Shown here: positions 1-64,000 of the stretch, piece after piece
How the letters are laid out: each line of letters starts with the position of its first letter
Numbering within the stretch: position 1 is the stretch's first letter
The notes under the pieces: model-generated
Database searches by the model: none
The model's input: only the letters and a program-made list of their open reading frames with translations
What the model was told of the DNA's origin: nothing
Made by a program: the position numbers and the translations under genes
Assembly: GCF_000716445.1 (NCBI RefSeq)
Contig: NZ_JNWK01000028.1
Location: forward strand, 62,001-126,000
Direction: 5' to 3'
Length of the DNA stretch: 64,000 nt
Source: Streptomyces wedmorensis
Lineage (GTDB): Bacteria > Actinomycetota > Actinomycetes > Streptomycetales > Streptomycetaceae

Positions 1-532
1 CTCGCTGCGGTACCTGCTCGCCGCGCCCGTCCCGCGCTCCCGGCTCCTCGCCTCCAAACTGGCGGTCGCGCTCGGGTACAGCGCGGCCGCGATGCTCCTG
101 CTGCCGCTCGTGGCCCTGGCGGTCGGCACGGTCGCCTACGGCTGGGGGCCGCTGAGCCTGCCGACCGGCGGCGCGGTGCCGGCCGGGGACTCGCTGCTGA
201 GGCTCGGCATCGCCGTGGCGTTCGTCTTCGCCTCCCAACTGGTCACGGCGGGGCTCGCCTTCTGGCTCTCCACCCGCACCGACGCCCCGCTCGGCGCCGT
301 GGGCGGCGCCGTCGGCCTGACCATCGTCGGCAACGTCCTCGACGCCGTCACGGCCCTCGGCGACTGGCGCGACTTCCTGCCCGCGCACTGGCAGTTCGCC
401 TGGATCGACGCGCTCCAGCCCCAGCTGGAATGGGGCGGCATGGTGAAGGGCACGGCGATCTCGGTGACGTACGCCGTGGTCCTGTTCGCGCTCGCCTTCC
501 GCGGCTTCGCCCGCAAGGACATCGTGTCGTAG
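1..532 (+). CDS. ABC-2 type transporter permease, C-terminal part (runs off the left edge)
   Basis: The reading frame is open from base 2 to a TAG at 530-532, so only the last ~176 residues are present and no start can be assigned. The visible part has at least three hydrophobic stretches (around MLLLPLVALAV, LRLGIAVAFVFASQ and GLTIVGNVL) and a last helix ending in FRGFARKDIVS. The alternation of membrane segments and the RYLLAAPVPRSRLLASK segment are typical of ABC-2 permeases, where this loop follows the first helix. It would be the membrane partner of an ATPase encoded to the left. Its substrate cannot be read from this fragment. Confidence 0.7.
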   Translation, partial: SLRYLLAAPVPRSRLLASKLAVALGYSAAAMLLLPLVALAVGTVAYGWGPLSLPTGGAVPAGDSLLRLGIAVAFVFASQLVTAGLAFWLSTRTDAPLGAVGGAVGLTIVGNVLDAVTALGDWRDFLPAHWQFAWIDALQPQLEWGGMVKGTAISVTYAVVLFALAFRGFARKDIVS

Positions 533-549
533 CAACCGCTACTCCGGCC

Positions 550-1323
550 TCACACCCACCCCCTTCGAGCCGCTTCCGCACCCGCGCGGAAGCGGCTCGT
601 CGTGCCGAGGGCGGCCATCAGCTCGCCGACCCGGCGGCTGTAGGTCCGCGCCGACATGCCGAGCCGGGCCGCGGCCGTCTCGTCGGTGAGCCCGGACAGG
701 AGGGCGTCGAGGACCGGCCGCAGCTGGGGCGGCAGACCGCTCGGCGGGGGCGGGGGCGGCGGTCTGTACGTCAGCTCCTCGGCCGCCGCCCAGCAGGTGT
801 GATGGGCGCGGACGAGGGCCTGCACCACCACCGGGTCCCGGATCAGCAGCAGCCCGTTGTAGAGCAGCTCCAGGTCGAGCGGGACCGCGGCCACCGTACG
901 GTCGACGACGATCATCTTGAACGGGATCGCGTCCGCCAGGCGGGCCCGGCCGGGGATCCGGAGCCCCCCTTCGAGCCGGGGCAGGGCGTGCTTCGGGACG
1001 ATCCGTCTGACCTCGTCGGCCCGTTCCGCCGCGGCCCGCATGCACGCTCCCGCCAGCTCCAGGAACGGCCCGGGGATGGCGCAGCCCGCGGAGGCGACGG
1101 GGTCGTCGAAGGTCAGCAGCTCGTACCGGGTGGAAGCGGCCAGCCCGGCGAGCGCGGCGCTGATGCTCCGCGCACCCCGGACCGGGCGCCCCGCGGGCCG
1201 CTGTCCCTCGGTCGCGGCCCGGTTCATCGCCGAACGGGCGAGCATCACGGAGCCCGCGCTCTCTGCCACCGCTGACCACCCCCGCCCGATCGATGTCCAC
1301 TCCATGTACGCATGTGACTGCAC
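550..1323 (-). CDS. LuxR-type helix-turn-helix transcriptional regulator
   Basis: A 257-aa protein whose last ~60 residues form a LuxR/GerE-type HTH: LSGLTDETAAARLGMS followed by RTYSRRVGELMAALG. The middle part (LELLYNGLLLIRDPVVVQALVRAHH) resembles the ligand-independent effector region found in many Streptomyces TrmB/LuxR-type regulators. A Pro tract lies just before the HTH. It points away from the VWA lipoprotein gene and converges on the permease. No ligand-binding motif is recognised and the target is unknown. An internal Met (residue 7) is an alternative start. Confidence 0.75.
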   Translation of the reverse strand: MQSHAYMEWTSIGRGWSAVAESAGSVMLARSAMNRAATEGQRPAGRPVRGARSISAALAGLAASTRYELLTFDDPVASAGCAIPGPFLELAGACMRAAAERADEVRRIVPKHALPRLEGGLRIPGRARLADAIPFKMIVVDRTVAAVPLDLELLYNGLLLIRDPVVVQALVRAHHTCWAAAEELTYRPPPPPPPSGLPPQLRPVLDALLSGLTDETAAARLGMSARTYSRRVGELMAALGTTSRFRAGAEAARRGWV

Positions 1324-1484
1324 ACGGTGACAACCCCTGTTGAGAAGGATGGCGAATCCATGCCACCCGGGTGCGCTTCCGTCGCCGTTGCCGCATCGAG
1401 ATCCATCCGCAACTCCTTCGACTGCTCCATCCGGTCCTCTCGTTCGTCACATTCACAAGTGCCTTACGAAGAGGGGGAGATGTC

Positions 1485-3092
1485 ATGGAGCGACCGAACA
1501 CGACGGCGGCCCGGCGCCGCGGGGCCCGGTTCCCGGCCGCGATCGCCGCGCTGCTCGCGGCCGGACTGGCCGTCACCGGCTGTGGCGCGAACGGCGAGCA
1601 CACGAGCGCCGACCGGGGGGTGAGCGGCGGCGGCAGGACCGCCCCGGCGGCCCCCGACGGCGGGCGCGCCGGGACCGCGGCGCCCGGGGAGGGCGAGCAG
1701 CGCTCGCCGGTGCCCGCCCCCGACTACCTGTCCACCTTCGCGCTGGACGTCGACACCGCTTCGTACGGCTACGCGCGCCGCGCGCTCGCCGAGGGGCGGC
1801 TGCCCGAGCCGGCGACCGTGCGCCCCGAGGAGTTCGTCAACAGTTTCCGGCCGGACTACCCGCGTCCGGCGGACAACGGCTTCAGCGTGACCGTCGACGG
1901 GGCCCGCACCGGGCGGGACGGCTGGTCCCTGGTCAGGGTCGGGCTCGCCACCCGGGGCGCGGACCGGGCCGCCGAACGCCCGCCGGCCGCCCTCACCTTC
2001 GTCGTCGACGTCTCCGGCTCGATGGACGAGCCGGGGCGGCTCGACCTCGTCAAGGAGTCCCTCGGGCTGCTCACCTCCCGGCTCCGCGACGACGACTCGA
2101 TCGCGCTCGTCACCTTCAGCGCCGAGGCCGAGACCCTGCTGCCGATGACCCGGGTCGGGGCGGACCGGACCCGGATCGAGGAGGTGGTGAAGTCGCTGGG
2201 GACGAGCTCGTCCACCAACGTGGAGGCGGGTGTCCGCACCGGATACGACGTGGCCGTCGCCGGCCGCCGCGAGGGGGCCACCAACCGGGTCGTGCTGCTC
2301 TCCGACGCGCTCGCCAACACGGGCGCCACCGAGGCGGAGACGATCCTCGCCCGGATCGAGGAGGAGCGCAGGGCGTACGGGATCACCCTCTTCGGTGTCG
2401 GCGTCGGCAGCGAGTACGGCGACGCGTTCATGGAGAAGCTCGCCGACAAGGGCGACGGCCAGACGACGTACGTCGCCAACTCGGCGCAGGCCCGGAAGGT
2501 CTTCGTCGACCAGCTGCCCGCCCACGTCGAGCTGCGCGCCCGCGACGCCAAGGCGCAGGTCGCCTTCGACCGGCGGACGGTCGAGAAGTTCCGGCTCGTC
2601 GGGTACGAGAACCGGGAGGTAGCCGACGAGGACTTCCGTGACGACCGGGTGGACGGCGGCGAGATCGGGGCCGGGCACACCGTCACCGCGCTGTACGCGG
2701 TCAAGACCCGGCCCGGCGTGACGGGCCAGGTCGCCACCGCCACCGTCCGCTGGCTCGACCCGCAGACCCGGGCGCCGCGCGAGCGGTCCGGCTCGGTCGC
2801 CACGGGCGCGCTGACCGCCGACATCTGGGGCGAGGGGCACGACAGCCTGCAACTGACGGCGATCACGGCCTACTTCGCGGACGCCCTGCGCGGTGGCGAC
2901 CTGCCGGGTGCTCCGGGTCTCACCGCGCTCACGAACCGGGCCGGGGCGATCGCCGACCGGTCGGGTTCGGCGGTGGTCAGCGAGCTGACCGACGCCCTCC
3001 GGCAGGCCGGCGGGCTGCTCGGCCCGCGCGAGGGCGAGGGGGAAGGTCCTTCCGGGGAAGGCGAGTTGCGGTCGGGCGACCCGTACAGCTGA
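1485..3092 (+). CDS. VWA-domain lipoprotein (YfbK-like)
   Basis: A 535-aa secreted lipoprotein. I chose the ATG at 1485 because it has a strong ribosome-binding site (GAGGGGGA, 1471-1478) and gives a lipoprotein signal: Arg-rich n-region, AALLAAGLAV core and lipobox VTGC with Cys33. A Gly/Pro/Glu-rich linker is followed by the N-terminal domain typical of YfbK proteins (STFALDVDTASY). A von Willebrand A domain follows with the MIDAS motif DVSGSMD, then a DUF3520-type C-terminal region (AYFADALRGG). Family members are surface metal-dependent adhesion or scaffold proteins; the exact role is unknown. A start 114 bases upstream in the same frame would hide the signal peptide. Confidence 0.88.
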   Translation: MERPNTTAARRRGARFPAAIAALLAAGLAVTGCGANGEHTSADRGVSGGGRTAPAAPDGGRAGTAAPGEGEQRSPVPAPDYLSTFALDVDTASYGYARRALAEGRLPEPATVRPEEFVNSFRPDYPRPADNGFSVTVDGARTGRDGWSLVRVGLATRGADRAAERPPAALTFVVDVSGSMDEPGRLDLVKESLGLLTSRLRDDDSIALVTFSAEAETLLPMTRVGADRTRIEEVVKSLGTSSSTNVEAGVRTGYDVAVAGRREGATNRVVLLSDALANTGATEAETILARIEEERRAYGITLFGVGVGSEYGDAFMEKLADKGDGQTTYVANSAQARKVFVDQLPAHVELRARDAKAQVAFDRRTVEKFRLVGYENREVADEDFRDDRVDGGEIGAGHTVTALYAVKTRPGVTGQVATATVRWLDPQTRAPRERSGSVATGALTADIWGEGHDSLQLTAITAYFADALRGGDLPGAPGLTALTNRAGAIADRSGSAVVSELTDALRQAGGLLGPREGEGEGPSGEGELRSGDPYS

Positions 3093-3140
3093 GTCGCACC
3101 GTCCTCGCGTCCGGGGCGGGTGGCGGGCCAGAATGGCCTC

Positions 3141-3611
3141 ATGGCCACGCTGCTGCTCGCCCTCGCCGTCGGATGCACCGGTCTCTACGCGGGATTCATG
3201 GTGATCTTCCTGACCGGGATCATGCCCGCGCTCGCCCGCCTGACGGACGCGGAGTTCGTCCCGGCGATGCGCCGGATCAACGAGTGGGTGCCGAAGCCGG
3301 CGTTCCTCCTGGTCTTCTTCGGAGTGGTCGCCTTCCCCCTCGCCGCGTTCCTCGTGCCCGTCGACGGGCGTACGGACACCCAGAAGTGGCTGGTCCTCGC
3401 GGGACTGGCGGGCGCGGTCCTCAATCACGTGGTCACCGTCGCCGGCAACGTCCCGCTCAACGTGGCGCTGGCCGCGGCCGAGGGCACCCCCGGTGACGAC
3501 CCGGCGTCGGTGCGGGCCGCCTTCGAGAAGCGGTGGAACGGTTTCCACCGCGTCCGCACGGTGCTGATCACCGTGTCGTTCGGCCTGCTCACCGCGGCCG
3601 CGGTCCTCTAG
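3141..3611 (+). CDS. DUF1772 (anthrone-oxygenase-like) membrane protein
   Basis: A 156-aa protein with four predicted membrane helices: TLLLALAVGCTGLYAGFM, FLLVFFGVVAFPLAAF, LVLAGLAGAVLNHVV and a C-terminal TVLITVSFGLLTAAAVL. The segment NVPLNVAL and the later FEKRWNGFHRVRT are hallmarks of DUF1772. Some DUF1772 proteins act in anthrone oxidation, but most Streptomyces copies have no known role. It sits 50 bases after the VWA gene, far from the polyketide genes, so a biosynthetic role is not implied. An in-frame upstream start at 3120 is possible but has no better ribosome-binding site. Confidence 0.75.
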   Translation: MATLLLALAVGCTGLYAGFMVIFLTGIMPALARLTDAEFVPAMRRINEWVPKPAFLLVFFGVVAFPLAAFLVPVDGRTDTQKWLVLAGLAGAVLNHVVTVAGNVPLNVALAAAEGTPGDDPASVRAAFEKRWNGFHRVRTVLITVSFGLLTAAAVL

Positions 3612-3626
3612 ACGCACGAGCTCCGC

Positions 3627-3657
3627 CCAGAAACCGAACCCCCGTGTCGGTTTCTGG
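3627..3657. terminator. Hairpin terminator after the DUF1772 gene
   Basis: An 11-bp perfect inverted repeat, CCAGAAACCGA (3627-3637) and TCGGTTTCTGG (3647-3657), lies 15 bases after the stop codon, with a 9-nt loop. It has no U-tract, as usual in Streptomyces. Confidence 0.75.
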
Positions 3658-3849
3658 CCGGAACTCGCGGTTCAGGGTGCCTTCACCCCCTGTGTGGACC
3701 CCGGTAAAGCGTACCCCCGAGTCCGGAAACAGTCTGTCAGGGGGTGCAGGTCTGCGCCAATGACCAAAACGTGACGCTTCCATACCCCCATAAAAGGGGT
3801 GAATCACCCCGATATCCGAGTTCGGTATTCCGTACCACCCGGTTTCTTA

Positions 3850-3880
3850 TTGACATGCCTACGGGGGTCTTTTCTAATCA
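3850..3880 (+). promoter_or_regulatory. Sigma-70-type promoter of the SARP gene, within a 319-base intergenic region
   Basis: TTGACA (3850-3855) is followed after 17 nt by TCTAAT (3873-3878), or after 19 nt by TAATCA. This is a good vegetative-type promoter about 50 bases upstream of the GTG start at 3931. The rest of 3612-3930 is unusually A/T-rich for this genome (for example CATAAAAGGGGTGAATC near 3790) and carries the hairpin at 3627-3657. No further gene was seen there. Confidence 0.6.
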
Positions 3881-3930
3881 TCGAGAGGTCATGGCGCGCG
3901 TAGACACCGCACAGGCACTGAGGGGGCAAG

Positions 3931-4812
3931 GTGGACGTCCGGATCCTGGGGGGACTGTCGGTACGTGAGAACGGGGTGTCGATCACCCCGACGGCGGCCG
4001 CGCCCCGGCAGCTCCTCGCCCTGCTCACGGCCAGCGCCGACCAGGTCGTGCCCGTCACGGTCCTCACCGAGGAGCTGTGGCCGTCCGGCGCGCCACGCGC
4101 CGCACGCGCCGAACTCCAGGGACACATAGTCGAATTGCGCTCCCTCATCGCGAGCGCCCTGCGCGGCGCCGAACCGGCGGAGCCCAGGCCCGGCTGGTCG
4201 GACCGGCGCACCGCCGACGCGATCCTCGTCGCCCAGCCCGGCGGCTACCGGCTCGACACCGGCGGCGGCGTCCACGACGTCTGGCAGTTCGAGCGGGCCG
4301 CCGGCGCCGGCTACCGCGCCATGGAGGCCGGCGACCTCCCGCGCGCGGCCCTCCGCCTCGGCGAGGCGCTCGCCCTCTGGCGCGGTGACCCCTACGCGGG
4401 GGTGGCCGCCGGACCCCGCATCCGCAGGGAGATCGAGCGCCTCGAAACCTCCCGGCTGAGCGTCCTCGACCAGTGGATCGAAGCACAGCTCGGCCTCGGC
4501 AGGCACGCCGAACTCCTCTCCGAACTCTCCGGACTCGTCGCCCGCTACCGCACCAACGAACCGCTGCACGCCCACCTCATGGTCGCCCTGCTCCGCTGCG
4601 GCCACCACGAGGAGGCCCTCGCCACCTACGAACGGCTGCGCGGGGCACTCATGGGGGAGAGCGGCATGGAACCCTCGGCGCGGCTGCGCCGACTCCACCG
4701 CTCGGTCCTCGCCGTCCGGCACACCACGGGCCGGCCCGTCTACGGCGCCCGCATCCCCGCCCAGTACACCCCGGGGCGCGCCCGCCTCGTCCCGGCCGGA
4801 TCGGTCGGCTGA
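3931..4812 (+). CDS. SARP-family transcriptional activator (BTAD domain)
   Basis: A 293-aa protein starting at GTG 3931 with AGGGGG at 3921-3926. Residues ~1-95 form the OmpR-like winged helix of SARPs (start VRILGGLSV, then PRQLLALLTASADQVVPV and LTEELWPSGAP). Residues ~125-260 form the BTAD tetratricopeptide-like domain (WRGDPYAGV, LVARYRTNEPLHAHLMVALLR and HEEALATYERLR). SARPs bind direct heptamer repeats and switch on secondary-metabolite promoters. This one stands ~10 kb left of the first clear cluster gene, so it may control the cluster (see the TTGAACG sites) or be unrelated. A 60-residue insertion-like stretch rich in Ala/Arg/Gly sits between the two domains. Confidence 0.88.
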   Translation: MDVRILGGLSVRENGVSITPTAAAPRQLLALLTASADQVVPVTVLTEELWPSGAPRAARAELQGHIVELRSLIASALRGAEPAEPRPGWSDRRTADAILVAQPGGYRLDTGGGVHDVWQFERAAGAGYRAMEAGDLPRAALRLGEALALWRGDPYAGVAAGPRIRREIERLETSRLSVLDQWIEAQLGLGRHAELLSELSGLVARYRTNEPLHAHLMVALLRCGHHEEALATYERLRGALMGESGMEPSARLRRLHRSVLAVRHTTGRPVYGARIPAQYTPGRARLVPAGSVG

Positions 4813-4991
4813 CGGAACGGCAGAGCAGCCTGGCGGCCGGGGGCGTCCGGCCGTTCGGGGCCGGGGGACGCACCGGGGAATGAAGTGCGGCAGGTCACCG
4901 TTGACCGACTCCCGAAGCCGAATTATTTTCGGCGAGCAGTACGGGTTTCCTCCGAGGTGCCCGATTTCGCTCGACTACGGGGGTAGGGGCC

Positions 4992-7025
4992 ATGACCTTG
5001 CACGGCGCGGACGGAGCCGGTGGTGCCGACGCGCTGCTCACGGTCCTCGAACTGATCGCCCGGCAGGCACCGCCCGCCCACTTCGAGGCCGTCCTCGACG
5101 ACGCCCGGCTCGCCGGCCTCGACGGCGACGGCCTCGTCCGCCTGGAGCGGGCCGTCGAACTCGCCGGACGCGTCCACGCCGGACGCGAGCAGGACGCCCG
5201 CCGCGAGGCCGCCCTCACCACCCTCACCGACACCGCCCGCGACCTGACCTTCTCGTACGACCTCGACAGCCTGCTGCGCGTCATCACCCGCCGCGCCCGC
5301 CGGCTGCTCGGCCTCGACCTCGTGTACGTGACGCTGCGCGCCCCGCACGGCGCCTGCTACGTGCACAGCACCGAGGGTTCCCGCGTCGGTGCCGACCGCG
5401 CCGGCGGCCCGCGCCTCGCCCCCGGCCTCAAGATCGTCGAGGGGTACGGGCTCGGCGGCGCCGTCCAGCTCCACGGCGAGCCCGTCTGGACCCCCGACTA
5501 CCTCGCCGACGAACGCTTCGCGCCCTCCGGCTCCCTCGACGCCGGAGTCCACGCACCCGCCTTCGACGAGGCCGCCGAAGCGGCCCTGCGTGCCGAGGGG
5601 GTGCACGCGATGATGGCCGCGCCGCTGCGCAGCGGCGACACCGTGATCGGCGCCCTGCACGGCGCGGACCGGCGGGTCCGCGACCACACCCCGGAGGAGG
5701 TCGGGCTCCTCGCCGCGCTCGCCGACCTCGCCGCGCTCGCGGTCGACAAGGCCGGGCTCCTCGACCGGACCCGCGCCGAGGTCTCCGAACTCGAACGGGA
5801 CAGCTCCCGGGTCCGCACCAGCCTGACCCGCATGCGGCACGTCAGCGAGACCCACGGCCGCATCATGAACCTCGTCCTGTCCGGCGGCGACCTGTGCAAC
5901 GTGGCGAAGGCGGCCGCCGACGCGCTCGACGCGACCGTGACGATCCGCGACCCGGGCGGCCGCTGCCTCGCCACCGCGGGCGACATCCCCGACCTCGACG
6001 AGGAGGCCGTCGCCAAGGCCTCCCTCGACGCGCACGCCCGCCGCCGCCCCGTCCTCGCCGACGACGACACCTGGGTCGCCCCCGTCATCGCCGGCTCCGA
6101 GGACCTCGGCGGGCTCGTCGTCCGCGCCGCGAGCGGGCTCACCGGCGAGGACGAGCGACTCCTCGAACTCGCCGCCCAGGCCGTCGCCTTCCTCCTCCTC
6201 ATGCGGCGCTCCACGGCCGTCGCCGAAGGGCCCGTCCGCGACGAACTCCTCGACGACCTCATCGCCGACCCGCCGCACGCGCCCCAGCAGATCGCCCAGC
6301 GGACCCGCCGACTCGGCGTCGACCTGCGCAAACCGCACGTCCTCGTGGTCGCGAGGCCCGAGGGCGGCGAGCAGGGCCGGGCGGTGGTGTGGGCGTCCTC
6401 GTACGCCTACCGCCTCTCCGGCCTCAAGACCGTGCAGGGCGGCTGCATCGTGCTGCTGCTCCCCGGCATCGACGCCTCGGCCGCCGCCAAGGCCGTCGCC
6501 GCCGAACTCTCCCCGCTGCTCGGCCACCCCGTATCCGTCGCCGCCGCCGGACCCGGCTGGAGCCCGGACGGCGTCGGGCGCATGTACCAGGAGGCCGGGC
6601 GCTGCCTGGACGCCATGAGCGCCCTCGGCGGCACCGGTTCGGCGGCCTCCGTGCAGGACCTGGGCTTCCTGGGGCTGCTGCTCTCCGACGACCACGACGT
6701 GGAGGGCTTCGTCGAGTCGGCGATCGGGCCCGTGCTCGACTACGACGCCGAGCGGTTCACCGACCTCACCCGCACCCTGGAGGCGTACTTCGCCTCCGGC
6801 GGCAGCCCCACGAACGCGGCCGAGGCGCTCCACGTCCACCCGAACACCGTCTCCCGCCGGCTGGAACGCATCGGTGAACTCCTCGGCCCCGAATGGCAGA
6901 AGCCGGGCCAGGTCCTCGAAGTCCAGCTGGCGCTGCGCCTCCAGCGCACCCGCGAGGTCCTCGCCCAGGGCCGCGCCGCCGCCGACCCGTCCCGCCCGCA
7001 GCCCCCGCAGGACCGCACCCCGTGA
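4992..7025 (+). CDS. GAF-domain, PucR-type helix-turn-helix regulator
   Basis: A 677-aa cytoplasmic regulator. Residues ~75-265 form a GAF sensor domain (LDSLLRVITRRARRLLGLDL, then AMMAAPLRSGDTVIGALHGA). A helix rich in Glu/Arg (SELERDSSRVRTSLTRMRH) links to a second sensor-like region. The C-terminal ~60 residues are the PucR HTH_30 domain (YFASGGSPTNAAEALHVHPNTV, then SRRLERIGELLG). Such proteins often control catabolic or polyamine genes. It follows the SARP by ~180 bases. The run AEGPVRDELLDDLIADPPH is the standard linker before the PucR GGDEF-like region. Confidence 0.88.
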   Translation: MTLHGADGAGGADALLTVLELIARQAPPAHFEAVLDDARLAGLDGDGLVRLERAVELAGRVHAGREQDARREAALTTLTDTARDLTFSYDLDSLLRVITRRARRLLGLDLVYVTLRAPHGACYVHSTEGSRVGADRAGGPRLAPGLKIVEGYGLGGAVQLHGEPVWTPDYLADERFAPSGSLDAGVHAPAFDEAAEAALRAEGVHAMMAAPLRSGDTVIGALHGADRRVRDHTPEEVGLLAALADLAALAVDKAGLLDRTRAEVSELERDSSRVRTSLTRMRHVSETHGRIMNLVLSGGDLCNVAKAAADALDATVTIRDPGGRCLATAGDIPDLDEEAVAKASLDAHARRRPVLADDDTWVAPVIAGSEDLGGLVVRAASGLTGEDERLLELAAQAVAFLLLMRRSTAVAEGPVRDELLDDLIADPPHAPQQIAQRTRRLGVDLRKPHVLVVARPEGGEQGRAVVWASSYAYRLSGLKTVQGGCIVLLLPGIDASAAAKAVAAELSPLLGHPVSVAAAGPGWSPDGVGRMYQEAGRCLDAMSALGGTGSAASVQDLGFLGLLLSDDHDVEGFVESAIGPVLDYDAERFTDLTRTLEAYFASGGSPTNAAEALHVHPNTVSRRLERIGELLGPEWQKPGQVLEVQLALRLQRTREVLAQGRAAADPSRPQPPQDRTP

Positions 7026-7214
7026 CGAAGGCCGGGTGACCGCCGCCCGGCCCGTTGGGGCGGGCCGGGGCGGTCGCGTGGTCGGTACGGGGAGCCCGGA
7101 CGGCACGGAGAACCCGGTCGGTACCGGCGAGACCGCGACCGGTGCCGGCGAGACCACGGCCTGGACAGGGAGAGCGCGGCCGGTACCCGGGGGAGCGGGA
7201 CCGGCCGCGGTCGG

Positions 7215-8474
7215 TCAGCTGGCCGTGCGCCCCGAGGCGTAGCCGGCGTCGTACGCCGCCTCCCAGCCGGTGGACAGGACGGTCGCCGCGTGCGCCGCGG
7301 AGGCCAGCGTGATGTGCCGGTGCCAGCCGCGGAACGAACGGCCCACGAAGTCCCGCAGCCCCGCCCCCTCCCCGACCTCGACGAAGTCCCGCTCCACCCG
7401 GCGCGCGAGCTTCGTCAGCCGCAGCAGCGAGCCGACCGGGGAGTTGGTCAGGTCGCTGATCCACACCCGGGTCGCGGGCCGCCGCGGGTCGTCCCACTCG
7501 CCGAGCAGCACCAGCGGACGCATCCGCTCGCCGCCCGGCGTGGGCAGCGCCACCCGGACCGCCGTGGCGAGCGAGGTACGCGAGGTCCGCGCGCCGGCGA
7601 CGGTGTCCACCCAGCTCACCGGCCTCCGCAGCCCCTTGAGGGACTCCAGGATCTGCAGGGCGGACAGCGGACCCGCCCCGAAGCCCGGCAGCGACCGGTC
7701 GGCGATCGCGAGCCGCGCCCCCGGACCGATGCGGGCGACGACCGGCACGCCGGCCGCCGCGAGCCGGGTCAGGGCCGGCCGCCCCGCGCCGCCGCGGATG
7801 TCGAGGAGCACCGGCTTGCGGGTGACGTCGGACCAGCGGGCCGTGTCGAGCGCCGCGGCCACCGCGCACTCCTCCAGGGTCTCCTCGCCGGCCTCCTGGG
7901 GAACCTCCGCGCGGTCGCGCCGCGTGCGGTCGTTCACCCAGGGGTCCGGCAGGAAGAGCCGCCAGTTGACCGGGACGCTCAGCTCGTCGCTGGCGAACCA
8001 CACCCCGAACGCCTGCTGGCCGTGGAAGACCTGCCCTCGCTCCGGGTCGAAGCGCCGGTCCACGCCCACCGAGTGCTCCCCGGCCTTCGGGATCGGCATC
8101 GGCCGCACCACCCAGGCCTGCGGGCAGCTGTTCCGCTCCAGGTACCGGGCGAGCGCGGCCCGCATGGGCTGCCAGTCCCAGGTGGAGCTGGAGACGAAGT
8201 GGTGCAGGCTCTGCTCGGCGGCGGGGCCGCCTATCTGCGCGGCGATGTTGCGTATCGACTTGCGGCCCTGCGCGGTCAGCAGACCGTGCAGGTACTGCTC
8301 GGCCTTCAGGCGCTGATCGCGGCGTGCGAAGCCGGCGAACAGCGTGCTGCACAGCTCGGCGTGGACGTCCCCGTTCGAGCCGGCCGCCCCCACGGGCCGG
8401 ACGAGGCCGAGGGACGCTGCCGGAACAGCGGCCCCGGTGGTGGCCCTGCGCTTGATTGCGACGGATGTACTCAC
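7215..8474 (-). CDS. IS701-type transposase-like protein (probably domesticated or inactive)
   Basis: A 419-aa protein from GTG 8474, which has CAGGAG a few bases upstream in its own sense. Its layout matches the DDE transposase-like proteins of the IS701/IS4 group common in Streptomyces: QYLHGLLTAQGRKSIRNIAAQ and LHHFVSSSTWDWQPMRAAL at the front, VWFASDELSVPVNWRLFLP in the middle, and the RGWHRHITLASAAHA tail. The usual catalytic DD pair before GVWF is not obvious: the region reads FDPERGQVFHGQQ. I found no terminal inverted repeats or target duplication flanking it. It is best read as a stand-alone transposase derivative, possibly regulatory. Confidence 0.65.
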   Translation of the reverse strand: MSTSVAIKRRATTGAAVPAASLGLVRPVGAAGSNGDVHAELCSTLFAGFARRDQRLKAEQYLHGLLTAQGRKSIRNIAAQIGGPAAEQSLHHFVSSSTWDWQPMRAALARYLERNSCPQAWVVRPMPIPKAGEHSVGVDRRFDPERGQVFHGQQAFGVWFASDELSVPVNWRLFLPDPWVNDRTRRDRAEVPQEAGEETLEECAVAAALDTARWSDVTRKPVLLDIRGGAGRPALTRLAAAGVPVVARIGPGARLAIADRSLPGFGAGPLSALQILESLKGLRRPVSWVDTVAGARTSRTSLATAVRVALPTPGGERMRPLVLLGEWDDPRRPATRVWISDLTNSPVGSLLRLTKLARRVERDFVEVGEGAGLRDFVGRSFRGWHRHITLASAAHAATVLSTGWEAAYDAGYASGRTAS

Positions 8475-8861
8475 GACACTCCTGCCCGACGGTTGCGCAG
8501 CTCCCTCCCGCTGCCCCACCACCGTCGCGCGTCACCGCCCCCGGGCACGAGGTGTACCCGGCACCCGAATCGGCCGCCGGATGGTGGCCGGACCACCTCC
8601 CCCGGCGTCGTCGCAGGTCGGAGACGTCTCCGCGGCCCCTTCCGGAGGGCCGGTCGAGGCGGTCCGGAACGGTTTCCGGGACCCCTCGGGCGTGGCGCGA
8701 GCACCCCTCGGAGGATCTGACAGACTCACCGGCCCCGCTTTGACCCGTAGCACTCAGTGGCCGGACCATCGCAGAGCGAGGCTGCACGGGCCGGGTCCCG
8801 GTTAATGCCCCAGGCCGGGATCCGCGCCTGTGCGCCTCGCCTCGGCACGTATCCTGTGGGC
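8475..8861. other. 387-base intergenic region upstream of crcB
   Basis: No supported gene. A TATCCT hexamer (8850-8855) ends 6 bases before the crcB ATG at 8862 and no ribosome-binding site precedes that ATG, so the transcript may be leaderless. I looked for a fluoride riboswitch and could not recognise one. Confidence 0.5.
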
Positions 8862-9284
8862 ATGGAACCGCGCGGACAGCTGCCCGTCGTCGGGGCGGTG
8901 GCCGTCGGCGGTGTCCTCGGAGCATCCGCCCGCTACGGGGCGGCGCTCCTCTGGCCGACCCCGGCCCACGCCTTCCCCTGGACGACGTTCACCGTCAACG
9001 CGGCGGGCTGCGCCGCGCTCGGCGCCCTCATGGTCCTCACCACCGAGACCGCCACCGCCCCGCACCCCCTGCTGCGCCCCTTCCTCGGCACCGGCTTCTG
9101 CGGCGGCTTCACCACCTTCTCGACGTACGCCCTCGACACCCAGCGGCTGCTCGCCGCCGGCGACCCGACGCGCGGACTGCTCTACCTCGCGGCGACCGCG
9201 ATCACCGCCCTCGCCGCCGTGTGGGCCGGGGTCACCGCGAGCCGGACGGTACGGGCCAGGGCACAGGCGAGGGCGAGGGGATGA
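8862..9284 (+). CDS. crcB: Fluoride channel CrcB (Fluc), first subunit
   Basis: A 140-aa membrane protein with four helices. Fluc family motifs are present: GASARYG in helix 1, [16 protein letters not shown] in helix 2, [15 protein letters not shown] in helix 3 and [15 protein letters not shown] in helix 4. Fluc proteins form dual-topology dimers that export fluoride. Here two different crcB genes flank a DUF190 gene, so the channel is probably a heterodimer with the gene at 9631. The start at 8862 is chosen because the homologous region begins just after it, and an upstream TATCCT allows a leaderless message. The gene overlaps the next one by four bases (ATGA). Confidence 0.92.
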
Positions 9285-9634
9285 CGATGACACGACTCAC
9301 GGGCCGGGCCCTGCGCCTGACGATCCTCGTCGGCGAGAACGACACCTGGCACCACCGGCCGCTCTTCACCGAGATCGTGCACCGGGCGCACGCCGCCGGC
9401 CTCGCCGGCGCCTCCGTCTTCACGGGCGTCGAGGGGTTCGGCGCCTCCTCCCGCATCCACACGACCCGCCTCCTCTCGCTCGGCGAGGACCTGCCGGTCG
9501 CGATCCTCATCGTGGATACGGAACAGCGCATCCGGGACTTCCTGCCCCAGCTCGACGAGCTGGTGACGGAAGGGCTGGTGCTCCTCGACGACTGCGAGGT
9601 CGTCCGCTACACGGGCCGGGAGAACCGGGATTGA
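9281..9634 (+). CDS. DUF190 protein of the crcB operon
   Basis: A 117-aa soluble protein overlapping the stop of the first crcB (ATGA) and the TTG start of the second. DUF190 features visible are [33 protein letters not shown] and [20 protein letters not shown], giving a small ferredoxin-like/PII-like fold. DUF190 genes are commonly placed with crcB and are suspected to modulate fluoride export, but the mechanism is not established to my knowledge. Translational coupling on both sides implies fixed stoichiometry with the channel subunits. Confidence 0.88.
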
Positions 9635-9987
9635 ACTGGCTGCTCGTCATGGTCGGAGCCGCGGTCGGCGCGCCCCTGCGGTATCTGACGGACCTGGCGG
9701 TCAGGGCCCGGCACGACTCCGTCTTCCCGTGGGGCACCCTCGTCGTGAACGTCGTCGGCTCGTTCGCCCTCGGTCTGCTCGCCGGCGTCGCGCCCGGGCG
9801 GGCGTCGCCGCTGCTCGGCACGGGCCTGTGCGGGGCGCTGACCACGTACTCGACCTTCTCGTACGAGACGCTGAAGCTGTACGAGGACGGGGCGAAGGGG
9901 TACGCCCTCCTGAACGTGGCGGGCAGCCTGGCCGCCGGACTCGGAGCCGTATGGCTGGGAGTGGAGACGGCGGCAGCGTTCGGGTGA
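9631..9987 (+). CDS. crcB: Fluoride channel CrcB (Fluc), second subunit
   Basis: A 118-aa four-helix Fluc protein: [55 protein letters not shown] and [18 protein letters not shown]. The likely start is TTG 9631, overlapping the DUF190 stop; ATG 9649 is the alternative. It is shorter and clearly diverged from the first copy, as in Gram-positive bacteria where two Fluc subunits pair. The operon has no link to the polyketide cluster. Confidence 0.9.
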
Positions 9988-10013
9988 CCCGGGGCCCGGG
10001 GGCCGAGCGTCCG

Positions 10014-11162
10014 TCAGGCGCCCGGCAGGACGCGGGTCTCCGCGGCCGGGAGACCCTTGGCCCACCAGTGGTCGTAGCGGCGGTAGACGTGCGGGTCGCG
10101 GTCGGCGAGGAGCCGGCCGAGGGAGGCGGCCTCGGCGGCGAGGGCGTCCCAGACGGCGGCCGGGAGCGGATGGAAGGCGGAGGCCTCGACGCCCTCGGGG
10201 ACGGGGCGCCAGACGCCGGCGACGTGGCCGTCGACGAGGAGCGTCGGGAGGCAGTCGCCGTTCACGCGGATGACGTGCTTGCGGTAGGCGGGCGGGATGA
10301 CGCGGCTGCGGTCCGCGTAGGCGAGGAGGACGCTGTCCCACATCGCCATGAGGCGCGGCGGGGCGGGCACGTCCTCGTCGGGCAGCGGAGCCCCGGGCAC
10401 GTCGTACAGGACCGTGCCGTCCTCGCCCCCGAAGCGGGCGAGTGCGCCTTCGAGGGTCCGAACGGCCTCCCGGACCAGGCCCTTCGGCGCCATGGTGAAC
10501 TGCGCCATGTCGGCGACCGAGGCCGGTCCGAAGCCCTCCAGGTAGCGGCGGATCAGGACGGCCAGGCCGGCGGCGGAGGCCTCCGGGTCGGCGAGGGCCG
10601 GGCGGTGGGTCGCCGTCACGAAGGACTGGGCGGTGCCGAAGGACCACGGGAGGCCCGTCGGCGCGTGCCACAGCGGCGCGTACTGCCGGACCATGCGCCA
10701 GACCACCGCCTCCACCGGCTCGCCGCGGCCCGCCTCCAGGCGCGCCCTCATCTCGGCCCCGGTCCGCGCCTCGGCGGCGTACGCGAGGAGGTCGGGCAGG
10801 AGCGCGTCGGCGTCGGCGGCCGTGAACCCCGCCGCCTTGAACCGCGGGTCGTGCAGCCGCGAGCCCCGTATCGTCGGCTCCATGCCCTCGCGGAAGGCCC
10901 GGTAGTCCTCGACGTGCACCAGGTGCAGCGTGAGCCGCATCAGCGTCGACCTCACCAGCTCGAAGCCGCCCACCGCCGCGTCGAGCACCTCCGGATCGAA
11001 GCCCGCCACCCGGTTCCACAACGCCACGTACGGCGAACCCGGTTGCTGCGCCTGGATCGCCACCACCCGCCGCACGGCGTCCCCGACGCCGACCGGCTCC
11101 CGGTCCAGGAGCAGCTGCCGGGCCAGGGTGGAGCGGTTGAGGGCGCGCGCGGTGATCACCAT
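10014..11162 (-). CDS. Winged-helix DNA-binding domain protein (HTH_42 / DUF1006 family)
   Basis: A 382-aa protein. Start 11162 gives the usual N-terminus MVITARALNRSTLARQLLL. Other family features are VAIQAQQPGSPYVALWNR, the AQFTMAPKGLVREAVR winged-helix segment, LAYADRSRVIPPAYR and, near the end, RRYDHWWAKGLP. HTH_42 proteins are related to YcaQ/AlkX DNA glycosylases. Most Streptomyces members are uncharacterised and often annotated as winged-helix DNA-binding proteins. The catalytic QxQ of true glycosylases is represented by AIQAQQP near residue 40. It converges on crcB. Confidence 0.8.
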   Translation of the reverse strand: MVITARALNRSTLARQLLLDREPVGVGDAVRRVVAIQAQQPGSPYVALWNRVAGFDPEVLDAAVGGFELVRSTLMRLTLHLVHVEDYRAFREGMEPTIRGSRLHDPRFKAAGFTAADADALLPDLLAYAAEARTGAEMRARLEAGRGEPVEAVVWRMVRQYAPLWHAPTGLPWSFGTAQSFVTATHRPALADPEASAAGLAVLIRRYLEGFGPASVADMAQFTMAPKGLVREAVRTLEGALARFGGEDGTVLYDVPGAPLPDEDVPAPPRLMAMWDSVLLAYADRSRVIPPAYRKHVIRVNGDCLPTLLVDGHVAGVWRPVPEGVEASAFHPLPAAVWDALAAEAASLGRLLADRDPHVYRRYDHWWAKGLPAAETRVLPGA

Positions 11163-11347
11163 GCGCCGATTCTGCCCGGAGGGTCCGACAGGCCCGCGGC
11201 GGAGGTGCCCGCGCCCGGGGGCGGCGGCTGCCCGGGCCCGGGGGCCGGCGCGGCGGGCGGCCGCGACCGGTGCCGGACGCCGCCGGTTCACCGGGGGCAC
11301 GTTCCGGGGACACGCGGTCCTCACCCGGGGTCGTGAGGATCGGGCGC

Positions 11348-12220
11348 ATGACCTCCGTTTCCAGTTCCAGGGCCTCGCGCCCGGCCGCCGCGGCTTCCGC
11401 GGTGGCCCTCGCCGCCGCTGTCGCGCTCCTCGCCCCGACCTCCCCGGCGTACGCCGCCGGCAACGCCGTGCCGACGTACGAGGTGAAGATCAACCTCACG
11501 ACGGCGGCCCTGGACCCGGCGTACGCGCCGAGCGCCGCGGTGAGGTCGGCGTTCGGGATCACGGGATCGGCCAAGGCGCGGTCGTACAGCTACTACGACA
11601 CCGACGGCGGGGCGCTGGACGCTCAGGGGTGGAGCGTGCGGCTGCGGCACAAGAGCGGGTCGTCGTTCGAGGAGACCTACAAGAAGCGGTTCCCCGTCAC
11701 GAACGGCGACATCACCGCGGCCCTGAACACCGCCAACGCGGCCGGCTTCGACAGCGGCGACACCAACTACGACGCCGAGGTCGACTGGGGCTACGCCAAG
11801 CAGACCCTCAGCTTCTCCAACGAGAAGAGCCACAGCGCCAGTGGCTACTCCGGCACCGCGATGCCGACGAGCACGACCGGCCGCACCTGGCTCGTCAACG
11901 ACATCCCCGGCAAGCTGGAGGACTGGGGCAGCGCCGACTGGGGCAGGACCACGCTCCAGGCGTCCCGCGCGCACGGGCCCGTCGCCTCGAAGGTGTACGG
12001 CGGCGCCTGGGGCCCCTCCGACGACGCGAGCATCGAGGTGCTGCCGGTCGTCGGAGCCGGCGGGACCGGGACGGAGTACGTCATCGAGCTCTCCTTCAAG
12101 ACCGACTCGTACGCCGACGCGGCCGACCTGCACGCGGACGCCATCGCCGTCGCCGAGGCCAACGGCTGGCTGTACCACGGCGACATCCTGAAGACGCAGC
12201 TGATCCTCGACCGCTACTGA
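11348..12220 (+). CDS. Secreted protein with CYTH-like features
   Basis: A 290-aa exported protein. The signal peptide runs from MTSVSSSRASRP through an Ala/Val-rich core to a cleavage site near AYA|A. The mature part begins PTYEVKINLT and continues YYDTDGGALDAQGWSVRLRH and FEETYKKRFP. This order (EVK start, Y-x-D-T, R-x-R, then a Lys-rich strand) resembles CYTH/triphosphate-tunnel proteins, which are normally cytoplasmic phosphate enzymes. That is inference; the C-terminal half (tryptophan-rich, WGSADWGRTTL) is not recognised. The start was chosen at the ATG beginning the signal peptide. Confidence 0.6.
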   Translation: MTSVSSSRASRPAAAASAVALAAAVALLAPTSPAYAAGNAVPTYEVKINLTTAALDPAYAPSAAVRSAFGITGSAKARSYSYYDTDGGALDAQGWSVRLRHKSGSSFEETYKKRFPVTNGDITAALNTANAAGFDSGDTNYDAEVDWGYAKQTLSFSNEKSHSASGYSGTAMPTSTTGRTWLVNDIPGKLEDWGSADWGRTTLQASRAHGPVASKVYGGAWGPSDDASIEVLPVVGAGGTGTEYVIELSFKTDSYADAADLHADAIAVAEANGWLYHGDILKTQLILDRY

Positions 12221-12340
12221 GACACGCGCGTTCACCCAGGGCTCGCCCCGGTGTCGGCGGCGCGTCGCCGGGAGTTGTGCGCAGGACCGGACCATGAGGC
12301 CGCCGTCACCCGCGACTTTCACGTGTTCCAGGGAGTTCTG

Positions 12341-13684
12341 ATGAATCCGCGCCTCCTGCGCCGGCCCGCCGCCGTGGTCCTGCCGCTGTCCGCCGCGCTC
12401 GCGCTCTCGGTGGTCGTGGGGACGGCCGACGCGACGCCGGCGGGGCACCACCACGACACGGCCGCCCGGGTCGTCTCCACGGCGACGCTGCCCGACATCC
12501 CGCTGGCCGCGTTCTCCGACGCGCTGGTGCCGGGCAGCGTCACGGACGACCGCGGCGTCGACCTCGGGGGCATCGGCAGCGACCTGTACCCGGCCGAGCG
12601 GCGCGGGGAGTACTGGACGGTGACCGACCGGGGCCCGAACGGGCAGATAGCCGTCGGCAAGGACAAGCGGCGCACGTTCCCGGTGCCCGGCTTCGACCCG
12701 GCCATCGTGAGGATCCGCGCGGTCGGCGGCCGGATCCAGGTCCTGAAGGCGATCCCGCTGACCACGGCGTCGGGCGCGCCCGTGACCGGACTGCCGAACC
12801 AGGCCGGCCGCGACGAGGCGCCGTACACGTACGACGCCTCGACCCCGCTCGCGTACGACCCGAACGGCCTCGACACCGAGGGCCTCGTACGGGACGGGGA
12901 CGGCAGCTTCTGGCTGGTCGACGAGTACGGGCCGTCGCTCGTGCACGTCTCGGCCGGCGGGCGGGTGCTCGCCCGGCACGTGCCCGAGGGGCTGAACCTG
13001 ACGGGCGCCGACTACCCGGTCGTCGAGTCGCTGCCGTCGATCTACCTCCAGCGCAAGGTCAACCGCGGCTTCGAGGGCCTGGCGCTGCTGCCCGACGGCG
13101 ACCTGGTGATGGCGCTGCAGAGCCCGCTGCTCAACCCCGACAAGGTCGCGGGCGAGAACTCCCGCACCACGCGGCTGCTGCGCTTCTCGCCCCGGAAGAA
13201 CCGGGTGACGGCCGAGTACGCCTACCGCTTCGACGCCGTCGGCGACGTCGAGCCCGGCCAGACCAAGACCTCCGAGCTGAAGGTCTCCGCGCTCGTCGCG
13301 ATCGGCGGCGACCGCCTCCTCGTCCAGGAGCGCACCGACAAGGCCGCCCGCGTGTACGAGGTGCGCCTGCGCCGCGGCGCCGACATCCTCGGCTCCGCCT
13401 GGGACACCGCCGCGACGCCCACCCTGGAGCAGCTCGACGACCGGGGCGCGGCCGGAGTCCCGGTCCTCGCCAAGCGGCTCGTCGTGGACCTCAACACGGT
13501 CCCGGGCGTGCCCGGGAAGATCGAGGGCATCGCCCTCGACGGCCCGTCGACCCTCGCGCTGCTCAACGACAACGACTTCGGGATGACCGACGGCCCCGGG
13601 GCCTTCGACGCGGCCGGACGGCTCGTCGACAGCGGCGTGGAGACCACGCTCGTACGGGTGCGTCTCGACCGTCCCGTGCGCTGA
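12341..13684 (+). CDS. Secreted esterase-like / phytase-like beta-propeller protein
   Basis: A 447-aa exported protein. ATG 12341 has AGGGAG at 12329-12334 and opens a signal peptide (LRRPAAVVLPLSAALALSVVVG). The mature part matches the esterase-like activity of phytase family: GSDLYPAERRGEYWTVTDRGPN near the front, GLDTEGLVRDGDGSFWLVDEYG in the middle, NRGFEGLALLPDGDL, and GIALDGPSTLALLNDNDFGM at the end. These proteins are calcium-dependent propellers with presumed phosphoesterase activity outside the cell. The gene stands alone and is closed by a long hairpin at 13694-13748. Confidence 0.85.
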   Translation: MNPRLLRRPAAVVLPLSAALALSVVVGTADATPAGHHHDTAARVVSTATLPDIPLAAFSDALVPGSVTDDRGVDLGGIGSDLYPAERRGEYWTVTDRGPNGQIAVGKDKRRTFPVPGFDPAIVRIRAVGGRIQVLKAIPLTTASGAPVTGLPNQAGRDEAPYTYDASTPLAYDPNGLDTEGLVRDGDGSFWLVDEYGPSLVHVSAGGRVLARHVPEGLNLTGADYPVVESLPSIYLQRKVNRGFEGLALLPDGDLVMALQSPLLNPDKVAGENSRTTRLLRFSPRKNRVTAEYAYRFDAVGDVEPGQTKTSELKVSALVAIGGDRLLVQERTDKAARVYEVRLRRGADILGSAWDTAATPTLEQLDDRGAAGVPVLAKRLVVDLNTVPGVPGKIEGIALDGPSTLALLNDNDFGMTDGPGAFDAAGRLVDSGVETTLVRVRLDRPVR

Positions 13685-13693
13685 TCACCGGAA

Positions 13694-13748
13694 TTCCGGA
13701 AACACCCGTGCCCCGGCCGTGACGGCCGGGGCACGGGTGTTTCCGGAA
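13694..13748. terminator. Very strong hairpin terminator
   Basis: A perfect 26-bp inverted repeat (13694-13719 and 13723-13748) with a three-base loop lies 10 bases after the stop at 13684. It insulates the chromosomal block on the left from the AraC gene on the right. Confidence 0.9.
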
Positions 13749-13900
13749 AGGGCCGCAGGTCCCCTCGCCAGCCAACAGGAAGCGACGGGTCCGCCGCAAA
13801 TCCGGTGAACAATTCTCGACCGGTCCTCTAGCGTCGCGCGAGCCCAGCGCGATATTCGCGGGTCACACTGCTGCGTGGGTCGACACGTAGTGAGGTGCAT

Positions 13901-14758
13901 ATGGATACAGCAGTGGAAAGGGCGATCGAGTGCATCCGGGAGCGTTACGGCGAACCGCTGACCCTCACGGAGATCGCCGAAAGCGCTCTGCTCAGCCGTT
14001 TCTATTTCACGCGGCTGTTCAAAGAGGAGACCGGGCTCACGCCGGGAAGATTCCTGGCCGCGATCCGTATTCACCAGGCGAAGCGTCTCATCGAGACCAC
14101 CTCGATGAGCATCACCGACATCTCCTATGCGGTCGGATACAACAGCCTGGGCTCCTTCACCAATTCCTTCACGGCCAGTGTCGGCGTCTCGCCCAGCCGG
14201 TTCCGCAGGCTGACGCGGGACGGCGGTGACGGGCTCCCGGGCCCCGAACCGACGGAGTGGACGGGCCTCGGGACGATCGCGGGCACCATCAGCCTGCCCA
14301 CCGGGCACGGCAACGCACGGGTGTTCCTCGGCGCCTTCGGCACGCCCGTCGTCCAGCACCCGTCGGTCGCCTCGGGCGTCATCGACGTGCCGAGCGGCCG
14401 GCCCTCCTGCTACTCGCTCAAGAACGTGCCCGAGGGCAGCTGGTACCTGCTCGCGGTGGCGGTCGCCGACGGCCTCGGGCCCGACCCGGCCGGCGGGCGC
14501 ACCCCGCTCGTCGGCGACGGTCCGAAGTCCGTGACCGTCACCGCCGACACCGTCACGAGCGCGGCCGTACGGCTGCGCCCGGCCCGGCCCGCCGACCCGC
14601 CGGTCCTGCTCGCGCTGCCGGAACTCGAACCCCCGGCCGTCGTCGTCCCGCACCCGGGGTGCGCCTCCGTCAACCCGCCCCAGGAGAACGGCGGACGGCG
14701 CCAGGCCGCGGGCCACCTCAGGGTGGCTTCCGTGGCGCCGGCGCCGACGGCGTCGTGA
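13901..14758 (+). CDS. AraC-family transcriptional regulator
   Basis: A 285-aa protein with the DNA-binding domain at the N-terminus (residues ~1-105). The first HTH is LTLTEIAESALLSRFYFTRL and the second is MSITDISYAVGYNSLGSFTN, ending in the AraC signature GVSPSRFRRLTR. The C-terminal ~170 residues form a beta-rich region (AGTISLPTGHGNARVFLGAF, VPEGSWYLLAVAVADG) that may sense a ligand. This N-terminal-HTH layout is common in Streptomyces antibiotic clusters. GTG 13895 is an alternative start two codons upstream. It converges on the ParB-like regulator and is the first plausible cluster gene. Confidence 0.85.
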   Translation: MDTAVERAIECIRERYGEPLTLTEIAESALLSRFYFTRLFKEETGLTPGRFLAAIRIHQAKRLIETTSMSITDISYAVGYNSLGSFTNSFTASVGVSPSRFRRLTRDGGDGLPGPEPTEWTGLGTIAGTISLPTGHGNARVFLGAFGTPVVQHPSVASGVIDVPSGRPSCYSLKNVPEGSWYLLAVAVADGLGPDPAGGRTPLVGDGPKSVTVTADTVTSAAVRLRPARPADPPVLLALPELEPPAVVVPHPGCASVNPPQENGGRRQAAGHLRVASVAPAPTAS

Positions 14759-14768
14759 GGACGGGAAC

Positions 14769-16001
14769 TCAAGGCACCATGTCCTGCTTGGTCTTGAGCT
14801 GCTCGGCGAGGAGGCTCCACTCCCTGCTGATGCGCTCGGCGATCGGCGCGATGACACCGAGCCAGTGCGGCGGGACCGCGTCGACCAGCTCGCGCCAGTC
14901 CTCGTCGGGGTCGGTGGCGTGCAGCTGCATCCAGCGCAGGAACTCACGGCCTCCCGCGTTGTACCGGATGGCGGGATCGGTGGCCATCTTGGCCGCCACC
15001 GTCGCCCACGCGGGCGGCGCCTCCGTGTGGTTCCGGCGCGGCGCCGGCGCGGCGTCGGGGTGCGGCGCCACCCGCAGCGGTCCGCGGGCGGTGCCGCACG
15101 CCGCCGCGCCCGCGGGCCGCGCCGCCTCGCCCGGGAGCCGCACCTGCTGCCGTACGGTCGGCACCGACTGCACCGCGGGGACGGCCTGCACGGGCCGTAC
15201 GGACTGCACCGACCGCACGGGCTGTACCGGCTCCGGCCGGGCGGCCTGCGTCTGGCGCCCGTCCCGCTCGGGGCTGTCGCCGCGGCGGAGCCGGGCGCTG
15301 ACGTCGTGGACCGTGCCCAGCGACACGTCCGTCTCCCGGGCGACCTGACGCAGCGGGGCGTTCGGGTGGGCCGTGATGTACTCGGCGGCACGCCGCCTGC
15401 CCTCGCCCGCGTCCACCGGACGCCGCCTGCCGTCCCGCCCGATGCGCTTGCCGTCGAGCGGCGCCCCCTCCGACGTCCGGTCGCGCAGCGACGCGATCGT
15501 CTTGGCGCTCAGCCCGGTGATGCCGGCGATGGCCCGGTCGGACCAGTCGGGGTGCGAACTCAGCACGCGCTGCGCTCCGGACACCCGGTCGGCCTTCGAC
15601 AGCGGGAGACCGTGCGAGCCGTTCGCCTTCATGGCGATGACGAGCGCCTCGGAATTCGAACAGTCGAGGAAGCGCGCCTTGATGCTGACGTCGCCGCGGA
15701 GCCTCGCGGCCTCCAGGCGGTGCAGGCCGTCGATGATGCGGTAGCCGTCCATCTGGACCAGAATGGGCGGCAGTTCCGCCGATCCCGCCGCGTCGACGAG
15801 AAGCTGGATGTGAGCGGCGTCCGTACCGCTCTGGCGCAGGGAGACGCCGGGCGACAGCGCGCTGACGGGTACGTCGCGTGCCGGCAGTTTCTCGAAGTTC
15901 TTGAGATCGAATTCGCTGCGGGTCGCTGCTTCGGTGCTCTCCGATCTGACGGGGCTGAACGCACTCGTGATCAAGACGGCTTGCCCACTGCTCTGAGCCA
16001 T
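14769..16001 (-). CDS. ParB-domain pathway regulator (StrR/NovG-like class)
   Basis: A 410-aa protein starting at 16001, with GGAGTGAAGGG just upstream in its sense. Residues ~40-130 are a ParB N-terminal domain: VPVSALSPGVSLRQSGTD, LPPILVQMDGYRIIDGLHRLEA, LDCSNSEALVIAMKANGSHG and LPLSKADRV. This is followed by an HTH segment (WSDRAIAGITGLSAKTIASL). StrR, NovG and related activators of antibiotic clusters share this domain, so this is probably a pathway-specific DNA-binding activator, not a chromosome-partition protein. A low-complexity Pro/Val/Gln linker (PVQPVRSVQSVRPVQ and similar, ~260-290) separates it from a C-terminal helical region. Confidence 0.82.
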   Translation of the reverse strand: MAQSSGQAVLITSAFSPVRSESTEAATRSEFDLKNFEKLPARDVPVSALSPGVSLRQSGTDAAHIQLLVDAAGSAELPPILVQMDGYRIIDGLHRLEAARLRGDVSIKARFLDCSNSEALVIAMKANGSHGLPLSKADRVSGAQRVLSSHPDWSDRAIAGITGLSAKTIASLRDRTSEGAPLDGKRIGRDGRRRPVDAGEGRRRAAEYITAHPNAPLRQVARETDVSLGTVHDVSARLRRGDSPERDGRQTQAARPEPVQPVRSVQSVRPVQAVPAVQSVPTVRQQVRLPGEAARPAGAAACGTARGPLRVAPHPDAAPAPRRNHTEAPPAWATVAAKMATDPAIRYNAGGREFLRWMQLHATDPDEDWRELVDAVPPHWLGVIAPIAERISREWSLLAEQLKTKQDMVP

Positions 16002-16095
16002 TCCCTTCACTCCCTTTCTGCTGCCGCTCCCGTCGAGCGTCGCAGCAGGGTCTTCAGGCGCAGTCGAGGAAAGCTGGACAGCGCCTGGAAGCACG

Positions 16096-16136
16096 ACACC
16101 GCGGGTGCCCGCCGGATCGGCGGGCACCCGCGGTGT
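16096..16136. terminator. Terminator after the ABC transporter operon
   Basis: A perfect 18-bp inverted repeat (ACACCGCGGGTGCCCGCC at 16096-16113, its complement at 16119-16136) with a five-base loop. It lies 11 bases past the end of the permease gene on the minus strand. Confidence 0.85.
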
Positions 16137-16147
16137 TCGGGGAGGGG

Positions 16148-16987
16148 TCAGGCGTCCCTGCGCTTCAGCAGCACCGCCGCGACCGCCAGCAGTGCGGCGG
16201 TCCACAGCGCCAGCACGCCGAGGCCCTGCCACGGCCCCAGCAGGTCGTCCACCCGGGGGTGCTGCTGGGTGATCAGGAACCCGGCCTCGGTGGGGAGGTA
16301 GGCGTGGACGTGCTCGCCGACCGTGCCGGGCAGCAGCCTGGCCATCGGGGCGAGCACCAGGACGAAGGCGATGACACCGGTGATGCTCGCCGCCGTGTGC
16401 CGGATGATCGCGCCGACGGCGAGCGCGAACAGACCGAGGAGCGACAGGTAGAACCCGCACCCGACGACGGCCCGCAGGACGCCCGGGTCGCCGAGCGCGA
16501 CGGGGGCCTTGCCGTTCAGCATCGGCGCGCCGATCAGGAACGAGCCGAACGCGGTCACCTCGCCGACCGCCAGGACGAGCAGTCCGAAGACGGCGGCCTT
16601 CGCCAGGAGCACCGGCACCCGCTTGGGCACCGCGAGCAGGCTGGCCCGGATCATGCCGGTGGAGTACTCGGAGGCGATGACCATCGCGCCCAGCACCAGG
16701 ACCGCGAGCTGGCCGATCAGGATGCCGCTGCCGAGGATGGTGCCGGTCGGGTCGAGCCGCATGGCGGCCTGTTGCGACGGGTCGGTCTTGTCCCAGTTCG
16801 CCACGCCCATCTGGATGAAGAGCGCGGTGAAGACCAGGGTCGCGACGATCAGGATCGCGAGCGACCAGACCGTGGAGCGGACGGAGCGGATCTTCGTCCA
16901 CTCCGACAGCATCAGCCGCCCGAAGGTCGGCTTGTGGGCGTCCGCGACGGGGACGGTCGCGGGCGCGGACGCGGTCGCGGCGGTCAC
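16148..16987 (-). CDS. ABC-2 type transporter permease
   Basis: A 279-aa membrane protein with six hydrophobic segments. The N-terminus has the pattern FGRLMLSEWTKIRSVRSTVWSL that precedes helix 1 in Streptomyces ABC-2 permeases. The first periplasmic loop and the later MVIASEYSTGMIRASLLAVPKR motif are family hallmarks. It overlaps the upstream ATPase gene by four bases and must be its partner. Because it flanks the regulators and the gamma-glutamyl amidase, it may export the cluster product, but similar pairs are found all over the chromosome. Confidence 0.88.
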   Translation of the reverse strand: MTAATASAPATVPVADAHKPTFGRLMLSEWTKIRSVRSTVWSLAILIVATLVFTALFIQMGVANWDKTDPSQQAAMRLDPTGTILGSGILIGQLAVLVLGAMVIASEYSTGMIRASLLAVPKRVPVLLAKAAVFGLLVLAVGEVTAFGSFLIGAPMLNGKAPVALGDPGVLRAVVGCGFYLSLLGLFALAVGAIIRHTAASITGVIAFVLVLAPMARLLPGTVGEHVHAYLPTEAGFLITQQHPRVDDLLGPWQGLGVLALWTAALLAVAAVLLKRRDA

Positions 16988-17910
16988 TTCACACCTCCGG
17001 CGGTGGGCACGCCGGCGTCGTACTCGACGGCGTCCTTGGTCAGTTCCATGAAGGCTTCCTCGAGGGAGCCGCGCCGGGTCGAGAGCTCGTGCAGCACCAG
17101 GCCGCCGCCGGCGGCCAGTTCGGCGATGCGCGGGGCCTCGATGCCGACCACGTCCAGGTCGCCCTCCTCGGTGTCGGTGACGGTGCCGCCGTGGCTCCTG
17201 AGGAGCGCGGAGAGCCGTTCCCGGTCCGGGGTCTTGATGAGGACGGACTGTTCGGTGCTGCGCTCGATGAACTCCTGGGTGGAGCAGTCGGCGACGAGCC
17301 GGCCGCGCCCGATGACGATGAGGTGGTCGGCGGTGACGGCCATCTCGTTCATCAGGTGGCTGGAGACGAAGACGGCACGGCCCTCGGCCGCGAGTGACTT
17401 CATCAGGTTCCGGATCCAGAGGATGCCCTCCGGGTCCAGGCCGTTGACCGGCTCGTCCAGGACGAGGGCGGCGGGGTCGCCGAGCAGCGCGGCCGCGATG
17501 CCGAGCCGCTGCCCCATGCCGAGCGAGAAGCCGCCGGCCCGCTTGCGGGCCACCGGCGTCAGGCCGACCTGGTCGATGACCTCCTCGACCCGGCGCTTGC
17601 CGAAGCCCTGGGTCTGGGCGAGGCAGAGCAGGTGGTCGTAGGCGCTGCGGCCGGTGTGGACGGCGCGGGCCTCCAGGAGCGCGCCGACCACCCGCATGGG
17701 CTGCGGAAGGTCGCTGTAGCGCACGCCGTTGACGGTGGCCTCGCCGCCGTCGGGCCGGTCGAGGCCGAGCAGGAGTCTCATGGTCGTGGACTTGCCCGCG
17801 CCGTTGGGGCCCAGGAAGCCGGTGACGCGACCGGGCTCGACAGTGAAGGAGAGACCGTTCACGGCGGTCTTGTCGCCGTAGCGTTTCGTGAGGTTCTTGG
17901 CTTCGATCAT
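16984..17910 (-). CDS. ABC transporter ATP-binding protein
   Basis: A 308-aa ATPase of the DrrA type. Walker A is GPNGAGKSTT, the signature region is FSLGMGQRLG, Walker B is ALVLDEPVNGLD and the switch His is in VFVSSHLM. The C-terminal ~80 residues (LSALLRSHGGTVTDTEEGD) form the extension usual in antibiotic-exporting ATPases of the DrrA group. It is the first gene of a two-gene minus-strand operon and is divergent from the plus-strand gene at 18147, with which it shares a ~236-base control region. Confidence 0.92.
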   Translation of the reverse strand: MIEAKNLTKRYGDKTAVNGLSFTVEPGRVTGFLGPNGAGKSTTMRLLLGLDRPDGGEATVNGVRYSDLPQPMRVVGALLEARAVHTGRSAYDHLLCLAQTQGFGKRRVEEVIDQVGLTPVARKRAGGFSLGMGQRLGIAAALLGDPAALVLDEPVNGLDPEGILWIRNLMKSLAAEGRAVFVSSHLMNEMAVTADHLIVIGRGRLVADCSTQEFIERSTEQSVLIKTPDRERLSALLRSHGGTVTDTEEGDLDVVGIEAPRIAELAAGGGLVLHELSTRRGSLEEAFMELTKDAVEYDAGVPTAGGVK

Positions 17911-17932
17911 GGGTTACCTCGGTTGAATGGGC

Positions 17933-18117
17933 TGCGAGAGATTAACCGGGGACGCAATACTCCCCACCCACCTTGGTACCAGGCTTGCATTCTGTTCAGT
18001 AGTCCCCTACGGGGCACCTTTGAACGATGGCCTCCGTTTCGGGTCCGTGGCTATTTTTACGGTGCCGACCGCCCGTTCCGGCGGTTGTTCCATCTGCTCG
18101 ATTTCCTCAGTTGAACG
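17933..18117. promoter_or_regulatory. Divergent control region with TTGAACG-type heptamers
   Basis: Between the ABC ATPase and the amidase gene there are TTGAATG (17933-17939), TTGAACG (18020-18026) and TTGAACG (18111-18117). The same heptamer is found in the divergent promoters near 48.4 and 52.1 kb. They are candidate binding sites for a cluster activator. Confidence 0.4.
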
Positions 18118-18146
18118 CGAACCCCACGGAACCCATGAGGGTGGTC

Positions 18147-18890
18147 ATGAATTCAGACGCGAACGGCCCGGCGGGCACCGGCCGGCCGGTCATCGGGATC
18201 TGCGCGCGGACCGCGCCGGTCACGCTCCAGGGCAGCGACATGCTGGTCAGCCTGGCCCTCCAGGCGCACGTGGCCTTCCTGTCCGCGGCGGGCGCCACAC
18301 CCCTGCTGCTCCCGCTCCTGCCCGGCGTCGAGAGCCTCGTCGACCGGCTCGACGGCCTGCTCGTCCCGGGCGGTCCCGACCTCGATCCGGCGCTGTACGG
18401 TGAAGCCGCGCACCCGGTCACCCGACCCATGAGCCCCGACGCCGACCGCGTCGAACTCGCCTTGGTGCGGGCGGCACTTGATGCCGAACTGCCGGTGCTC
18501 GCCATCTGCCGCGGGATGCAGCTGCTCAACGTGCTGCACGGCGGCAGCCTGCACCAGCACCTGCCGGAGATCACGGGCCACGACGAGCACCAGCCGCGGA
18601 CGCCCTCGTTCACGCTGGGCCGCCACCCGCTGAAGCTCGCGCCCGGCAGCCTGGTCGCCGGAGTCCTCGACGAGGCCGAGCCGCAGTCGGCCTGTCACCA
18701 CCACCAGGCGGTGAACCGGCTCGGCGCCGGCCTCACCGTCACCGGCCGGGCCGAGGACGACACCGTCGAGGCCGTGGAAGTCGAAGGCCACCCCTTTGCG
18801 ATAGGCGTGCAATGGGAGGCCGGACACACTCCGGACACCCGACTCCACGAAGCACTCGTACAAGCCGCTGCAAGCCGGAAAAGCAACTGA
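18147..18890 (+). CDS. Class I glutamine amidotransferase-like gamma-glutamyl hydrolase (PuuD / peptidase C26 family)
   Basis: A 247-aa cytoplasmic hydrolase. The start at 18147 has GAGGGTGG just upstream; ATG 18135 is an in-frame alternative. The catalytic Cys is Cys121 in LAICRGMQLLNV; the His/Glu partners lie in FAIGVQWEAGHTP, and the typical CHHHQAVN and LLVPGGPDLDP motifs are present. PuuD-type enzymes cleave gamma-glutamyl amide bonds, as in gamma-Glu-GABA. The glutamine synthetase homologue at the far right could make such a bond, so the pair may load and unload a glutamyl carrier. That pairing is inference. Confidence 0.85.
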   Translation: MNSDANGPAGTGRPVIGICARTAPVTLQGSDMLVSLALQAHVAFLSAAGATPLLLPLLPGVESLVDRLDGLLVPGGPDLDPALYGEAAHPVTRPMSPDADRVELALVRAALDAELPVLAICRGMQLLNVLHGGSLHQHLPEITGHDEHQPRTPSFTLGRHPLKLAPGSLVAGVLDEAEPQSACHHHQAVNRLGAGLTVTGRAEDDTVEAVEVEGHPFAIGVQWEAGHTPDTRLHEALVQAAASRKSN

Positions 18891-18971
18891 TCCGTCGAAA
18901 TTCGGAATACTTGAGAAAAGGCTGCCCGGTGGGCAAGCTGTTACCGATCCCGATCCGAAGGAGAATTACAG

Positions 18972-19505
18972 ATGTCGCCGCGGATGCCTAACCCGTCGCT
19001 GGTCGTTCCCGATGTTCTGCCGCCGATGCGCGCACTGGTCAAGGCCGTCAACAGCGTCGGTGTGCCGTTGAAGACGCTCGTGCTCATCCACCTCCGGGTG
19101 AGCCAGATCAACGGCCGTCCCGTCCAGATCCCCAAGAAGCAGGCCGAGTTCGAGGCCGCGGGGGAGGAGGACCACCGCCTGCCGGTGGTGGAGACCTGGC
19201 GCGAGCAGGACTGCTTCACCGACGCGGAGCGTTCCTGCCTGGCCCTCGCCGAGGCCGCCACCCGGATCAACGACCGGGAGGACCCGGTCTCGGACGAGGT
19301 CTGGGAGGAGGCCGCGAAGCACTGGAACGAGGTCGAGCTCGGCGCGATCGTCCTCCACATCGGTCTGGTCAACCTGTGGAACCGCGTCAACGTCGCCACC
19401 AAGCAGGAGCCGGTCGACTGGCGCATCAACCCCAAGAAGTGGACCCCGATGACGTCCCGGCTCGCCCAGGCACAGGCCCAGCCCGCCGCCTCCTCTTCCC
19501 ACTGA
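18972..19505 (+). CDS. Carboxymuconolactone-decarboxylase/AhpD-fold protein lacking the redox cysteines
   Basis: A 177-aa protein with AAGGAG upstream. It has the CMD fold pattern LVLIHLRVSQINGRPVQIPKK followed by W-R-E, and LALAEAATRINDRE. Active AhpD-like CMD proteins have R-x-S-x-x-N-G-C-x-x-C-x-x-x-H at this place; here the segment after NG is RPVQIPKK, so both cysteines and the His are gone. The C-terminal half keeps the HIGLVNLWNRVNVAT helix. It is therefore unlikely to be a peroxidase and may be a cyclase, isomerase or binding protein. It follows the amidase by 81 bases, probably in one transcript. Confidence 0.8.
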   Translation: MSPRMPNPSLVVPDVLPPMRALVKAVNSVGVPLKTLVLIHLRVSQINGRPVQIPKKQAEFEAAGEEDHRLPVVETWREQDCFTDAERSCLALAEAATRINDREDPVSDEVWEEAAKHWNEVELGAIVLHIGLVNLWNRVNVATKQEPVDWRINPKKWTPMTSRLAQAQAQPAASSSH

Positions 19506-19531
19506 CCCGATTCGTTTCCAGGCATTCGCAA

Positions 19532-19571
19532 TCAGGCCCTGTCCGGTGGAATTCCACCGAACAGGGCCTGA
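19532..19571. terminator. Near-perfect 40-base palindromic terminator
   Basis: Two 20-base arms meet at 19551/19552 and match at 19 of 20 positions. It separates the convergent CMD gene (+) and the sugar dehydratase operon (-). Confidence 0.85.
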
Positions 19572-19580
19572 TGCGTTGGT

Positions 19581-19620
19581 GCGGGCCAGCGGGCCAGCGG
19601 GCCAGCGGGTCAGCGGGCCA
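19581..19620. repeat. Five tandem 8-bp units (GCGGGCCA)
   Basis: GCGGGCCA is repeated at 19581, 19589, 19597, 19605 (variant GCGGGTCA) and 19613. The C-to-T variant in the fourth unit creates the TGA stop (19612-19610, minus strand) of the 2,3-dehydratase, so repeat slippage could change the C-terminus of that protein. Confidence 0.85.
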
Positions 19621-20998
19621 GCGGGGCGCGGCCGGCCGCGTGCGTGGTGAGCACGGCGAGCAGGGTGCGGGCCTGCACGTTGACGTAACGGCTGTGCCCG
19701 GCGAGCCAGTTCAGCTGGCCGGGGGTGACCCAGTGGTATCCCGGGGGCGCCTCGGCCGGCGTGGTGTCCTCGTCGGTGTCGACGATCAGGTAGCGACTGT
19801 CGGCGTTGAGGAACCGGCCCCCCTCCTCGGACAGGACCGTCGAGTAGCGCACCCGGTCGGGCGACGCCGAGAGGATCGCGTCCAGGAACGGCGGCCGCTG
19901 CTCCGCCGGCAGGTGCGCGTAGTTCTCCGGGACGTACTGCACCGTCGGGGCGAGCTCCGCCGTGTCGAGGAAGCCGCCCTCGACGCGCGCGTGCGCGAGG
20001 ACGTGCGGGACGCCGTCGAACACGCGGCGGGCGAAGGCGACGATGCCCTGGCCCGTCGGCTCGATGATGGGCTGGGTCCAGCCGGCGACCTCGCGGCCCG
20101 CGCCCTCGACGGAGACCGCCACCACCCGGAAGAACCGGTCGTCCTCGCGGCGGACGGAGTGCTCGTCGCGCCGCCAGCCGGAGATGTCCCGCAGCGGCAT
20201 GCGGCGGACGTGGATGTCCTGGCGGGCCCGCTCGCCGGTGAACCAGGCGAGGAGGTCGGCGTCGGACGCCAGCGCCCCGGCCTCGGCGGCGGCCATGGGG
20301 GCGCTCGCCAGGACGGTGCGCGCGTCCATGTTCACCGCGTTGTCGATGCGGAGCATGGCGGTGATCTGGCCGAGGGTGAGCCAGCGGAAGTCCTCGTCGG
20401 CGGGGACCTCGCCCTCCACCTCGACGATCATGTTCCGGTTGCGCTTCCGGTAGAACCAGGCGCCGTGCTCGGACTGCAGGACGTCCGTGAGCACCCGCTC
20501 CCGGTCCGGGTCGAGGAAGTGCTCCAGGTACTTCACCTCGGCCCCGCCGTGGGCCTTCGTGTAGTTGCTGCGGGTGGCCTGCACGGTGGGGGAGAGCTGC
20601 ACCAGGTTCGGGTTGCCCGGCTCCATCTTGGCCTGCATGAGGAAGTGGAGTACGCCGTCGAACTCCTTGGCCAGGATGCCGAGGATGCCGATCTCCGGCT
20701 GGACGATGATCGGCTGCTGCCACGAGCCCTCCGGCCGGACGGCGTGCAGGCCCTCGACGGTGAAGAACTTGCCGCTGCTGTGCCGCAGGTCGCCGGTGTC
20801 GGGCGCGAAGGACCAGTGGTCGAGCTCGGCGAACGGGATGCGGCGGATCGCCGTTCCGCAGGTCAGCCGGTGGAAGTCCAGCCAGCCCGGCACGTCGGCC
20901 GTCGCGATGTGGGCGCCCTCGGGCGTCGCCGCGGAGAGCGCGAGGCGCTCGGTTGTGCCGGCCCGGTGGCGCGGCACGAGACGGGTCTCGACGGTCAC
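19610..20998 (-). CDS. NDP-hexose 2,3-dehydratase
   Basis: A 462-aa enzyme starting at GTG 20998, overlapping the stop of the upstream 4,6-dehydratase (GTGA). It has the internal duplication typical of the family: WLDFHRLTCGTAIRRIPF with GKFFTVEGLH and LVQLSPTVQATRSNYTKAHGG in the first half, and the parallel RMPLRDISGWRRDEHSVRR and LAPTVQYVPENYA in the second. Such enzymes remove C2-OH from NDP-4-keto-6-deoxyglucose, the first step to 2-deoxysugars. It implies a deoxysugar on the product. The 3-ketoreductase and later sugar genes are not in this window. Confidence 0.93.
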   Translation of the reverse strand: MTVETRLVPRHRAGTTERLALSAATPEGAHIATADVPGWLDFHRLTCGTAIRRIPFAELDHWSFAPDTGDLRHSSGKFFTVEGLHAVRPEGSWQQPIIVQPEIGILGILAKEFDGVLHFLMQAKMEPGNPNLVQLSPTVQATRSNYTKAHGGAEVKYLEHFLDPDRERVLTDVLQSEHGAWFYRKRNRNMIVEVEGEVPADEDFRWLTLGQITAMLRIDNAVNMDARTVLASAPMAAAEAGALASDADLLAWFTGERARQDIHVRRMPLRDISGWRRDEHSVRREDDRFFRVVAVSVEGAGREVAGWTQPIIEPTGQGIVAFARRVFDGVPHVLAHARVEGGFLDTAELAPTVQYVPENYAHLPAEQRPPFLDAILSASPDRVRYSTVLSEEGGRFLNADSRYLIVDTDEDTTPAEAPPGYHWVTPGQLNWLAGHSRYVNVQARTLLAVLTTHAAGRAPLAR

Positions 20999-21975
20999 GG
21001 CCGACCACCGCTCTCCTTGACCGGCTTCCACCACTGCGGGTTGTTCCGGTACCAGTCGACGGTCGCCGCCAGGCCCTCGTCGAAGGAGGTCAGCGGCCGG
21101 TGGCCGAGCTCCTCCTCGATCTTGGTCTGGTCGAGGGCGTAGCGCCGGTCGTGCGCCTTGCGGTCGGCGACGTGCTCGATCAGGTCCGTGGAGACGCCGC
21201 AGAGTTCGACGAGCCGGTGGGCGAGCGTCAGGTTCGGCACGGAGGAGCCGGAGCCGATGTTGTACGCCTCGCCGGCCCGGCCCGCGGTGAGCACCCGCTG
21301 GATGGCGCGGCAGTGGTCGTCGACGTGCAGCCATTCGCGGATCTGCTGCCCGTCGCCGTAGACGGGGATGCGCCGGCCTTCGAGGAGGTTGGTGACGGCG
21401 AGCGGGATGAACTTCTCGGGGTGCTGGTACGGCCCGTAGTTGTTGGAGCAGCGGGTGACCGAGAGGTTCAGCCGGTGCGTACGGAAGTAGGCGAGGGCGA
21501 CGAGGTCGGACGCGGCCTTCGACGCGGCGTACGGGGAGTTGGGCAGGAGGGGCGACTCCTCGGTCCAGTGGCCCTCGTCGATGGAGCCGTACACCTCGTC
21601 CGTGGAGACGTGCACGACCCGCTCGACGCCGGCCGCCAGGCAGGCCTCCAGTACGGCCTGCGTGCCCTCGACGTTGGTGCGGACGAACGCGGCGCCGCTC
21701 TGGATGGAGCGGTCCACGTGGCTCTCGGCGGCGAAGTGCACCACCGCGTCCTGGCCTTCCAGGACCGAGCGGAGCAGCTCGCGGTCGAGGATGTCGCCGT
21801 GCACGAAGGTGAGCCGGGGGTGGGCGGCGGGGAGGTTGTCGCGGTTGCCCGCGTACGTCAGCAGGTCGAGGACGGTGACGTGCGCGTCCTCGTAGCCCGG
21901 GTACCCCCCGTCGAGCATGGTCCGTACGTAGTGCGAGCCGATGAATCCGGCGCCGCCGGTGACGAGGATTCTCAT
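20995..21975 (-). CDS. rfbB: dTDP-glucose 4,6-dehydratase
   Basis: A 326-aa extended SDR. The NAD site is MRILVTGGAGFIGSHYVR; the catalytic groups are in VVHVSTDEVYGSI (Thr-Asp-Glu), and YAASKAASD holds the Tyr-x-x-x-Lys. CSNNYGPYQHPEKFIP is family-typical. It converts dTDP-glucose to dTDP-4-keto-6-deoxyglucose, feeding the coupled 2,3-dehydratase. I chose Met at 21975, where homology begins; an upstream in-frame start (22002) would add nine residues. No glucose-1-phosphate thymidylyltransferase gene is seen here. Confidence 0.95.
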   Translation of the reverse strand: MRILVTGGAGFIGSHYVRTMLDGGYPGYEDAHVTVLDLLTYAGNRDNLPAAHPRLTFVHGDILDRELLRSVLEGQDAVVHFAAESHVDRSIQSGAAFVRTNVEGTQAVLEACLAAGVERVVHVSTDEVYGSIDEGHWTEESPLLPNSPYAASKAASDLVALAYFRTHRLNLSVTRCSNNYGPYQHPEKFIPLAVTNLLEGRRIPVYGDGQQIREWLHVDDHCRAIQRVLTAGRAGEAYNIGSGSSVPNLTLAHRLVELCGVSTDLIEHVADRKAHDRRYALDQTKIEEELGHRPLTSFDEGLAATVDWYRNNPQWWKPVKESGGRP

Positions 21976-22101
21976 GAGATCACGTCGCAGTCGGAATTCC
22001 ACGGTCGAAGCATGTGTCTCAACCCTTTTCGATGAGGGGGACGGATGGCATGCAATTCACGCTAAGGAAACGCCTGGTGAGGGGCATCTTTCAGATTGCG
22101 G

Positions 22102-22110
22102 GTTCAACCG
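22102..22110. promoter_or_regulatory. GTTCAACCG element upstream of the sugar operon
   Basis: GTTCAACCG (22102-22110), about 127 bases upstream of the 4,6-dehydratase start. The same nine bases occur at 48377-48385 and 52118-52126. Confidence 0.35.
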
Positions 22111-22123
22111 CTGAAAAACGAGA

Positions 22124-22161
22124 GGGAGTTGGCGCCGGAATCGCTTCCGACGCCAACCCCC
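22124..22161 (-). terminator. Hairpin downstream of the UvrA-like gene
   Basis: GGGAGTTGGCGCCGGAA and its near-complement (22124-22140 and 22145-22161; two mismatches) lie just past the end of the UvrA-like C-terminal frame on the minus strand. Confidence 0.7.
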
Positions 22162-22177
22162 TTGATTTCGTGCGGTG

Positions 22178-24360
<2,183 letters not shown>

Positions 24361-24427
24361 GGTCTCTCCATCTCTCCGGACGGGACCGCCCTTGCCCGGC
24401 CCCATCGGGCGAGCTTAGGCGGACACG

Positions 24428-24510
24428 CTCGAATCCCCCTCGAATCCCGCTCGAATTCTCCTCGCGGGGGGCTTGAGGAGAATTCGAGCGGGAATCCAGG
24501 GGGATTCGAG
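24428..24510. repeat. Long imperfect inverted repeat (36-bp arms)
   Basis: Arms 24428-24463 and 24475-24510 pair at 34 of 36 positions around an 11-base loop. The left arm itself holds three CTCGAAT(T/C) direct repeats. It lies between the VOC gene end and the UvrA-like start, so it may be a terminator, an operator, or both. Confidence 0.85.
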
Positions 24511-24562
24511 CCGTATGGGGGATGTGGCGGCCGCGGGGGCGCTGCGGGTGGGGGCCTGGGCG

Positions 24563-24919
24563 TCAGCGCTCCTGGAGGAGGCCGAGGACGTTGCCGTCGA
24601 CGTCGGTGACGGTGGCGACCAGACGGCCGCCGCCGACCTCGGCGGCGGGGTTCTGCACGACGGCGCCGGCCGCGACGACCTCGGCCAACTTCGCCTCGAT
24701 GTCCGGCACGTGCCAGTACGCCACCGGGGTCGCCATGCCCTGCGTGCCCGCGCCCGGGACCAGGCCGATGTGCTGCCCCGCGACGTCGAAGCCCACGTAG
24801 AAGTCCTCGTCGGTCTGCGGCTCGACGCCGAGCAGCGCGGTGTACACGGTCTTGGCCGTCGCCAGGTCCTTGACGGGGTGGAGCACCGTCTTGATTCCCT
24901 GGGTGGCGGGGTGGGACAT
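24563..24919 (-). CDS. VOC-family (glyoxalase/bleomycin-resistance-like) protein
   Basis: A 118-aa single VOC unit starting at ATG 24919, with AGGAG just upstream. It begins KTVLHPVKDLATAKTVYTALLG and has VGFDVAGQHIGLVPG and WHVPDIEAKLAEVVAAGA, ending with VTDVDGNVLGLLQ. These are the two beta-alpha-beta-beta-beta motifs of the fold. VOC proteins may isomerise, dioxygenate or bind drugs; in antibiotic clusters they are often cyclases or sequestering resistance proteins. No specific metal triad can be assigned with confidence. It is divergent from the secreted hydrolase gene. Confidence 0.85.
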   Translation of the reverse strand: MSHPATQGIKTVLHPVKDLATAKTVYTALLGVEPQTDEDFYVGFDVAGQHIGLVPGAGTQGMATPVAYWHVPDIEAKLAEVVAAGAVVQNPAAEVGGGRLVATVTDVDGNVLGLLQER

Positions 24920-25008
24920 GATCACTCCTAGGTCGGGATCGTGTTTCCGCATGCTAGGGAGAACGCCCCTCCGGATGCTTCTCCGTTCTTGCTCACTCAA
25001 GTGGGATT

Positions 25009-25067
25009 CCAGCCATCTTTGACTCGAATTACAGAGGGCCTTGTCAGGCTGCGAGCGCGTTGCATCC
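25009..25067 (+). promoter_or_regulatory. Promoter block shared with the monooxygenase gene at 41804
   Basis: This 59-base stretch aligns without gaps to 41721-41779. Common elements are CCAGCC at the left end, TTGAC (25019-25023, a -35-like element), CAGGCTGCGA (25045-25054) and TGCATCC (25061-25067). The GTG start of the secreted hydrolase follows 15 bases later. Confidence 0.55.
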
Positions 25068-25081
25068 AGAAGGGGAATCAC

Positions 25082-26623
25082 GTGAAGAAGCTCGCATTGG
25101 TCACGACGGTGATCGTGACCGGCCTGGTGGGTCCGTCCGTCACCCCGGTGGCGGCGGTGGAGGCGGTCACGCCGGCCGCAAGCGTGGCCTGGTCGCCGTG
25201 TCCGGAAAACGACCCGACCCTCGGAGCCATGCTCAAGGGCCTCGAGTGCGGCACGGTCCAGGTGCCGCTCGACTACTCCCAGCCCGACGGCCAGAAGATC
25301 AGTCTGGCACTGACCCGGGCCAAGCACACCGTCGCCGAGGCGGACTACAAGGGTGTCGTGATCCTGCACCGCGGCCAGTGGCCCGGCCCCATCGCGCGGG
25401 ACCTGCCCACCCGGTACGCCAAGGGCACCACCGGTCTCGCGCAGGACGTCGGCGCCGCCTACGACTTCATCGGCTTCGACCCGCGCGGCGTCGGGGCCAG
25501 CGAGCCGGCGATCGTCTGCGACCCGACCTACATCAACCCGGGCCACGCCCTGCCCGACCCGGTGCCGAACTCGCCCGCCGCCGAGCAGGCCCTGGTCGAC
25601 CGGGCACGTTCGTACGCGCAGAGCTGCGGCCAGCAGTACGGCGACATCCTCAACCACCTCACCACCAAGGACTCCGCGCGCGACCTGGAGCAGATGCGCA
25701 TCGCGCTCGGCCAGGAGAAGATCACCTACTTCGGCACCGACTGGGGCGGCTACCTCGGTTCCGTCTACGCCACCCTGTACCCGAACCGGGTCCAGCGGCT
25801 GATCGTCGACAGCGTGCCGAGCCCGAGCGGCGTCGGCTTCCTGAACCAGCTCGGGAAGAACTTCACGACCGAGCAGAACGCCGGCATCTTCTTCGCCTGG
25901 GTCGCCAAGTACGACTCGGTCTACCACCTGGGCACCACCGCCGCCCAGGTCGAGGCGAAGTACTACGCGGCCCAGAACAGCCTCCGTACCGCGCCCGTCG
26001 ACGGCAAGATAGGCCCGGCGGAGTGGGCCGACGTCTTCGAGCCGGTCGTCTACCGCCACTGGATCTGGCTGAACCGCGCGAAGATCCTCTCGGACTTCGT
26101 CGTCAACAACGACCCGACGTCGCTGAAGGCCAACTTCTCCGACCCGGGCTTCCCGCACCAGAACCGCCACACCATGACCAACGCGGTCAACTGCACCGAC
26201 GGCCCGTGGCCGCGGGACTGGAACCCGTACAGCGCGGCCTACTCCGCCCAGTACGCCACCGGCACCACGTTCCTGACCTGGAACAACGCCTGGTACACCG
26301 CTCCGTGCGCCTTCTGGCCGGCGGCCTCCCAGACGCCCGTGCAGGTCGGCAACTCCTCGGTGGACGTCCTGATCGTGCAGCCCGAGTTCGACACCGCGCA
26401 CGGCGTCATCGGCGCCTACGACACCCACCTGCGCTTCCCGAACTCCCGCTTCATCCTGGAGAAGGGCGGCCACAGCGTCGGCGCGGCCCTGTCGGCCAAC
26501 GGCAACACCTGCCTCAACGCCTACCTCAGCGACTACCTGAGGGACGGCACCCGGCCCGCCTCCAAGTGGGGCGTCGACGCCACCTGCACGGCGGCCCCGG
26601 ACCCGGTGCCGGCCGGCGCCTGA
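25082..26623 (+). CDS. Secreted alpha/beta hydrolase of the TAP/SlpD fold with an Asp nucleophile (possible epoxide hydrolase)
   Basis: A 513-aa exported protein. GTG 25082 has AGGGG upstream and opens a signal peptide (KKLALVTTVIVTGLVG). The fold is that of tripeptidyl aminopeptidase-like hydrolases: VPLDYSQPDG, FIGFDPRGVGASEP, and the C-terminal LIVQPEFDTAH with GGHSVG providing Asp and His. In peptidases the elbow reads G-x-S-Y-G; here it is GTDWGGYLG, so the nucleophile is Asp220 followed by Trp. D-W-G is the elbow of epoxide hydrolases and dehalogenases. Epoxide hydrolases (Alp1U, Lom6) act in kinamycin and lomaiviticin pathways, so ring-epoxide opening is a reasonable guess. Confidence 0.75.
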   Translation: MKKLALVTTVIVTGLVGPSVTPVAAVEAVTPAASVAWSPCPENDPTLGAMLKGLECGTVQVPLDYSQPDGQKISLALTRAKHTVAEADYKGVVILHRGQWPGPIARDLPTRYAKGTTGLAQDVGAAYDFIGFDPRGVGASEPAIVCDPTYINPGHALPDPVPNSPAAEQALVDRARSYAQSCGQQYGDILNHLTTKDSARDLEQMRIALGQEKITYFGTDWGGYLGSVYATLYPNRVQRLIVDSVPSPSGVGFLNQLGKNFTTEQNAGIFFAWVAKYDSVYHLGTTAAQVEAKYYAAQNSLRTAPVDGKIGPAEWADVFEPVVYRHWIWLNRAKILSDFVVNNDPTSLKANFSDPGFPHQNRHTMTNAVNCTDGPWPRDWNPYSAAYSAQYATGTTFLTWNNAWYTAPCAFWPAASQTPVQVGNSSVDVLIVQPEFDTAHGVIGAYDTHLRFPNSRFILEKGGHSVGAALSANGNTCLNAYLSDYLRDGTRPASKWGVDATCTAAPDPVPAGA

Positions 26624-26635
26624 CCGGACGCGGAC

Positions 26636-26701
26636 GCGTCCCGCATGAGCGAGACATGCGGGACGCGGACGGGCCCCGCATGAGCGAGACATGCGGGGCC
26701 C
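26636..26701. terminator. Two tandem near-identical hairpins
   Basis: Hairpin 1 (26636-26666) and hairpin 2 (26671-26701) each have perfect 12-bp arms around the same loop AGCGAGA. The inner halves CCCGCATG/CATGCGGG are identical. They lie between convergent genes. Confidence 0.85.
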
Positions 26702-26719
26702 GTACCTCCGCGGCGACAG

Positions 26720-26764
26720 GGAGCGGCGCCCACCGGGAAGGCTTCGCCCGGCGGGCGCCGCTCC
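26720..26764. terminator. Third hairpin between convergent genes
   Basis: 18-base arms (26720-26737 and 26747-26764) with one mismatch, ending four bases before the glycosyltransferase stop. It would serve the minus-strand gene. Confidence 0.75.
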
Positions 26765-26767
26765 GGG

Positions 26768-28105
26768 TCAGCGTGCCGAGACCGCGCCGGCCCGATGGGC
26801 GTCGACCAACTGCGCCAGGGTGCGCGCGAGTTCGTTGGGTGCGGGCATCGTGAGGACCTCCAGGCGCAGCCGCCGGGCACTGGCCCGGAGGGCCTCGTCC
26901 TCGATGAGCCGGACGATCGCCGCGCGGACGCCCGGACCGTCCACCTCGGCGGGCTTCATGGCGATGCCCGCCCCGGACCGCTCCAGGCACTGGAGCTTCA
27001 GCGGTACGTCGAAGGCCCGGCTGACCAGCAGCTGGGGGACGCCGTAGCGCAGCGCGCAGCCGAACGACCAGGTGCCGCCGTGGTGGACCATGGCCGTGCA
27101 GGTCGGCAGGACGTCGGCGAGGGGCACGGACTCCACCAGGCGGGTGTTGTCCGGCACCCGGCGCAGCTTCTCCTGGGACTCCCGCGGCAGGGTGAGGACC
27201 AGCTCCATCTCCAGGTCGCCCACCGAGTCGAGGATCTCCTGGATCTTCTCGACGGGCAGCAGCTGCCGCACAGGACCGTCGTTCACCGCGTCGCCGAAGG
27301 TCATCAGGACCCGCGGCGCCCTGGGCGGCTCGGCCAGCCAACGGGGCACCACGGTGGGCCCGTTGTAGGGCACGAACTGCATCGGCAGCGTCGTCGGCCG
27401 GTGGTCGGGACGGAAGTCCCCGGGAAGGGGGTCGATGGTGAACTGCCCGTTCACCAGGTCCTCGGAGAACGCGACGCCGTACTTCCCCGCCCAGCCGGAC
27501 AACCAGTCGCGCAGCCCGTCGGCGCGGTCCTCGGGAGGCTGCCGCTCCTGCGCGTGGAGGAAGTCCTCGCGCATGCGGCTGTAGACGTCGACCGAATACA
27601 GCACCCGGGCGTGCGCCGCGCCGACCGCGGCCGCGGCCACCGCTCCCGCGAACGCCTTCGCGCCCCAGAGCACCAGGTCGGGCTTCCATTCGAGGGCGAA
27701 CCCGACGACGTCCTCCATCATCGAGTCGTTGGACCGCCGGGCCTGGGGGAGCACCAGGCTCTCGAAGACCCGGGTCGCCTGCTCCCAGCTGAGCCGGTCG
27801 CGGTCCGGCCGCACGTCGAACAGCGGGTCGAGGCCGCCCCCTTGCTGCGGGCCCTGGCCGGCGCCGCCCGCGGCGGGCGCGGCGGCCTTCTTCCGCTGGT
27901 CCCGCCGGTCGCGTTCCTTGCGTACCTCCGCGGTCTCGCCCGGACCGACGCTGATGCCGGTGAGTCCGGCTCCGGTGACGTCGTCGAGCAGGTCGGGCCA
28001 GCCGGCCACGCGCACCTCGTGACCGGCGGTCTGCAGCGACCAGGCCAGTGGAATCAGGTTGAACAGGTGTGTCTTAAAGGGAAACGGCACGATGAGCACA
28101 CGCAT
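26768..28105 (-). CDS. GT1-family glycosyltransferase (EryCIII/DesVII-like)
   Basis: A 445-aa glycosyltransferase. The N-terminal acceptor domain starts MRVLIVPFPFKTHLFNLIPLA; the C-terminal donor domain has LTLPRESQEKLRRVPDNTRLV and the nucleotide-sugar signature VHHGGTWSFGCALRYGVPQLL near residue 360. A Gly/Gln/Ala-rich insertion (AAAPAAGGAGQG, ~75-95) replaces the usual loop. Homologues attach deoxysugars to macrolides and aromatic polyketides; some need a P450-like helper, and none is encoded nearby. With the two sugar dehydratases it implies a glycosylated product. It is followed in its operon direction by hairpins and preceded by the MFS gene. Confidence 0.9.
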   Translation of the reverse strand: MRVLIVPFPFKTHLFNLIPLAWSLQTAGHEVRVAGWPDLLDDVTGAGLTGISVGPGETAEVRKERDRRDQRKKAAAPAAGGAGQGPQQGGGLDPLFDVRPDRDRLSWEQATRVFESLVLPQARRSNDSMMEDVVGFALEWKPDLVLWGAKAFAGAVAAAAVGAAHARVLYSVDVYSRMREDFLHAQERQPPEDRADGLRDWLSGWAGKYGVAFSEDLVNGQFTIDPLPGDFRPDHRPTTLPMQFVPYNGPTVVPRWLAEPPRAPRVLMTFGDAVNDGPVRQLLPVEKIQEILDSVGDLEMELVLTLPRESQEKLRRVPDNTRLVESVPLADVLPTCTAMVHHGGTWSFGCALRYGVPQLLVSRAFDVPLKLQCLERSGAGIAMKPAEVDGPGVRAAIVRLIEDEALRASARRLRLEVLTMPAPNELARTLAQLVDAHRAGAVSAR

Positions 28106-28177
28106 GAAGGACCGCCTTCGCGTCGGGGCCGGGGGAGTCTGGGGGTACTCCGTCCTTGCCGGTCCCGATCATCTTGC

Positions 28178-29374
28178 TCACGCCTCCGGCACGGTTCTTC
28201 TCCAGATTTGCCGGGTACCGCCGGTTGCCGCGGTGACCAGGAACGTGACGGCGGCGACCACGAGGGCCGCCGGAACCGCGCCCGCCAGATCGCACAGCGC
28301 GCCCAGGACCAGGATCGACACCGCCACGCCCGACGGGAGCAGCGTCGCCCGGAGCGTCACCACCGACGACAGCTCCTCGACGGAGGCGGCGGCGAGCAGA
28401 CGGTTGTTGAAGTGGACGAAGGCAACCTCGAACAGGACCAGGAACACCGCGTACAGCACGAGCGTCGGCGCCGTACGGCCGACGAGCACCGCGGCCAGCA
28501 GCGGCGGCATGGGCAGCACCGCCCAGACCGCCGACGGGACCCGGTCGAGGTACTGCTGCGCGGGGAGGGCGGCGAGCGAACCCGCGAAGATCGCGACCGC
28601 CGACATCGCGACGAAGACGCCCACCAGGCGGGTCCCGCCGCCCAGCAGGGTCAGCGGGATGACGGTGACGGCCACCGTGTGGAAGCCCTGCCAGAACGCC
28701 ACCAGCAGGAACCGGGCGAAGAGCCGGCGCAGTACCGGGTCCTCGATCCGCAGCCGGGTGGCGGCCGCGGTCTCCTCGCCGCCCTTCTCCCCGGCGGCCC
28801 CGCCCGCGGCGGTCGGCAGCGCCCAGGCGAGGAGCGCGGAGAGCGCGAGGGTCGCCACGTTCACCGCGATCAGCCCCCGCAGGGACAGGACGGAGCCGGC
28901 CGGGCCCGCCAGCGCGGCGCCGACGCTGAGGCCGGTGAGCTTGCCGATCTCGGCGACGGTGTTCGCCCGGTCGAGCCGCTCCGCGGGCACCGCGCCGCGC
29001 AGCACGACCGAGGTGGCCGAGCGGGTGACCGCCTCGAAGAAGCCGCGGGTCAGGACGAGTCCGGTGGCGACCGCGAGCAGCGCGGAGCCCGGCGCGGCGA
29101 GCGCGGCGGCGGTGAGCAGCAGGCTCGCGGCCTCGGCGAGCCGGACGAGCCGCTCCGGAGCGCGCCGGGCGAGCAGCCGGTTGAGCGGTGCGGCGAGCAG
29201 CAGCGCGGGCAGCCACGGGGCGCTCAGCACGGCGCCGGCGAGCAGGCCGGAACCGGTCACCGAACCGACGTGCGTGGACAGGCTCACGAGAACCAGAAAA
29301 CTCCCGCACGTGTTGACGAACAGCAGCGCGGGAGTGAAGTGAGGCGACCGTAATGTCGCGGGAAATAACGTCAT
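28178..29374 (-). CDS. MFS efflux transporter
   Basis: A 398-aa membrane protein with GGAGGG upstream of its ATG at 29374. About 12 hydrophobic helices are visible, for example LFVNTCGSFLVLVSL, LLLTAAALAAPGSALLAVATG and AALVVAAVTFLVTAA. The loop between helices 6 and 7 carries TAAGGAAGEKGGEETAAATR. It resembles MFS_1/MFS_3-type exporters, with the RLVRLAEAASLLLT loop after helix 2. It probably exports the cluster product or an intermediate. It is divergent from the ATP-grasp gene, sharing a 77-base control region, and lies upstream of the glycosyltransferase on the same strand. Confidence 0.88.
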   Translation of the reverse strand: MTLFPATLRSPHFTPALLFVNTCGSFLVLVSLSTHVGSVTGSGLLAGAVLSAPWLPALLLAAPLNRLLARRAPERLVRLAEAASLLLTAAALAAPGSALLAVATGLVLTRGFFEAVTRSATSVVLRGAVPAERLDRANTVAEIGKLTGLSVGAALAGPAGSVLSLRGLIAVNVATLALSALLAWALPTAAGGAAGEKGGEETAAATRLRIEDPVLRRLFARFLLVAFWQGFHTVAVTVIPLTLLGGGTRLVGVFVAMSAVAIFAGSLAALPAQQYLDRVPSAVWAVLPMPPLLAAVLVGRTAPTLVLYAVFLVLFEVAFVHFNNRLLAAASVEELSSVVTLRATLLPSGVAVSILVLGALCDLAGAVPAALVVAAVTFLVTAATGGTRQIWRRTVPEA

Positions 29375-29439
29375 GAAGCATCCCTCCAGGGCTGGAGGAT
29401 GGCAGAGCTGAACGGATTTCGGCCAAGGGGAAGTCTGTC

Positions 29440-29445
29440 TATCTT
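29440..29445 (+). promoter_or_regulatory. Candidate -10 of a leaderless message for the ATP-grasp gene
   Basis: TATCTT ends 6 bases before the ATG at 29452 and no ribosome-binding site lies between them. The flanking CTGTCTATCTT is nearly the same as CTGTCTAATCTT upstream of the micro-ORF operon (31703-31714). Confidence 0.45.
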
Positions 29446-29451
29446 GAACAC

Positions 29452-30720
29452 ATGACAGCAGCCATAAAAGGCGGCCCGTGCGTCGTGATGGTCGATGCCT
29501 ATGCCGCGGTCCGTGGACTCGTTCTGGAATTCCGTGATCAGGGGTGTTCCGTCGTCCGTGTGCAGAGCACGCGCGAGGTGCCGTTCGTCTACCGGTCGGC
29601 GCCGCACGTTCCCGACGACTTCGTCCTGGACCTCGTCCACGACGGCGACCCGGCGGCCACCGCGGACGCGGTCGCGGCCTTCTCGCCGATCGCGGTGATC
29701 TCGGGCGGCGAGAGCGGGGTGGAGCTCGCGGACCTGCTCGCGGAGCTCCTCGGCCTGCCTGGCAACGGAACCGCCCTGAGCGCCGCGCGCCGCGACAAGC
29801 ACCTCATGATCGAGACCCTGCGCGCCGCCGGACTCCGCGCCGCGCGACAGCTGTGGGCCACCGACGCGGACGAACTCGCGGCCTGGCACCGCGAGCTCGG
29901 CGGCCGGGTCGTCGTGAAGCCGCCGCGCAGCGCCGGCAGCCAGGGCGTCTCCTTCTGCGACACCCCGGAGGAGTCGGTCGCCGCCTACCGCTCCCTCGCC
30001 GGCGCGGACGACGTCTTCTCCCAGCCCAACCGGGGGGCCGTGGCACAGGAGTACCTGGCGGGCACCGAGTACATGGTCAACACCGTGAGCCGGGACGGCC
30101 GCCACCACGTGTGCGACGTCTGGCGCACCGGCCGGGTCAGCGCGAACGGCGTCGTCGACCTCTGCGACGCCCTCTCCCTCATCGACTCCGGCAGCAGGGT
30201 CGTGCGGCCGCTCACCGAGTACGGCTTCCAGGTCCTCGACGCCCTCGGCATCCGGCACGGCCCCGCGCACCTGGAGATCAGGATGACCCCGGACGGGCCG
30301 TGCCTGGTCGAGGTCGGGGCCCGGATCGCGGGCGGCGGCATCCCGGCGGCCGCCGGCCTCGGCATCGGCGCCTCGCAGCTCGACTGGACCGTCGACGCCT
30401 ATCTGCGGCCCGAGCGGTTCCACGCGCGCGCGGGGACCCCGTACGAGGTGAAGCGGTACGCCGCGATCGCCGGCATGGTCTCGCCGGTGGAGGGCGTGCT
30501 CCGCGAGTACCGGGGCATCGAGGAGATCGAACGGCTGGAGGGCTGCCACGCCCTGGCGACCCTGGTGAAGCCGGGCCAGGAGATCCGCAGGACGGTCGAC
30601 GACCTCACGTACCCGGTGGTCGTGACCCTGCTGCACGACCTCGACGAGGTCGTGCAGCGCGACCTGAACACCATCCGGCACCTCGACGGCGTCGGGTTCT
30701 ACGCCCTCGAAGGCTCCTGA
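29452..30720 (+). CDS. ATP-grasp ligase (L-amino-acid-ligase-like)
   Basis: A 422-aa cytoplasmic ligase. The front domain holds FSPIAVISGGESGVELADLLAE; the ATP-grasp domain has RDKHLMIETLRAAGLRAARQ, RVVVKPPRSAGSQGV, VAQEYLAGTEYMVNTVS and the Mg-binding HLEIRMTPDGPCLVEVGARIAG. The C-terminal lobe is the beta-rich type seen in BacD-like ligases. Such enzymes couple a carboxylate to an amine through an acyl phosphate, making dipeptides or adding amino acids to peptides (pheganomycin PGM1 uses a ribosomal peptide). It stands divergent from the MFS gene and converges on the PhyH gene beside the micro-ORF operon. Its substrates are unknown. Confidence 0.88.
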   Translation: MTAAIKGGPCVVMVDAYAAVRGLVLEFRDQGCSVVRVQSTREVPFVYRSAPHVPDDFVLDLVHDGDPAATADAVAAFSPIAVISGGESGVELADLLAELLGLPGNGTALSAARRDKHLMIETLRAAGLRAARQLWATDADELAAWHRELGGRVVVKPPRSAGSQGVSFCDTPEESVAAYRSLAGADDVFSQPNRGAVAQEYLAGTEYMVNTVSRDGRHHVCDVWRTGRVSANGVVDLCDALSLIDSGSRVVRPLTEYGFQVLDALGIRHGPAHLEIRMTPDGPCLVEVGARIAGGGIPAAAGLGIGASQLDWTVDAYLRPERFHARAGTPYEVKRYAAIAGMVSPVEGVLREYRGIEEIERLEGCHALATLVKPGQEIRRTVDDLTYPVVVTLLHDLDEVVQRDLNTIRHLDGVGFYALEGS

Positions 30721-30763
30721 CCGCGTCTCGACCGGGAACCGACCGGCCGCCGACCGCGCCACC

Positions 30764-30792
30764 GTTCGACCGCTGCCGATCCGCGGTCGAAC
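30764..30792. terminator. Bidirectional terminator between ATP-grasp and PhyH genes
   Basis: A perfect 10-bp inverted repeat, GTTCGACCGC (30764-30773) and GCGGTCGAAC (30783-30792), in the 73-base gap of two convergent genes. Confidence 0.7.
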
Positions 30793-30793
30793 A

Positions 30794-31591
30794 TCATGCG
30801 CGGGCGGCGGCCGGTTCGCGTCGCGTCCAGGACGGGCGCGGCACCCGGTAGACGAAACTGACGGCCGTACGGGGCTCCGCCGCCGTCGTGTTGGGCGCCG
30901 AGCGGTGCACCACCATGCCGTCGAAGAGGACGGCCGAGCCGGGTGAGAGGGGCACGGCCACCGGCTCCGTCCCCGGCAGGTCCGCGTCCGCGATGTGCGG
31001 CTCGACCGCCGCCGCCCGCGGGGCCTCGCCCGGCAGCCGCTCGCGGTCACCGGTGTGGGGGAGCAGCCCGAGCACGTGCGAGCCGGGCAGGAACTCCAGG
31101 CAGCCGTTGCGCGGGGTGGCGGGTTCCAGCGCGATCCAGATCGTCACGATGCCGTGCTCGTCCGCGCCGAAACCGGGCGGCGCGAACGCCAGGTCCTGGT
31201 GCCAGGGCTTCGCGGAGCCCACCACCGGCGGCTTCGCCCACAGGAAGGCGTTCACCAGGGTGCCCGGGTGCCCGCCGGCGGCCCGGGCGACCGGCCCGTC
31301 GGCCAGGCCGAGGGACCGCTGCACCGCGTCGAACTCCGGCACGTGCTCGTGGATGCGGTCCGCCGAGCGGAGCACCCCGGCCAGCGCCCCCGACCCCTGC
31401 TGCCAGGCCGCCCAGCCGCCGATGCCGGGCGCTTCGAGGACGAAGTCCCCGGTGGAGACCGTGCGGTCGCGGGCGAGCTCCTCCAGCCGGCCGACCGCCC
31501 GCCGGAGCCGGTCGAGCGCGTCGCCGGTCGCGAGCGCGGGGAGCCGGGTGAATCCGTTCTCCCGCAGGTCACGGGATTCGGTGTCGACCAT
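30794..31591 (-). CDS. Phytanoyl-CoA dioxygenase family Fe(II)/2-oxoglutarate oxygenase
   Basis: A 265-aa double-stranded beta-helix enzyme. The iron triad is visible: His131 and Asp133 in KPWHQDLAF, and His229 in GMVVHRSAPN, with Arg241 in PRTAVSF as the 2-oxoglutarate anchor. NGCLEFLPGSHVLG is the typical PhyH strand. These enzymes hydroxylate, epoxidise or halogenate small molecules or carrier-bound amino acids. A substrate made by the adjacent ATP-grasp ligase or the micro-ORF operon is plausible. It is divergent from the micro-ORF operon with ~176 bases between, and translation begins at 31591 after GGAGAGAGG. Confidence 0.88.
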   Translation of the reverse strand: MVDTESRDLRENGFTRLPALATGDALDRLRRAVGRLEELARDRTVSTGDFVLEAPGIGGWAAWQQGSGALAGVLRSADRIHEHVPEFDAVQRSLGLADGPVARAAGGHPGTLVNAFLWAKPPVVGSAKPWHQDLAFAPPGFGADEHGIVTIWIALEPATPRNGCLEFLPGSHVLGLLPHTGDRERLPGEAPRAAAVEPHIADADLPGTEPVAVPLSPGSAVLFDGMVVHRSAPNTTAAEPRTAVSFVYRVPRPSWTRREPAAARA

Positions 31592-31683
31592 TCTTCGGGT
31601 CCTCTCTCCTGGTGTCGGATGGGCGCGAACCTACCCCGGATATATCGCAGAATGCTCTCTTTCGGCGTTCGCGGCCCTTTCCG

Positions 31684-31713
31684 TTGTAGCGCCCTGTGGG
31701 CCCTGTCTAATCT
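31684..31713 (+). promoter_or_regulatory. Promoter of the micro-ORF operon
   Basis: TTGTAG (31684-31689), an 18-base spacer and TAATCT (31708-31713). The predicted start near 31720 gives a ~47-base leader before the micro-ORF, which has its own GGAGGG site. Confidence 0.55.
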
Positions 31714-31767
31714 TCTCGGCATGAGGTCGACCGACCGCATGAAACGGAATACCGGAGGGAGTTCACA

Positions 31768-31827
31768 ATGAGCGACGGTACCTTCATGGAGACCCGTGAC
31801 GCGCAGCAGGAGACCAGCAAGTGGTAA
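31768..31827 (+). CDS. 19-aa micro-ORF with C-terminal Trp (candidate precursor or leader peptide)
   Basis: ATG 31768 is preceded by GGAGGG (31754-31759) at an 8-base spacing, one of the best ribosome-binding sites in the window. The peptide is MSDGTFMETRDAQQETSKW, ending TGG-TAA. It is hydrophilic, with a charged/Gln-rich body and a final Lys-Trp. It lies 47 bases after a predicted transcription start. A perfect 13-bp hairpin 20 bases downstream separates it from eight coupled enzyme genes, the layout of small RiPP precursors such as microcin C's heptapeptide gene. It has no PqqA E-x-x-x-Y motif, no Cys and only one Trp codon. An attenuation leader peptide is the main alternative. The function is unproven. 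Confidence 0.6.
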   Translation: MSDGTFMETRDAQQETSKW

Positions 31828-31847
31828 TCCGCTGACCAGCGAATTGC

Positions 31848-31882
31848 GCCGCCCGTACGGATTCGCATTCCGTACGGGCGGC
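31848..31882 (+). terminator. Hairpin between the micro-ORF and its enzymes (partial terminator or attenuator)
   Basis: GCCGCCCGTACGG (31848-31860) and its exact complement (31870-31882) enclose a nine-base loop, 20 bases after the micro-ORF stop. Partial read-through would give much more peptide than enzyme. Confidence 0.8.
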
Positions 31883-31914
31883 TCGTCGTCCATCGTCCCG
31901 AGAGAGAGGTTGAG

Positions 31915-33282
31915 ATGGTAGGTAATCGCGTTTCGCAGGTCATCGACATTCCCGCCGACATGCTGGTGATCGACGACTCCACCGACGACCGCTACTGGGC
32001 GTCGGTGGAACGCGTCGTCGACCTCGCGCGCGAGAAGGGCCGGGCCGCCGACGGGGTGCCGCTGCTCGCGACCCTCGCCATCACCCACCCGGAATGGCCG
32101 GTGCGCGCCGGCGCCGTACGGCTGCTCGCCGAGCACCACGCCGGCGACCCCGCGGCCGACACGGCCGTCGCCGCCTCGACGCACGACACCGTCGACTGGG
32201 TCGCGTTCACGGCCCTGAAGGTCATCACGGAGTACCGCATCGCGGCCGCCGTCCCCGACCTCATCCGCATCTCGGGCTGGCCCAGCAACTTCACGAAGCC
32301 GGGCTGGGCGCGCAAGCCCGTCGGCTGCGGCGCGGCCCTCACCAAGCGCGCCCTCATCAGCGTGTTCGGCACCCGCGACCCGGCCGAACTCCGCCGCCTC
32401 GAGGACGAGTACTTCTCCGACATGCGGGCCCGGATCGAGGCCGCGCGCACGCGGCCCCGGCGCAACGCCGACGTCGTCCTGGTGCCCGGCGGCCCGGCGA
32501 TCATCGGCGCGATCGAGGAGTCCGACGCCTTCCGCATGCTGACCGACGACCTGTCGCTGAGCGCCGTGGACGTGCCCGCCTTCCACATCGACCGGACGAC
32601 GGTGACCAACGCCCGCTACCGGGAGTTCCTCGAAGAGGTCGGCGACTCCGGCGAGTTCGACCACCCCGACCAGCCGGAGGAGCGCTCGCACCGCCCCGCG
32701 CACTGGCACGACCCGCGCTTCAACGCACCGGGCCAGCCGGTCGTCGGCATCGACTGGTACGACGGCTACGCCTTCGCGAAGTGGGCCGGCGGCTCGCTGC
32801 CCAGCGAGCACCAGTGGGAGAAGGCGGCGCGCGGCACCGACGGCCGCCGCTTCCCCTGGGGCGACGAGTGGGACCCGGCCCGGGTGAACTACGTCGAGCG
32901 GGCCTTCGGCGAGAACGTCGCCGACCTCGACTCCCTGGAGGCGCTGCTCGTCACCGTCGAGCAGGGCGAGAGCCCGGCCCACCCGGTGCTGGCCGCGGAC
33001 GCCCTCCCCGAGGGCGCGAGCCCGTACGGCGTCCTCCAGACCTCCGGGAACGTCTGGGAGCTGACCCGGACCAACTTCTACACCGGCGAGGACATGGACC
33101 CCTTCTTCAAGGGCCGCCACCCGCTGGACTTCATGAACCGCAAGGACGCCTTCCACGTCCTGCGCGGCGGCACCTGGACCTCGCCCCCGGCCTGTCTCAC
33201 CACGTTCTACCGGGGCAAGGACCTGATCACCGACCGGCACATGGAGGTCGGCTTCCGCTGCGTGTACGAGGCGGCCGGCTGA
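31915..33282 (+). CDS. HEAT-like repeat / formylglycine-generating-enzyme-fold fusion
   Basis: A 455-aa protein. Residues ~40-130 look like HEAT-type helices (HPEWPVRAGAVRLLAEHHAG, TVDWVAFTALKVITEYRIAAAV). From ~180 on it is an FGE/SUMF1-fold domain: DVPAFHIDRTTVTNARYREFL, GIDWYDGYAFAKWAGGSLPSE, HQWEKAARGTDGRRFPWGDEW, LQTSGNVWELTRTNFY, and the end HVLRGGTWTSPP then HMEVGFRCVYEAA. In true copper FGEs the strand after RGGS carries two Cys; here it reads TWTSPPACLTTFYRG, so the pair is not kept. It also lacks the DinB domain of EgtB. A mononuclear-metal oxidation or a binding role is possible. It is coupled to the next gene (TGATG). Confidence 0.8.
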   Translation: MVGNRVSQVIDIPADMLVIDDSTDDRYWASVERVVDLAREKGRAADGVPLLATLAITHPEWPVRAGAVRLLAEHHAGDPAADTAVAASTHDTVDWVAFTALKVITEYRIAAAVPDLIRISGWPSNFTKPGWARKPVGCGAALTKRALISVFGTRDPAELRRLEDEYFSDMRARIEAARTRPRRNADVVLVPGGPAIIGAIEESDAFRMLTDDLSLSAVDVPAFHIDRTTVTNARYREFLEEVGDSGEFDHPDQPEERSHRPAHWHDPRFNAPGQPVVGIDWYDGYAFAKWAGGSLPSEHQWEKAARGTDGRRFPWGDEWDPARVNYVERAFGENVADLDSLEALLVTVEQGESPAHPVLAADALPEGASPYGVLQTSGNVWELTRTNFYTGEDMDPFFKGRHPLDFMNRKDAFHVLRGGTWTSPPACLTTFYRGKDLITDRHMEVGFRCVYEAAG

Positions 33283-34706
33283 TGCGCCTGACATCGCTCG
33301 GCCACGCCGCCGTCCTCGTCGAGACGGGGACGGAACGCATCCTCTTCGACCCGTGGCTCACCCAGCGCCTCGACCGCTTCTGGGAGCACCATCCGCCGCT
33401 GCCCGACGACCTGGTCCGCCAGGTGCTCGACGAGGGCGTCGACTACGTGGTCCTCAGCCACCACCACTACGACCACCACCACTTCCCGTCGCTGCTCCGG
33501 CTCGTCGACGGCGCCGACGTGGACTTCGACGACAGCCCGCGCCAGAGCTCCGGCGTCACCTGCGTCTACCCCGCGGGACCGGTGCCGCCGCAGCTGACCG
33601 CCTCGGGGCTCGGACACCAGGCGATCGCCTGGACGCTGCGCCGCTTCGGCTTCGAGCGCCTGCACCCGGTGACCCCGGGCGACACCGTCACCCTGGGCGG
33701 GGCGACCCTGCGGACGTTCCCCTCGGCCGTGTCGTTCCCCGAGATGAGCGTGCTCGTGGAGACCGCCGACGCCTCCGTCATGCTCTGCGGGGACGCCCTC
33801 CTGCACGAGGCGACCGTGGCCGCCTTCCAGCGCGACGACGCGCCGCGCCTCGACGCCGTGTTCGTGCCCGCGCACAGCGTCTCGCCGCCCGGCGTGCTCA
33901 CCGAGCGCCGCGCGCTGACCGACCCGGACGCGGTCCGCGCCCGCGCCGTCGCGAACTTCGACCGGTACGTCGGGACGCTGCCCGCCACCGTGACCGTGCC
34001 CTCCTCGTTCGGCTGGCGCGTCAGCGGCGACGGCGAGCGCGACTACTCCTGGTGCAACCGGACGATGTTCCCCTTCACCCCGACCGAGGCCCTCGCGCGC
34101 CTCGACGAGCTGGGCCGCGACGGCCTGCTCTGGGGCCCGGGCCAGGTCATGGAGGTGACGGACGGCAAGGCCGTCCTGACCGACGGACCCGTCGCGCCCG
34201 ACGCGTACGACTTCGACGAGGTCTACGCCGAGGTCCGGCTCGACCCCGACACCCCGGTCCCGCCGTTCGACGCCTCCCTCGACCGGTACGGCCGCCAGAC
34301 CCGCCCCGCCGAGGACCTCCTCCGCGAGGTGCTCGACCGGCTCGTGGCGACCGACTACTGGTACCGGGCGCTCGACGACGGCGCCGGACGGCACGTCGTC
34401 TCGCTGTACGAGGACGGGGACGGCGAGGGGGGAGCGGGCGCCGAGACCGCCTTCCTGCTCGACCCGGTGGCCGGCCGCGTCACCCGCCTCGGCCCCGGCC
34501 CCGCCCGGAGCCACGTCGCCGGCGGCGAGGGCTGGACCGAGATCGCGGCGAGCACCCTGGAGGCCATGCTCGGCGCCGACCTGCTGTTCGGCAGCTCCTT
34601 CGGCCTGTGGGCCAGCGACGGGGTGCTGCTCTCCGCGGTCTTCCACCACCCGTCGTTCTACACCCGCCACGTGGACCGCGAACTGCGGCAGGAGGCCCGC
34701 TCATGA
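33282..34706 (+). CDS. Metallo-beta-lactamase-fold hydrolase/oxygenase, long form
   Basis: A 474-aa protein whose ATG shares bases with the previous stop (TGATG). The N-terminal ~270 residues are a UlaG/CMAH-like MBL domain: LTSLGHAAVLVETG, metal motif H60-x-H62-x-D64-H65 in LSHHHYDHHHF, and CGDALLHEA with VPAHSVSPPG as later ligands. The C-terminal ~180 residues include PSSFGWRVSGDGERDYSWCN and an acidic region without a recognised domain. Two-domain MBL proteins of this type include oxygenases acting on peptides or sugars as well as hydrolases. Its place in the operon suggests action on a peptide- or amino-acid-derived substrate. Confidence 0.8.
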   Translation: MRLTSLGHAAVLVETGTERILFDPWLTQRLDRFWEHHPPLPDDLVRQVLDEGVDYVVLSHHHYDHHHFPSLLRLVDGADVDFDDSPRQSSGVTCVYPAGPVPPQLTASGLGHQAIAWTLRRFGFERLHPVTPGDTVTLGGATLRTFPSAVSFPEMSVLVETADASVMLCGDALLHEATVAAFQRDDAPRLDAVFVPAHSVSPPGVLTERRALTDPDAVRARAVANFDRYVGTLPATVTVPSSFGWRVSGDGERDYSWCNRTMFPFTPTEALARLDELGRDGLLWGPGQVMEVTDGKAVLTDGPVAPDAYDFDEVYAEVRLDPDTPVPPFDASLDRYGRQTRPAEDLLREVLDRLVATDYWYRALDDGAGRHVVSLYEDGDGEGGAGAETAFLLDPVAGRVTRLGPGPARSHVAGGEGWTEIAASTLEAMLGADLLFGSSFGLWASDGVLLSAVFHHPSFYTRHVDRELRQEARS

Positions 34707-35785
34707 GCGGCCCCGCCGACACGTTCCCCGCCACCGTCGTGGTCGACCACGAGAGCGTCCGCCTGCGCGGCAACCCGCTGGGAGACCCGTACCGGCGGAG
34801 GATCGAGGTGCACCTGCCGCCCGGATACGACGGCGTCCGCCGCTTCCCGGTCGTCTACTGGCTGCCCGGGTTCGGCGCCCACCCGGGCCTGACCGGCCGG
34901 GCACTCGCCTTCGGCGCCTCCGTCGCCGACCGGCTGCGGCAGGCGATGGAGGACGGCCGGGTGCCGCCCGCGCTGCTCGTCGTGCCGGACTGCACCACCG
35001 CCTACGGCGGCTCGCAGTACCTCGACTCCGCCGCCTCGGGGGAGTACGCCGGCTACCTCGCCGAGGTCGTCGCCGAGGTCGACCGGCGGTTCGCGACCCG
35101 GCCCGAACCGGCCTGGCGCGCCGTCGGCGGCAAGTCCAGCGGCGGCTACGGGGCGTTGATCGCCGGCATGACCTCCGACCTGTTCGGAGCGGTCGTCGCC
35201 TGCTCGCCCGACGCCGGGTTCGAGCACTGCTACCTGCCGCTGCTGCCCGGCACCCTCGACACGGTCCGGGCGGCCGGCGGCGTCGACGGGCTGCTCGCCC
35301 GCAGGGCCGCGGGCCCGCACGACGTGCCGTTCATGGTCGCGATGAGCATCGTCGCCATGGGCATGTGCTACGCCGAGAAGCCCGACACCAGCGCCTCGGA
35401 CGCGCTGCCGTGCGACCCCGGGACCGGCCTGTTCCGCGACGACGTGTGGCAGCGCTGGCTCACCCTCGACCCGGTGCGGATGCTGCCCGAGCACGCCGGC
35501 CGGCTGGCCGGGCTCGGCCTGCTCCACCTCGACGTCGGACAGCGCGACGAGTACGGCATGCACTGGGGCGTCCGCGCCCTGCACGCCGCCCTCCGCGCCC
35601 ACCACGTCCCGCACGTCTACCGCGAGCACGAGGGCGGCCACCACGGCATCGAGCACGTCTTCACCGAGGCCCTGGCCGGCCTCCGGCACGTCTGGCGGGA
35701 GCCGGAGGCACCCGCGGAGCGGGCACGGACGCCGAAGAGCCGGACACGGCAGGCGGGTTGGGTGAGTGGCACATGTGCGGTATAG
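34703..35785 (+). CDS. Esterase D / antigen-85-type alpha/beta hydrolase
   Basis: A 360-aa serine hydrolase overlapping the MBL gene by four bases (ATGA). The front has the typical strand set RIEVHLPPGYDGVRRFPVVYWL. The nucleophile elbow is GGKSSGGYGAL, with Asp in GQRDEYGMHWG and His in HEGGHHGIEHVF. The family includes S-formylglutathione hydrolase, Fes-like and antigen-85 esterases; here it may release a product from an ester or act as acyltransferase. No signal peptide, so cytoplasmic. Its 3' end overlaps the next gene by 13 bases. Confidence 0.85.
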   Translation: MSGPADTFPATVVVDHESVRLRGNPLGDPYRRRIEVHLPPGYDGVRRFPVVYWLPGFGAHPGLTGRALAFGASVADRLRQAMEDGRVPPALLVVPDCTTAYGGSQYLDSAASGEYAGYLAEVVAEVDRRFATRPEPAWRAVGGKSSGGYGALIAGMTSDLFGAVVACSPDAGFEHCYLPLLPGTLDTVRAAGGVDGLLARRAAGPHDVPFMVAMSIVAMGMCYAEKPDTSASDALPCDPGTGLFRDDVWQRWLTLDPVRMLPEHAGRLAGLGLLHLDVGQRDEYGMHWGVRALHAALRAHHVPHVYREHEGGHHGIEHVFTEALAGLRHVWREPEAPAERARTPKSRTRQAGWVSGTCAV

Positions 35786-37620
35786 CGGGATTCATCAGTT
35801 TCGACGGCCGCCGGGACCGCGCCTGGCTCGACGCGCTCGGCCGGACCATGACCGACGCCATGGCGCACCGCGGCGAGGGCTGCCGCGCCCCGTACGTCTC
35901 GGCGTGCGGCACCGTCATGCTGTGCGCGACCCGGCTGGCCGTCCGCGACCGCAGCCACGCGGGCGACCAGCCGATGACCGACCCCACCGGCCGGGTCGTG
36001 CTCGTCCACAACGGCGAGGTCTACGGCTCCCGTTCGCCCGCGCCGCCGCTGTGGCCGCGCCGCACCAGCTGCGACACCGAGTTCGCCCTCCAGCAGGTCT
36101 GCCGCGAGGACGACCCCGCCGACGCGCTGCGGCCCCTCGACGGCATGTTCGCGCTCGCCTGGCACGACACCACGACGGGCCGGGTCGTACTGGCCCGCGA
36201 CCACTTCGGCGTCAAACCGCTCTTCTACGCCTTCACCGAAGGCGGGCTGCTGTTCGCCTCCGAGCAGCAGGTCCTGCTCCGCACCGGCCTGATCACCCCC
36301 GAGGTCGACGCCGAGGAGTACCTGCTGCGCTCGTGGATCCGGATGGACGCGGCCGACGACCACACCTGGCTGCGCGGCGTCCGCTCCCTCCAGCCCGCCG
36401 AATACCTGGCGGTGGACGGAGGGCGCACCCGCACGCACCGCTACTGGCGGCCCGCGTCCGTGGACGGCCTGGTCGAGCCCGAGGAGATCAGGGCCGCCTT
36501 CGACCGGGCGATCGAGCAGCGGTCGGTGTCCGACGTCCCCCGGGCCGCGGTGCTCAGCGGCGGCGTCGACAGCACGGCGATCGCCGCCGGCCTGACCGCC
36601 GCCGGAGTGCCCCTCGACGGATACGTGCTCCGCTACCAGGACGGCATCGGCGGCTCGGGCGACGACGTCGCCTACGCCACCGAGGTCGCCGAGCGCCTCG
36701 GGGTGGGGCTGACCGTCTGCGACCTGGACCGGCACGCCGCCGCCGACCTCGTCCCCGTCCTGCCCACCCGGCTGATGCGGCCGCTCCTGCACGGCGCCGA
36801 ACTCGCCATGCACCACCTCTACGGGACCATCGCCGGCGACCGGAAGGTGGTCGTCTACTCGGGCCACGGCGCCGACGAGCTCTGGGGGTACCAGGACGGC
36901 CGCTACTTCCCCGTCGTCGACCCCCTCGCCCCCACGTACATCCACGGCCGGCACTACCTCACCCACCGGCTGCACGCCGACGAACGGCCCGTCTGGGCGA
37001 AGCTCGTCGGCTGGATGGCGCACGGACTCGACGTCGACATGGACGTCGTCACCGACCGGGTGTGGGAACGCACCATGGACGAGTACCGGGCGCTCAAGAC
37101 GGCCTCGCCCCTCAAACGCGGCCGGCACCACCTGATGCGGCGCTTCCTCGTCTACGTCAACGACATGGTCGACGCCACCTCGTCGACCTTCACCCTGGAG
37201 GACCGGCCCGTCTTCCAGGACGTCACCCTCACCGAACTCGCCTTCCGCTGCCCCGAACACCTCAAGGACACCAACAAGCCCGGCAGCCACAAGAGCCTGC
37301 TCAAAGCGGCGCTCGCCGACCTCATGCCCGAGTCGGTACGCCACCGCCGCAAACAGGGCTTCCCCACCCCCACCGACCCCCGCTACGTGCAGCGGCTGAC
37401 CGAACTCGCCGACGGACTCGGCACCCCCTTCGGGCTGCCACCGCTGCCGGACGCGCTCCGCGCCGAACTGGGCGTCGGCGAATGGATGTTTCTCGCGTCC
37501 TCCTCCGCCTGGCTCGACCACCTCGCGGAGTTCAGAACCGAACCGAGGAGTCAGAGTCATGGCGAACCGTCCCGTACCCCAGTGGCGCTGGCAGATCCTG
37601 GAGCGCGCCGCCGACCTTGA
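35773..37620 (+). CDS. Asparagine-synthetase-like glutamine-dependent amidotransferase
   Basis: A 615-aa two-domain enzyme. The N-terminal glutaminase domain keeps Cys2 (MCGIAGFISFDG), NGEVYG, and LARDHFGVKPLFY. The synthetase domain has the pyrophosphate loop VLSGGVDSTAIA and YSGHGADELWGYQDG, and the end RRKQGFPTP is close to canonical AsnB. Both halves look functional, so it should make an amide from a carboxylate using Gln and ATP. Relatives in antibiotic pathways amidate carrier- or peptide-bound acids (OxyD-like) or form rings (lasso, beta-lactam). It overlaps the next gene by 62 bases. The substrate is unknown; the peptide's acidic residues or C-terminus are candidates. Confidence 0.85.
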   Translation: MCGIAGFISFDGRRDRAWLDALGRTMTDAMAHRGEGCRAPYVSACGTVMLCATRLAVRDRSHAGDQPMTDPTGRVVLVHNGEVYGSRSPAPPLWPRRTSCDTEFALQQVCREDDPADALRPLDGMFALAWHDTTTGRVVLARDHFGVKPLFYAFTEGGLLFASEQQVLLRTGLITPEVDAEEYLLRSWIRMDAADDHTWLRGVRSLQPAEYLAVDGGRTRTHRYWRPASVDGLVEPEEIRAAFDRAIEQRSVSDVPRAAVLSGGVDSTAIAAGLTAAGVPLDGYVLRYQDGIGGSGDDVAYATEVAERLGVGLTVCDLDRHAAADLVPVLPTRLMRPLLHGAELAMHHLYGTIAGDRKVVVYSGHGADELWGYQDGRYFPVVDPLAPTYIHGRHYLTHRLHADERPVWAKLVGWMAHGLDVDMDVVTDRVWERTMDEYRALKTASPLKRGRHHLMRRFLVYVNDMVDATSSTFTLEDRPVFQDVTLTELAFRCPEHLKDTNKPGSHKSLLKAALADLMPESVRHRRKQGFPTPTDPRYVQRLTELADGLGTPFGLPPLPDALRAELGVGEWMFLASSSAWLDHLAEFRTEPRSQSHGEPSRTPVALADPGARRRP

Positions 37621-38659
37621 CCCGGTGCCGCCGGTGCTCAGCGAGGCGGCGGCACAGGACGGGTGCAACTTCACGGTGTGGCGGCCGACCGTGCTGCCCG
37701 CGGGCTGCGACAGCAGCGTCGGCACGCTCCGCAGGGAGGCTCCTCCCGGGCGGGTGGAGGCCGAGGGCCGCACCCCCTGGAGCGATGCCAACCCGGCCGG
37801 ATACCGCACGGAGATCTCCGGCGGTGGGCGCCGGCTGCGCCTCAAGCAGTTCCACTACGACTGGGCCTTTCCCGCCGCGGACCACCCGTGCCTGTGGGGC
37901 AGTGAGACCAGGCCGTACGAGATCGGCGAGGGCCGGGTCGCCTGGCTCGGCACCGACTACCTGGGGCACCGGGCCGGCAGCGCCCGGATGGCCCGTACCA
38001 CGGTCGAACTCTCGGTGCTCGAAGGCGAGTTCACCGACGAGGAGCTCGTAGCGCTGTTCGCGGCGCTGCGCCCCGCCGTGCCCGAGGCCGCGGAGCGGAT
38101 CCTCGCCACCCCGTTCGCCGAGCTGAGCTACTGGGCCAGGCACCGGGCCGACATGGTGTCCGTCCCCACCGGCGTCTTCTCCTTCCACCGGCGCGACAAG
38201 AAGCACGAGGGCGACTGGATCCCCTCCGCCGACGTCGCCGCCTTCCTCGCCGCCCAGGGCGTTCCGGTGACCGCCGGCGGGTTCCGCGCGGAGAGCGCCG
38301 CGACCTTCGGGGACGGCGCCGCCGTCCGCGAACTGGAGGTCGTCTACGCCTCGCCGGACGGCGCCGAACTGCGCCTCACGGCCCAGCGCACCGGCGGCGG
38401 GCGCCTGGAGTTTCCGCCCGTCCGAGAGAAGCACCCCGCCACCGAGGAGCTCCACGACCTCGACGGCCGCCCCCTCCACCTCGGCCACGTCGACGCCGAG
38501 TACGGCGCCTGCGACGCCTGGTGGCAGCACCCCGACGGCTACGACCTCCGCCTGCTGGGCAGCGCCGGCACGGGCCTGGGCCGCGAGGCCTTCCTCGGCC
38601 TGGTCGCCGGCATCGACGCCGACCTCCGCCTCGCCGGGAACGCCGAGGTGCTGGGATGA
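37559..38659 (+). CDS. Unrecognised 366-aa operon protein
   Basis: I do not recognise this family. ATG 37559 has GAGGAG (37544-37549) upstream and lies inside the 3' end of the AsnB-like gene. The protein has no signal peptide or membrane helix. It starts MANRPVPQWRWQILERAADL, and contains clusters of aromatic residues (FHYDWAFPAADHPCLWG, FAELSYWARHRADMVS, DAWWQHPDGYDL). The Cys are in DGCNFTVW, PAGCDSS and GACDAWW. Two halves of similar composition suggest a duplicated alpha/beta fold. It is coupled by ATGA to the aldehyde dehydrogenase gene, so it belongs to this pathway as an enzyme or a binding partner. Confidence 0.75.
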   Translation: MANRPVPQWRWQILERAADLDPVPPVLSEAAAQDGCNFTVWRPTVLPAGCDSSVGTLRREAPPGRVEAEGRTPWSDANPAGYRTEISGGGRRLRLKQFHYDWAFPAADHPCLWGSETRPYEIGEGRVAWLGTDYLGHRAGSARMARTTVELSVLEGEFTDEELVALFAALRPAVPEAAERILATPFAELSYWARHRADMVSVPTGVFSFHRRDKKHEGDWIPSADVAAFLAAQGVPVTAGGFRAESAATFGDGAAVRELEVVYASPDGAELRLTAQRTGGGRLEFPPVREKHPATEELHDLDGRPLHLGHVDAEYGACDAWWQHPDGYDLRLLGSAGTGLGREAFLGLVAGIDADLRLAGNAEVLG

Positions 38660-40059
38660 GCGGGACGGGACGGGCCGTCCTCGACCCCGCCACCGGGCGC
38701 CTCCTCGCCCGCCTGAAGGACACAGACGAGTCCGGCGTCGACGACGCCGTGGCCCGCGCGGACACGGCCTTCCGCGGCGAGTGGGCCGACACCTCGCCGA
38801 GCCGGCGCGGCGACCTGCTCCGGAACCTCGGGGACCTGCTGCGCGCCGAGCGCGAGGTGTTCGCGGAACTGGAGCGGAGCAACGCCGGCAAGCCCACGGC
38901 ACGGGCACTCGGCGAGGTCGACTTCGCCGCCCGGGTACTCGACTGGTTCGCGGCGGCGGCCCGCCACCCGGTGGGGGAGACCCACCCCTCGGGCCCCGGC
39001 ATGCGCGCGTACACCGACCGCGTGCCCGTCGGCGTCGTCGCGGCCGTCGCGCCGAACAACTACCCCCTGCTCCTCGCCGTGTGGAAGATCGCCGCGGCCC
39101 TCGCGTACGGCAACACCGTCGTGGTCAAGCCGGCGCCCGAGACACCGCTCTCGCTGCGCCGCCTCGTCGACCGCGCCGGCGGACTGCTCCCCGAGGGCGT
39201 GCTCACCGGCGTGTACGGCGGCGCCGGCACCGGCCGGCTGCTGTGCGGGCACCCGGCCGTCGGCATGGTGTCGTTCACCGGCTCGACGGCCGCCGGACGC
39301 GACGTCGCACGCCGCTGCGCCGACGGCCTCAAGCCCGTCTCGCTCGAACTCGGCGGCAAGAGCCCCGTGGTGGTCTTCCGCGACGCCGACCTCGACGCGG
39401 CCGCCCGGGCCGTCGTCACCGGATTCACCGGCAACACCGGCCAGATGTGCGTGGCCGCCTCCCGCCTCGTCGTCGACCGGGCCGTGCACGTCGAGTTCGT
39501 CGACCGCGTGGCCAAACTGGCCGCCGGCCTGCGGGTCGGCCGGCCGGCGGACCCCGCCACCGACCTCGGCCCCCTGATCAGCCGCGCCGCCGCCGACCGC
39601 GCGGCCGAGGTGGTCGAGGAGGCGGCGGCGAAGGGCGCGCGCGTCGTCCTGCCGCCCGACGCCACCGGCGTCCGGCACGACCTCGACGGCGGGTTCCACG
39701 TCCACCCCGTGATCCTGGACGAAGCGCCGTCCGACAGCCGAGCCTGGCGCGAGGAGATCTTCGGCCCGGTGCTGTCCGTCGCCGCGTTCGACACCGACGC
39801 CGAGGCACTGGCCCTCGCGCACGACACCGCGTACGGCCTGTCGGCCTCCGTCTGGACGTCGGACGCCGACCGGGCCGAGCACTTCGGCCGGAACCTGCGC
39901 GCCGGCATGGTCTGGGTCAACACCTGGGGCGACACCGAGGAGACCGTCAGCGTCTCCGGCATGGGGCAGTCCGGGTACGGCCGCGAGCTGGGCCTCCACG
40001 CGGTGGAGGGCTACACCCGGCCCCGGGCCGTCTGGGTCGCCCACCGGCCGGGAAGGTAG
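38656..40059 (+). CDS. Aldehyde dehydrogenase
   Basis: A 467-aa NAD(P)-dependent dehydrogenase overlapping the previous stop (ATGA). Catalytic residues: the Asn pair in VAPNNYPLLL (~135), Glu231 in LELGGKSPVV and Cys265 in GNTGQMCVAASR. The family-typical VSFTGSTAAGRDVA and EEIFGPVLSV are present. It resembles betaine/aminoaldehyde dehydrogenases (LERSNAGKPTARALGEVDFA near the front). It would oxidise an aldehyde to an acid, or reduce an activated acid. The next gene is a threonine-aldolase-like enzyme that produces or uses an aldehyde, so the two may work in sequence. Confidence 0.92.
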   Translation: MSGTGRAVLDPATGRLLARLKDTDESGVDDAVARADTAFRGEWADTSPSRRGDLLRNLGDLLRAEREVFAELERSNAGKPTARALGEVDFAARVLDWFAAAARHPVGETHPSGPGMRAYTDRVPVGVVAAVAPNNYPLLLAVWKIAAALAYGNTVVVKPAPETPLSLRRLVDRAGGLLPEGVLTGVYGGAGTGRLLCGHPAVGMVSFTGSTAAGRDVARRCADGLKPVSLELGGKSPVVVFRDADLDAAARAVVTGFTGNTGQMCVAASRLVVDRAVHVEFVDRVAKLAAGLRVGRPADPATDLGPLISRAAADRAAEVVEEAAAKGARVVLPPDATGVRHDLDGGFHVHPVILDEAPSDSRAWREEIFGPVLSVAAFDTDAEALALAHDTAYGLSASVWTSDADRAEHFGRNLRAGMVWVNTWGDTEETVSVSGMGQSGYGRELGLHAVEGYTRPRAVWVAHRPGR

Positions 40060-40065
40060 CCGGCG

Positions 40066-41193
40066 ATGGCGACCGCCACCCCGCCGCGGCTCGACTTCCG
40101 CAGCGACACCCGCACCCTGCCCGACGCCCGGATGCGCGCGGCGATGGCCGGGGCCAGGGTCGGCGACGACGTGTACGGCGACGACCCCACCGTCGCCCTC
40201 CTGGAGGAGACGGTCGCCGGACTCCTGGGCACCGAGGCCGCGTTGCTCATGCCCAGCGGCACCATGGCGAACCTCGTCGCCCCGCTCGCCGCGGCCGGCC
40301 CGCCCGGGTCGCCGCCGCCCCGCGTGATCGCCGGAGCCGACACCCACATGGCGTTCCTCGAAGCGGACGGGCTGCGCCGCTTCGGCGGGGTCGAGCTCGT
40401 GGCGGTGCCACAGCGCCCCGACGGGCTGCCCGACCCGGACGCCCTGACCGCGCTGCTCGCCGCCGGCGCGGAAGGACGCCCGACCGTGGTGTGCCTGGAG
40501 AACACCAGCATGATGCGCTCGGGCAACGCCCTCGACGCCGCCGCCACCCGCGCCGTGGCCGACCTGGCCCACCGGTACGGCGCGCACTTCCACCTCGACG
40601 GCGCCCGCCTCGCGAACGCGGCCGTGGCGCTCGGCGTCCCGCCCGCCGAACTCGCCGGCCCCGCCGACAGCGTGTCCTTCTCCGTCTCCAAGGGACTCGG
40701 CGGCCCGGTCGGCGGACTCCTCTGCGGCACGCGCGAGTACCTCGCGCACGCCCGGGAGTCGAGGACCTGGCTCGGCGGCTCCCTGCACCAGGCGGGCATC
40801 GTCGCGGCACCCGCCCTGGTCGCGCTCGGGCGCCTGCCCGAACTCGCCGCCGACCACGAGAAGGCCGCCGCCCTCGCCGACGGGCTCGCCTCGGTGCCCG
40901 GCGCCGAGGTGATGCGCCCGCCGCGACCGACCAACATGGTCATGGCCCGACTCGCCGGACTCGCCGCCGACGACTGCGCAACGCGCCTCGCCGAACACGG
41001 AGTTCGCGTCCTTCCGCTGCCGAACGGCCATGTCCGCTTCGTCGCGCACCGGTCACACGACATGATCAGTGTGCACGCGGCCGTCAGGGCGGTGGCGGCC
41101 GTGGCGGCGACGCTGCCCGCGAGGCCCGGCCGACAACCGAACGAGCCGTCCCCGGCCGGGGAGGGCTCCGCGACATCGATGGAGGAAGCATGA
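40066..41193 (+). CDS. Threonine-aldolase-like PLP enzyme
   Basis: A 375-aa fold-type I PLP enzyme. It begins LDFRSDTRTLPDARMRAAMA and has VGDDVYGDDPTVALLE, typical of low-specificity L-threonine aldolase. The PLP lysine is Lys209 in SFSVSKGLGGPVGG, and FHLDGARLANAAVALG holds the Asp that binds the ring N. The stretch CLENTSMMRSGN differs from the canonical CLENTH, so specificity may differ. Aldolases cleave or form beta-hydroxy-alpha-amino acids from glycine and an aldehyde. Together with the aldehyde dehydrogenase this implies an unusual amino acid in the pathway. Confidence 0.88.
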   Translation: MATATPPRLDFRSDTRTLPDARMRAAMAGARVGDDVYGDDPTVALLEETVAGLLGTEAALLMPSGTMANLVAPLAAAGPPGSPPPRVIAGADTHMAFLEADGLRRFGGVELVAVPQRPDGLPDPDALTALLAAGAEGRPTVVCLENTSMMRSGNALDAAATRAVADLAHRYGAHFHLDGARLANAAVALGVPPAELAGPADSVSFSVSKGLGGPVGGLLCGTREYLAHARESRTWLGGSLHQAGIVAAPALVALGRLPELAADHEKAAALADGLASVPGAEVMRPPRPTNMVMARLAGLAADDCATRLAEHGVRVLPLPNGHVRFVAHRSHDMISVHAAVRAVAAVAATLPARPGRQPNEPSPAGEGSATSMEEA

Positions 41194-41645
41194 CCGACAT
41201 GCCACCGCGTGGACTGGAGGAGCGGCTCAAGGACACGCGTGCCAGGCTGGAGAACGACATCGACCTCTGGGTCGCCACGTCCGGCGCCGAGGGCGGGGTC
41301 CACCTCATCCCCCTCTCGTACCTCTGGGACGGCGCCGCGTTCCTGATCTCCACGCCGCGCGCCTCGGTCACCGGCCGCAACCTCCTCGCCGACGGCCGGG
41401 TGCGCCTCGGCCTCGGCCCGACCCGCGACGTGGTGATCGTCGACGGCGTCGCCGAGCCGCTGGACGTCGCCGAGCTCGGCCAGGAGGCCGGGGACGCCTT
41501 CGCCGCGAAGACCGGTTTCGACCCGCGCGAACTCGAGCAGCCCTACCAGTACTTCCGCATCCGCCCGCAGCGCACCCAGGCCTGGCGCGAGGCGAACGAG
41601 CTGGCCGGCCGCGGCCTGATGCGCGACGGGGTCTGGCTCGGCTGA
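41190..41645 (+). CDS. PPOX-class (pyridoxamine 5'-phosphate-oxidase fold) flavin/F420 protein
   Basis: A 151-aa split-barrel protein, coupled to the previous gene by ATGA. It shows LENDIDLWVATSGAEGGVHL, PLSYLWDGAAFLISTPR and RVRLGLGPTRDVVIVDGVAE, which form the cofactor barrel, and ends FRIRPQRTQAWREANELAG. Members bind FMN or F420 and act as oxidases, reductases or haem-binding proteins. It is the last gene of the nine-gene operon and is followed by a hairpin at 41667-41702. The cofactor cannot be decided from sequence by eye. Confidence 0.85.
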   Translation: MTDMPPRGLEERLKDTRARLENDIDLWVATSGAEGGVHLIPLSYLWDGAAFLISTPRASVTGRNLLADGRVRLGLGPTRDVVIVDGVAEPLDVAELGQEAGDAFAAKTGFDPRELEQPYQYFRIRPQRTQAWREANELAGRGLMRDGVWLG

Positions 41646-41666
41646 CCCTCGCGCGTCCGCACCCCC

Positions 41667-41702
41667 ACCGCCGGCCGGTCACCCCCGTGACCGACCGGCG
41701 GT
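41667..41702 (+). terminator. Terminator of the micro-ORF operon
   Basis: 16-base arms ACCGCCGGCCGGTCAC (41667-41682) and its complement (41687-41702) with one mismatch, 22 bases after the PPOX stop. Confidence 0.75.
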
Positions 41703-41720
41703 CGTACGGGCCGGCCCGGT

Positions 41721-41779
41721 CCAGCCGTTCTTGACCGGATCTGAAGAGCCCTTTGCCAGGCTGCGACGGCAATGCATCC
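41721..41779 (+). promoter_or_regulatory. Promoter block shared with the secreted hydrolase gene
   Basis: Ungapped match to 25009-25067: CCAGCC, TTGAC (41731-41735), CAGGCTGCGA (41757-41766) and TGCATCC (41773-41779). The monooxygenase ATG follows at 41804. Confidence 0.55.
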
Positions 41780-41803
41780 GTCGATATTTCTGGAAGGGCG
41801 AAC

Positions 41804-43555
41804 ATGGGGACAATCGAGGTTCCGGTCCTGATCGTGGGCGGTGGCGGATGCGGTCTGTCCGCCTCCGTCTTCCTGGCCGACCAGGGCGTCGACCATCTGC
41901 TGGTGGAACGGCACCCGGACACGTCGAGGATTCCGAAGGCGCACTATCTCAACCAGCGCACGATGGAGATCTTCCGGCAGCACGGCATCGCCGACGACGT
42001 GCTCGCCGAGGCGGCACCGCTGGAGATGTTCGGCAAGGTGCGCTGGCAGACCACGCTCGCGGGCGACGGGCCGATGGACCGCCGTCTGATCCACGAGATG
42101 GACGCCTTCGGCGGCGGCGAACTGCGCGAGGGCTACGAGAAGGTCGGGCCCGTCCTGCCGGCCAAGCTGCCGCAGATGTGGCTGGAGCCGATCCTGCGCC
42201 GCCACGCGGAGAACCGCAGCCCCGGCCGGATCCTCTTCCACCACGAGCTGACGACCTTCTCCGACGAGGGCGACCACGTCCTGGCCGAGGTGCGGAACGT
42301 CGAGACCGGGGAGATCACCACGGTCAAGGCGCAGTACCTGATAGGCGCCGACGGCGGCCGGTTCGTCGGCCCCGAGGTCGGCATCAAGCAGGAAGGCCCG
42401 CCCGGACTCGTCAACACCACCACCGCCTACTTCTCCGCCGACCTGTCCGAGTGGTGGGAGGAAGGCACGCTCATCACCCACTTCCTCAGCCCGGAGGACC
42501 CCGACCTCTCCAGCAACCTCATCGAGATGGGGCCGAGCTGGGGCAAGGCCTGCGAGCAGTGGGGCCTGCACTTCGCCCCCGGCCCGCCCGGACGCTGGGA
42601 CGCCGAGACCGTGATCCCGCGCATCCGCGAGCTGCTGCGCCTGCCGGAGCTGGAGATCGAGGTCCACAAGGTCACCGACTGGATCGTGCACGCCCACCTC
42701 GCCGACCGCTACCGCGTCGGCCGCGTGCTGATCGCCGGCGACGCCGCGCACCGCCAGCCGCCGGCCGTCGGCCTCGGCCTCAACACCGGCATCCAGGACG
42801 CCCACAACCTGGCGTGGAAGCTGGCCGCGGTCGTCAACGGCGGTTCGCCCGACAGCCTGATCGACACCTACGAGGCCGAGCGCCGTCCCGTGGGCCGCGA
42901 GAACGTCGACTGGGCCGTGTCCGCTGCCTCCCACCACCAGGTCGTCATCGATGCCATCGGCGTCGGCCACAACATTCCCGCGGGCCGCCGTCTCCAGCGT
43001 CTGGAGGCGTACTTCGACCCGTCCGCGAACGGCGACACCGTGCGGGCCCGGGCGCTGGAGATCTTCCACACCCACCGCGGCGGCTGCCAGTCGCTCGACA
43101 TGGAGGTGGGCTTCGGCTACGAGGAGGGCGCGCTCGTCCCCGACGGCACCGAGCGGCCGGCCCGCGTCCCGATGCGGAACGTGCACGTGCCGACGTCCCG
43201 CCCCGGCCACCGGGTGCCGCACGCCTGGATCAGCCGCGACGGCGAGCTCCTCTCCACGATCGACCTCACCGGCACCAGCGGCTACGTGCTGATCACCGGC
43301 CCCGAGGGGACGGCGTGGACCGAGGCGGCCGAGCGCGTGGCGGAGAAGTACTCCGTGCCGGTCGTCACGGCCCGCATCGGCGAGGGCGGCGACTACGACG
43401 ACGTGGACGGCGGATGGGAGGCCGTCCGGCAGATCACCGGCGCCGGCGCGCTCGTGGTCCGTCCCGACGGGCACGTCGCCTACCGCGCCACGGAGGCCGC
43501 CGAGGACCCGGAGCAGGTCCTGACCGAGGTGTTCGCGGCCGTCCTCGACCGCTGA
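41804..43555 (+). CDS. Class A FAD monooxygenase (phenol-hydroxylase-like, large form)
   Basis: A 583-aa flavoprotein. FAD/NADPH motifs: VPVLIVGGGGCGLSASVFLA, the DG motif LIGADGGRFVG and the GD motif VLIAGDAAHRQPPAVGLGLN. The C-terminal ~170 residues form a thioredoxin-like domain (YVLITGPEGTAWTEAAERVA). It is longer than, and clearly distinct from, the other five class A genes here: the AHYLNQRTMEIFRQHG and YEKVGPVLPAKLPQMWLEPI segments place it with the 2,4-dichlorophenol hydroxylase-like group often present in angucycline and anthracycline clusters. It is transcribed alone between a shared promoter block and a strong terminator. GGAAGGG precedes ATG 41804. Confidence 0.9.
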   Translation: MGTIEVPVLIVGGGGCGLSASVFLADQGVDHLLVERHPDTSRIPKAHYLNQRTMEIFRQHGIADDVLAEAAPLEMFGKVRWQTTLAGDGPMDRRLIHEMDAFGGGELREGYEKVGPVLPAKLPQMWLEPILRRHAENRSPGRILFHHELTTFSDEGDHVLAEVRNVETGEITTVKAQYLIGADGGRFVGPEVGIKQEGPPGLVNTTTAYFSADLSEWWEEGTLITHFLSPEDPDLSSNLIEMGPSWGKACEQWGLHFAPGPPGRWDAETVIPRIRELLRLPELEIEVHKVTDWIVHAHLADRYRVGRVLIAGDAAHRQPPAVGLGLNTGIQDAHNLAWKLAAVVNGGSPDSLIDTYEAERRPVGRENVDWAVSAASHHQVVIDAIGVGHNIPAGRRLQRLEAYFDPSANGDTVRARALEIFHTHRGGCQSLDMEVGFGYEEGALVPDGTERPARVPMRNVHVPTSRPGHRVPHAWISRDGELLSTIDLTGTSGYVLITGPEGTAWTEAAERVAEKYSVPVVTARIGEGGDYDDVDGGWEAVRQITGAGALVVRPDGHVAYRATEAAEDPEQVLTEVFAAVLDR

Positions 43556-43572
43556 CGCCGCTCCCGGAAACA

Positions 43573-43612
43573 CGAGAAGGGGCCGTGCCCGATCGGGCAC
43601 GGCCCCTTCTCG
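43573..43612. terminator. Perfect 40-base palindrome, bidirectional terminator
   Basis: Arms CGAGAAGGGGCCGTGCCCGA (43573-43592) and its exact complement (43593-43612). It separates convergent genes. Confidence 0.9.
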
Positions 43613-43638
43613 TCGCCGTCAGGGCCTCGGAGGCCGGG

Positions 43639-45120
43639 TCAGACGCCGACCGCGACCGAGCGGTCGGCGGCCTCCTTCTTCAGGAAGCCCAGGACCTGGT
43701 CGGCGGCCTTGCGTGCGGTGGCCATGCAGACGCCGACGCCCACGCCGTCGTACAGCGCGCCGCACACCGCGAGGCCCGGCTGGGTCGCCACCGACTCGCG
43801 GATCCGCTTCACCCGGTCCAGGTGCCCGACCGTGTACTGCGGCAGGGCGTCCTCCCATCGGCTCACCCGGCTCGCCACCGGGACGCCGGTCACGCCGATG
43901 GCCTCGGCGAGCTCGGCCGCCGCCACCGCGACCAGGTCGGCGTCGTCGCGCAGCAGCAGGTGGTCCTCGCCGAACCGGCCGAGCGCGCAGCGGACGATCT
44001 CCACCTCGCCGGCCAGGTGCGGCCACTTCACGGTGGTGAAGGTGACCTCCTTGACGAGCTTCCCCTCCGTCGCCGGCACCCGGTAGGCGGCGTAACCGCG
44101 GCCGTGGAGGCCGCCGTTGGCGAACGCGGCGTGCGGGTAGGCGAGCGTCACCGTCGCCACGCTCGAGTACGGGACCTCGGTGAGCGCCGAGGCCGCCGCG
44201 GAGGCGCCGGGGACCCCGGCCAGCAGACGGCCCGCGGGGCCGGCCGGCACGGCGACGACGACGGCGTCGGCGTCGAGGTACTCCGGGGCGGTGACCGGGC
44301 CCACGGCCAGCCGCCAGCCGTCGGCGGTCCGGGTGAGCTCCCGCACGGACGCCCCGGTGCGCAGCGAGGCGTCCGGCGCGGCGGCCAGCACCTCCCGCAC
44401 CAGCGTGGGCGGCAGCGAACCGAAGCCGCCCTCCAGGGTGGCGACGCTCACCGGCGGCGGCTTCTCGCCCTCCGCGAGGACGGGCGTCAGCGAGCCCGCC
44501 GCGTCCGCGAGGGACACGTGGTTGCGGGAGGCCATCGCCAGCGGCGTCAGCGTCGCCTCGAACGACAGGTCCTCGGCGCGGCCGGAGAACACGCCGGCGA
44601 GGAACGGGTCGACGAGCTTGTCCACGACCTCCTGGCCGAGGCGTCCGCCGACGAACGACGCGACCGAGACGTCTCCCTCCCGGTCGAACGAGGGCAGCGC
44701 CAGGTCCTGGCGCGCCCGGTCGAGACCGGCGGCGGACAGCACGCCGGACCGGGCCAGGTCGTCCATGTCGCAGGGCACGCCCATGAACTGACGGTCCGGC
44801 TGGTGGCGTATGCCGTTCTTGGTGAGGATCGCCGAGGCGGTGACGCCCGCCGACATGATCCGCTCGCCGAGCCCGGCGTCCTTGATCAGGCCGGTCGTCT
44901 TGCGGCGGTTGGCGTACAGCGACTCGGCGGCCTCGTCGACCGGCACGCCCGCCACCTCGGAGACCTTCAGCTTGCCGCCGATCCGGTCCGATCCCTCCAG
45001 GAGCGTCACCCGGACCGGTTCGTTCCGCAGGTAGAACGCTGCCGCAAGGCCCGCGATACCACCCCCGACGATGACCACGTGGGGCTTTCCGCTCGCCTGA
45101 TCCCGTTCGCTCCCGGCCAT
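43639..45120 (-). CDS. Protoporphyrinogen-oxidase-like (HemY/HemG-type) FAD oxidase
   Basis: A 493-aa flavoprotein of the amine oxidase/PPO superfamily. The FAD site is HVVIVGGGIAGLAAAFYLR with LLEGSDRIGGKLKVSEVAG; the C-terminal flavin motif is LAVCGALYDGVGVGVCMATA. SRWEDALPQYTVGHL and FLAGVFSGRAEDLSFEATL match coproporphyrinogen/protoporphyrinogen oxidases. A haem enzyme is not expected in the middle of tailoring genes, so it probably acts as a six-electron-type dehydrogenase on a polyketide ring, or it supplies haem. Start 45120 has GGAGCTGGTGGA upstream. No signal peptide. Confidence 0.85.
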   Translation of the reverse strand: MAGSERDQASGKPHVVIVGGGIAGLAAAFYLRNEPVRVTLLEGSDRIGGKLKVSEVAGVPVDEAAESLYANRRKTTGLIKDAGLGERIMSAGVTASAILTKNGIRHQPDRQFMGVPCDMDDLARSGVLSAAGLDRARQDLALPSFDREGDVSVASFVGGRLGQEVVDKLVDPFLAGVFSGRAEDLSFEATLTPLAMASRNHVSLADAAGSLTPVLAEGEKPPPVSVATLEGGFGSLPPTLVREVLAAAPDASLRTGASVRELTRTADGWRLAVGPVTAPEYLDADAVVVAVPAGPAGRLLAGVPGASAAASALTEVPYSSVATVTLAYPHAAFANGGLHGRGYAAYRVPATEGKLVKEVTFTTVKWPHLAGEVEIVRCALGRFGEDHLLLRDDADLVAVAAAELAEAIGVTGVPVASRVSRWEDALPQYTVGHLDRVKRIRESVATQPGLAVCGALYDGVGVGVCMATARKAADQVLGFLKKEAADRSVAVGV

Positions 45121-45164
45121 TCCACCAGCTCCTTGATGAATGATGCATACGGTGTCGTAGGGCC

Positions 45165-45235
45165 CGTCCCGGCGCCGACGGGTCGGCGCCGGGACGGACT
45201 TCGGCAGTCTGACCGGGGCTCCAAGAACCCCGGTC
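45165..45235 (-). terminator. Two hairpins between minus-strand flavoenzyme genes
   Basis: A perfect 14-bp stem (45165-45178 with 45183-45196) and an 8-bp stem GACCGGGG/CCCCGGTC (45211-45218 with 45228-45235) follow the monooxygenase that ends at 45249. They suggest separate transcripts for the two flavoenzyme groups. Confidence 0.7.
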
Positions 45236-45248
45236 GAGTGCGGCTTGA

Positions 45249-46733
45249 CTAGGGCTGCTGCGCGGGCTGCTCTCCGGTGCCGAACCAGCGCGCGAGGGCC
45301 TCCGTCAGTTCGTCGACGCTGCCGGGGGAGGTCCAGGCGACGTAGCCGTCGGGGCGGACCAGGACCGCGTCGAGCGCGGGCTCCGGGGCGGTGACCCAGG
45401 TGCCGGTGACGACGTCGACCCGGTCGGTCAGGCCGGCCGCGGCCGGAACCGGGGCGCCGTCCGTGGTGACGAGCAGGCCGCGCCCGGTGCGCAGCAGCTC
45501 GGCGACCCGGGCGCGGGTGCCGTCGGGCAGGTCGAGCTCCCGGCCGGGCGGCATGCGCAGGCCGAGCAGCGGGTGGTCTCCCTTGCCCAGGTCGTAGCGG
45601 ACGCCGAGGTTGCTCAGCATGCCGGCGAGGTGCTCGGCGGCGTCCCGGTGGGCGACGAGTTCCGTCATGAGGGAGCGGACCGGGTCCATGTCCTCGCCGG
45701 TGAGCCGCAGTTCGATGGCGGCGCGGGCGTTGCGGGCCAACTGCTCTCCGACCGGGTGGCGTTCGGCGTGGTAGGTGTCGAGCAGGCCCTCGGGGGCCGT
45801 GCCCTTGACCGCCGCCGCCAGCTTCCAGCCCAGGTTCACCGCGTCCTGGACGCCCACGCTGAGCCCCTGCGCCATGGCCGGGGGCTGGATGTGCGCGGAG
45901 TCGCCCGCCAGGAACACCCGGCCGCTGCGGTACGCGGCGGCGGCCCGGGAGGCGTCGGTGAAGCAGCTGATCCACCGGCACTCGCCGTGGTGGAGGGACT
46001 CGCCGGTGAGCCGCTGCCAGGCGTCGGCGAGATCGGTGAACGTCAGCGAGTCGCGGTCGCGCGGCGCCGTCCCGGCCTCGTGGACGACCACGCGGGTGAC
46101 GCCGTTCTCCAGGTCCATCGCCATGATCATGCTGCCGCCCGGCAGGTTCTCGCCGATGCGCCGCTTGCGGGTCTCGATGCCGGTGACGTCGGCGGTGAGG
46201 AAGCCGCGCCCGCCGGGGGTGCCGGGGAAGTCGATGCCGGCCAGCTTGCGGACGGAACTCCGTCCGCCGTCGCAGCCGACGAGGTACCGGGCGGTGGTCC
46301 CGGTGGCGCCGTCGGGCCCGTCGAGGGCGACCACGACGCCGTCGGCGTCCTCCTCGAAACCGGTCACCTCGTGGCCGCGCAGGATCGGCACGCCGAGCCC
46401 GGTCACCCACTCCTCCAGCATCCGCTCGGTGCGGAACTGGGATACGCCCCGGTGCCCGTAGTGGTCCTCGGCCAGCGCGGACAGGTCGATCGGGACCCCG
46501 CCGAAGTGGCTGTCGGCCGGCTCGGTCGCGCCGAGCGAGCCGAGCAGGCCCCGCTGGTCGAAGCACTCGGCGGTGCGCTGGGTGAAGCTCGCGCCGCGCG
46601 ACTCGCGCGCCGGGGCGAGCAGCCGCTCGTAGACGACGACGTCCACGCCGCGCAGGCCGAGTTCGCCCGCCAGCATCAGTCCCACCGGGCCGGCGCCGAC
46701 GACGATGACATCCCGGGCTGTGTCCCTGGGCAT
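45249..46733 (-). CDS. Class A FAD monooxygenase (PgaE/JadH-like), tandem copy 1
   Basis: A 494-aa aromatic hydroxylase. Motifs: VIVVGAGPVGLMLAGELGLRG (FAD), YLVGCDGGRSSVRKLAG (DG) and VFLAGDSAHIQPPAMAQGLS (GD). The C-terminal thioredoxin-like domain ends VLVRPDGYVAWTSPGSVDEL. The family hydroxylates angucycline and anthracycline precursors and sometimes performs Baeyer-Villiger or ring-opening steps. It follows the next gene (ending at 46763) by ~30 bases in a minus-strand operon. Several stretches, including 41 identical bases near the 3' end, match that neighbour, showing tandem duplication. The start at 46733 is the first Met before the FAD motif. Confidence 0.9.
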   Translation of the reverse strand: MPRDTARDVIVVGAGPVGLMLAGELGLRGVDVVVYERLLAPARESRGASFTQRTAECFDQRGLLGSLGATEPADSHFGGVPIDLSALAEDHYGHRGVSQFRTERMLEEWVTGLGVPILRGHEVTGFEEDADGVVVALDGPDGATGTTARYLVGCDGGRSSVRKLAGIDFPGTPGGRGFLTADVTGIETRKRRIGENLPGGSMIMAMDLENGVTRVVVHEAGTAPRDRDSLTFTDLADAWQRLTGESLHHGECRWISCFTDASRAAAAYRSGRVFLAGDSAHIQPPAMAQGLSVGVQDAVNLGWKLAAAVKGTAPEGLLDTYHAERHPVGEQLARNARAAIELRLTGEDMDPVRSLMTELVAHRDAAEHLAGMLSNLGVRYDLGKGDHPLLGLRMPPGRELDLPDGTRARVAELLRTGRGLLVTTDGAPVPAAAGLTDRVDVVTGTWVTAPEPALDAVLVRPDGYVAWTSPGSVDELTEALARWFGTGEQPAQQP

Positions 46734-46762
46734 ACCTGAGCTCCTTGGTTCGAGGGGGCCGG

Positions 46763-48277
46763 TCAACGGCCGGCGGGCTGGGGGACGCGGGCGGTGCCGA
46801 ACCAGCGTCCGAGGACCTCGGCGAGGTCGTCGGCGCTGCCGGGGGAGGTCCAGGCGACGTAGCCGTCGGGGCGGACGAGGACCGCGTCGGGCGCGGACGC
46901 GTCGGTGGCGGTGCCGGTGTCGGCTTCCGTGGTGGTGATCCAGGTGCCGGTGACGACGTCGACCCGGTCGGTGAAGCCCTCCGCGAGTTCTCCCGCCTTG
47001 CTGTCGCCGGTGGTGACGAGCAGGCCGCGGCCGGTGCGCAGCAGGTCGCCGACGCGGGTGCGGGTGCCGTCCGCCAGGGCGAGTTCGCGGTGCGGGGGCA
47101 GGCGCAGGCCGAGCAGCGGGTGGTCGCCCGCGCCGAACGCGTAACGGATGCCGAGGCCGCTCACGATGCCGGCGGCCTGCTCCGCGGCGTCCTTGTGGGC
47201 GAGCAGCTCGCCCATGACCTCGCGGATCGGGTCCATGGCGTCGTCGCCGAGGTAGACCTTCTGCGCGGCCCGCGCGTTGCGGATCAACTCGCTTCCTACC
47301 GGGTGGCGTTCGGCGTGGTAGGTGTCGAGCAGCCCCTCGGGCGCCCAGCCCCTGACCGTCGCCGCCAGCTTCCATCCGAGGTTCGCGGCGTCCTGGAGTC
47401 CGGCACTCAGCCCCCAGGCGGCCAGCGGCGGGATCTCGTGCGCCGCGTCGCCGGCCAGGAGCACCCGGCCGCGCCGGTACTCCTCCGCGTGCGCCGTGGA
47501 GTTGCCGGTGGCCCACACCCACTGCGGCTCGGCGTCGTCGATGGACTCGCCGGTCAGCCGCTTCCATGCGGCGGCGACCTCGGCGAAGGTCAGCGCGCCG
47601 GGCGTCGGGCGGGCCGGCAGCGAGGGGTCGTGGACGACGATGCGGAGGCGGCCGGGGCCCACCGGGGTGCACACCACCATGCAGCCGCCGGGCAGCCGCT
47701 CGCCGATGGGCCGCGGACGCAGGGCGACGCCGGTGATCTCGGCGGTGTACATGCCGCGGGTGGCCTCGTGACCGGGGGCGGCGATGCCCGCCAGGGCCCG
47801 GACGGTGCTGTCCGCGCCGTCACAGCCGACCACGTAGGCGGCGGTCTCCTCGCCGGGACCCCCGGGACCGTCGTACGTCACCACGACGCCCTCGGGAGTC
47901 TCGCGGAGTCCGGTCACCTCGCGGCCGCGGCGGACCGGGACGCCGAGGTCGGCCAGCCAGCCGCCCAGCGCCTCCTCGGTCCTGGCCTGGGACAGGCCGA
48001 GGACTCCGCTGTGGTCCTCGTCGAGCATGCCGAGGTCGAAGCGGACGCCGCCGAAGTGCCCCATCGGGCCCCACCGGAACTCGCCGAGCCGGGCGAGCAC
48101 CCCGCGCTGCCCCAGGGTCTCGGCGGCCCGCCGGTTGAACCCGAGGGCGCGGGACTCGCCGCTGGGCGCGGGCAGCTTGTCGTAGACGACCACGTCCACG
48201 CCGCCGAGCCGGAGTTCTCCGGCGAGGAACAGGCCGACGGGCCCGGCACCCACCACGATGACGTCGGTTGTTTTCAT
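46763..48277 (-). CDS. Class A FAD monooxygenase (PgaE/JadH-like), tandem copy 2
   Basis: A 504-aa paralogue of the neighbouring gene. Motifs: VIVVGAGPVGLFLAGELRLGG, YVVGCDGADSTVRALAGIA (the arginine after DG is Asp-Ser here) and VLLAGDAAHEIPPLAAWGLS. The GD motif is followed by AAWGLSAG, not AQGLSVG as in copy 1, so the active-site pocket differs. First gene of a two-gene operon, with its promoter in the TTGAACG-rich region at 48376-48427. It probably hydroxylates or oxidises an aromatic ring of the polyketide. Confidence 0.9.
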   Translation of the reverse strand: MKTTDVIVVGAGPVGLFLAGELRLGGVDVVVYDKLPAPSGESRALGFNRRAAETLGQRGVLARLGEFRWGPMGHFGGVRFDLGMLDEDHSGVLGLSQARTEEALGGWLADLGVPVRRGREVTGLRETPEGVVVTYDGPGGPGEETAAYVVGCDGADSTVRALAGIAAPGHEATRGMYTAEITGVALRPRPIGERLPGGCMVVCTPVGPGRLRIVVHDPSLPARPTPGALTFAEVAAAWKRLTGESIDDAEPQWVWATGNSTAHAEEYRRGRVLLAGDAAHEIPPLAAWGLSAGLQDAANLGWKLAATVRGWAPEGLLDTYHAERHPVGSELIRNARAAQKVYLGDDAMDPIREVMGELLAHKDAAEQAAGIVSGLGIRYAFGAGDHPLLGLRLPPHRELALADGTRTRVGDLLRTGRGLLVTTGDSKAGELAEGFTDRVDVVTGTWITTTEADTGTATDASAPDAVLVRPDGYVAWTSPGSADDLAEVLGRWFGTARVPQPAGR

Positions 48278-48375
48278 TATTGAGACCCTCTGCGCTGTGG
48301 CGACTGTTGGCCATGGTGAAGCTACTCAGCGCCGTGTTCGTCTGCAATGAAAAGAATGCGGGCATGCCGGAGCGG

Positions 48376-48427
48376 CGTTCAACCGAGGAATAGGCGTGCT
48401 TGAACGCCGCTATTGAACGCTTGAACG
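48376..48427. promoter_or_regulatory. Cluster of inverted and direct TTGAACG repeats in a divergent promoter
   Basis: CGTTCAACCG (48376-48385), then TTGAACG at 48400-48406, 48413-48419 and 48421-48427. The first pair forms a perfect 11-bp inverted repeat (GCGGCGTTCAA with TTGAACGCCGC). It lies between the monooxygenase operon (-) and the SDR-ACP operon (+), in the 263-base gap 48278-48540. It is a likely activator or repressor site. Confidence 0.6.
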
Positions 48428-48540
48428 CGGGAGCCGAATGGCAATGTCGGAGGTGCTCCCGGCTTTTGCCTCTTACTAACGTCGAGTCATCAGCAATTCG
48501 GCGCGCCTCGTGAGGAACGCCCCTCAGGAAAGGAAATGAC

Positions 48541-49269
48541 GTGCCGGACGGGAAGGTCGCGCTCATCACGGGCGCCAACAAGGGCATCGGGTTCGCCGTC
48601 GCGCGGCAGCTCGGCGAGCAGGGCGTCACCGTCCTCGTCGGCGCCCGGGACGAGGTGCGGGGCAAGCAGGCCGCCGACGCGCTCGCCGCCGACGGGATCA
48701 CCGCGGTGCCGCTGCGCCTCGACGTGACGGACCCGGCCTCCGTGGCCGAGGCCGCCGGCGAGATCGAGCGGCGGTACGGACGCCTCGACATCCTGGTCAA
48801 CAACGCCGGTGTCGCGGGCGGCTTCACCGGCACGGCGGACGAGGCGACCGCGGACGACCTGCGGGAGGTCTACGAGACCAACGTCTTCGGGGTGGTCACC
48901 GTGACCCGCGCGCTGCTGCCGCTGCTGCGCCGCTCCGAGGCCGGCCGTGTCGTCAACCTGTCCAGCCACGTCGGCTCGCTGACCCTGAACTCCGCTCCGG
49001 GCTCGCCGCTCGCGGGTCTCGACATGATCGCCTACCAGTCCTCGAAGACCGCGCTGAACGCGCTGACGGTGGCCTACGCGAAGGCGCTGCGCGGCACTCC
49101 GATCAAGGTCAACGCCGCCCTTCCCGGAGTGGTGGCGACGGACATCAACCATCACCGCGGTCACCGCACACCCGCCGAGGGAGCGGGGATCGCGGTCCGG
49201 CTCGCCCTGCTCGACGAGACCGGACCGTCGGGCGCCTGCCTGGCGGACGACGGAACCGTGCCGTGGTAG
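48541..49269 (+). CDS. Short-chain dehydrogenase/reductase (carbonyl-reductase-like)
   Basis: A 242-aa classical SDR beginning at GTG with AGGAAAGG upstream. The NADPH motif is LITGANKGIGFAVA, NNAG is in ILVNNAGVAGGF, Ser in VNLSSHVGSL and the catalytic Tyr-x-x-x-Lys in YQSSKTALNAL. It is distinct from the ActIII-type enzyme at 51239. Similar SDRs in angucycline clusters reduce ring ketones late in the pathway. It heads a plus-strand set with the ACP and NmrA genes. The exact ketone reduced is unknown. Confidence 0.9.
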   Translation: MPDGKVALITGANKGIGFAVARQLGEQGVTVLVGARDEVRGKQAADALAADGITAVPLRLDVTDPASVAEAAGEIERRYGRLDILVNNAGVAGGFTGTADEATADDLREVYETNVFGVVTVTRALLPLLRRSEAGRVVNLSSHVGSLTLNSAPGSPLAGLDMIAYQSSKTALNALTVAYAKALRGTPIKVNAALPGVVATDINHHRGHRTPAEGAGIAVRLALLDETGPSGACLADDGTVPW

Positions 49270-49318
49270 CGCGGCGCGGCTCCGACCGAGAGTCACCCAC
49301 AGAGAAAGAGGAACGGCT

Positions 49319-49588
49319 GTGCTGCAGATAACGATCGGCGACCTCCAGACCATCATGCGCCAGTGCGCCGGCGAGGCCGAGGACGCGCTGCCCCTCGACC
49401 AGGCGCCCGACAGCCCCTTCGACGAGCTGGGTTACGACTCCCTCGCGCTCCTGGAGACGTACAGCCGGATCGAGCGGGACTTCGGCATCGAGCTCAACGA
49501 GGACGAGATCGGCCTGATCAACACCGCCGGGGAGCTCGTCGAGTTCGTGAACTCGCTGCTCCAGCTGAAGGTCATGTCGGCGGCCTGA
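49319..49588 (+). CDS. Acyl carrier protein (type II PKS)
   Basis: An 89-aa ACP beginning at GTG with AAAGAGGA upstream. The phosphopantetheine Ser is Ser41 in ELGYDSLALLE, the exact motif of aromatic PKS ACPs. Helix 3 has FGIELNEDEIGLINTAGELVEF. It would carry the growing poly-beta-ketone with a ketosynthase pair. No ketosynthase alpha or beta gene is found within the window, so they must lie beyond 64 kb. The ACP's separation from them is unusual, since most type II clusters keep KS, CLF and ACP side by side. Confidence 0.95.
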   Translation: MLQITIGDLQTIMRQCAGEAEDALPLDQAPDSPFDELGYDSLALLETYSRIERDFGIELNEDEIGLINTAGELVEFVNSLLQLKVMSAA

Positions 49589-49678
49589 TCCCGCGGGGGA
49601 TCGCGGCCGCTCGCGGCCACCACATCGGAACGCCACGCGGGGCGGGGACCCGGCGGGCGACACACACGGAGGAAGACA

Positions 49679-50557
49679 GTGGCGGTTGAAGGAACGATCC
49701 TCGTGCTCGGCGGTACGGGCCGGCAGGGCGGGGCGGTGGCCCGCGAGTTGCTGCGGCGCGGCGCCACCGTGCACGCCCTGGTCCGCGACCCGGGCAAGGA
49801 GGAGGCACGGGCCCTGGCGGAGGCGGGTGCCGTCCTCGTCCGGGGCGACCTGGACGACCCGGCGTCGCTGGCGGCGGCGATGGAGGGCGTCGACGGAGTG
49901 TTCAGCGTCCAGACGTTCCGCGGCCCCGGCGGGTGCGAGGCGGAGGTGCGGCAGGGCAGGGCGGTCGCGGACGCGGCGGTCCTGGCCGGGGTGCGGCACT
50001 TCGTCTACAGCTCGGTCGGCGGCGCGGACCGGGACACCCGGGTCCCGCACTTCGAGAGCAAGCTGGAGGTCGAGGAGTACCTGCGGACGCTCGACCTGCC
50101 GACGACGGTGCTGCGGCCCGTCATGTTCCACGACATCCTCCTCGACATCGCCCCGCGTCCGGTGGAGGGCGAGCTCGTGCTGTCCATGTGGCTGGACCCG
50201 GACACGTCCGTGCAGCTCATCGCCACCAGCGACATCGGCGTCTTCGCCGCGGAGGCCTTCGAGAACCCGGAGGCCTGGCTCGGCAGGGTCGTCGAGATCG
50301 CCGGCGAGGACCTGACCGGACCGCAGATGGCGGCCGCGTTCGAGGCCGCGTCCGGGGTGCCGACCCGCTACCAGCAGCTGCCCATCGAGCCGCTGCGCGC
50401 CCACCGCGAGGACCTCGCCAACATGTTCGACTGGTTCGAGCGCGACGGCTACCACGCCGACCTGCCGGAACTGCGCCGGATCAGGCCGAACCTCGTCTCC
50501 CTCGAGGCATGGCTGAGCGACAACTGGACCGCTCCCCTCGTGGGGGCCCGACGCTGA
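49679..50557 (+). CDS. NmrA-family NAD(P)-binding protein
   Basis: A 292-aa atypical SDR without catalytic Tyr-x-x-x-Lys. The dinucleotide site is ILVLGGTGRQGGAVARELL. It then has ALVRDPGKEEARALAEAGA, HFVYSSVGGADRDTRVPHFES and LPTTVLRPVMFHDILL, as in NmrA/HSCARG redox sensors and quinone oxidoreductases. GTG 49679 follows GGAGG. In polyketide clusters such proteins are often reductases of quinones or enones. It converges on the DsbA-fold gene. Confidence 0.85.
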   Translation: MAVEGTILVLGGTGRQGGAVARELLRRGATVHALVRDPGKEEARALAEAGAVLVRGDLDDPASLAAAMEGVDGVFSVQTFRGPGGCEAEVRQGRAVADAAVLAGVRHFVYSSVGGADRDTRVPHFESKLEVEEYLRTLDLPTTVLRPVMFHDILLDIAPRPVEGELVLSMWLDPDTSVQLIATSDIGVFAAEAFENPEAWLGRVVEIAGEDLTGPQMAAAFEAASGVPTRYQQLPIEPLRAHREDLANMFDWFERDGYHADLPELRRIRPNLVSLEAWLSDNWTAPLVGARR

Positions 50558-50577
50558 CGACATGGCTCGCGGAGCTC

Positions 50578-51195
50578 TCAGGAGAAGATCGGATCGCGGG
50601 TACGGGTGCGCTTGAGCTCGAAGAACCCGTCGGTCCCCGCCACCGCGAGCACCCCGTCCCAGAGCCGTACGGCGGCCTCGCCGCGCGGAGTCGGGGTCAC
50701 CACGGGGCCGAAGAACGCCACGTCCCCCACCGCGACGACGGGGGTCCCCACGTCGGTGCCGACGCGGCCGATGCCGTCCTGGTGCGAGGCCCGCACCGAG
50801 GCGTCGTACGCGTCGGACCCGGCCGCCTCCGCGAGGGCCGGGTCGAGGCCCGCGGCGGCCAGCGCCGCCGCGTAGGTGGCCCGCTCCTTGGGCGCCTTCC
50901 CGAGGTGGAACCGGGTGCCGAGCTCGGTGTACAGCGCGCCGAGCACCTCGGAGCCGTACTCCTTCTCGGCGGCGGCCAGGACCCGCACCGGCTCCATGCG
51001 CAGCGCCAGGTCCCGGTGCCAGCGCTCCGGCAGGTCGGGGCGGCCCTCGTTGAGCACGGTCAGGCTCATGATGTGCCAGCGCACGTCGAGGGGCCGGTGC
51101 CGCGCGACCTCGTGGATCCAGCGGGAGGTCAGCCACGCCCAGGGGCAGGTCGGGTCGAACCAGAAGTCGACCGGGGTCGGGGTGGTGTGCGGCAA
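50578..51195 (-). CDS. DsbA-family oxidoreductase (mycothiol-dependent nitroreductase-like)
   Basis: A 205-aa thioredoxin-fold protein with DsbA-type helical insertion. The active site is FWFDPTCPWAWLTSRW: one Cys with CPWA in place of CPxC, as in the Rv2466c mycothiol-dependent reductases. Later are RWHIMSLTVLNEG and VGTPVVAVGDVAFFGPV (cis-Pro loop). Enzymes of this type reduce nitro compounds or isomerise thiol adducts using mycothiol. In a cluster that may handle N-O or N-N groups, or quinone-thiol adducts, it deserves attention. Cytoplasmic; transcribed from the 52.1-kb divergent promoter with the SDR. Confidence 0.82.
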   Translation of the reverse strand: MPHTTPTPVDFWFDPTCPWAWLTSRWIHEVARHRPLDVRWHIMSLTVLNEGRPDLPERWHRDLALRMEPVRVLAAAEKEYGSEVLGALYTELGTRFHLGKAPKERATYAAALAAAGLDPALAEAAGSDAYDASVRASHQDGIGRVGTDVGTPVVAVGDVAFFGPVVTPTPRGEAAVRLWDGVLAVAGTDGFFELKRTRTRDPIFS

Positions 51196-51238
51196 CGTCG
51201 GCTCCTCGATGTGTCCGTGCTCGTGTCCGTCGGCTCGA

Positions 51239-52024
51239 TCAGTAGTTGCCGAGGCCGCCGCAGACGTTCATGGCCTGCGCGGTGACGGGGGCCGCCGCGT
51301 CGGAGACGAGGTACGAGACGAGGCCGGCCACCTCCTCGGCGGTGGAGTAGCGGCCCAGCGGGATCTTCGCCTCGAAGCGCTCCAGGATCTCCGCCTCGGA
51401 GGTCTCGAAGTGCGCGGCGTAGCCCTGGCGGACCCGCTGCGCCATCGGGGTCTCGACATAGCCGGGGCAGACGGCGTTGACCGTGACACCGGTCTTCGCG
51501 AGCTCCAGGCCGAGCGCCTTGGTGAAGCCGATGACACCGTGCTTGGACGCCGAGTAGGGGGCGCCCAGGACGACACCCTGCTTACCGCCCGTGGAGGCGA
51601 TGTTGATGATGCGACCCCAGCCGCGCCCGACCGGGTCCCCCTTCTTCAGGACCGCGCGCGTCATCAGGAAGACGCTGTTCAGGTTGGTGTCGATGACGTC
51701 GTACCAGAGCTCGTCCGCGATCTCCGCGGTCTCGCCGCCGCCGCTGCGGCCGGCGTTGTTGACCAGGATGTCGATCCGGCCGTACCGCTCGACGACCTCG
51801 TCGACGAGGCGCTCCACGTCGGCGGGCTTGCGCACGTCGGCGGCCAGGCCGTCGGCGTCGTGACCGGCGGCGCGGAGCTTGGCGACCGTCTCCTGGACGT
51901 TCTCCTCGTTGCGCGCGCAGAGGAAGACCTTGTGCCCCTGGCTCGCGAGGTTCTCGGCGACGGCGAGGCCGATGCCGCTCGTTCCGCCGGTGATCAGCGC
52001 TATCTGCTGTCCGTTGTCGGCCAT
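51239..52024 (-). CDS. ActIII-type polyketide C-9 ketoreductase
   Basis: A 261-aa classical SDR, exactly the length of ActIII. Start 52024 has AGGAG upstream. Motifs: LITGGTSGIGLAVAENLA, ILVNNAGRSGG, IINIASTGGKQGVV and PYSASKHGVIGFTKALGLEL, with the ActIII-type tail VCPGYVETPMAQRVRQGY. Such enzymes reduce the C-9 ketone of the nascent polyketide on the ACP, which fixes the folding of the first ring. This implies a C-9-reduced decaketide, as for angucyclines. It shares a divergent promoter with the methyltransferase gene. Confidence 0.95.
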   Translation of the reverse strand: MADNGQQIALITGGTSGIGLAVAENLASQGHKVFLCARNEENVQETVAKLRAAGHDADGLAADVRKPADVERLVDEVVERYGRIDILVNNAGRSGGGETAEIADELWYDVIDTNLNSVFLMTRAVLKKGDPVGRGWGRIINIASTGGKQGVVLGAPYSASKHGVIGFTKALGLELAKTGVTVNAVCPGYVETPMAQRVRQGYAAHFETSEAEILERFEAKIPLGRYSTAEEVAGLVSYLVSDAAAPVTAQAMNVCGGLGNY

Positions 52025-52116
52025 TCCGCCTGCTCCTTCTCGGGATGTATGTGGGGCCGTGACAATCTGACAAGGAGGGCCGGAATCCCGGTCGAGGAGC
52101 GGTGGAGGTTCCTCTC

Positions 52117-52147
52117 CGTTCAACCGCACAGATTCTCCGGTTGAACG
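52117..52147. promoter_or_regulatory. Inverted repeat with the cluster heptamer, divergent promoter
   Basis: CGTTCAACCG (52117-52126) and CGGTTGAACG (52138-52147) form a perfect 10-bp inverted repeat between the ketoreductase (-) and the methyltransferase (+). The left arm is identical to 48376-48385. Confidence 0.6.
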
Positions 52148-52244
52148 TTCGAGTCAACAATTTCAAAAGTGTCTGGTTGCGGGCCCGAGAAGCGCCGACC
52201 TATCGTCGGGAAATCCACGAAAAAGGCGCTCCGGAAGGAAAGTA

Positions 52245-53273
52245 ATGTCCGAAAAGACCGAGGTCCGCGACCAGTCCGACTCGTACGCCCTGCTCAACCT
52301 GATCCAGGGTGCCGTCATTACCCAGGCCCTTTCCGTCGCGGCCAAGCTCGGTGTCGCGGACGTCCTCGCCGACGGGCCGCTGTCCGCCGCCGACATCGCC
52401 GGACGCGTCGGCGCCGACGCCAAGGCGACCCACCGCATCCTGCGCGCGCTGGCCGGCCACGGCGTCTTCGCGGTCGGCTCGGACGGCCGTTACGAGAACA
52501 CCCCGCTCTCCGACAAGCTCCGCGAGGACGCCCCGGACTCGATGCGCGGCTTCGCCGTCCTGATGAGCCACCCGCTGCTGCACGAGGAGTGGGGCCACCT
52601 CGCCGCCACCGTCGAGACCGGCGAGCCCAACCTGCCGAAGCTGCGCGGCATGGGCGCGCTCGACTTCTTCCACGCCACGCCCGAGTACGCCAACGTCTTC
52701 TTCCAGGCCTTCGGCGGCCTCTCCCTCTCGGAGACCGGCCCGATCCTGGACGCCTACGACTTCACCCAGTTCGGCACCGTCGTCGACGTCATCGCCGGCC
52801 GCGGCAACCTCCTCGCGGGCATCCTCCAGCAGGCCCCGGACGCCAAGGGCGTGCTGTACGACTCCGAGGTCGCCACCGTCGACTCGCAGTCGCTCTTCGA
52901 GGAGGCCGGCGTCGCCGACCGCTTCACCATCGAGCACGGCGGGTACCTCGACAAGCTGCCGTCGGGCGCCGACGCCTACGTCTTCAAGCACATCATCCAC
53001 GACTTCTCCGAGGAGGACGCCGTGACCGCCCTGCGCAACGCGCGCGAGGCGATCGCCCCGGGCGGCAAGCTGCTCGTCATCGAGTACGTGCTCCCCGAGA
53101 ACAACGAGAACCACCTCGGTCACACCATCGACCTCTGGCTGATGCTGATGCTCGGCGCCCAGGACCGCACGCTCGCCGAGTACACCGAGCTGTTCGCCAA
53201 GGCCGGCTTCCAGGTCACCCGCGCCGTCCCCACCAGCGCGCCGATCTCCATCATCGAGGCGATCGCGGTCTGA
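52245..53273 (+). CDS. SAM-dependent O-methyltransferase-like protein with altered SAM motif
   Basis: A 342-aa protein of the plant-type/DnrK-TcmN group. The N-terminal dimerisation helices (YALLNLIQGAVITQALSVAAKLG) and winged helix (THRILRALAGHGVF) are intact. The SAM-binding loop, normally V-D-V-G-G-G-x-G, reads VVDVIAGRGNL, so the first glycines are replaced by Ile-Ala. The catalytic His region FKHIIHDFSEED and the end VIEYVLPENNENHL are conserved. RdmB-type relatives use SAM without methyl transfer to hydroxylate or decarboxylate. This protein could be a true methyltransferase or such a variant. A stretch of acidic-patterned repeats is absent. Confidence 0.85.
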   Translation: MSEKTEVRDQSDSYALLNLIQGAVITQALSVAAKLGVADVLADGPLSAADIAGRVGADAKATHRILRALAGHGVFAVGSDGRYENTPLSDKLREDAPDSMRGFAVLMSHPLLHEEWGHLAATVETGEPNLPKLRGMGALDFFHATPEYANVFFQAFGGLSLSETGPILDAYDFTQFGTVVDVIAGRGNLLAGILQQAPDAKGVLYDSEVATVDSQSLFEEAGVADRFTIEHGGYLDKLPSGADAYVFKHIIHDFSEEDAVTALRNAREAIAPGGKLLVIEYVLPENNENHLGHTIDLWLMLMLGAQDRTLAEYTELFAKAGFQVTRAVPTSAPISIIEAIAV

Positions 53274-53329
53274 CACCGCGCACCGCCGCTTCCCCCCATC
53301 GCAGAGGTCGAGGCACAGGACAGGAAAAC

Positions 53330-54805
53330 ATGGAAACCGATGTGATCGTGATCGGTGCGGGGCCCGCGGGACTGACGCTCGCGGCCGAACTCCGCCTCGG
53401 CGGCGCCGACGTCGTCGTCTTCGAACAGCGGGGGGAGCGGAGCTGGGAGTCGCGCGGCATCGGCTTCACCGCGCGCGCCACCGAGATGTTCCACCAGCGC
53501 GGGATCCTCGAACGCCTGGAGAACATCGAAGTCACCCGGCAGGGCCACTTCGGCGGCATCCCGATCGACTACGGGGTGCTCGAAGGCTCGCACTTCGGTG
53601 TGCGGGGCGCGCCCCAGTACAAGATCGAGGAGATGCTCGAGAACCGGGCCGTCGAGCTCGGCGCGGACCTGCGCCGCGGCTACGAGTTCACCGGCTTCAC
53701 CGAGGACGAGGACGGCGTCACCGTCACCGTCCGGGGCCCGGAGGGAATCGAGGAGCACACCGCCCGCTACCTGGTGGGCTGCGACGGCGGCCGGAGCACC
53801 GTCCGGCGCCAGGCGGGCTTCGAGTTCGCCGGCTCCGACGCCACCCGCGAGATGTACCTGGCCGACGTCCGCGGCTGCGACATCAAGCCCCGCATGATCG
53901 GCGAACTCCGGCCCAACGGCATGGTGATGGCCGCACCGCTCGAAGAGGGCTACACCCGGATCATCGTCTGCGAGAACGGGGCGTCCCCCGACCGCCGCCG
54001 CGAGGTGACCTTCCCCCAGGTCGCGGACGCCTGGCAGCGGCTCACCGGCGACTCCATCCACCACGGCGAGACCCGCTGGGTCAGCGCCTTCACCGACGCC
54101 ACCCGCCAGGCCACCGAGTACCGGCGCGGCCGGGTGCTCCTCGCCGGCGACGCCGCGCACATCCACCTGCCCGCCGGCGGGCAGGGGCTGAGCGTCGGCG
54201 TGCAGGACGCCTTCAACCTCGGCTGGAAGCTGGCCGCGACCGTCAAGGGCACCGCCCCCGAGGGCCTGCTCGACACGTACCACGCCGAACGCCACCCGGT
54301 GGGGGCCCGGCTCCTGCGCAACACCCTCGCGCAGGGGACGCTGAACCTCACCGGCAAGTCGGTCGAGCCGATGCGGGCCGTCATGGCCGAGCTCATCGCG
54401 CTCCGGCCGGTGGCCCGGCACCTGTCCGGCATGGTCAGCGGCTTCGACATCCGGTACGCGATCGGCGCCGGGGACGGCGCGGGGCACCCGCTGCTCGGCA
54501 CCCGCCTCGCCGACCGCGACCTGGAGCTCGCCGACGGCGGGCACGACCGGACCGCCCGGCTGCTGCACACCGCCCGCGGCGTCCTCATCACCGCCGACGC
54601 CACCGGCGCGACCGCCGAGGCCGCCGCCGGCTGGTCCGACCGGGTCGACGTGGTCCGGGTGAAGAGCTTCCCCGCGGGCCCCGAGGAGGGCGACGCCCCG
54701 ACCGAGTCGGTCCTCGTCCGCCCCGACGGATACATCGCCTGGACCGCCCCCGACGGCGGCGACCTCCAGGCCGCCCTGCACCACTGGTTCGGCGACGCCG
54801 GCTAG
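53330..54805 (+). CDS. Class A FAD monooxygenase (PgaE-like), third copy
   Basis: A 491-aa hydroxylase. Motifs: VIVIGAGPAGLTLAAELRLGG, YLVGCDGGRSTVRRQAGF and VLLAGDAAHIHLPAGGQGLS. The C-terminal domain ends VLVRPDGYIAWTAPDGGDL. The arrangement (methyltransferase, monooxygenase, aromatase, two monooxygenases, ABM oxygenase) in one direction with short gaps is typical of angucycline operons, where the PgaE/JadH type hydroxylates C-12 and C-12b of the tetracycle. The start at 53330 has AGGACAGGA upstream. Confidence 0.92.
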   Translation: METDVIVIGAGPAGLTLAAELRLGGADVVVFEQRGERSWESRGIGFTARATEMFHQRGILERLENIEVTRQGHFGGIPIDYGVLEGSHFGVRGAPQYKIEEMLENRAVELGADLRRGYEFTGFTEDEDGVTVTVRGPEGIEEHTARYLVGCDGGRSTVRRQAGFEFAGSDATREMYLADVRGCDIKPRMIGELRPNGMVMAAPLEEGYTRIIVCENGASPDRRREVTFPQVADAWQRLTGDSIHHGETRWVSAFTDATRQATEYRRGRVLLAGDAAHIHLPAGGQGLSVGVQDAFNLGWKLAATVKGTAPEGLLDTYHAERHPVGARLLRNTLAQGTLNLTGKSVEPMRAVMAELIALRPVARHLSGMVSGFDIRYAIGAGDGAGHPLLGTRLADRDLELADGGHDRTARLLHTARGVLITADATGATAEAAAGWSDRVDVVRVKSFPAGPEEGDAPTESVLVRPDGYIAWTAPDGGDLQAALHHWFGDAG

Positions 54806-54835
54806 AGGCCCCGTTTACCCGAGAGGAGAAGAAAC

Positions 54836-55795
54836 GTGACCGAGAACGCGGTACGTGAAACGGAACACGAGATCACCGTCTCCGCGCCCGCCGAACTGGT
54901 GTACGCACTGATCGCGGACGTCGCCAGGTGGCCGGAGACCTTCCCCCCGACCGTCCACGCCGAGGTCGTCGAACGGGACGGCGACGACGAGCTGATCCAG
55001 CTCTGGGCCACCGCCAACGGCACCGCCAAGACCTGGACCTCCCGCCGTGTGCACGACGCGGCCGGCAAGAGCGTGACGTTCCGCCAGGAGCGCTCGCAGC
55101 ACCCCGTCGGCGCCATGGGCGGCGCCTGGATCGTCGAGCCCGTCACCGCGGACTCCTGCCGGGTCCGGCTGCTGCACGACTTCCGCGCGGCCACCGACGA
55201 CCCGGCCGACCTCGACTGGATCAGCCAGGCCGTCGACCGCAACAGCGCCTCCGAACTCCAGGCCCTGAAGGCGAGCGCCGAGGCCGCCGGCCCCGACGAC
55301 CTCCTCACCTTCGACGACACCGTGACCGTCGAGGGCAGCGGCAAGGACGTCTACGAGTTCCTCAACGACGCCCAGTTCTGGCGCGACCGGCTCCCGCACG
55401 TCGCCCGGGTCACCCTCGAAGAGGACGAACCCGGCCTCCAGATCCTGGAGATGGACACCCGCACCAAGGACGGCTCCACCCACACCACCCGGTCCGTCCG
55501 CGTCTGCAAGAGCGCGACGACCATCGTGTACAAGCAGATCGTCCTGCCCGCCCTCATGACCCTGCACACCGGCCGCTGGCTCATCGAGGACCGCCCCGGC
55601 GGCGGCGTGAGCGTGACCTCGCGCCACACCGTGCGGATCAACACCGAGAACATCACCACCGTGCTCGGCGAGGGCGTCACCGTCCAGACCGCGCGCGAGT
55701 ACGTCCAGAACGCCCTGAGCGGCAACAGCCTCGCCACCCTGCGCCTCGCCAAGGCGTACGCCGAGGGTGTCGGCGGCGGGCGCACGGCACAGTGA
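54836..55795 (+). CDS. Didomain aromatase/cyclase (SRPBCC, ActVII/TcmN-like)
   Basis: A 319-aa protein of two START-like halves. The first (residues ~8-150) has EHEITVSAPAELVYALIADVA and WPETFPPTVHAEVVERDG; the second (~160-305) has DTVTVEGSGKDVYEFLNDAQ. It begins at GTG with GAGGAG upstream. Didomain enzymes of this type close and aromatise the first ring of C-9-reduced polyketides. It matches the ActIII-type reductase. The next gene overlaps its stop by four bases (GTGA), so the two are coupled. Confidence 0.92.
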   Translation: MTENAVRETEHEITVSAPAELVYALIADVARWPETFPPTVHAEVVERDGDDELIQLWATANGTAKTWTSRRVHDAAGKSVTFRQERSQHPVGAMGGAWIVEPVTADSCRVRLLHDFRAATDDPADLDWISQAVDRNSASELQALKASAEAAGPDDLLTFDDTVTVEGSGKDVYEFLNDAQFWRDRLPHVARVTLEEDEPGLQILEMDTRTKDGSTHTTRSVRVCKSATTIVYKQIVLPALMTLHTGRWLIEDRPGGGVSVTSRHTVRINTENITTVLGEGVTVQTAREYVQNALSGNSLATLRLAKAYAEGVGGGRTAQ

Positions 55796-56934
55796 GCCCG
55801 TCCCGGGCGGACGCGCGGGTCGTCGTCGTCGGCGCGGGCCCCGTCGGGCTCCTGCTGGCCTGCGAGCTGAGGCGGGCCCGGGTCGAGACGGTGGTGGTGG
55901 AGCGACTGGCCCGTCCGATGGACGAATCCCGGGCCAGCCAGCTCAGCACCCGCACCGCCGAAATCCTCCACGAGCGCGGCTTCGACGCGCTGCTCGCCGG
56001 GGCCGCGCACGAGCCGCGCACCCACTTCGGCGGGCTCGGGTTCGCGCTCACCCCGGTCGACAGCGCGTACGCCGGCAACTGGAAGGTGCCCCAGTACCGC
56101 ACCGAGGCCGCCCTCGGCGAGCGCGCGGCCGAGCTCGGCGCCGCCGTGCTCCGCGCGCACGAACTCACCGCGCTCACCGAGGAGGCGGACCACGTCCGCT
56201 GCGGGATTCAGGGCCCCGACGGGCCCCTGACCCTCCGCGCCGACTACGTGGTGGGCTGCGACGGCGCCCACAGCACGGTCCGACGGCTCGCCGGCATCCC
56301 CGTCACCTCCACACCGGCGACCAAGGAACTCCTCCGGGCCGACGTCACGGGCCTCACCGTCCGCGACCGCCGGTTCGAACGCCTCACCGGCGGCTTCGCC
56401 GTGGCCATGACCCGGGACGGAACCACCCGGGTGATGGTCCACGCGTTCGACACCCCACCGGCCGCACGCTCAGGGCCGCCCGCCTTCGAAGAAGTCGTCG
56501 ACGCCTGGCGGCGGGTGACCGGAGAGGACATCTCCGCCGGCACCCCCGTCTGGCTCGACGCCTTCGACAACGCCAAGGGACAGGCCGACACCTACCGCAA
56601 GGGCCGGATCCTCCTCGCCGGCGACGCCGCCCACTGGCACCCGCCCGTCGGCGGCCAGGCCCTCAACACCGGGCTCCAGGACGCCGCCGACCTGGGACCC
56701 CGACTCGCCGCGGCCGTCCTCGACCGCGCCGCGCCCCCGACCCTCGACCCCTACCACGACACCCGGCACCCCGTCGGCGCACGGGTGCTCCGGCACGTCG
56801 CGGCCCAGGAACAGCTGATGCTCGACGGCCCCGGCATCGAGCCGCTGCGCACGGTGCTCTCCGAACTCATCGGCCTCGACCGGGTCCGCGCCCACCTCAC
56901 CGCCAGGGCGAGCAACCTCGACCAACGGATCTGA
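55792..56934 (+). CDS. Class A FAD monooxygenase without its C-terminal domain
   Basis: A 380-aa flavoprotein starting at GTG 55792, coupled to the aromatase. Motifs: VVVVGAGPVGLLLACELRRAR, YVVGCDGAHSTVRRLAGI and ILLAGDAAHWHPPVGGQALN. It ends right after DRVRAHLTARASNLDQRI, where the paralogues continue for ~110 residues with a thioredoxin-like domain. The FAD and substrate domains are complete, so it may still be active or act as a partner. The ring-deforming H-W-H-P after the GD motif is unlike the I-H-L-P and T-H-M-P of its neighbours. No frameshift is evident at the stop. Confidence 0.88.
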   Translation: MSPSRADARVVVVGAGPVGLLLACELRRARVETVVVERLARPMDESRASQLSTRTAEILHERGFDALLAGAAHEPRTHFGGLGFALTPVDSAYAGNWKVPQYRTEAALGERAAELGAAVLRAHELTALTEEADHVRCGIQGPDGPLTLRADYVVGCDGAHSTVRRLAGIPVTSTPATKELLRADVTGLTVRDRRFERLTGGFAVAMTRDGTTRVMVHAFDTPPAARSGPPAFEEVVDAWRRVTGEDISAGTPVWLDAFDNAKGQADTYRKGRILLAGDAAHWHPPVGGQALNTGLQDAADLGPRLAAAVLDRAAPPTLDPYHDTRHPVGARVLRHVAAQEQLMLDGPGIEPLRTVLSELIGLDRVRAHLTARASNLDQRI

Positions 56935-56980
56935 AGAACACACGGGAAGTACGGACACGCATGGAAGGCAGGGAAAGACA

Positions 56981-58465
56981 GTGACAGCGCACGACTTCGA
57001 CACTGACGTGATCATCGTGGGAGCCGGCCCCACCGGCCTCATGCTCGCGGGCGAACTGCGCCTCGCGGGCATCGACGCCGTCGTCCTGGAGCGGCTCACC
57101 GAGCCGATGCGCCAGTCGCGCGCACTCGGCTTCTCGGCCCGCACCATGGAGGAGTTCGACCAGCGCGGACTCCTCGGCGCCTTCGGCGACATGGGCGTCA
57201 TCCCGATCGGCCACTTCGGCGGCATGCCGCTCGACTACACCGTCATACCGGGCGGCAACTTCGGCGTGCGCGGCGTGCCGCAGGCCCTCACCGAGGCGAT
57301 CATCAACAAGTGGTCGGCCGGCCTCGGCGCCGACATCCGCCGCGGCTGGCAGGTCACCGGCGTGACCGACGGCGCCGACGGCGTCGAGGTGACCGCCGAC
57401 ACCCCCGACGGCCCGCGCACCCTGCGCGCCCGCTACGCGGTGGGCGCCGACGGCGGCCGCAGCGCGGTCCGCAAGCTCGCCGGCATCGACTTCCCCGGCC
57501 ACGAGGCCACCCTCGAGATGCTGATGGCCGACGTCACCGACGTCCAGGTGCGGCTGCGCCCCACCGGCGAGCTCGGCGACGCGGGCATGGTCGTCGTCCT
57601 TCCCGTCGGCCCCAACACCACCCGGGTCGTCGTCTTCGAGCGCGGCGCGGGCGTCCGCCCGACCACCGAGCCGCCCACCTTCGAGCAGGTCGCCGACGCC
57701 TTCAAGCGGGTCACCGGCGACGACATCAGCGCCGGCAAGCCGGTGTGGCTCAGCTACTTCACCGACTCCAGCCGCCAGGCCGCCCAGTACCGCAAGGGCC
57801 GGGTCTTCCTCGCCGGCGACGCGGCGCACACCCACATGCCGATCGGCGCGCAGGGCATCAGCGCGGGCCTCGGCGACGCCGTCAACCTCGGCTGGAAGCT
57901 CGCCGCCGAGATCAAGGGCACCGCCCCCGAGGGCCTGCTCGACACGTACCACACCGAGCGGCACACCGTCGCGGCCCGCATCCTGGCCAACACGCTCACC
58001 CAGCGCAGCCTGTACCTCGGCGGCCCCGAGATGGACCCGATGCGGGCCGTCTTCGCCGAGCTCCTCGCGTACGACGACGTCCGCAAGCACCTCGTCGGCA
58101 TGGTCACCGGCCTCGACATCACCTACGACGCCGGCGCCGGCGACCACCCGCTGCTCGGCCGCCGCCTGCCGGACTTCGCCCTCACCGGACCGGACGGCGA
58201 GACGACCGCGTACCGCGCCCTGCACGCCGGGCGCGCCGTCCTGTTCGACCTGAGCGGCGACGCCGCCGTCGCCGCCGCGGCCCGCCCGTGGAGCGACCGG
58301 GTCGACACGGTCACCGCGGCAGCCCGCCCCGAGGGCGCGCTCGCGGACGTCGACGCGGTCCTCGTCCGCCCCGACGGCTACACCGCCTGGATCGCCACCG
58401 ACGGGGCCGCCGGCCTCGACGACGCCCTGAACCGCTGGTTCGGCGCGGCCCGCGACGACCTCTAG
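56981..58465 (+). CDS. Class A FAD monooxygenase (PgaE-like), fifth copy of the class
   Basis: A 494-aa hydroxylase beginning at GTG with GGCAGGGAAAG upstream. Motifs: VIIVGAGPTGLMLAGELRLAG, YAVGADGGRSAVRKLAGI (Ala for Cys before DG) and VFLAGDAAHTHMPIGAQGIS. The C-terminal domain ends VLVRPDGYTAWIATDGA. It lies between the C-terminally shortened copy and the JadG-like oxygenase, and a 10-bp hairpin follows it. By position it is a candidate partner of the ring-opening oxygenase; in jadomycin and gilvocarcin pathways JadH/GilOI-type enzymes act just before. Confidence 0.92.
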   Translation: MTAHDFDTDVIIVGAGPTGLMLAGELRLAGIDAVVLERLTEPMRQSRALGFSARTMEEFDQRGLLGAFGDMGVIPIGHFGGMPLDYTVIPGGNFGVRGVPQALTEAIINKWSAGLGADIRRGWQVTGVTDGADGVEVTADTPDGPRTLRARYAVGADGGRSAVRKLAGIDFPGHEATLEMLMADVTDVQVRLRPTGELGDAGMVVVLPVGPNTTRVVVFERGAGVRPTTEPPTFEQVADAFKRVTGDDISAGKPVWLSYFTDSSRQAAQYRKGRVFLAGDAAHTHMPIGAQGISAGLGDAVNLGWKLAAEIKGTAPEGLLDTYHTERHTVAARILANTLTQRSLYLGGPEMDPMRAVFAELLAYDDVRKHLVGMVTGLDITYDAGAGDHPLLGRRLPDFALTGPDGETTAYRALHAGRAVLFDLSGDAAVAAAARPWSDRVDTVTAAARPEGALADVDAVLVRPDGYTAWIATDGAAGLDDALNRWFGAARDDL

Positions 58466-58472
58466 GACACCC

Positions 58473-58495
58473 GACGCCCCGCGCCGCGGGGCGTC
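58473..58495 (+). terminator. Hairpin inside the tailoring operon
   Basis: GACGCCCCGC (58473-58482) and its complement (58486-58495) with a three-base loop, eight bases after the monooxygenase stop. Probably a partial terminator or transcript stabiliser before the JadG-like gene. Confidence 0.6.
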
Positions 58496-58520
58496 CCCCT
58501 TTCTTACCCAAGGAGCAACC

Positions 58521-59264
58521 ATGCCGATCATCAGCCCCGAGGCCGGGCACCTGACCGTCCTCAACCTCTTCAAGACCGACTCCCGCGACCGCGTGGACAC
58601 GCTCGTCACGGAGATGAAGAAGATCGTCGACGTCGCGGCCTACCCCGGCTGGATCTCCAGCACCGTGCACCGCGGCGAGCAGAACCCCGGCACCCTCAAC
58701 TTCATCCAGTGGCGCGGGATGGACGACCTGGAGTCCCGCTACAAGGACAGCGAGTTCAAGCACCACACCGTCCCCGTCTTCCGCGAGATCACCACCTACG
58801 TGCGCCTCATGCAGAACGAGGTGGAGTTCACCCGGCGCCACCCCGAGCTCGGTGACGCCACCGAGGTCTCGCCCGAGCGCGACGACTACACGGTCGTCGA
58901 GATCCTCGGTGTGAAGCCGGCCCAGCAGAGCGCCCTGATCAAGGCCCTCGGCTCCGCCCACGACTTCCTCGTGGACGTCCCCGGCTACCGCTCGCAGAGC
59001 GTCCTGCGCGGCATCCGCTCCCGCAACCTGGACGGCGGCGAGGGCACCCTGGCGACCGTCGGCACCGACAACGACTTCGTCATCGTCTACTCCCAGTGGG
59101 CCGACAAGAAGGCCTACGACGCCCACCGCAACCAGGACGAGGCCGACTGGTCCGCCGCCCGCAGCGCCTTCCAGAGCAAGCAGTACTCGCTGATCACCAG
59201 CATCGACTGGAACAGCTACCGCGCCGTCCACACCCGCTCCGCCGAACAGCCCGTGGCGGTCTGA
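58521..59264 (+). CDS. Two-domain ABM oxygenase of the JadG/AlpJ/GilOII type (angucycline B-ring opening)
   Basis: A 247-aa protein of two antibiotic-biosynthesis-monooxygenase (dimeric ferredoxin-fold) units. The first has GHLTVLNLFKTDSRDRVDTL, KKIVDVAAYPGWISSTVHRG and LNFIQWRGMDDLESRYKD; the second has VEILGVKPAQQSALIKALG, DVPGYRSQSVLRGI and FVIVYSQWADKKAYDAHRN. Known members cleave the C5-C6 bond of dehydrorabelomycin with reduced flavin, leading to jadomycin, gilvocarcin and the benzofluorene core of kinamycin. It is the best single clue to the cluster product. AAGGAG precedes ATG 58521. A strong terminator follows. Confidence 0.9.
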   Translation: MPIISPEAGHLTVLNLFKTDSRDRVDTLVTEMKKIVDVAAYPGWISSTVHRGEQNPGTLNFIQWRGMDDLESRYKDSEFKHHTVPVFREITTYVRLMQNEVEFTRRHPELGDATEVSPERDDYTVVEILGVKPAQQSALIKALGSAHDFLVDVPGYRSQSVLRGIRSRNLDGGEGTLATVGTDNDFVIVYSQWADKKAYDAHRNQDEADWSAARSAFQSKQYSLITSIDWNSYRAVHTRSAEQPVAV

Positions 59265-59280
59265 CCTCCCGGACGCGACC

Positions 59281-59322
59281 ACCACGTGGGGCCCCTGGCT
59301 TTCGCCAGGGGCCCCACGTGGT
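59281..59322. terminator. Perfect 18-bp hairpin between convergent operons
   Basis: ACCACGTGGGGCCCCTGG (59281-59298), loop CTTTCG, and the exact complement (59305-59322). It separates the tailoring operon (+) from the nitrogen module (-). Confidence 0.9.
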
Positions 59323-59338
59323 TCTCCGGTGCCGTCCG

Positions 59339-61228
59339 CTAGACGGCGATCCTGTCCCAGTGCCACTGCGAGTCGAACGACGTCACCTCGATGTGCGCGC
59401 CGTCGGCGACCAGCGCGGCCGCCAGGCTCGTCGCCCGCGCGATGAACGCCGACACCCGGTCCGCCGCCAGGAGGTCCTGCTCGTCGAACGGCAGCCCCTC
59501 GCAGCGCAGCAGCCGCAGGTCCATGAACCCGTTGAACCTGCGGCCCAGCACCTCCACCGCCTGCGGGCTGCGGACGGTGAAGCGCACCTTGGCCGCGACG
59601 TGGCCGTTGTGGTGCTGGTCGGAGTAGTACGCGATGTCCGGGATCGCCGGCGGCACGAAGTGGTCCCGCGCCGCGATCTCCGGCACCTTCGGCAGGTTCC
59701 CGACCAGGAAGTGCCACGAGTTGTACTGCATCCGCGAGGAGATGGCCCACGCGGTGTCCGCCAGGTGCGAGGCGGAGCCGCCGAAGAGCCGCCGGGACTC
59801 AGACGACGGCACGACACAGCAGAAGAAGTGCGGGATCTCCCACGCGGCGATCTTCGGGAACTCCTCCGCGCGCAGCGCCTCGATCAGCGCCGGCAGCGAA
59901 CGCATCCCCCGGCTCATCGCGAAGTCGGCGTCGAAGACCTCCGTCGCCGCCCGCACGCTCTCGTACACCAGGGACTCCAGGCCCGAGCCGAACTCGCCGT
60001 GCGCCTCGGCCAGCCAGCCGGGCGCCGCCTCCAGGTCCGCGGTGAGCCCGGCCAGGGTGTCGCCGGTGAGCGGCAGCCGCTCCCGCAGACGGGCGCAGAG
60101 CGCCGCCTCCAGCTGTTCCGCGTCGTCCTTGACGGGTCCGGCGACCCGCTCGATCTTGTGCATCAGCGGGCCGTAGATCTCCCGGTAGAGCTGGACGGTG
60201 CCGGTCGCCATGAGCTCCCGGCGCCGGGCGGCCAGCGCGCCGGCGAGCTCGCCGAGCGCGGCCACCCCGTGCGAGGCGGGGGCCGGCACCGGCGGCAGCG
60301 TGGCGTCGGCCGCGTTGTACGCGCTCCGCGTCCGCTCGAAGAGCAGCGCCACGTGGTCGAGCGTCAGCTGCGTCCCGTTGGCCTCCTCGATCCGCCCGTA
60401 CCCGGACGAGCGGACCAGGAGCGTGAGGCAGACGACGAGCAGCACGTCGCTGTCCGACCACAGCTCCAGCGGCACCGACGCCAGGGTGCTGAGCGCGCAG
60501 TCGGGGTGCCCCGGCCGCAGCGTCTTGCCCGTCAGCGTGTTCCGGTCGCGGAAGTTGGTGTACTGCCGCTCACCCGCGTACAGGATGAACGGCGCGGTCC
60601 GCAGCGCCGCCTCCGTGAGGTCGTCGAGCAGCCCGCGACGGCCGTCCGCGCCCGCCGCGAGCAGGTACTGGCGGCAGTCGGCGACCGACGCGTGCCACCG
60701 GTCGTCGGCCAGCGCCAGCTCGACCTGGTAGTCCGCGAGGTCCTCGGCCGTCCACGGCACCCGCAGGACACCGTCGACGAGTTCGGCCTCGCCGCTCAGC
60801 GGTCCCTTCGACGGCACCCGGACGACCAGCCGGCCGCTCCGGTCGAGACCGATCTCGCCGAGGAACGCGGTCGCCGCGCCCTCGGCCCGGTCGGTGGTCC
60901 GGACGTCGTCCCGCCACGACCGGCCGACGAGCACCTTCAGCGCGGTCTCGTCCTCCACGGGCAGCGCCCGCAGCTGGATGTCGGCCGGCACGTGCCCGGC
61001 CAGCGTCAGCAGCGTGTCGACCGACGTGGCCAGGTCCGGGGCGTCGACCGCCTGCTGCCAGGTCTGCCGCAGCAGGGCCGGGAACCCGGAGTTCTCCGGC
61101 ACCTTGTAGTCGGGTTCCTCCGAGGCCCCGGCCGGCCGGCCGAGACGGCTCGGCCGGCGGCTCTGCCGCGCCTTCGCGAGTGCCTCCCGGCGGGTCATGG
61201 TGCCGTCCCGCTCGGTGGGGAAGCTCAT
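59339..61228 (-). CDS. Unrecognised 629-aa protein coupled to a ferredoxin
   Basis: I do not recognise this family. Its ATG (61228) overlaps the ferredoxin stop by four bases, so the two are made together. It is mostly helical with no signal peptide or membrane helix. Conspicuous segments are [52 protein letters not shown] and [16 protein letters not shown]. The N-terminal 40 residues are basic ([20 protein letters not shown]). A vicinal Cys-Cys and several His suggest a cofactor, and the partner ferredoxin suggests electron input. From memory, kinamycin and fosfazinomycin clusters also hold an uncharacterised protein near their ferredoxin and glutamine synthetase homologues, so it could be an N-N or N-oxidation component. 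That link is inference. Confidence 0.7.
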
Positions 61229-61560
61229 GCCGCACCCCCGGCCGTCAGGTCGATGTGCTCCCACATGCGGGCCTCCGTCGCGGTCCACTCCTCGTCGACG
61301 TAGATGCAGTCGACCGGGCAGACCATCACGCACACGGGGCAGCCGGAGCAGAGCTCCGGCACGATGACCACGTTCAGCCCGTCGTCGAAGACCGCCCCGA
61401 ACTCGGACGGGCAGCTGCGCAGGCACGTGTCGCAGGTGATGCACTCCGACGTCTCGATCCGCCGCGGAGGCTTCTTCCAGTTCTCGTCCCGCGTCCGCGA
61501 GGCGATCCGTTCGGCGCGTCCGCTCCCGGTGACCGCGGGAGTCTCCTTCACCTTCGCCAT
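61225..61560 (-). CDS. 8Fe ferredoxin (two [4Fe-4S] clusters)
   Basis: A 111-aa protein. Two complete C-x-x-C-x-x-C-x-x-x-C-P motifs: CITCDTCLRSCP and CSGCPVCVMVCP, the second followed by VDCIYVDEEW. The N-terminal ~35 residues (RIASRTRDENWKKPPRRIET) and the tail (MWEHIDLTAGG) extend the core. It donates electrons to a partner oxygenase or reductase. The next gene is coupled to it (ATGA), and a DUF3050 protein lies 30 bases upstream, so the diiron enzyme and/or the 629-aa protein are likely acceptors. Confidence 0.94.
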   Translation of the reverse strand: MAKVKETPAVTGSGRAERIASRTRDENWKKPPRRIETSECITCDTCLRSCPSEFGAVFDDGLNVVIVPELCSGCPVCVMVCPVDCIYVDEEWTATEARMWEHIDLTAGGAA

Positions 61561-61590
61561 GTATGTGCTCTCCTCACAAGAGTCTTCCCG

Positions 61591-62385
61591 TCAGCGGGTG
61601 TTCGCGGTGATCGCGTTGGAGATGCCGTCCCACAGCCGGGTACGGGCCGCGAGCGCGCGGTCGACGGTGTCCTCGCACTCGGCCCACTTGGCCTCGTCGT
61701 CGCCGCACAGGTCGGCGAGCATCTGCATGGCCATCGGGGTGTGTTCCTCGGCGTCCACCTGGATGTGGCGGCGGAGGTAGTCGACGAACGTGGACAGCGT
61801 GCCGTGCCCGGCGTCGAGCGCGGCGACCTGGTCGAACATGTCGGGGATCAGGTCCTCGCGGCCGAAGGCGAACGCCGCGGCCTGGCAGTGCACCGGCGCG
61901 TTGTCGATGAAGTCCCAGGTGGTGCCCACGAACTCGGCCACCGAAAGCGGCACGCCCGCCTCGTCGAGGGCGGCCGGGACGGGACGGCCCGCGCGGAGCA
62001 GGCCGATGAAGGCGTCGATGCGCGTGGTGTCCGCGCCGGCCTGGCGCATGCCGTCCACGTACAGCTCGAAGTGGCTGATGAAGCCGTCGCCCAGCTCGTC
62101 GCTCTCCTCGACGAGCACGATGTCGTTGATGAGCCGGCGGCTGCCGGTGGCGGCCGACGGCAGCCAGGGCACCTCGACGCACGTCAGCTCGCGCTGGAGG
62201 GACTTGAGCAGCGACATGAAGTCCCACACGGCGAAGACGTGGTGCTCCATGAAGGTGACGACCGCGTCCACCGAGTCCAGCTGGTGGTAGATCGCATGGC
62301 TCAACACCTTCTGGCGGGCCGGCTCGATGGCGCCCTTGAGCGTCTCGATGGCCGGGTTGGTGCCATCCCATTCGTACCGCGACAT
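61591..62385 (-). CDS. DUF3050 protein with haem-oxygenase-like diiron oxygenase (HDO) ligand pattern
   Basis: A 264-aa all-helical protein with AGGAGAG upstream of ATG 62385. It has the DUF3050 blocks [39 protein letters not shown] and [20 protein letters not shown]. Candidate metal ligands follow the HDO pattern: Glu47/His48, Glu93-Glu97 with His105, and His207-x3-Asp211-x3-His215 ([11 protein letters not shown]). HDO enzymes use a labile diiron centre for N-oxygenation (amine to nitro or nitroso), desaturation or C-C cleavage. Next to a ferredoxin and a glutamine synthetase homologue this fits N-oxidation of an amine or amide. The function is not proven for DUF3050 as a family. Confidence 0.82.
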
Positions 62386-62471
62386 GATGGTTCTCTCCTT
62401 CGGATCGGGTTTGTCGGGTGTGCGTGCGGGTGCGTCTCGGGCGTGCGGGGTCTGTGGGGGTGGCCGGCCGG

Positions 62472-63977
62472 TCAGAAGGCGCCGAAGTACTCTCGGTGCT
62501 CCCATTCGGTGACCTCGGCCGTGGGGCCGTCGGGGAGTTCGGCGGCGCACCAGGCGTCGAAGCGGGCGGCCTCGCTCTCCTTGAGCTTGACCAGGCACTC
62601 CTTGAGCGAGGGGCCGAGCAGTCGTTCGGCGCTGTCGCTCGCGCGGAAGGCCTCGATGGCCTCGGGCAGGGTCCTGGGCAGCGGGGGGCGGGGGACGTCG
62701 TCGGCGGGCACGCCGGACAGCAGTCCTTCGAGGCCCGCGTGCAGCTGGGAGGCGATGGCGAGGTACGGGTTGGCGCAGGGCTCGCCGATGCGGTTCTCGA
62801 CGTGGGTCGAGCTGCCGCCGCTGAGGACCCGGACCATGGCGCTGCGGTCCTCGAAGCGCCAGTCGACGGAGGTCGGCGCGAGGGTGAACTCGGGGGAGAG
62901 CCGCCGGTATCCGTTCACGGTCGGTACGGACAGCAGGCAGAGCTCGCGGGCCCGGGAGAGCAGGCCGCCGATGTAGGCCTGGCCCTCGGCGGAGATGGCG
63001 TCCTGGAGGCCGTCGCCCTCGGCGAACAGGTTGACGTCGGTCTTGGTGCTGCTGACGGACTGGTGGAGGTGCCAGCCGCTCGGGTCGAAGCTCTCCAGGC
63101 GCGGCAGGGTCATGAACGAGGCGTGGTGGCCGCGGCGGCGGCACTCCTGCTTGAGCTGGGTGCGCAGCAGCAGCATCGCGTCGGCGGCGTCGAGCGCCAG
63201 CATCGGGTTGAAGGTCGTCTCCAGCTGCCCGGGGCCCGACTCGTGCTCGAAGGACCGCAGCGGCAGGCCGAGGCGGGCGAGCAGCGCGGCCAGCGGGTCG
63301 GCGATGTCGGCGACCGAGTCGTAGGCGCTGTCGAGGTTGAACTGGTAGCCGGGGTTCACGGCCGTCACCTCGGGGGCTGCGCCCTGGAGGCCGAAGCCGT
63401 TGCCGGCGTTCCCGACCGGTCCTCCACCGGTCAGCCTGGTGAGGTACCACTCCAGTTCGAGTCCGATGACCGGCGCGAGGTCCTCGCGTTCGTACGCGGC
63501 GCAGACCCGGCGCAGGACGCCCCGGGCGGACAGCGGGTGCGGGGTGCCGTCGCGGAGGTACTCGTCGCCGAGCACCCAGGCGGTCCTGGCCCCGTCCCTG
63601 GGCAGCACCTGGAAGGTCCGCGGGTCGGGGACGAGGACGAAGTCGCCGGCGCCGAGCAGTTCGCCGACGCCCACGCCGGCGTCGGCGAGGAAGTCGACGG
63701 CGACGGCGTGGCCGGTGTCGAAGAGGAACGGTCCGGCGCTGAAGTCCATGCCGTTGCGCAGCACCGAGCGGAAGACGTCCGCCGGCACGGTCTTGGAGCG
63801 GGCCAGGCCGTGCGGGTCGCAGAACACGACCCGGACGAGGTCGACGTCGTCCAGCTGGAGTTCGACCTGCTCGGCCGCCGCGGCCTGCCGGTCGTCCCAG
63901 AGCCCGAACTCGGCCACGAAGGAGGGGCGTCCGACGCCGCTCTCACCGCCGATCCGGGACCACGATCTCGAAGCCAT
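62472..63977 (-). CDS. Glutamine synthetase homologue (gamma-glutamylamide-synthetase type)
   Basis: A 501-aa enzyme; ATG 63977 is preferred, with GTG 63983 as an alternative. Glutamine synthetase motifs: the N-terminal domain [20 protein letters not shown], metal ligands in [13 protein letters not shown]/Glu site [13 protein letters not shown], and the C-terminal [15 protein letters not shown] loop. It is longer and more diverged than housekeeping GlnA, like PuuA/GlnA-type enzymes that join glutamate to amines or hydrazine (KinL and FzmN load hydrazine on Glu). With the PuuD-like hydrolase at 18147 it could form a load/unload pair. Transcribed toward the DUF3050 and ferredoxin genes; further genes probably lie beyond 64 kb. 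Confidence 0.9.
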
Positions 63978-64000
63978 GATCACTTGCCTTTCGCTGTGAC

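Follow-up and report, generated by a model that had tools for sequence, protein, structure and literature searches.

A peptide gene ending in Lys-Trp is inherited with a HEAT/FGE-fold protein and is a probable precursor of an undescribed RiPP-like class

Formylglycine-generating enzyme (FGE) recognizes the substrate motif CxPxR and has two active-site Cys residues for copper, and the sulfoxide synthases EgtB and OvoA contain a DinB domain with iron ligands. Together with PvdO and CalU17, these enzymes represent the SUMF1/EgtB/PvdO family. Among the matches listed for the open-access literature, we found no class of ribosomal natural products (RiPPs) founded on an FGE/EgtB-fold enzyme, and the only tie between the FGE domain and RiPPs was an FGE domain fused to a bufferin and a cytochrome, mentioned in PMC12452194.

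Crocagin is a small molecule derived from the C-terminal Tyr-Trp of a peptide. In its pathway, two C-terminal residues, the last being Trp, become a small alkaloid, the pair is conserved across related clusters, and the putative esterase CgnD is the leader protease (PMC10070186). The peptides described here share the conserved C-terminal pair, and in the window an esterase-family candidate leader peptidase is encoded nearby, but all peptides read end in Lys-Trp or Lys-Trp-x-x rather than Tyr-Trp. Crocagin biosynthesis also differs in using the peptide-binding proteins CgnB and CgnE and the dioxygenase CgnC, and the words FGE and sulfatase are absent from the text of PMC10070186. The pearlin and ammosamide systems likewise involve an amino-acid-sized product on a ribosomal peptide, a C-terminal Trp, and an asparagine-synthetase-like enzyme (PMC12715798), so that crocagin and ammosamide both provide precedents for small molecules cut from the end of a peptide. 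There, however, the Trp is added by a PEARL, whereas here it is encoded. Finally, AsnB-like enzymes such as nitrilobacillin PesC, TsrC, and the lasso cyclases act on peptide carboxylates, and one AsnB-like RiPP enzyme makes C-terminal nitriles (PMC13060819). The AsnB-like enzyme found here differs in being seen in only one cluster type (type I) and in being coupled to a 366-aa protein without a family. Lasso cyclase models scored 64-92 bits on the window proteins against cut-offs of 300-525, and the leader peptidase/RRE families of lasso B proteins were not found in the ten window proteins scanned.

The peptide gene and its operon

The window, meaning the whole 64,000-nucleotide stretch of Streptomyces wedmorensis DNA analyzed, contains a micro-ORF that runs from an ATG at 31768 to a TAA at 31825-31827 and encodes the 19-aa peptide MSDGTFMETRDAQQETSKW. 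Its one Trp codon is the last sense codon, and the peptide ends in Lys-Trp. The preliminary description had proposed a 19-codon gene ending in Trp, with a ribosome-binding site and a promoter. The sequence confirmed the gene and the site, but a sigma-70 consensus scan of 30500-33000 returned no promoter. A consensus scan of the same region found no T-tailed terminator either; because the host is a high-GC actinobacterium, both negative scans carry little weight. The features of the locus are as follows.

28178..29374, minus strand: MFS transporter and candidate exporter, 398 aa (name taken from annotated relatives and visual inspection; synteny)
29452..30720, plus strand: ATP-grasp ligase of the L-amino acid ligase kind, 422 aa (Pfam, NCBIfam, PDB; syntenic)
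30794..31591, minus strand: PhyH-type 2-oxoglutarate oxygenase, 265 aa, transcribed divergently from the operon (Pfam; syntenic)
31754..31758, plus strand: Shine-Dalgarno GGAGG, 9 nt before the ATG of the micro-ORF
31768..31827, plus strand: putative precursor peptide gene, MSDGTFMETRDAQQETSKW (sequence; KW-ending ORF in 33/33 distinct loci and 4/4 plasmid loci)
31848..31882, plus strand: hairpin with a perfect 14-bp stem and a 7-nt loop, without a T-run after it (sequence, folding versus shuffles)
31915..33282, plus strand: HEAT + FGE/EgtB-fold protein, 455 aa, constant partner of the peptide (Pfam, fold model)
33282..34706, plus strand: metallo-beta-lactamase (MBL)-fold protein, 474 aa (Pfam; weak PDB match to a non-heme diiron monooxygenase)
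34703..35785, plus strand: alpha/beta hydrolase of the esterase family, 360 aa, which by analogy with CgnD is a candidate leader peptidase (Pfam)
35773..37620, plus strand: AsnB-like amidotransferase, 615 aa (Pfam, NCBIfam, PDB relative)
37559..38659, plus strand: 366-aa protein without Pfam or NCBIfam match (family scans)
38656..40059, plus strand: aldehyde dehydrogenase, 467 aa (Pfam, NCBIfam)
40066..41193, plus strand: GntG-type PLP aldolase, 375 aa (above NCBIfam cut-off)
41190..41645, plus strand: PPOX-fold flavin/F420-type oxidoreductase, 151 aa (Pfam, PDB relative)

Eight overlapping genes had been reported after the micro-ORF, and these were confirmed at 31915-41645, mostly overlapping, with a 6-nt gap before 40066. 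Pfam agreed with the enzymes named earlier (FGE-fold, MBL, esterase, AsnB-like, aldehyde dehydrogenase, PLP aldolase, and PPOX) and with the ATP-grasp ligase and PhyH oxygenase placed beside the operon; the gene at 37559-38659, missing from that first list, has no family. The closest solved relative of the AsnB-like protein is the hydroxyamidotransferase 7ylz (E 1.5e-30), the ATP-grasp protein matches L-amino acid ligase 30vh (E 4.8e-63), and the PPOX protein is a close relative of 2iab, a solved structure deposited as a hypothetical protein (E 9.6e-59). For the MBL-fold protein, the sole PDB relative at E <= 0.01 is the diiron monooxygenase 8a90, in a match that covers residues 2-74 only (E 5.9e-6; a second stretch was not significant). 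The window protein may be a CmlA-type diiron beta-hydroxylase; a succession of MBL-fold protein, aldolase, and aldehyde dehydrogenase performing beta-hydroxylation, retro-aldol cleavage, and aldehyde oxidation would be an attractive guess, no more. The list of relatives of the 366-aa protein has 111 entries, the protein itself among them; none carries a Pfam domain, and the protein gave no clear fold match. Across 69 rows of its family, 20 residues are invariant, seven of them Arg, Lys, or Trp. Among the type I loci examined, its gene comes after AsnB; in Kineosporia (locus L042) the two form a single reading frame of 962 codons.

The gene directly downstream of the peptide encodes the 455-aa partner, for which Pfam reported FGE-sulfatase plus weak HEAT only; its N-terminus is predicted to be helical over residues 24-178. 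Compared with the SUMF1/EgtB/PvdO family, it has a HEAT-like domain in place of DinB (the DinB domain of EgtB/OvoA is absent by Pfam), and it is encoded with its own peptide. The copper Cys pair of FGE is also not seen as such: C427 is present in 64 of 67 FGE-fold rows, and alignment by eye puts Tyr, Phe, or Ser where the second copper Cys would be. None of the precursors read contains CxPxR, and a single Cys occurs only in some type I peptides. In the window, an encoded candidate precursor lies beside candidate modifying enzymes, as in RiPP clusters. An RRE/PqqD-like Pfam match was found in 0/10 window proteins at E <= 0.01 in a sequence-level scan, for a domain that is frequent but not obligatory in RiPPs.

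Conservation of the peptide with its partner

An FGE-fold scan with one genome per species gave 49 loci, comprising close relatives at >=56% identity (L033-L047) and generic FGE proteins at 26-36% (L048-L081). Across all collections, an upstream ORF of 18-41 codons ending in Lys-Trp, sometimes with two further residues, was present in 38/38 loci with a close FGE-fold relative, the window included. These represent 33 distinct loci, since five rows duplicate sequences already taken from another collection. The ORF lies within 350 nt of the aligned FGE start in 35 of the 38, and at -362 to -364 in the others (L005, L006, and L097). A genus sample of 392 genomes contained 18 with an FGE-fold protein at E <= 1e-45, and all 18 had the KW ORF. 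Plasmids yielded 23 records, of which four loci were read, all with the ORF; we excluded the other 19, namely 15 rows listed for S. clavuligerus, H2, and three records without a listing, plus second places. The Streptomyces clavuligerus plasmid peptide is MTAEDFLGSREAGEAATKW. PLSDB gene tables, which are themselves incomplete, list no feature at the micro-ORF place in these four loci. Also left out of the counts were L003 and L121-L123, which repeat the window and loci met before, L124 (G1217), and tandem second FGE genes in the same operon as a first (L099, L100, L116, L125, and L126); the second gene of L116 has no KW ORF of its own. The preliminary description had asked whether homologous operons carry the micro-ORF, and every one read has it upstream of the FGE-fold gene. 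Its reading of the peptide as a ribosomal natural-product precursor, with Lys-Trp as a possible modified end or the peptide as a scaffold, is supported by this result.

Short ORFs are common, and the micro-ORF could in principle be one that arose by chance. First-order Markov resampling of the upstream sequence (200 per locus) gave an expectation of 0.0012 per locus for a KW-ending ORF with a Shine-Dalgarno-like site. In addition, the ORF was found at 0/26 other FGE-domain genes (1500 nt scanned, either orientation) and at 0/30 distant FGE loci with enough upstream sequence, four of 34 having been set aside for <400 nt upstream. The conservation and this absence from distant FGE genes refute a chance ORF, which we give a negligible probability, and the micro-ORF is almost certainly a real translated gene, as had been predicted.

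In 16 aligned peptides (types I-IV, defined below), F, R, K, and W are invariant besides Met, combining a leader motif F-x-x-[TS]-R-[DE], or more narrowly F-[ILM]-x-[TS]-R-[DE], with a conserved core or end, as in RiPP precursors. In types V and VI, KW is retained and the leader motif is lacking. Type I peptides (17 rows) have a pN/pS of 0.58, with all three stop codons in use. The C-terminal ends seen are KW, KWEA, KWEG, and KWAA, and the EA, EG, or AA found after KW in some types is as would be expected of a trimmed follower. The start of the L044 peptide is uncertain; it was entered from an internal GTG for the alignment and distances, so its Met is there by construction, and for L088/L089 we took the longer of two in-frame ATGs. 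Peptide and FGE distances correlated closely (Mantel r 0.85; 0/2000 permutations as high), which indicates inheritance as a pair and not contact, as shared ancestry alone would give the same. The peptide is thus encoded directly upstream of a HEAT + FGE/EgtB-like protein, and the two are inherited together. Such pairing would also suit a non-consumed small subunit or activator, with the peptide a permanent part or regulator of the HEAT/FGE-fold protein, and PorK, among the best matches of that protein, illustrates that the fold can be a binding domain. A hairpin right after the peptide and the optional two-residue tail on KW fit a substrate in excess better, and we consider a permanent subunit improbable. 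The peptide is very likely the substrate or scaffold of the FGE-fold protein, as judged from these sequence comparisons.

We sorted the loci into six cluster types, named I-VI in this analysis, with gene calls in fetched loci made by a codon-usage script. Type I, the window's set, keeps the order MFS, ATP-grasp, PhyH, peptide, FGE, MBL, esterase, AsnB, 366-aa protein, aldehyde dehydrogenase, and aldolase in L033-L043, L046, and L047, from Streptomyces, Kineosporia, and Thermomonospora. PPOX ends the order in L033-L043 and L047; the L046 contig stops inside the aldolase. Two further genomes of Thermomonospora's family have the set at 48-66% identity: G845, with PPOX not found in the fetched part, and G918, with ATP-grasp, MFS, and FGE through aldolase, and no PhyH match in the fetched part. 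Type II (L045, L082, L104, and L109; KWEA or KWEG) has FGE, MFS, a methyltransferase, and an ATP-grasp ligase; the gene calls add a PPOX-like gene and a P450 in the three loci other than L104. Type III (L102, L103, and L111; KW) has FGE, a class II aldolase, a luciferase-like monooxygenase, an aminotransferase, PPOX-like, and MFS genes, as well as NRPS condensation and adenylation-carrier proteins; its families were read on L111, and the other loci were assigned by clustering. A methyltransferase is present in L103 and L111, and the L102 stretch stops in the MFS gene. The S. clavuligerus row has a class II aldolase, luciferase-like, two aminotransferase, PPOX, and P450 genes, with no NRPS in the row. 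On that plasmid (L135, 13598-21955), the KW peptide ORF upstream of FGE is absent from the PLSDB table.

Type IV (L044, from the genome that also gave L110; HKW, and an extended N-terminus) has FGE, PPOX, and an EgtD-like methyltransferase. At L044 11737-12684, an EgtD-like histidine-specific methyltransferase domain lies beside the EgtB-like-fold gene and the His-Lys-Trp peptide, which suggests a possible N-methylated amino acid product. Type V (L083, L084, L108, L117, and L137; KWAA) has FGE, PhyH, a second FGE, and MFS, with PPOX in all but L117, where none was found. In L117 (G845:C11:60000-79900), the type V module, with KWAA and tandem FGE, adjoins a type I module in convergent orientation (4657-19110). 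Type VI (L105 and L138; a 26-codon ORF ending ADKW) is the smallest, with FGE, MFS, and methyltransferase in a row and an acetyltransferase gene added in L138. Accordingly, the earlier view of the peptide as part of a nine-gene operon stands for its FGE-fold partner but not for the other genes, which vary among types. Peptide and HEAT/FGE-fold protein persist while the neighboring enzymes change: five further types have other genes in place of those in the window's set, so the constant partner is the FGE-fold protein rather than the whole set of eight.

The hairpin after the stop codon

A perfect hairpin had been noted just after the stop codon. Its pairing and place held, though the stem is 14 bp rather than 13. 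It folds at -32.2 kcal/mol (z -4.1), and the surrounding 201 nt (31730-31930) have a folding z of -2.7 against 200 shuffles. Of 22 loci tested, 21 have a hairpin with z <= -2.7 at <=90 nt past the peptide stop, in a search with a slight bias toward the observed sequence (observed in 2-nt steps, shuffled in 4-nt steps, 60 shuffles); in L044 it was no better than shuffles (z -1.2). Most type I loci have a CCCGTACGG-like stem, and the other cluster types have unrelated sequences. A hairpin conserved in position and not in sequence therefore closes the peptide's part of the transcript.

A short ORF ending in Trp just before a hairpin and an operon is also the layout of a Trp-sensing transcription attenuator or a ribosome-arrest leader peptide, which the preliminary description had held as the weaker alternative. 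However, there is a single Trp codon, KW need not be terminal, and the conserved F and R are far from the stop. Alternative pairing of the leader with a hairpin arm was not above shuffles across the 22 loci (mean z +0.11; -1.05 to +1.25), and only one had >=5 T in the 10-nt tail. With the structural test failing on both pairing and T-tails, we rejected Trp attenuation, and an attenuator or arrest peptide is very improbable. The hairpin instead fits a stabilizing or partly terminating 3' end of an abundant precursor message, an effect on the transcript that we infer.

Proposed role and genomic setting

Taken together, we consider it quite probable that the gene is the precursor of an undescribed RiPP-like class in which the leader is bound and chemistry on Lys-Trp is started by the HEAT/FGE-fold protein. 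That Lys-Trp is the modified core is, on the sequence conservation, likely. By stabilizing or partly terminating the message, the hairpin would raise the level of peptide above that of enzyme. The HEAT domain would bind the leader motif and bring the C-terminal Lys-Trp into the FGE-fold domain, which may carry out the founding oxidation on Lys, Trp, or both, and could even link the two. In type I, the MBL-fold protein, PhyH oxygenase, and PPOX protein could add redox steps; the esterase would release Lys-Trp by cutting off the leader; the AsnB-like enzyme and its 366-aa partner may act on the carboxylate exposed at Trp; the aldolase and the aldehyde dehydrogenase could together reshape a side chain; the ATP-grasp enzyme may add an amino acid; and the MFS protein would export the product.

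Several of these enzymes would also suit a carrier peptide on whose C-terminus non-encoded units are built, pearlin-like, and then clipped, with Lys-Trp serving only as a handle for the enzymes. ATP-grasp ligases occur in types I and II and the AsnB-like enzyme in type I, and the EgtD-like methyltransferase (type IV) and the NRPS adenylation and aminotransferase genes (type III) suggest amino-acid-sized products. Against this, a PEARL-type (lantibiotic dehydratase) protein was found in 0/10 window proteins scanned, the gene calls for the fetched parts of types III-VI included none that grouped with the ATP-grasp ligases, and the ends KW, KWEA, KWEG, and KWAA do not amount to a single shared acceptor. 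We regard such a carrier as distinctly unlikely.

The window's contig is C28, and the neighbors of its FGE-fold protein in the tree are from Streptomyces. The surroundings of the module encode ring hydroxylases, a polyketide cyclase, an acyl carrier protein, and a glycosyltransferase and contain deoxysugar genes, and two adjacent ketosynthase-family genes (a KS/CLF-like pair) are found at C28:141438-143428, ~15 kb beyond the window end. Judged by gene content, the module belongs to or adjoins a type II polyketide cluster that includes deoxysugar genes. In other Streptomyces, type V modules have the same flanking genes as the window's type I module. We also observed aromatic polyketide tailoring genes at 41804-59264 of the window and at L139 14946-17437, with an ACP at 49319-49588 and the ketosynthase pair past the window. 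At 22178-26623, next to a glycosyltransferase, are a TAP-like hydrolase, a glyoxalase-fold gene, and UvrA-like genes (two adjacent frames, one of which was scanned), a trio that recalls the self-resistance sets of DNA-damaging polyketides, such as trioxacarcin. A further, unlikely possibility is that the FGE/EgtB-fold enzyme rebuilds the encoded Lys-Trp oxidatively and that the unit is cut out and joined to a glycosylated type II polyketide. If true, a Lys-Trp unit on a polyketide would represent both a RiPP class on the FGE/EgtB fold and a RiPP-polyketide hybrid.

If the precursor reading is correct, this would be a RiPP class with an 18-41-residue precursor missed by annotation and a founding protein of the FGE/EgtB fold. 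The Lys-Trp micro-ORF is overlooked by gene finders, and the Lys-Trp rule provides a simple mining key. The system is directly testable because the S. clavuligerus megaplasmid has a copy, and deletion and metabolomics are feasible there. The six cluster types imply several product families.
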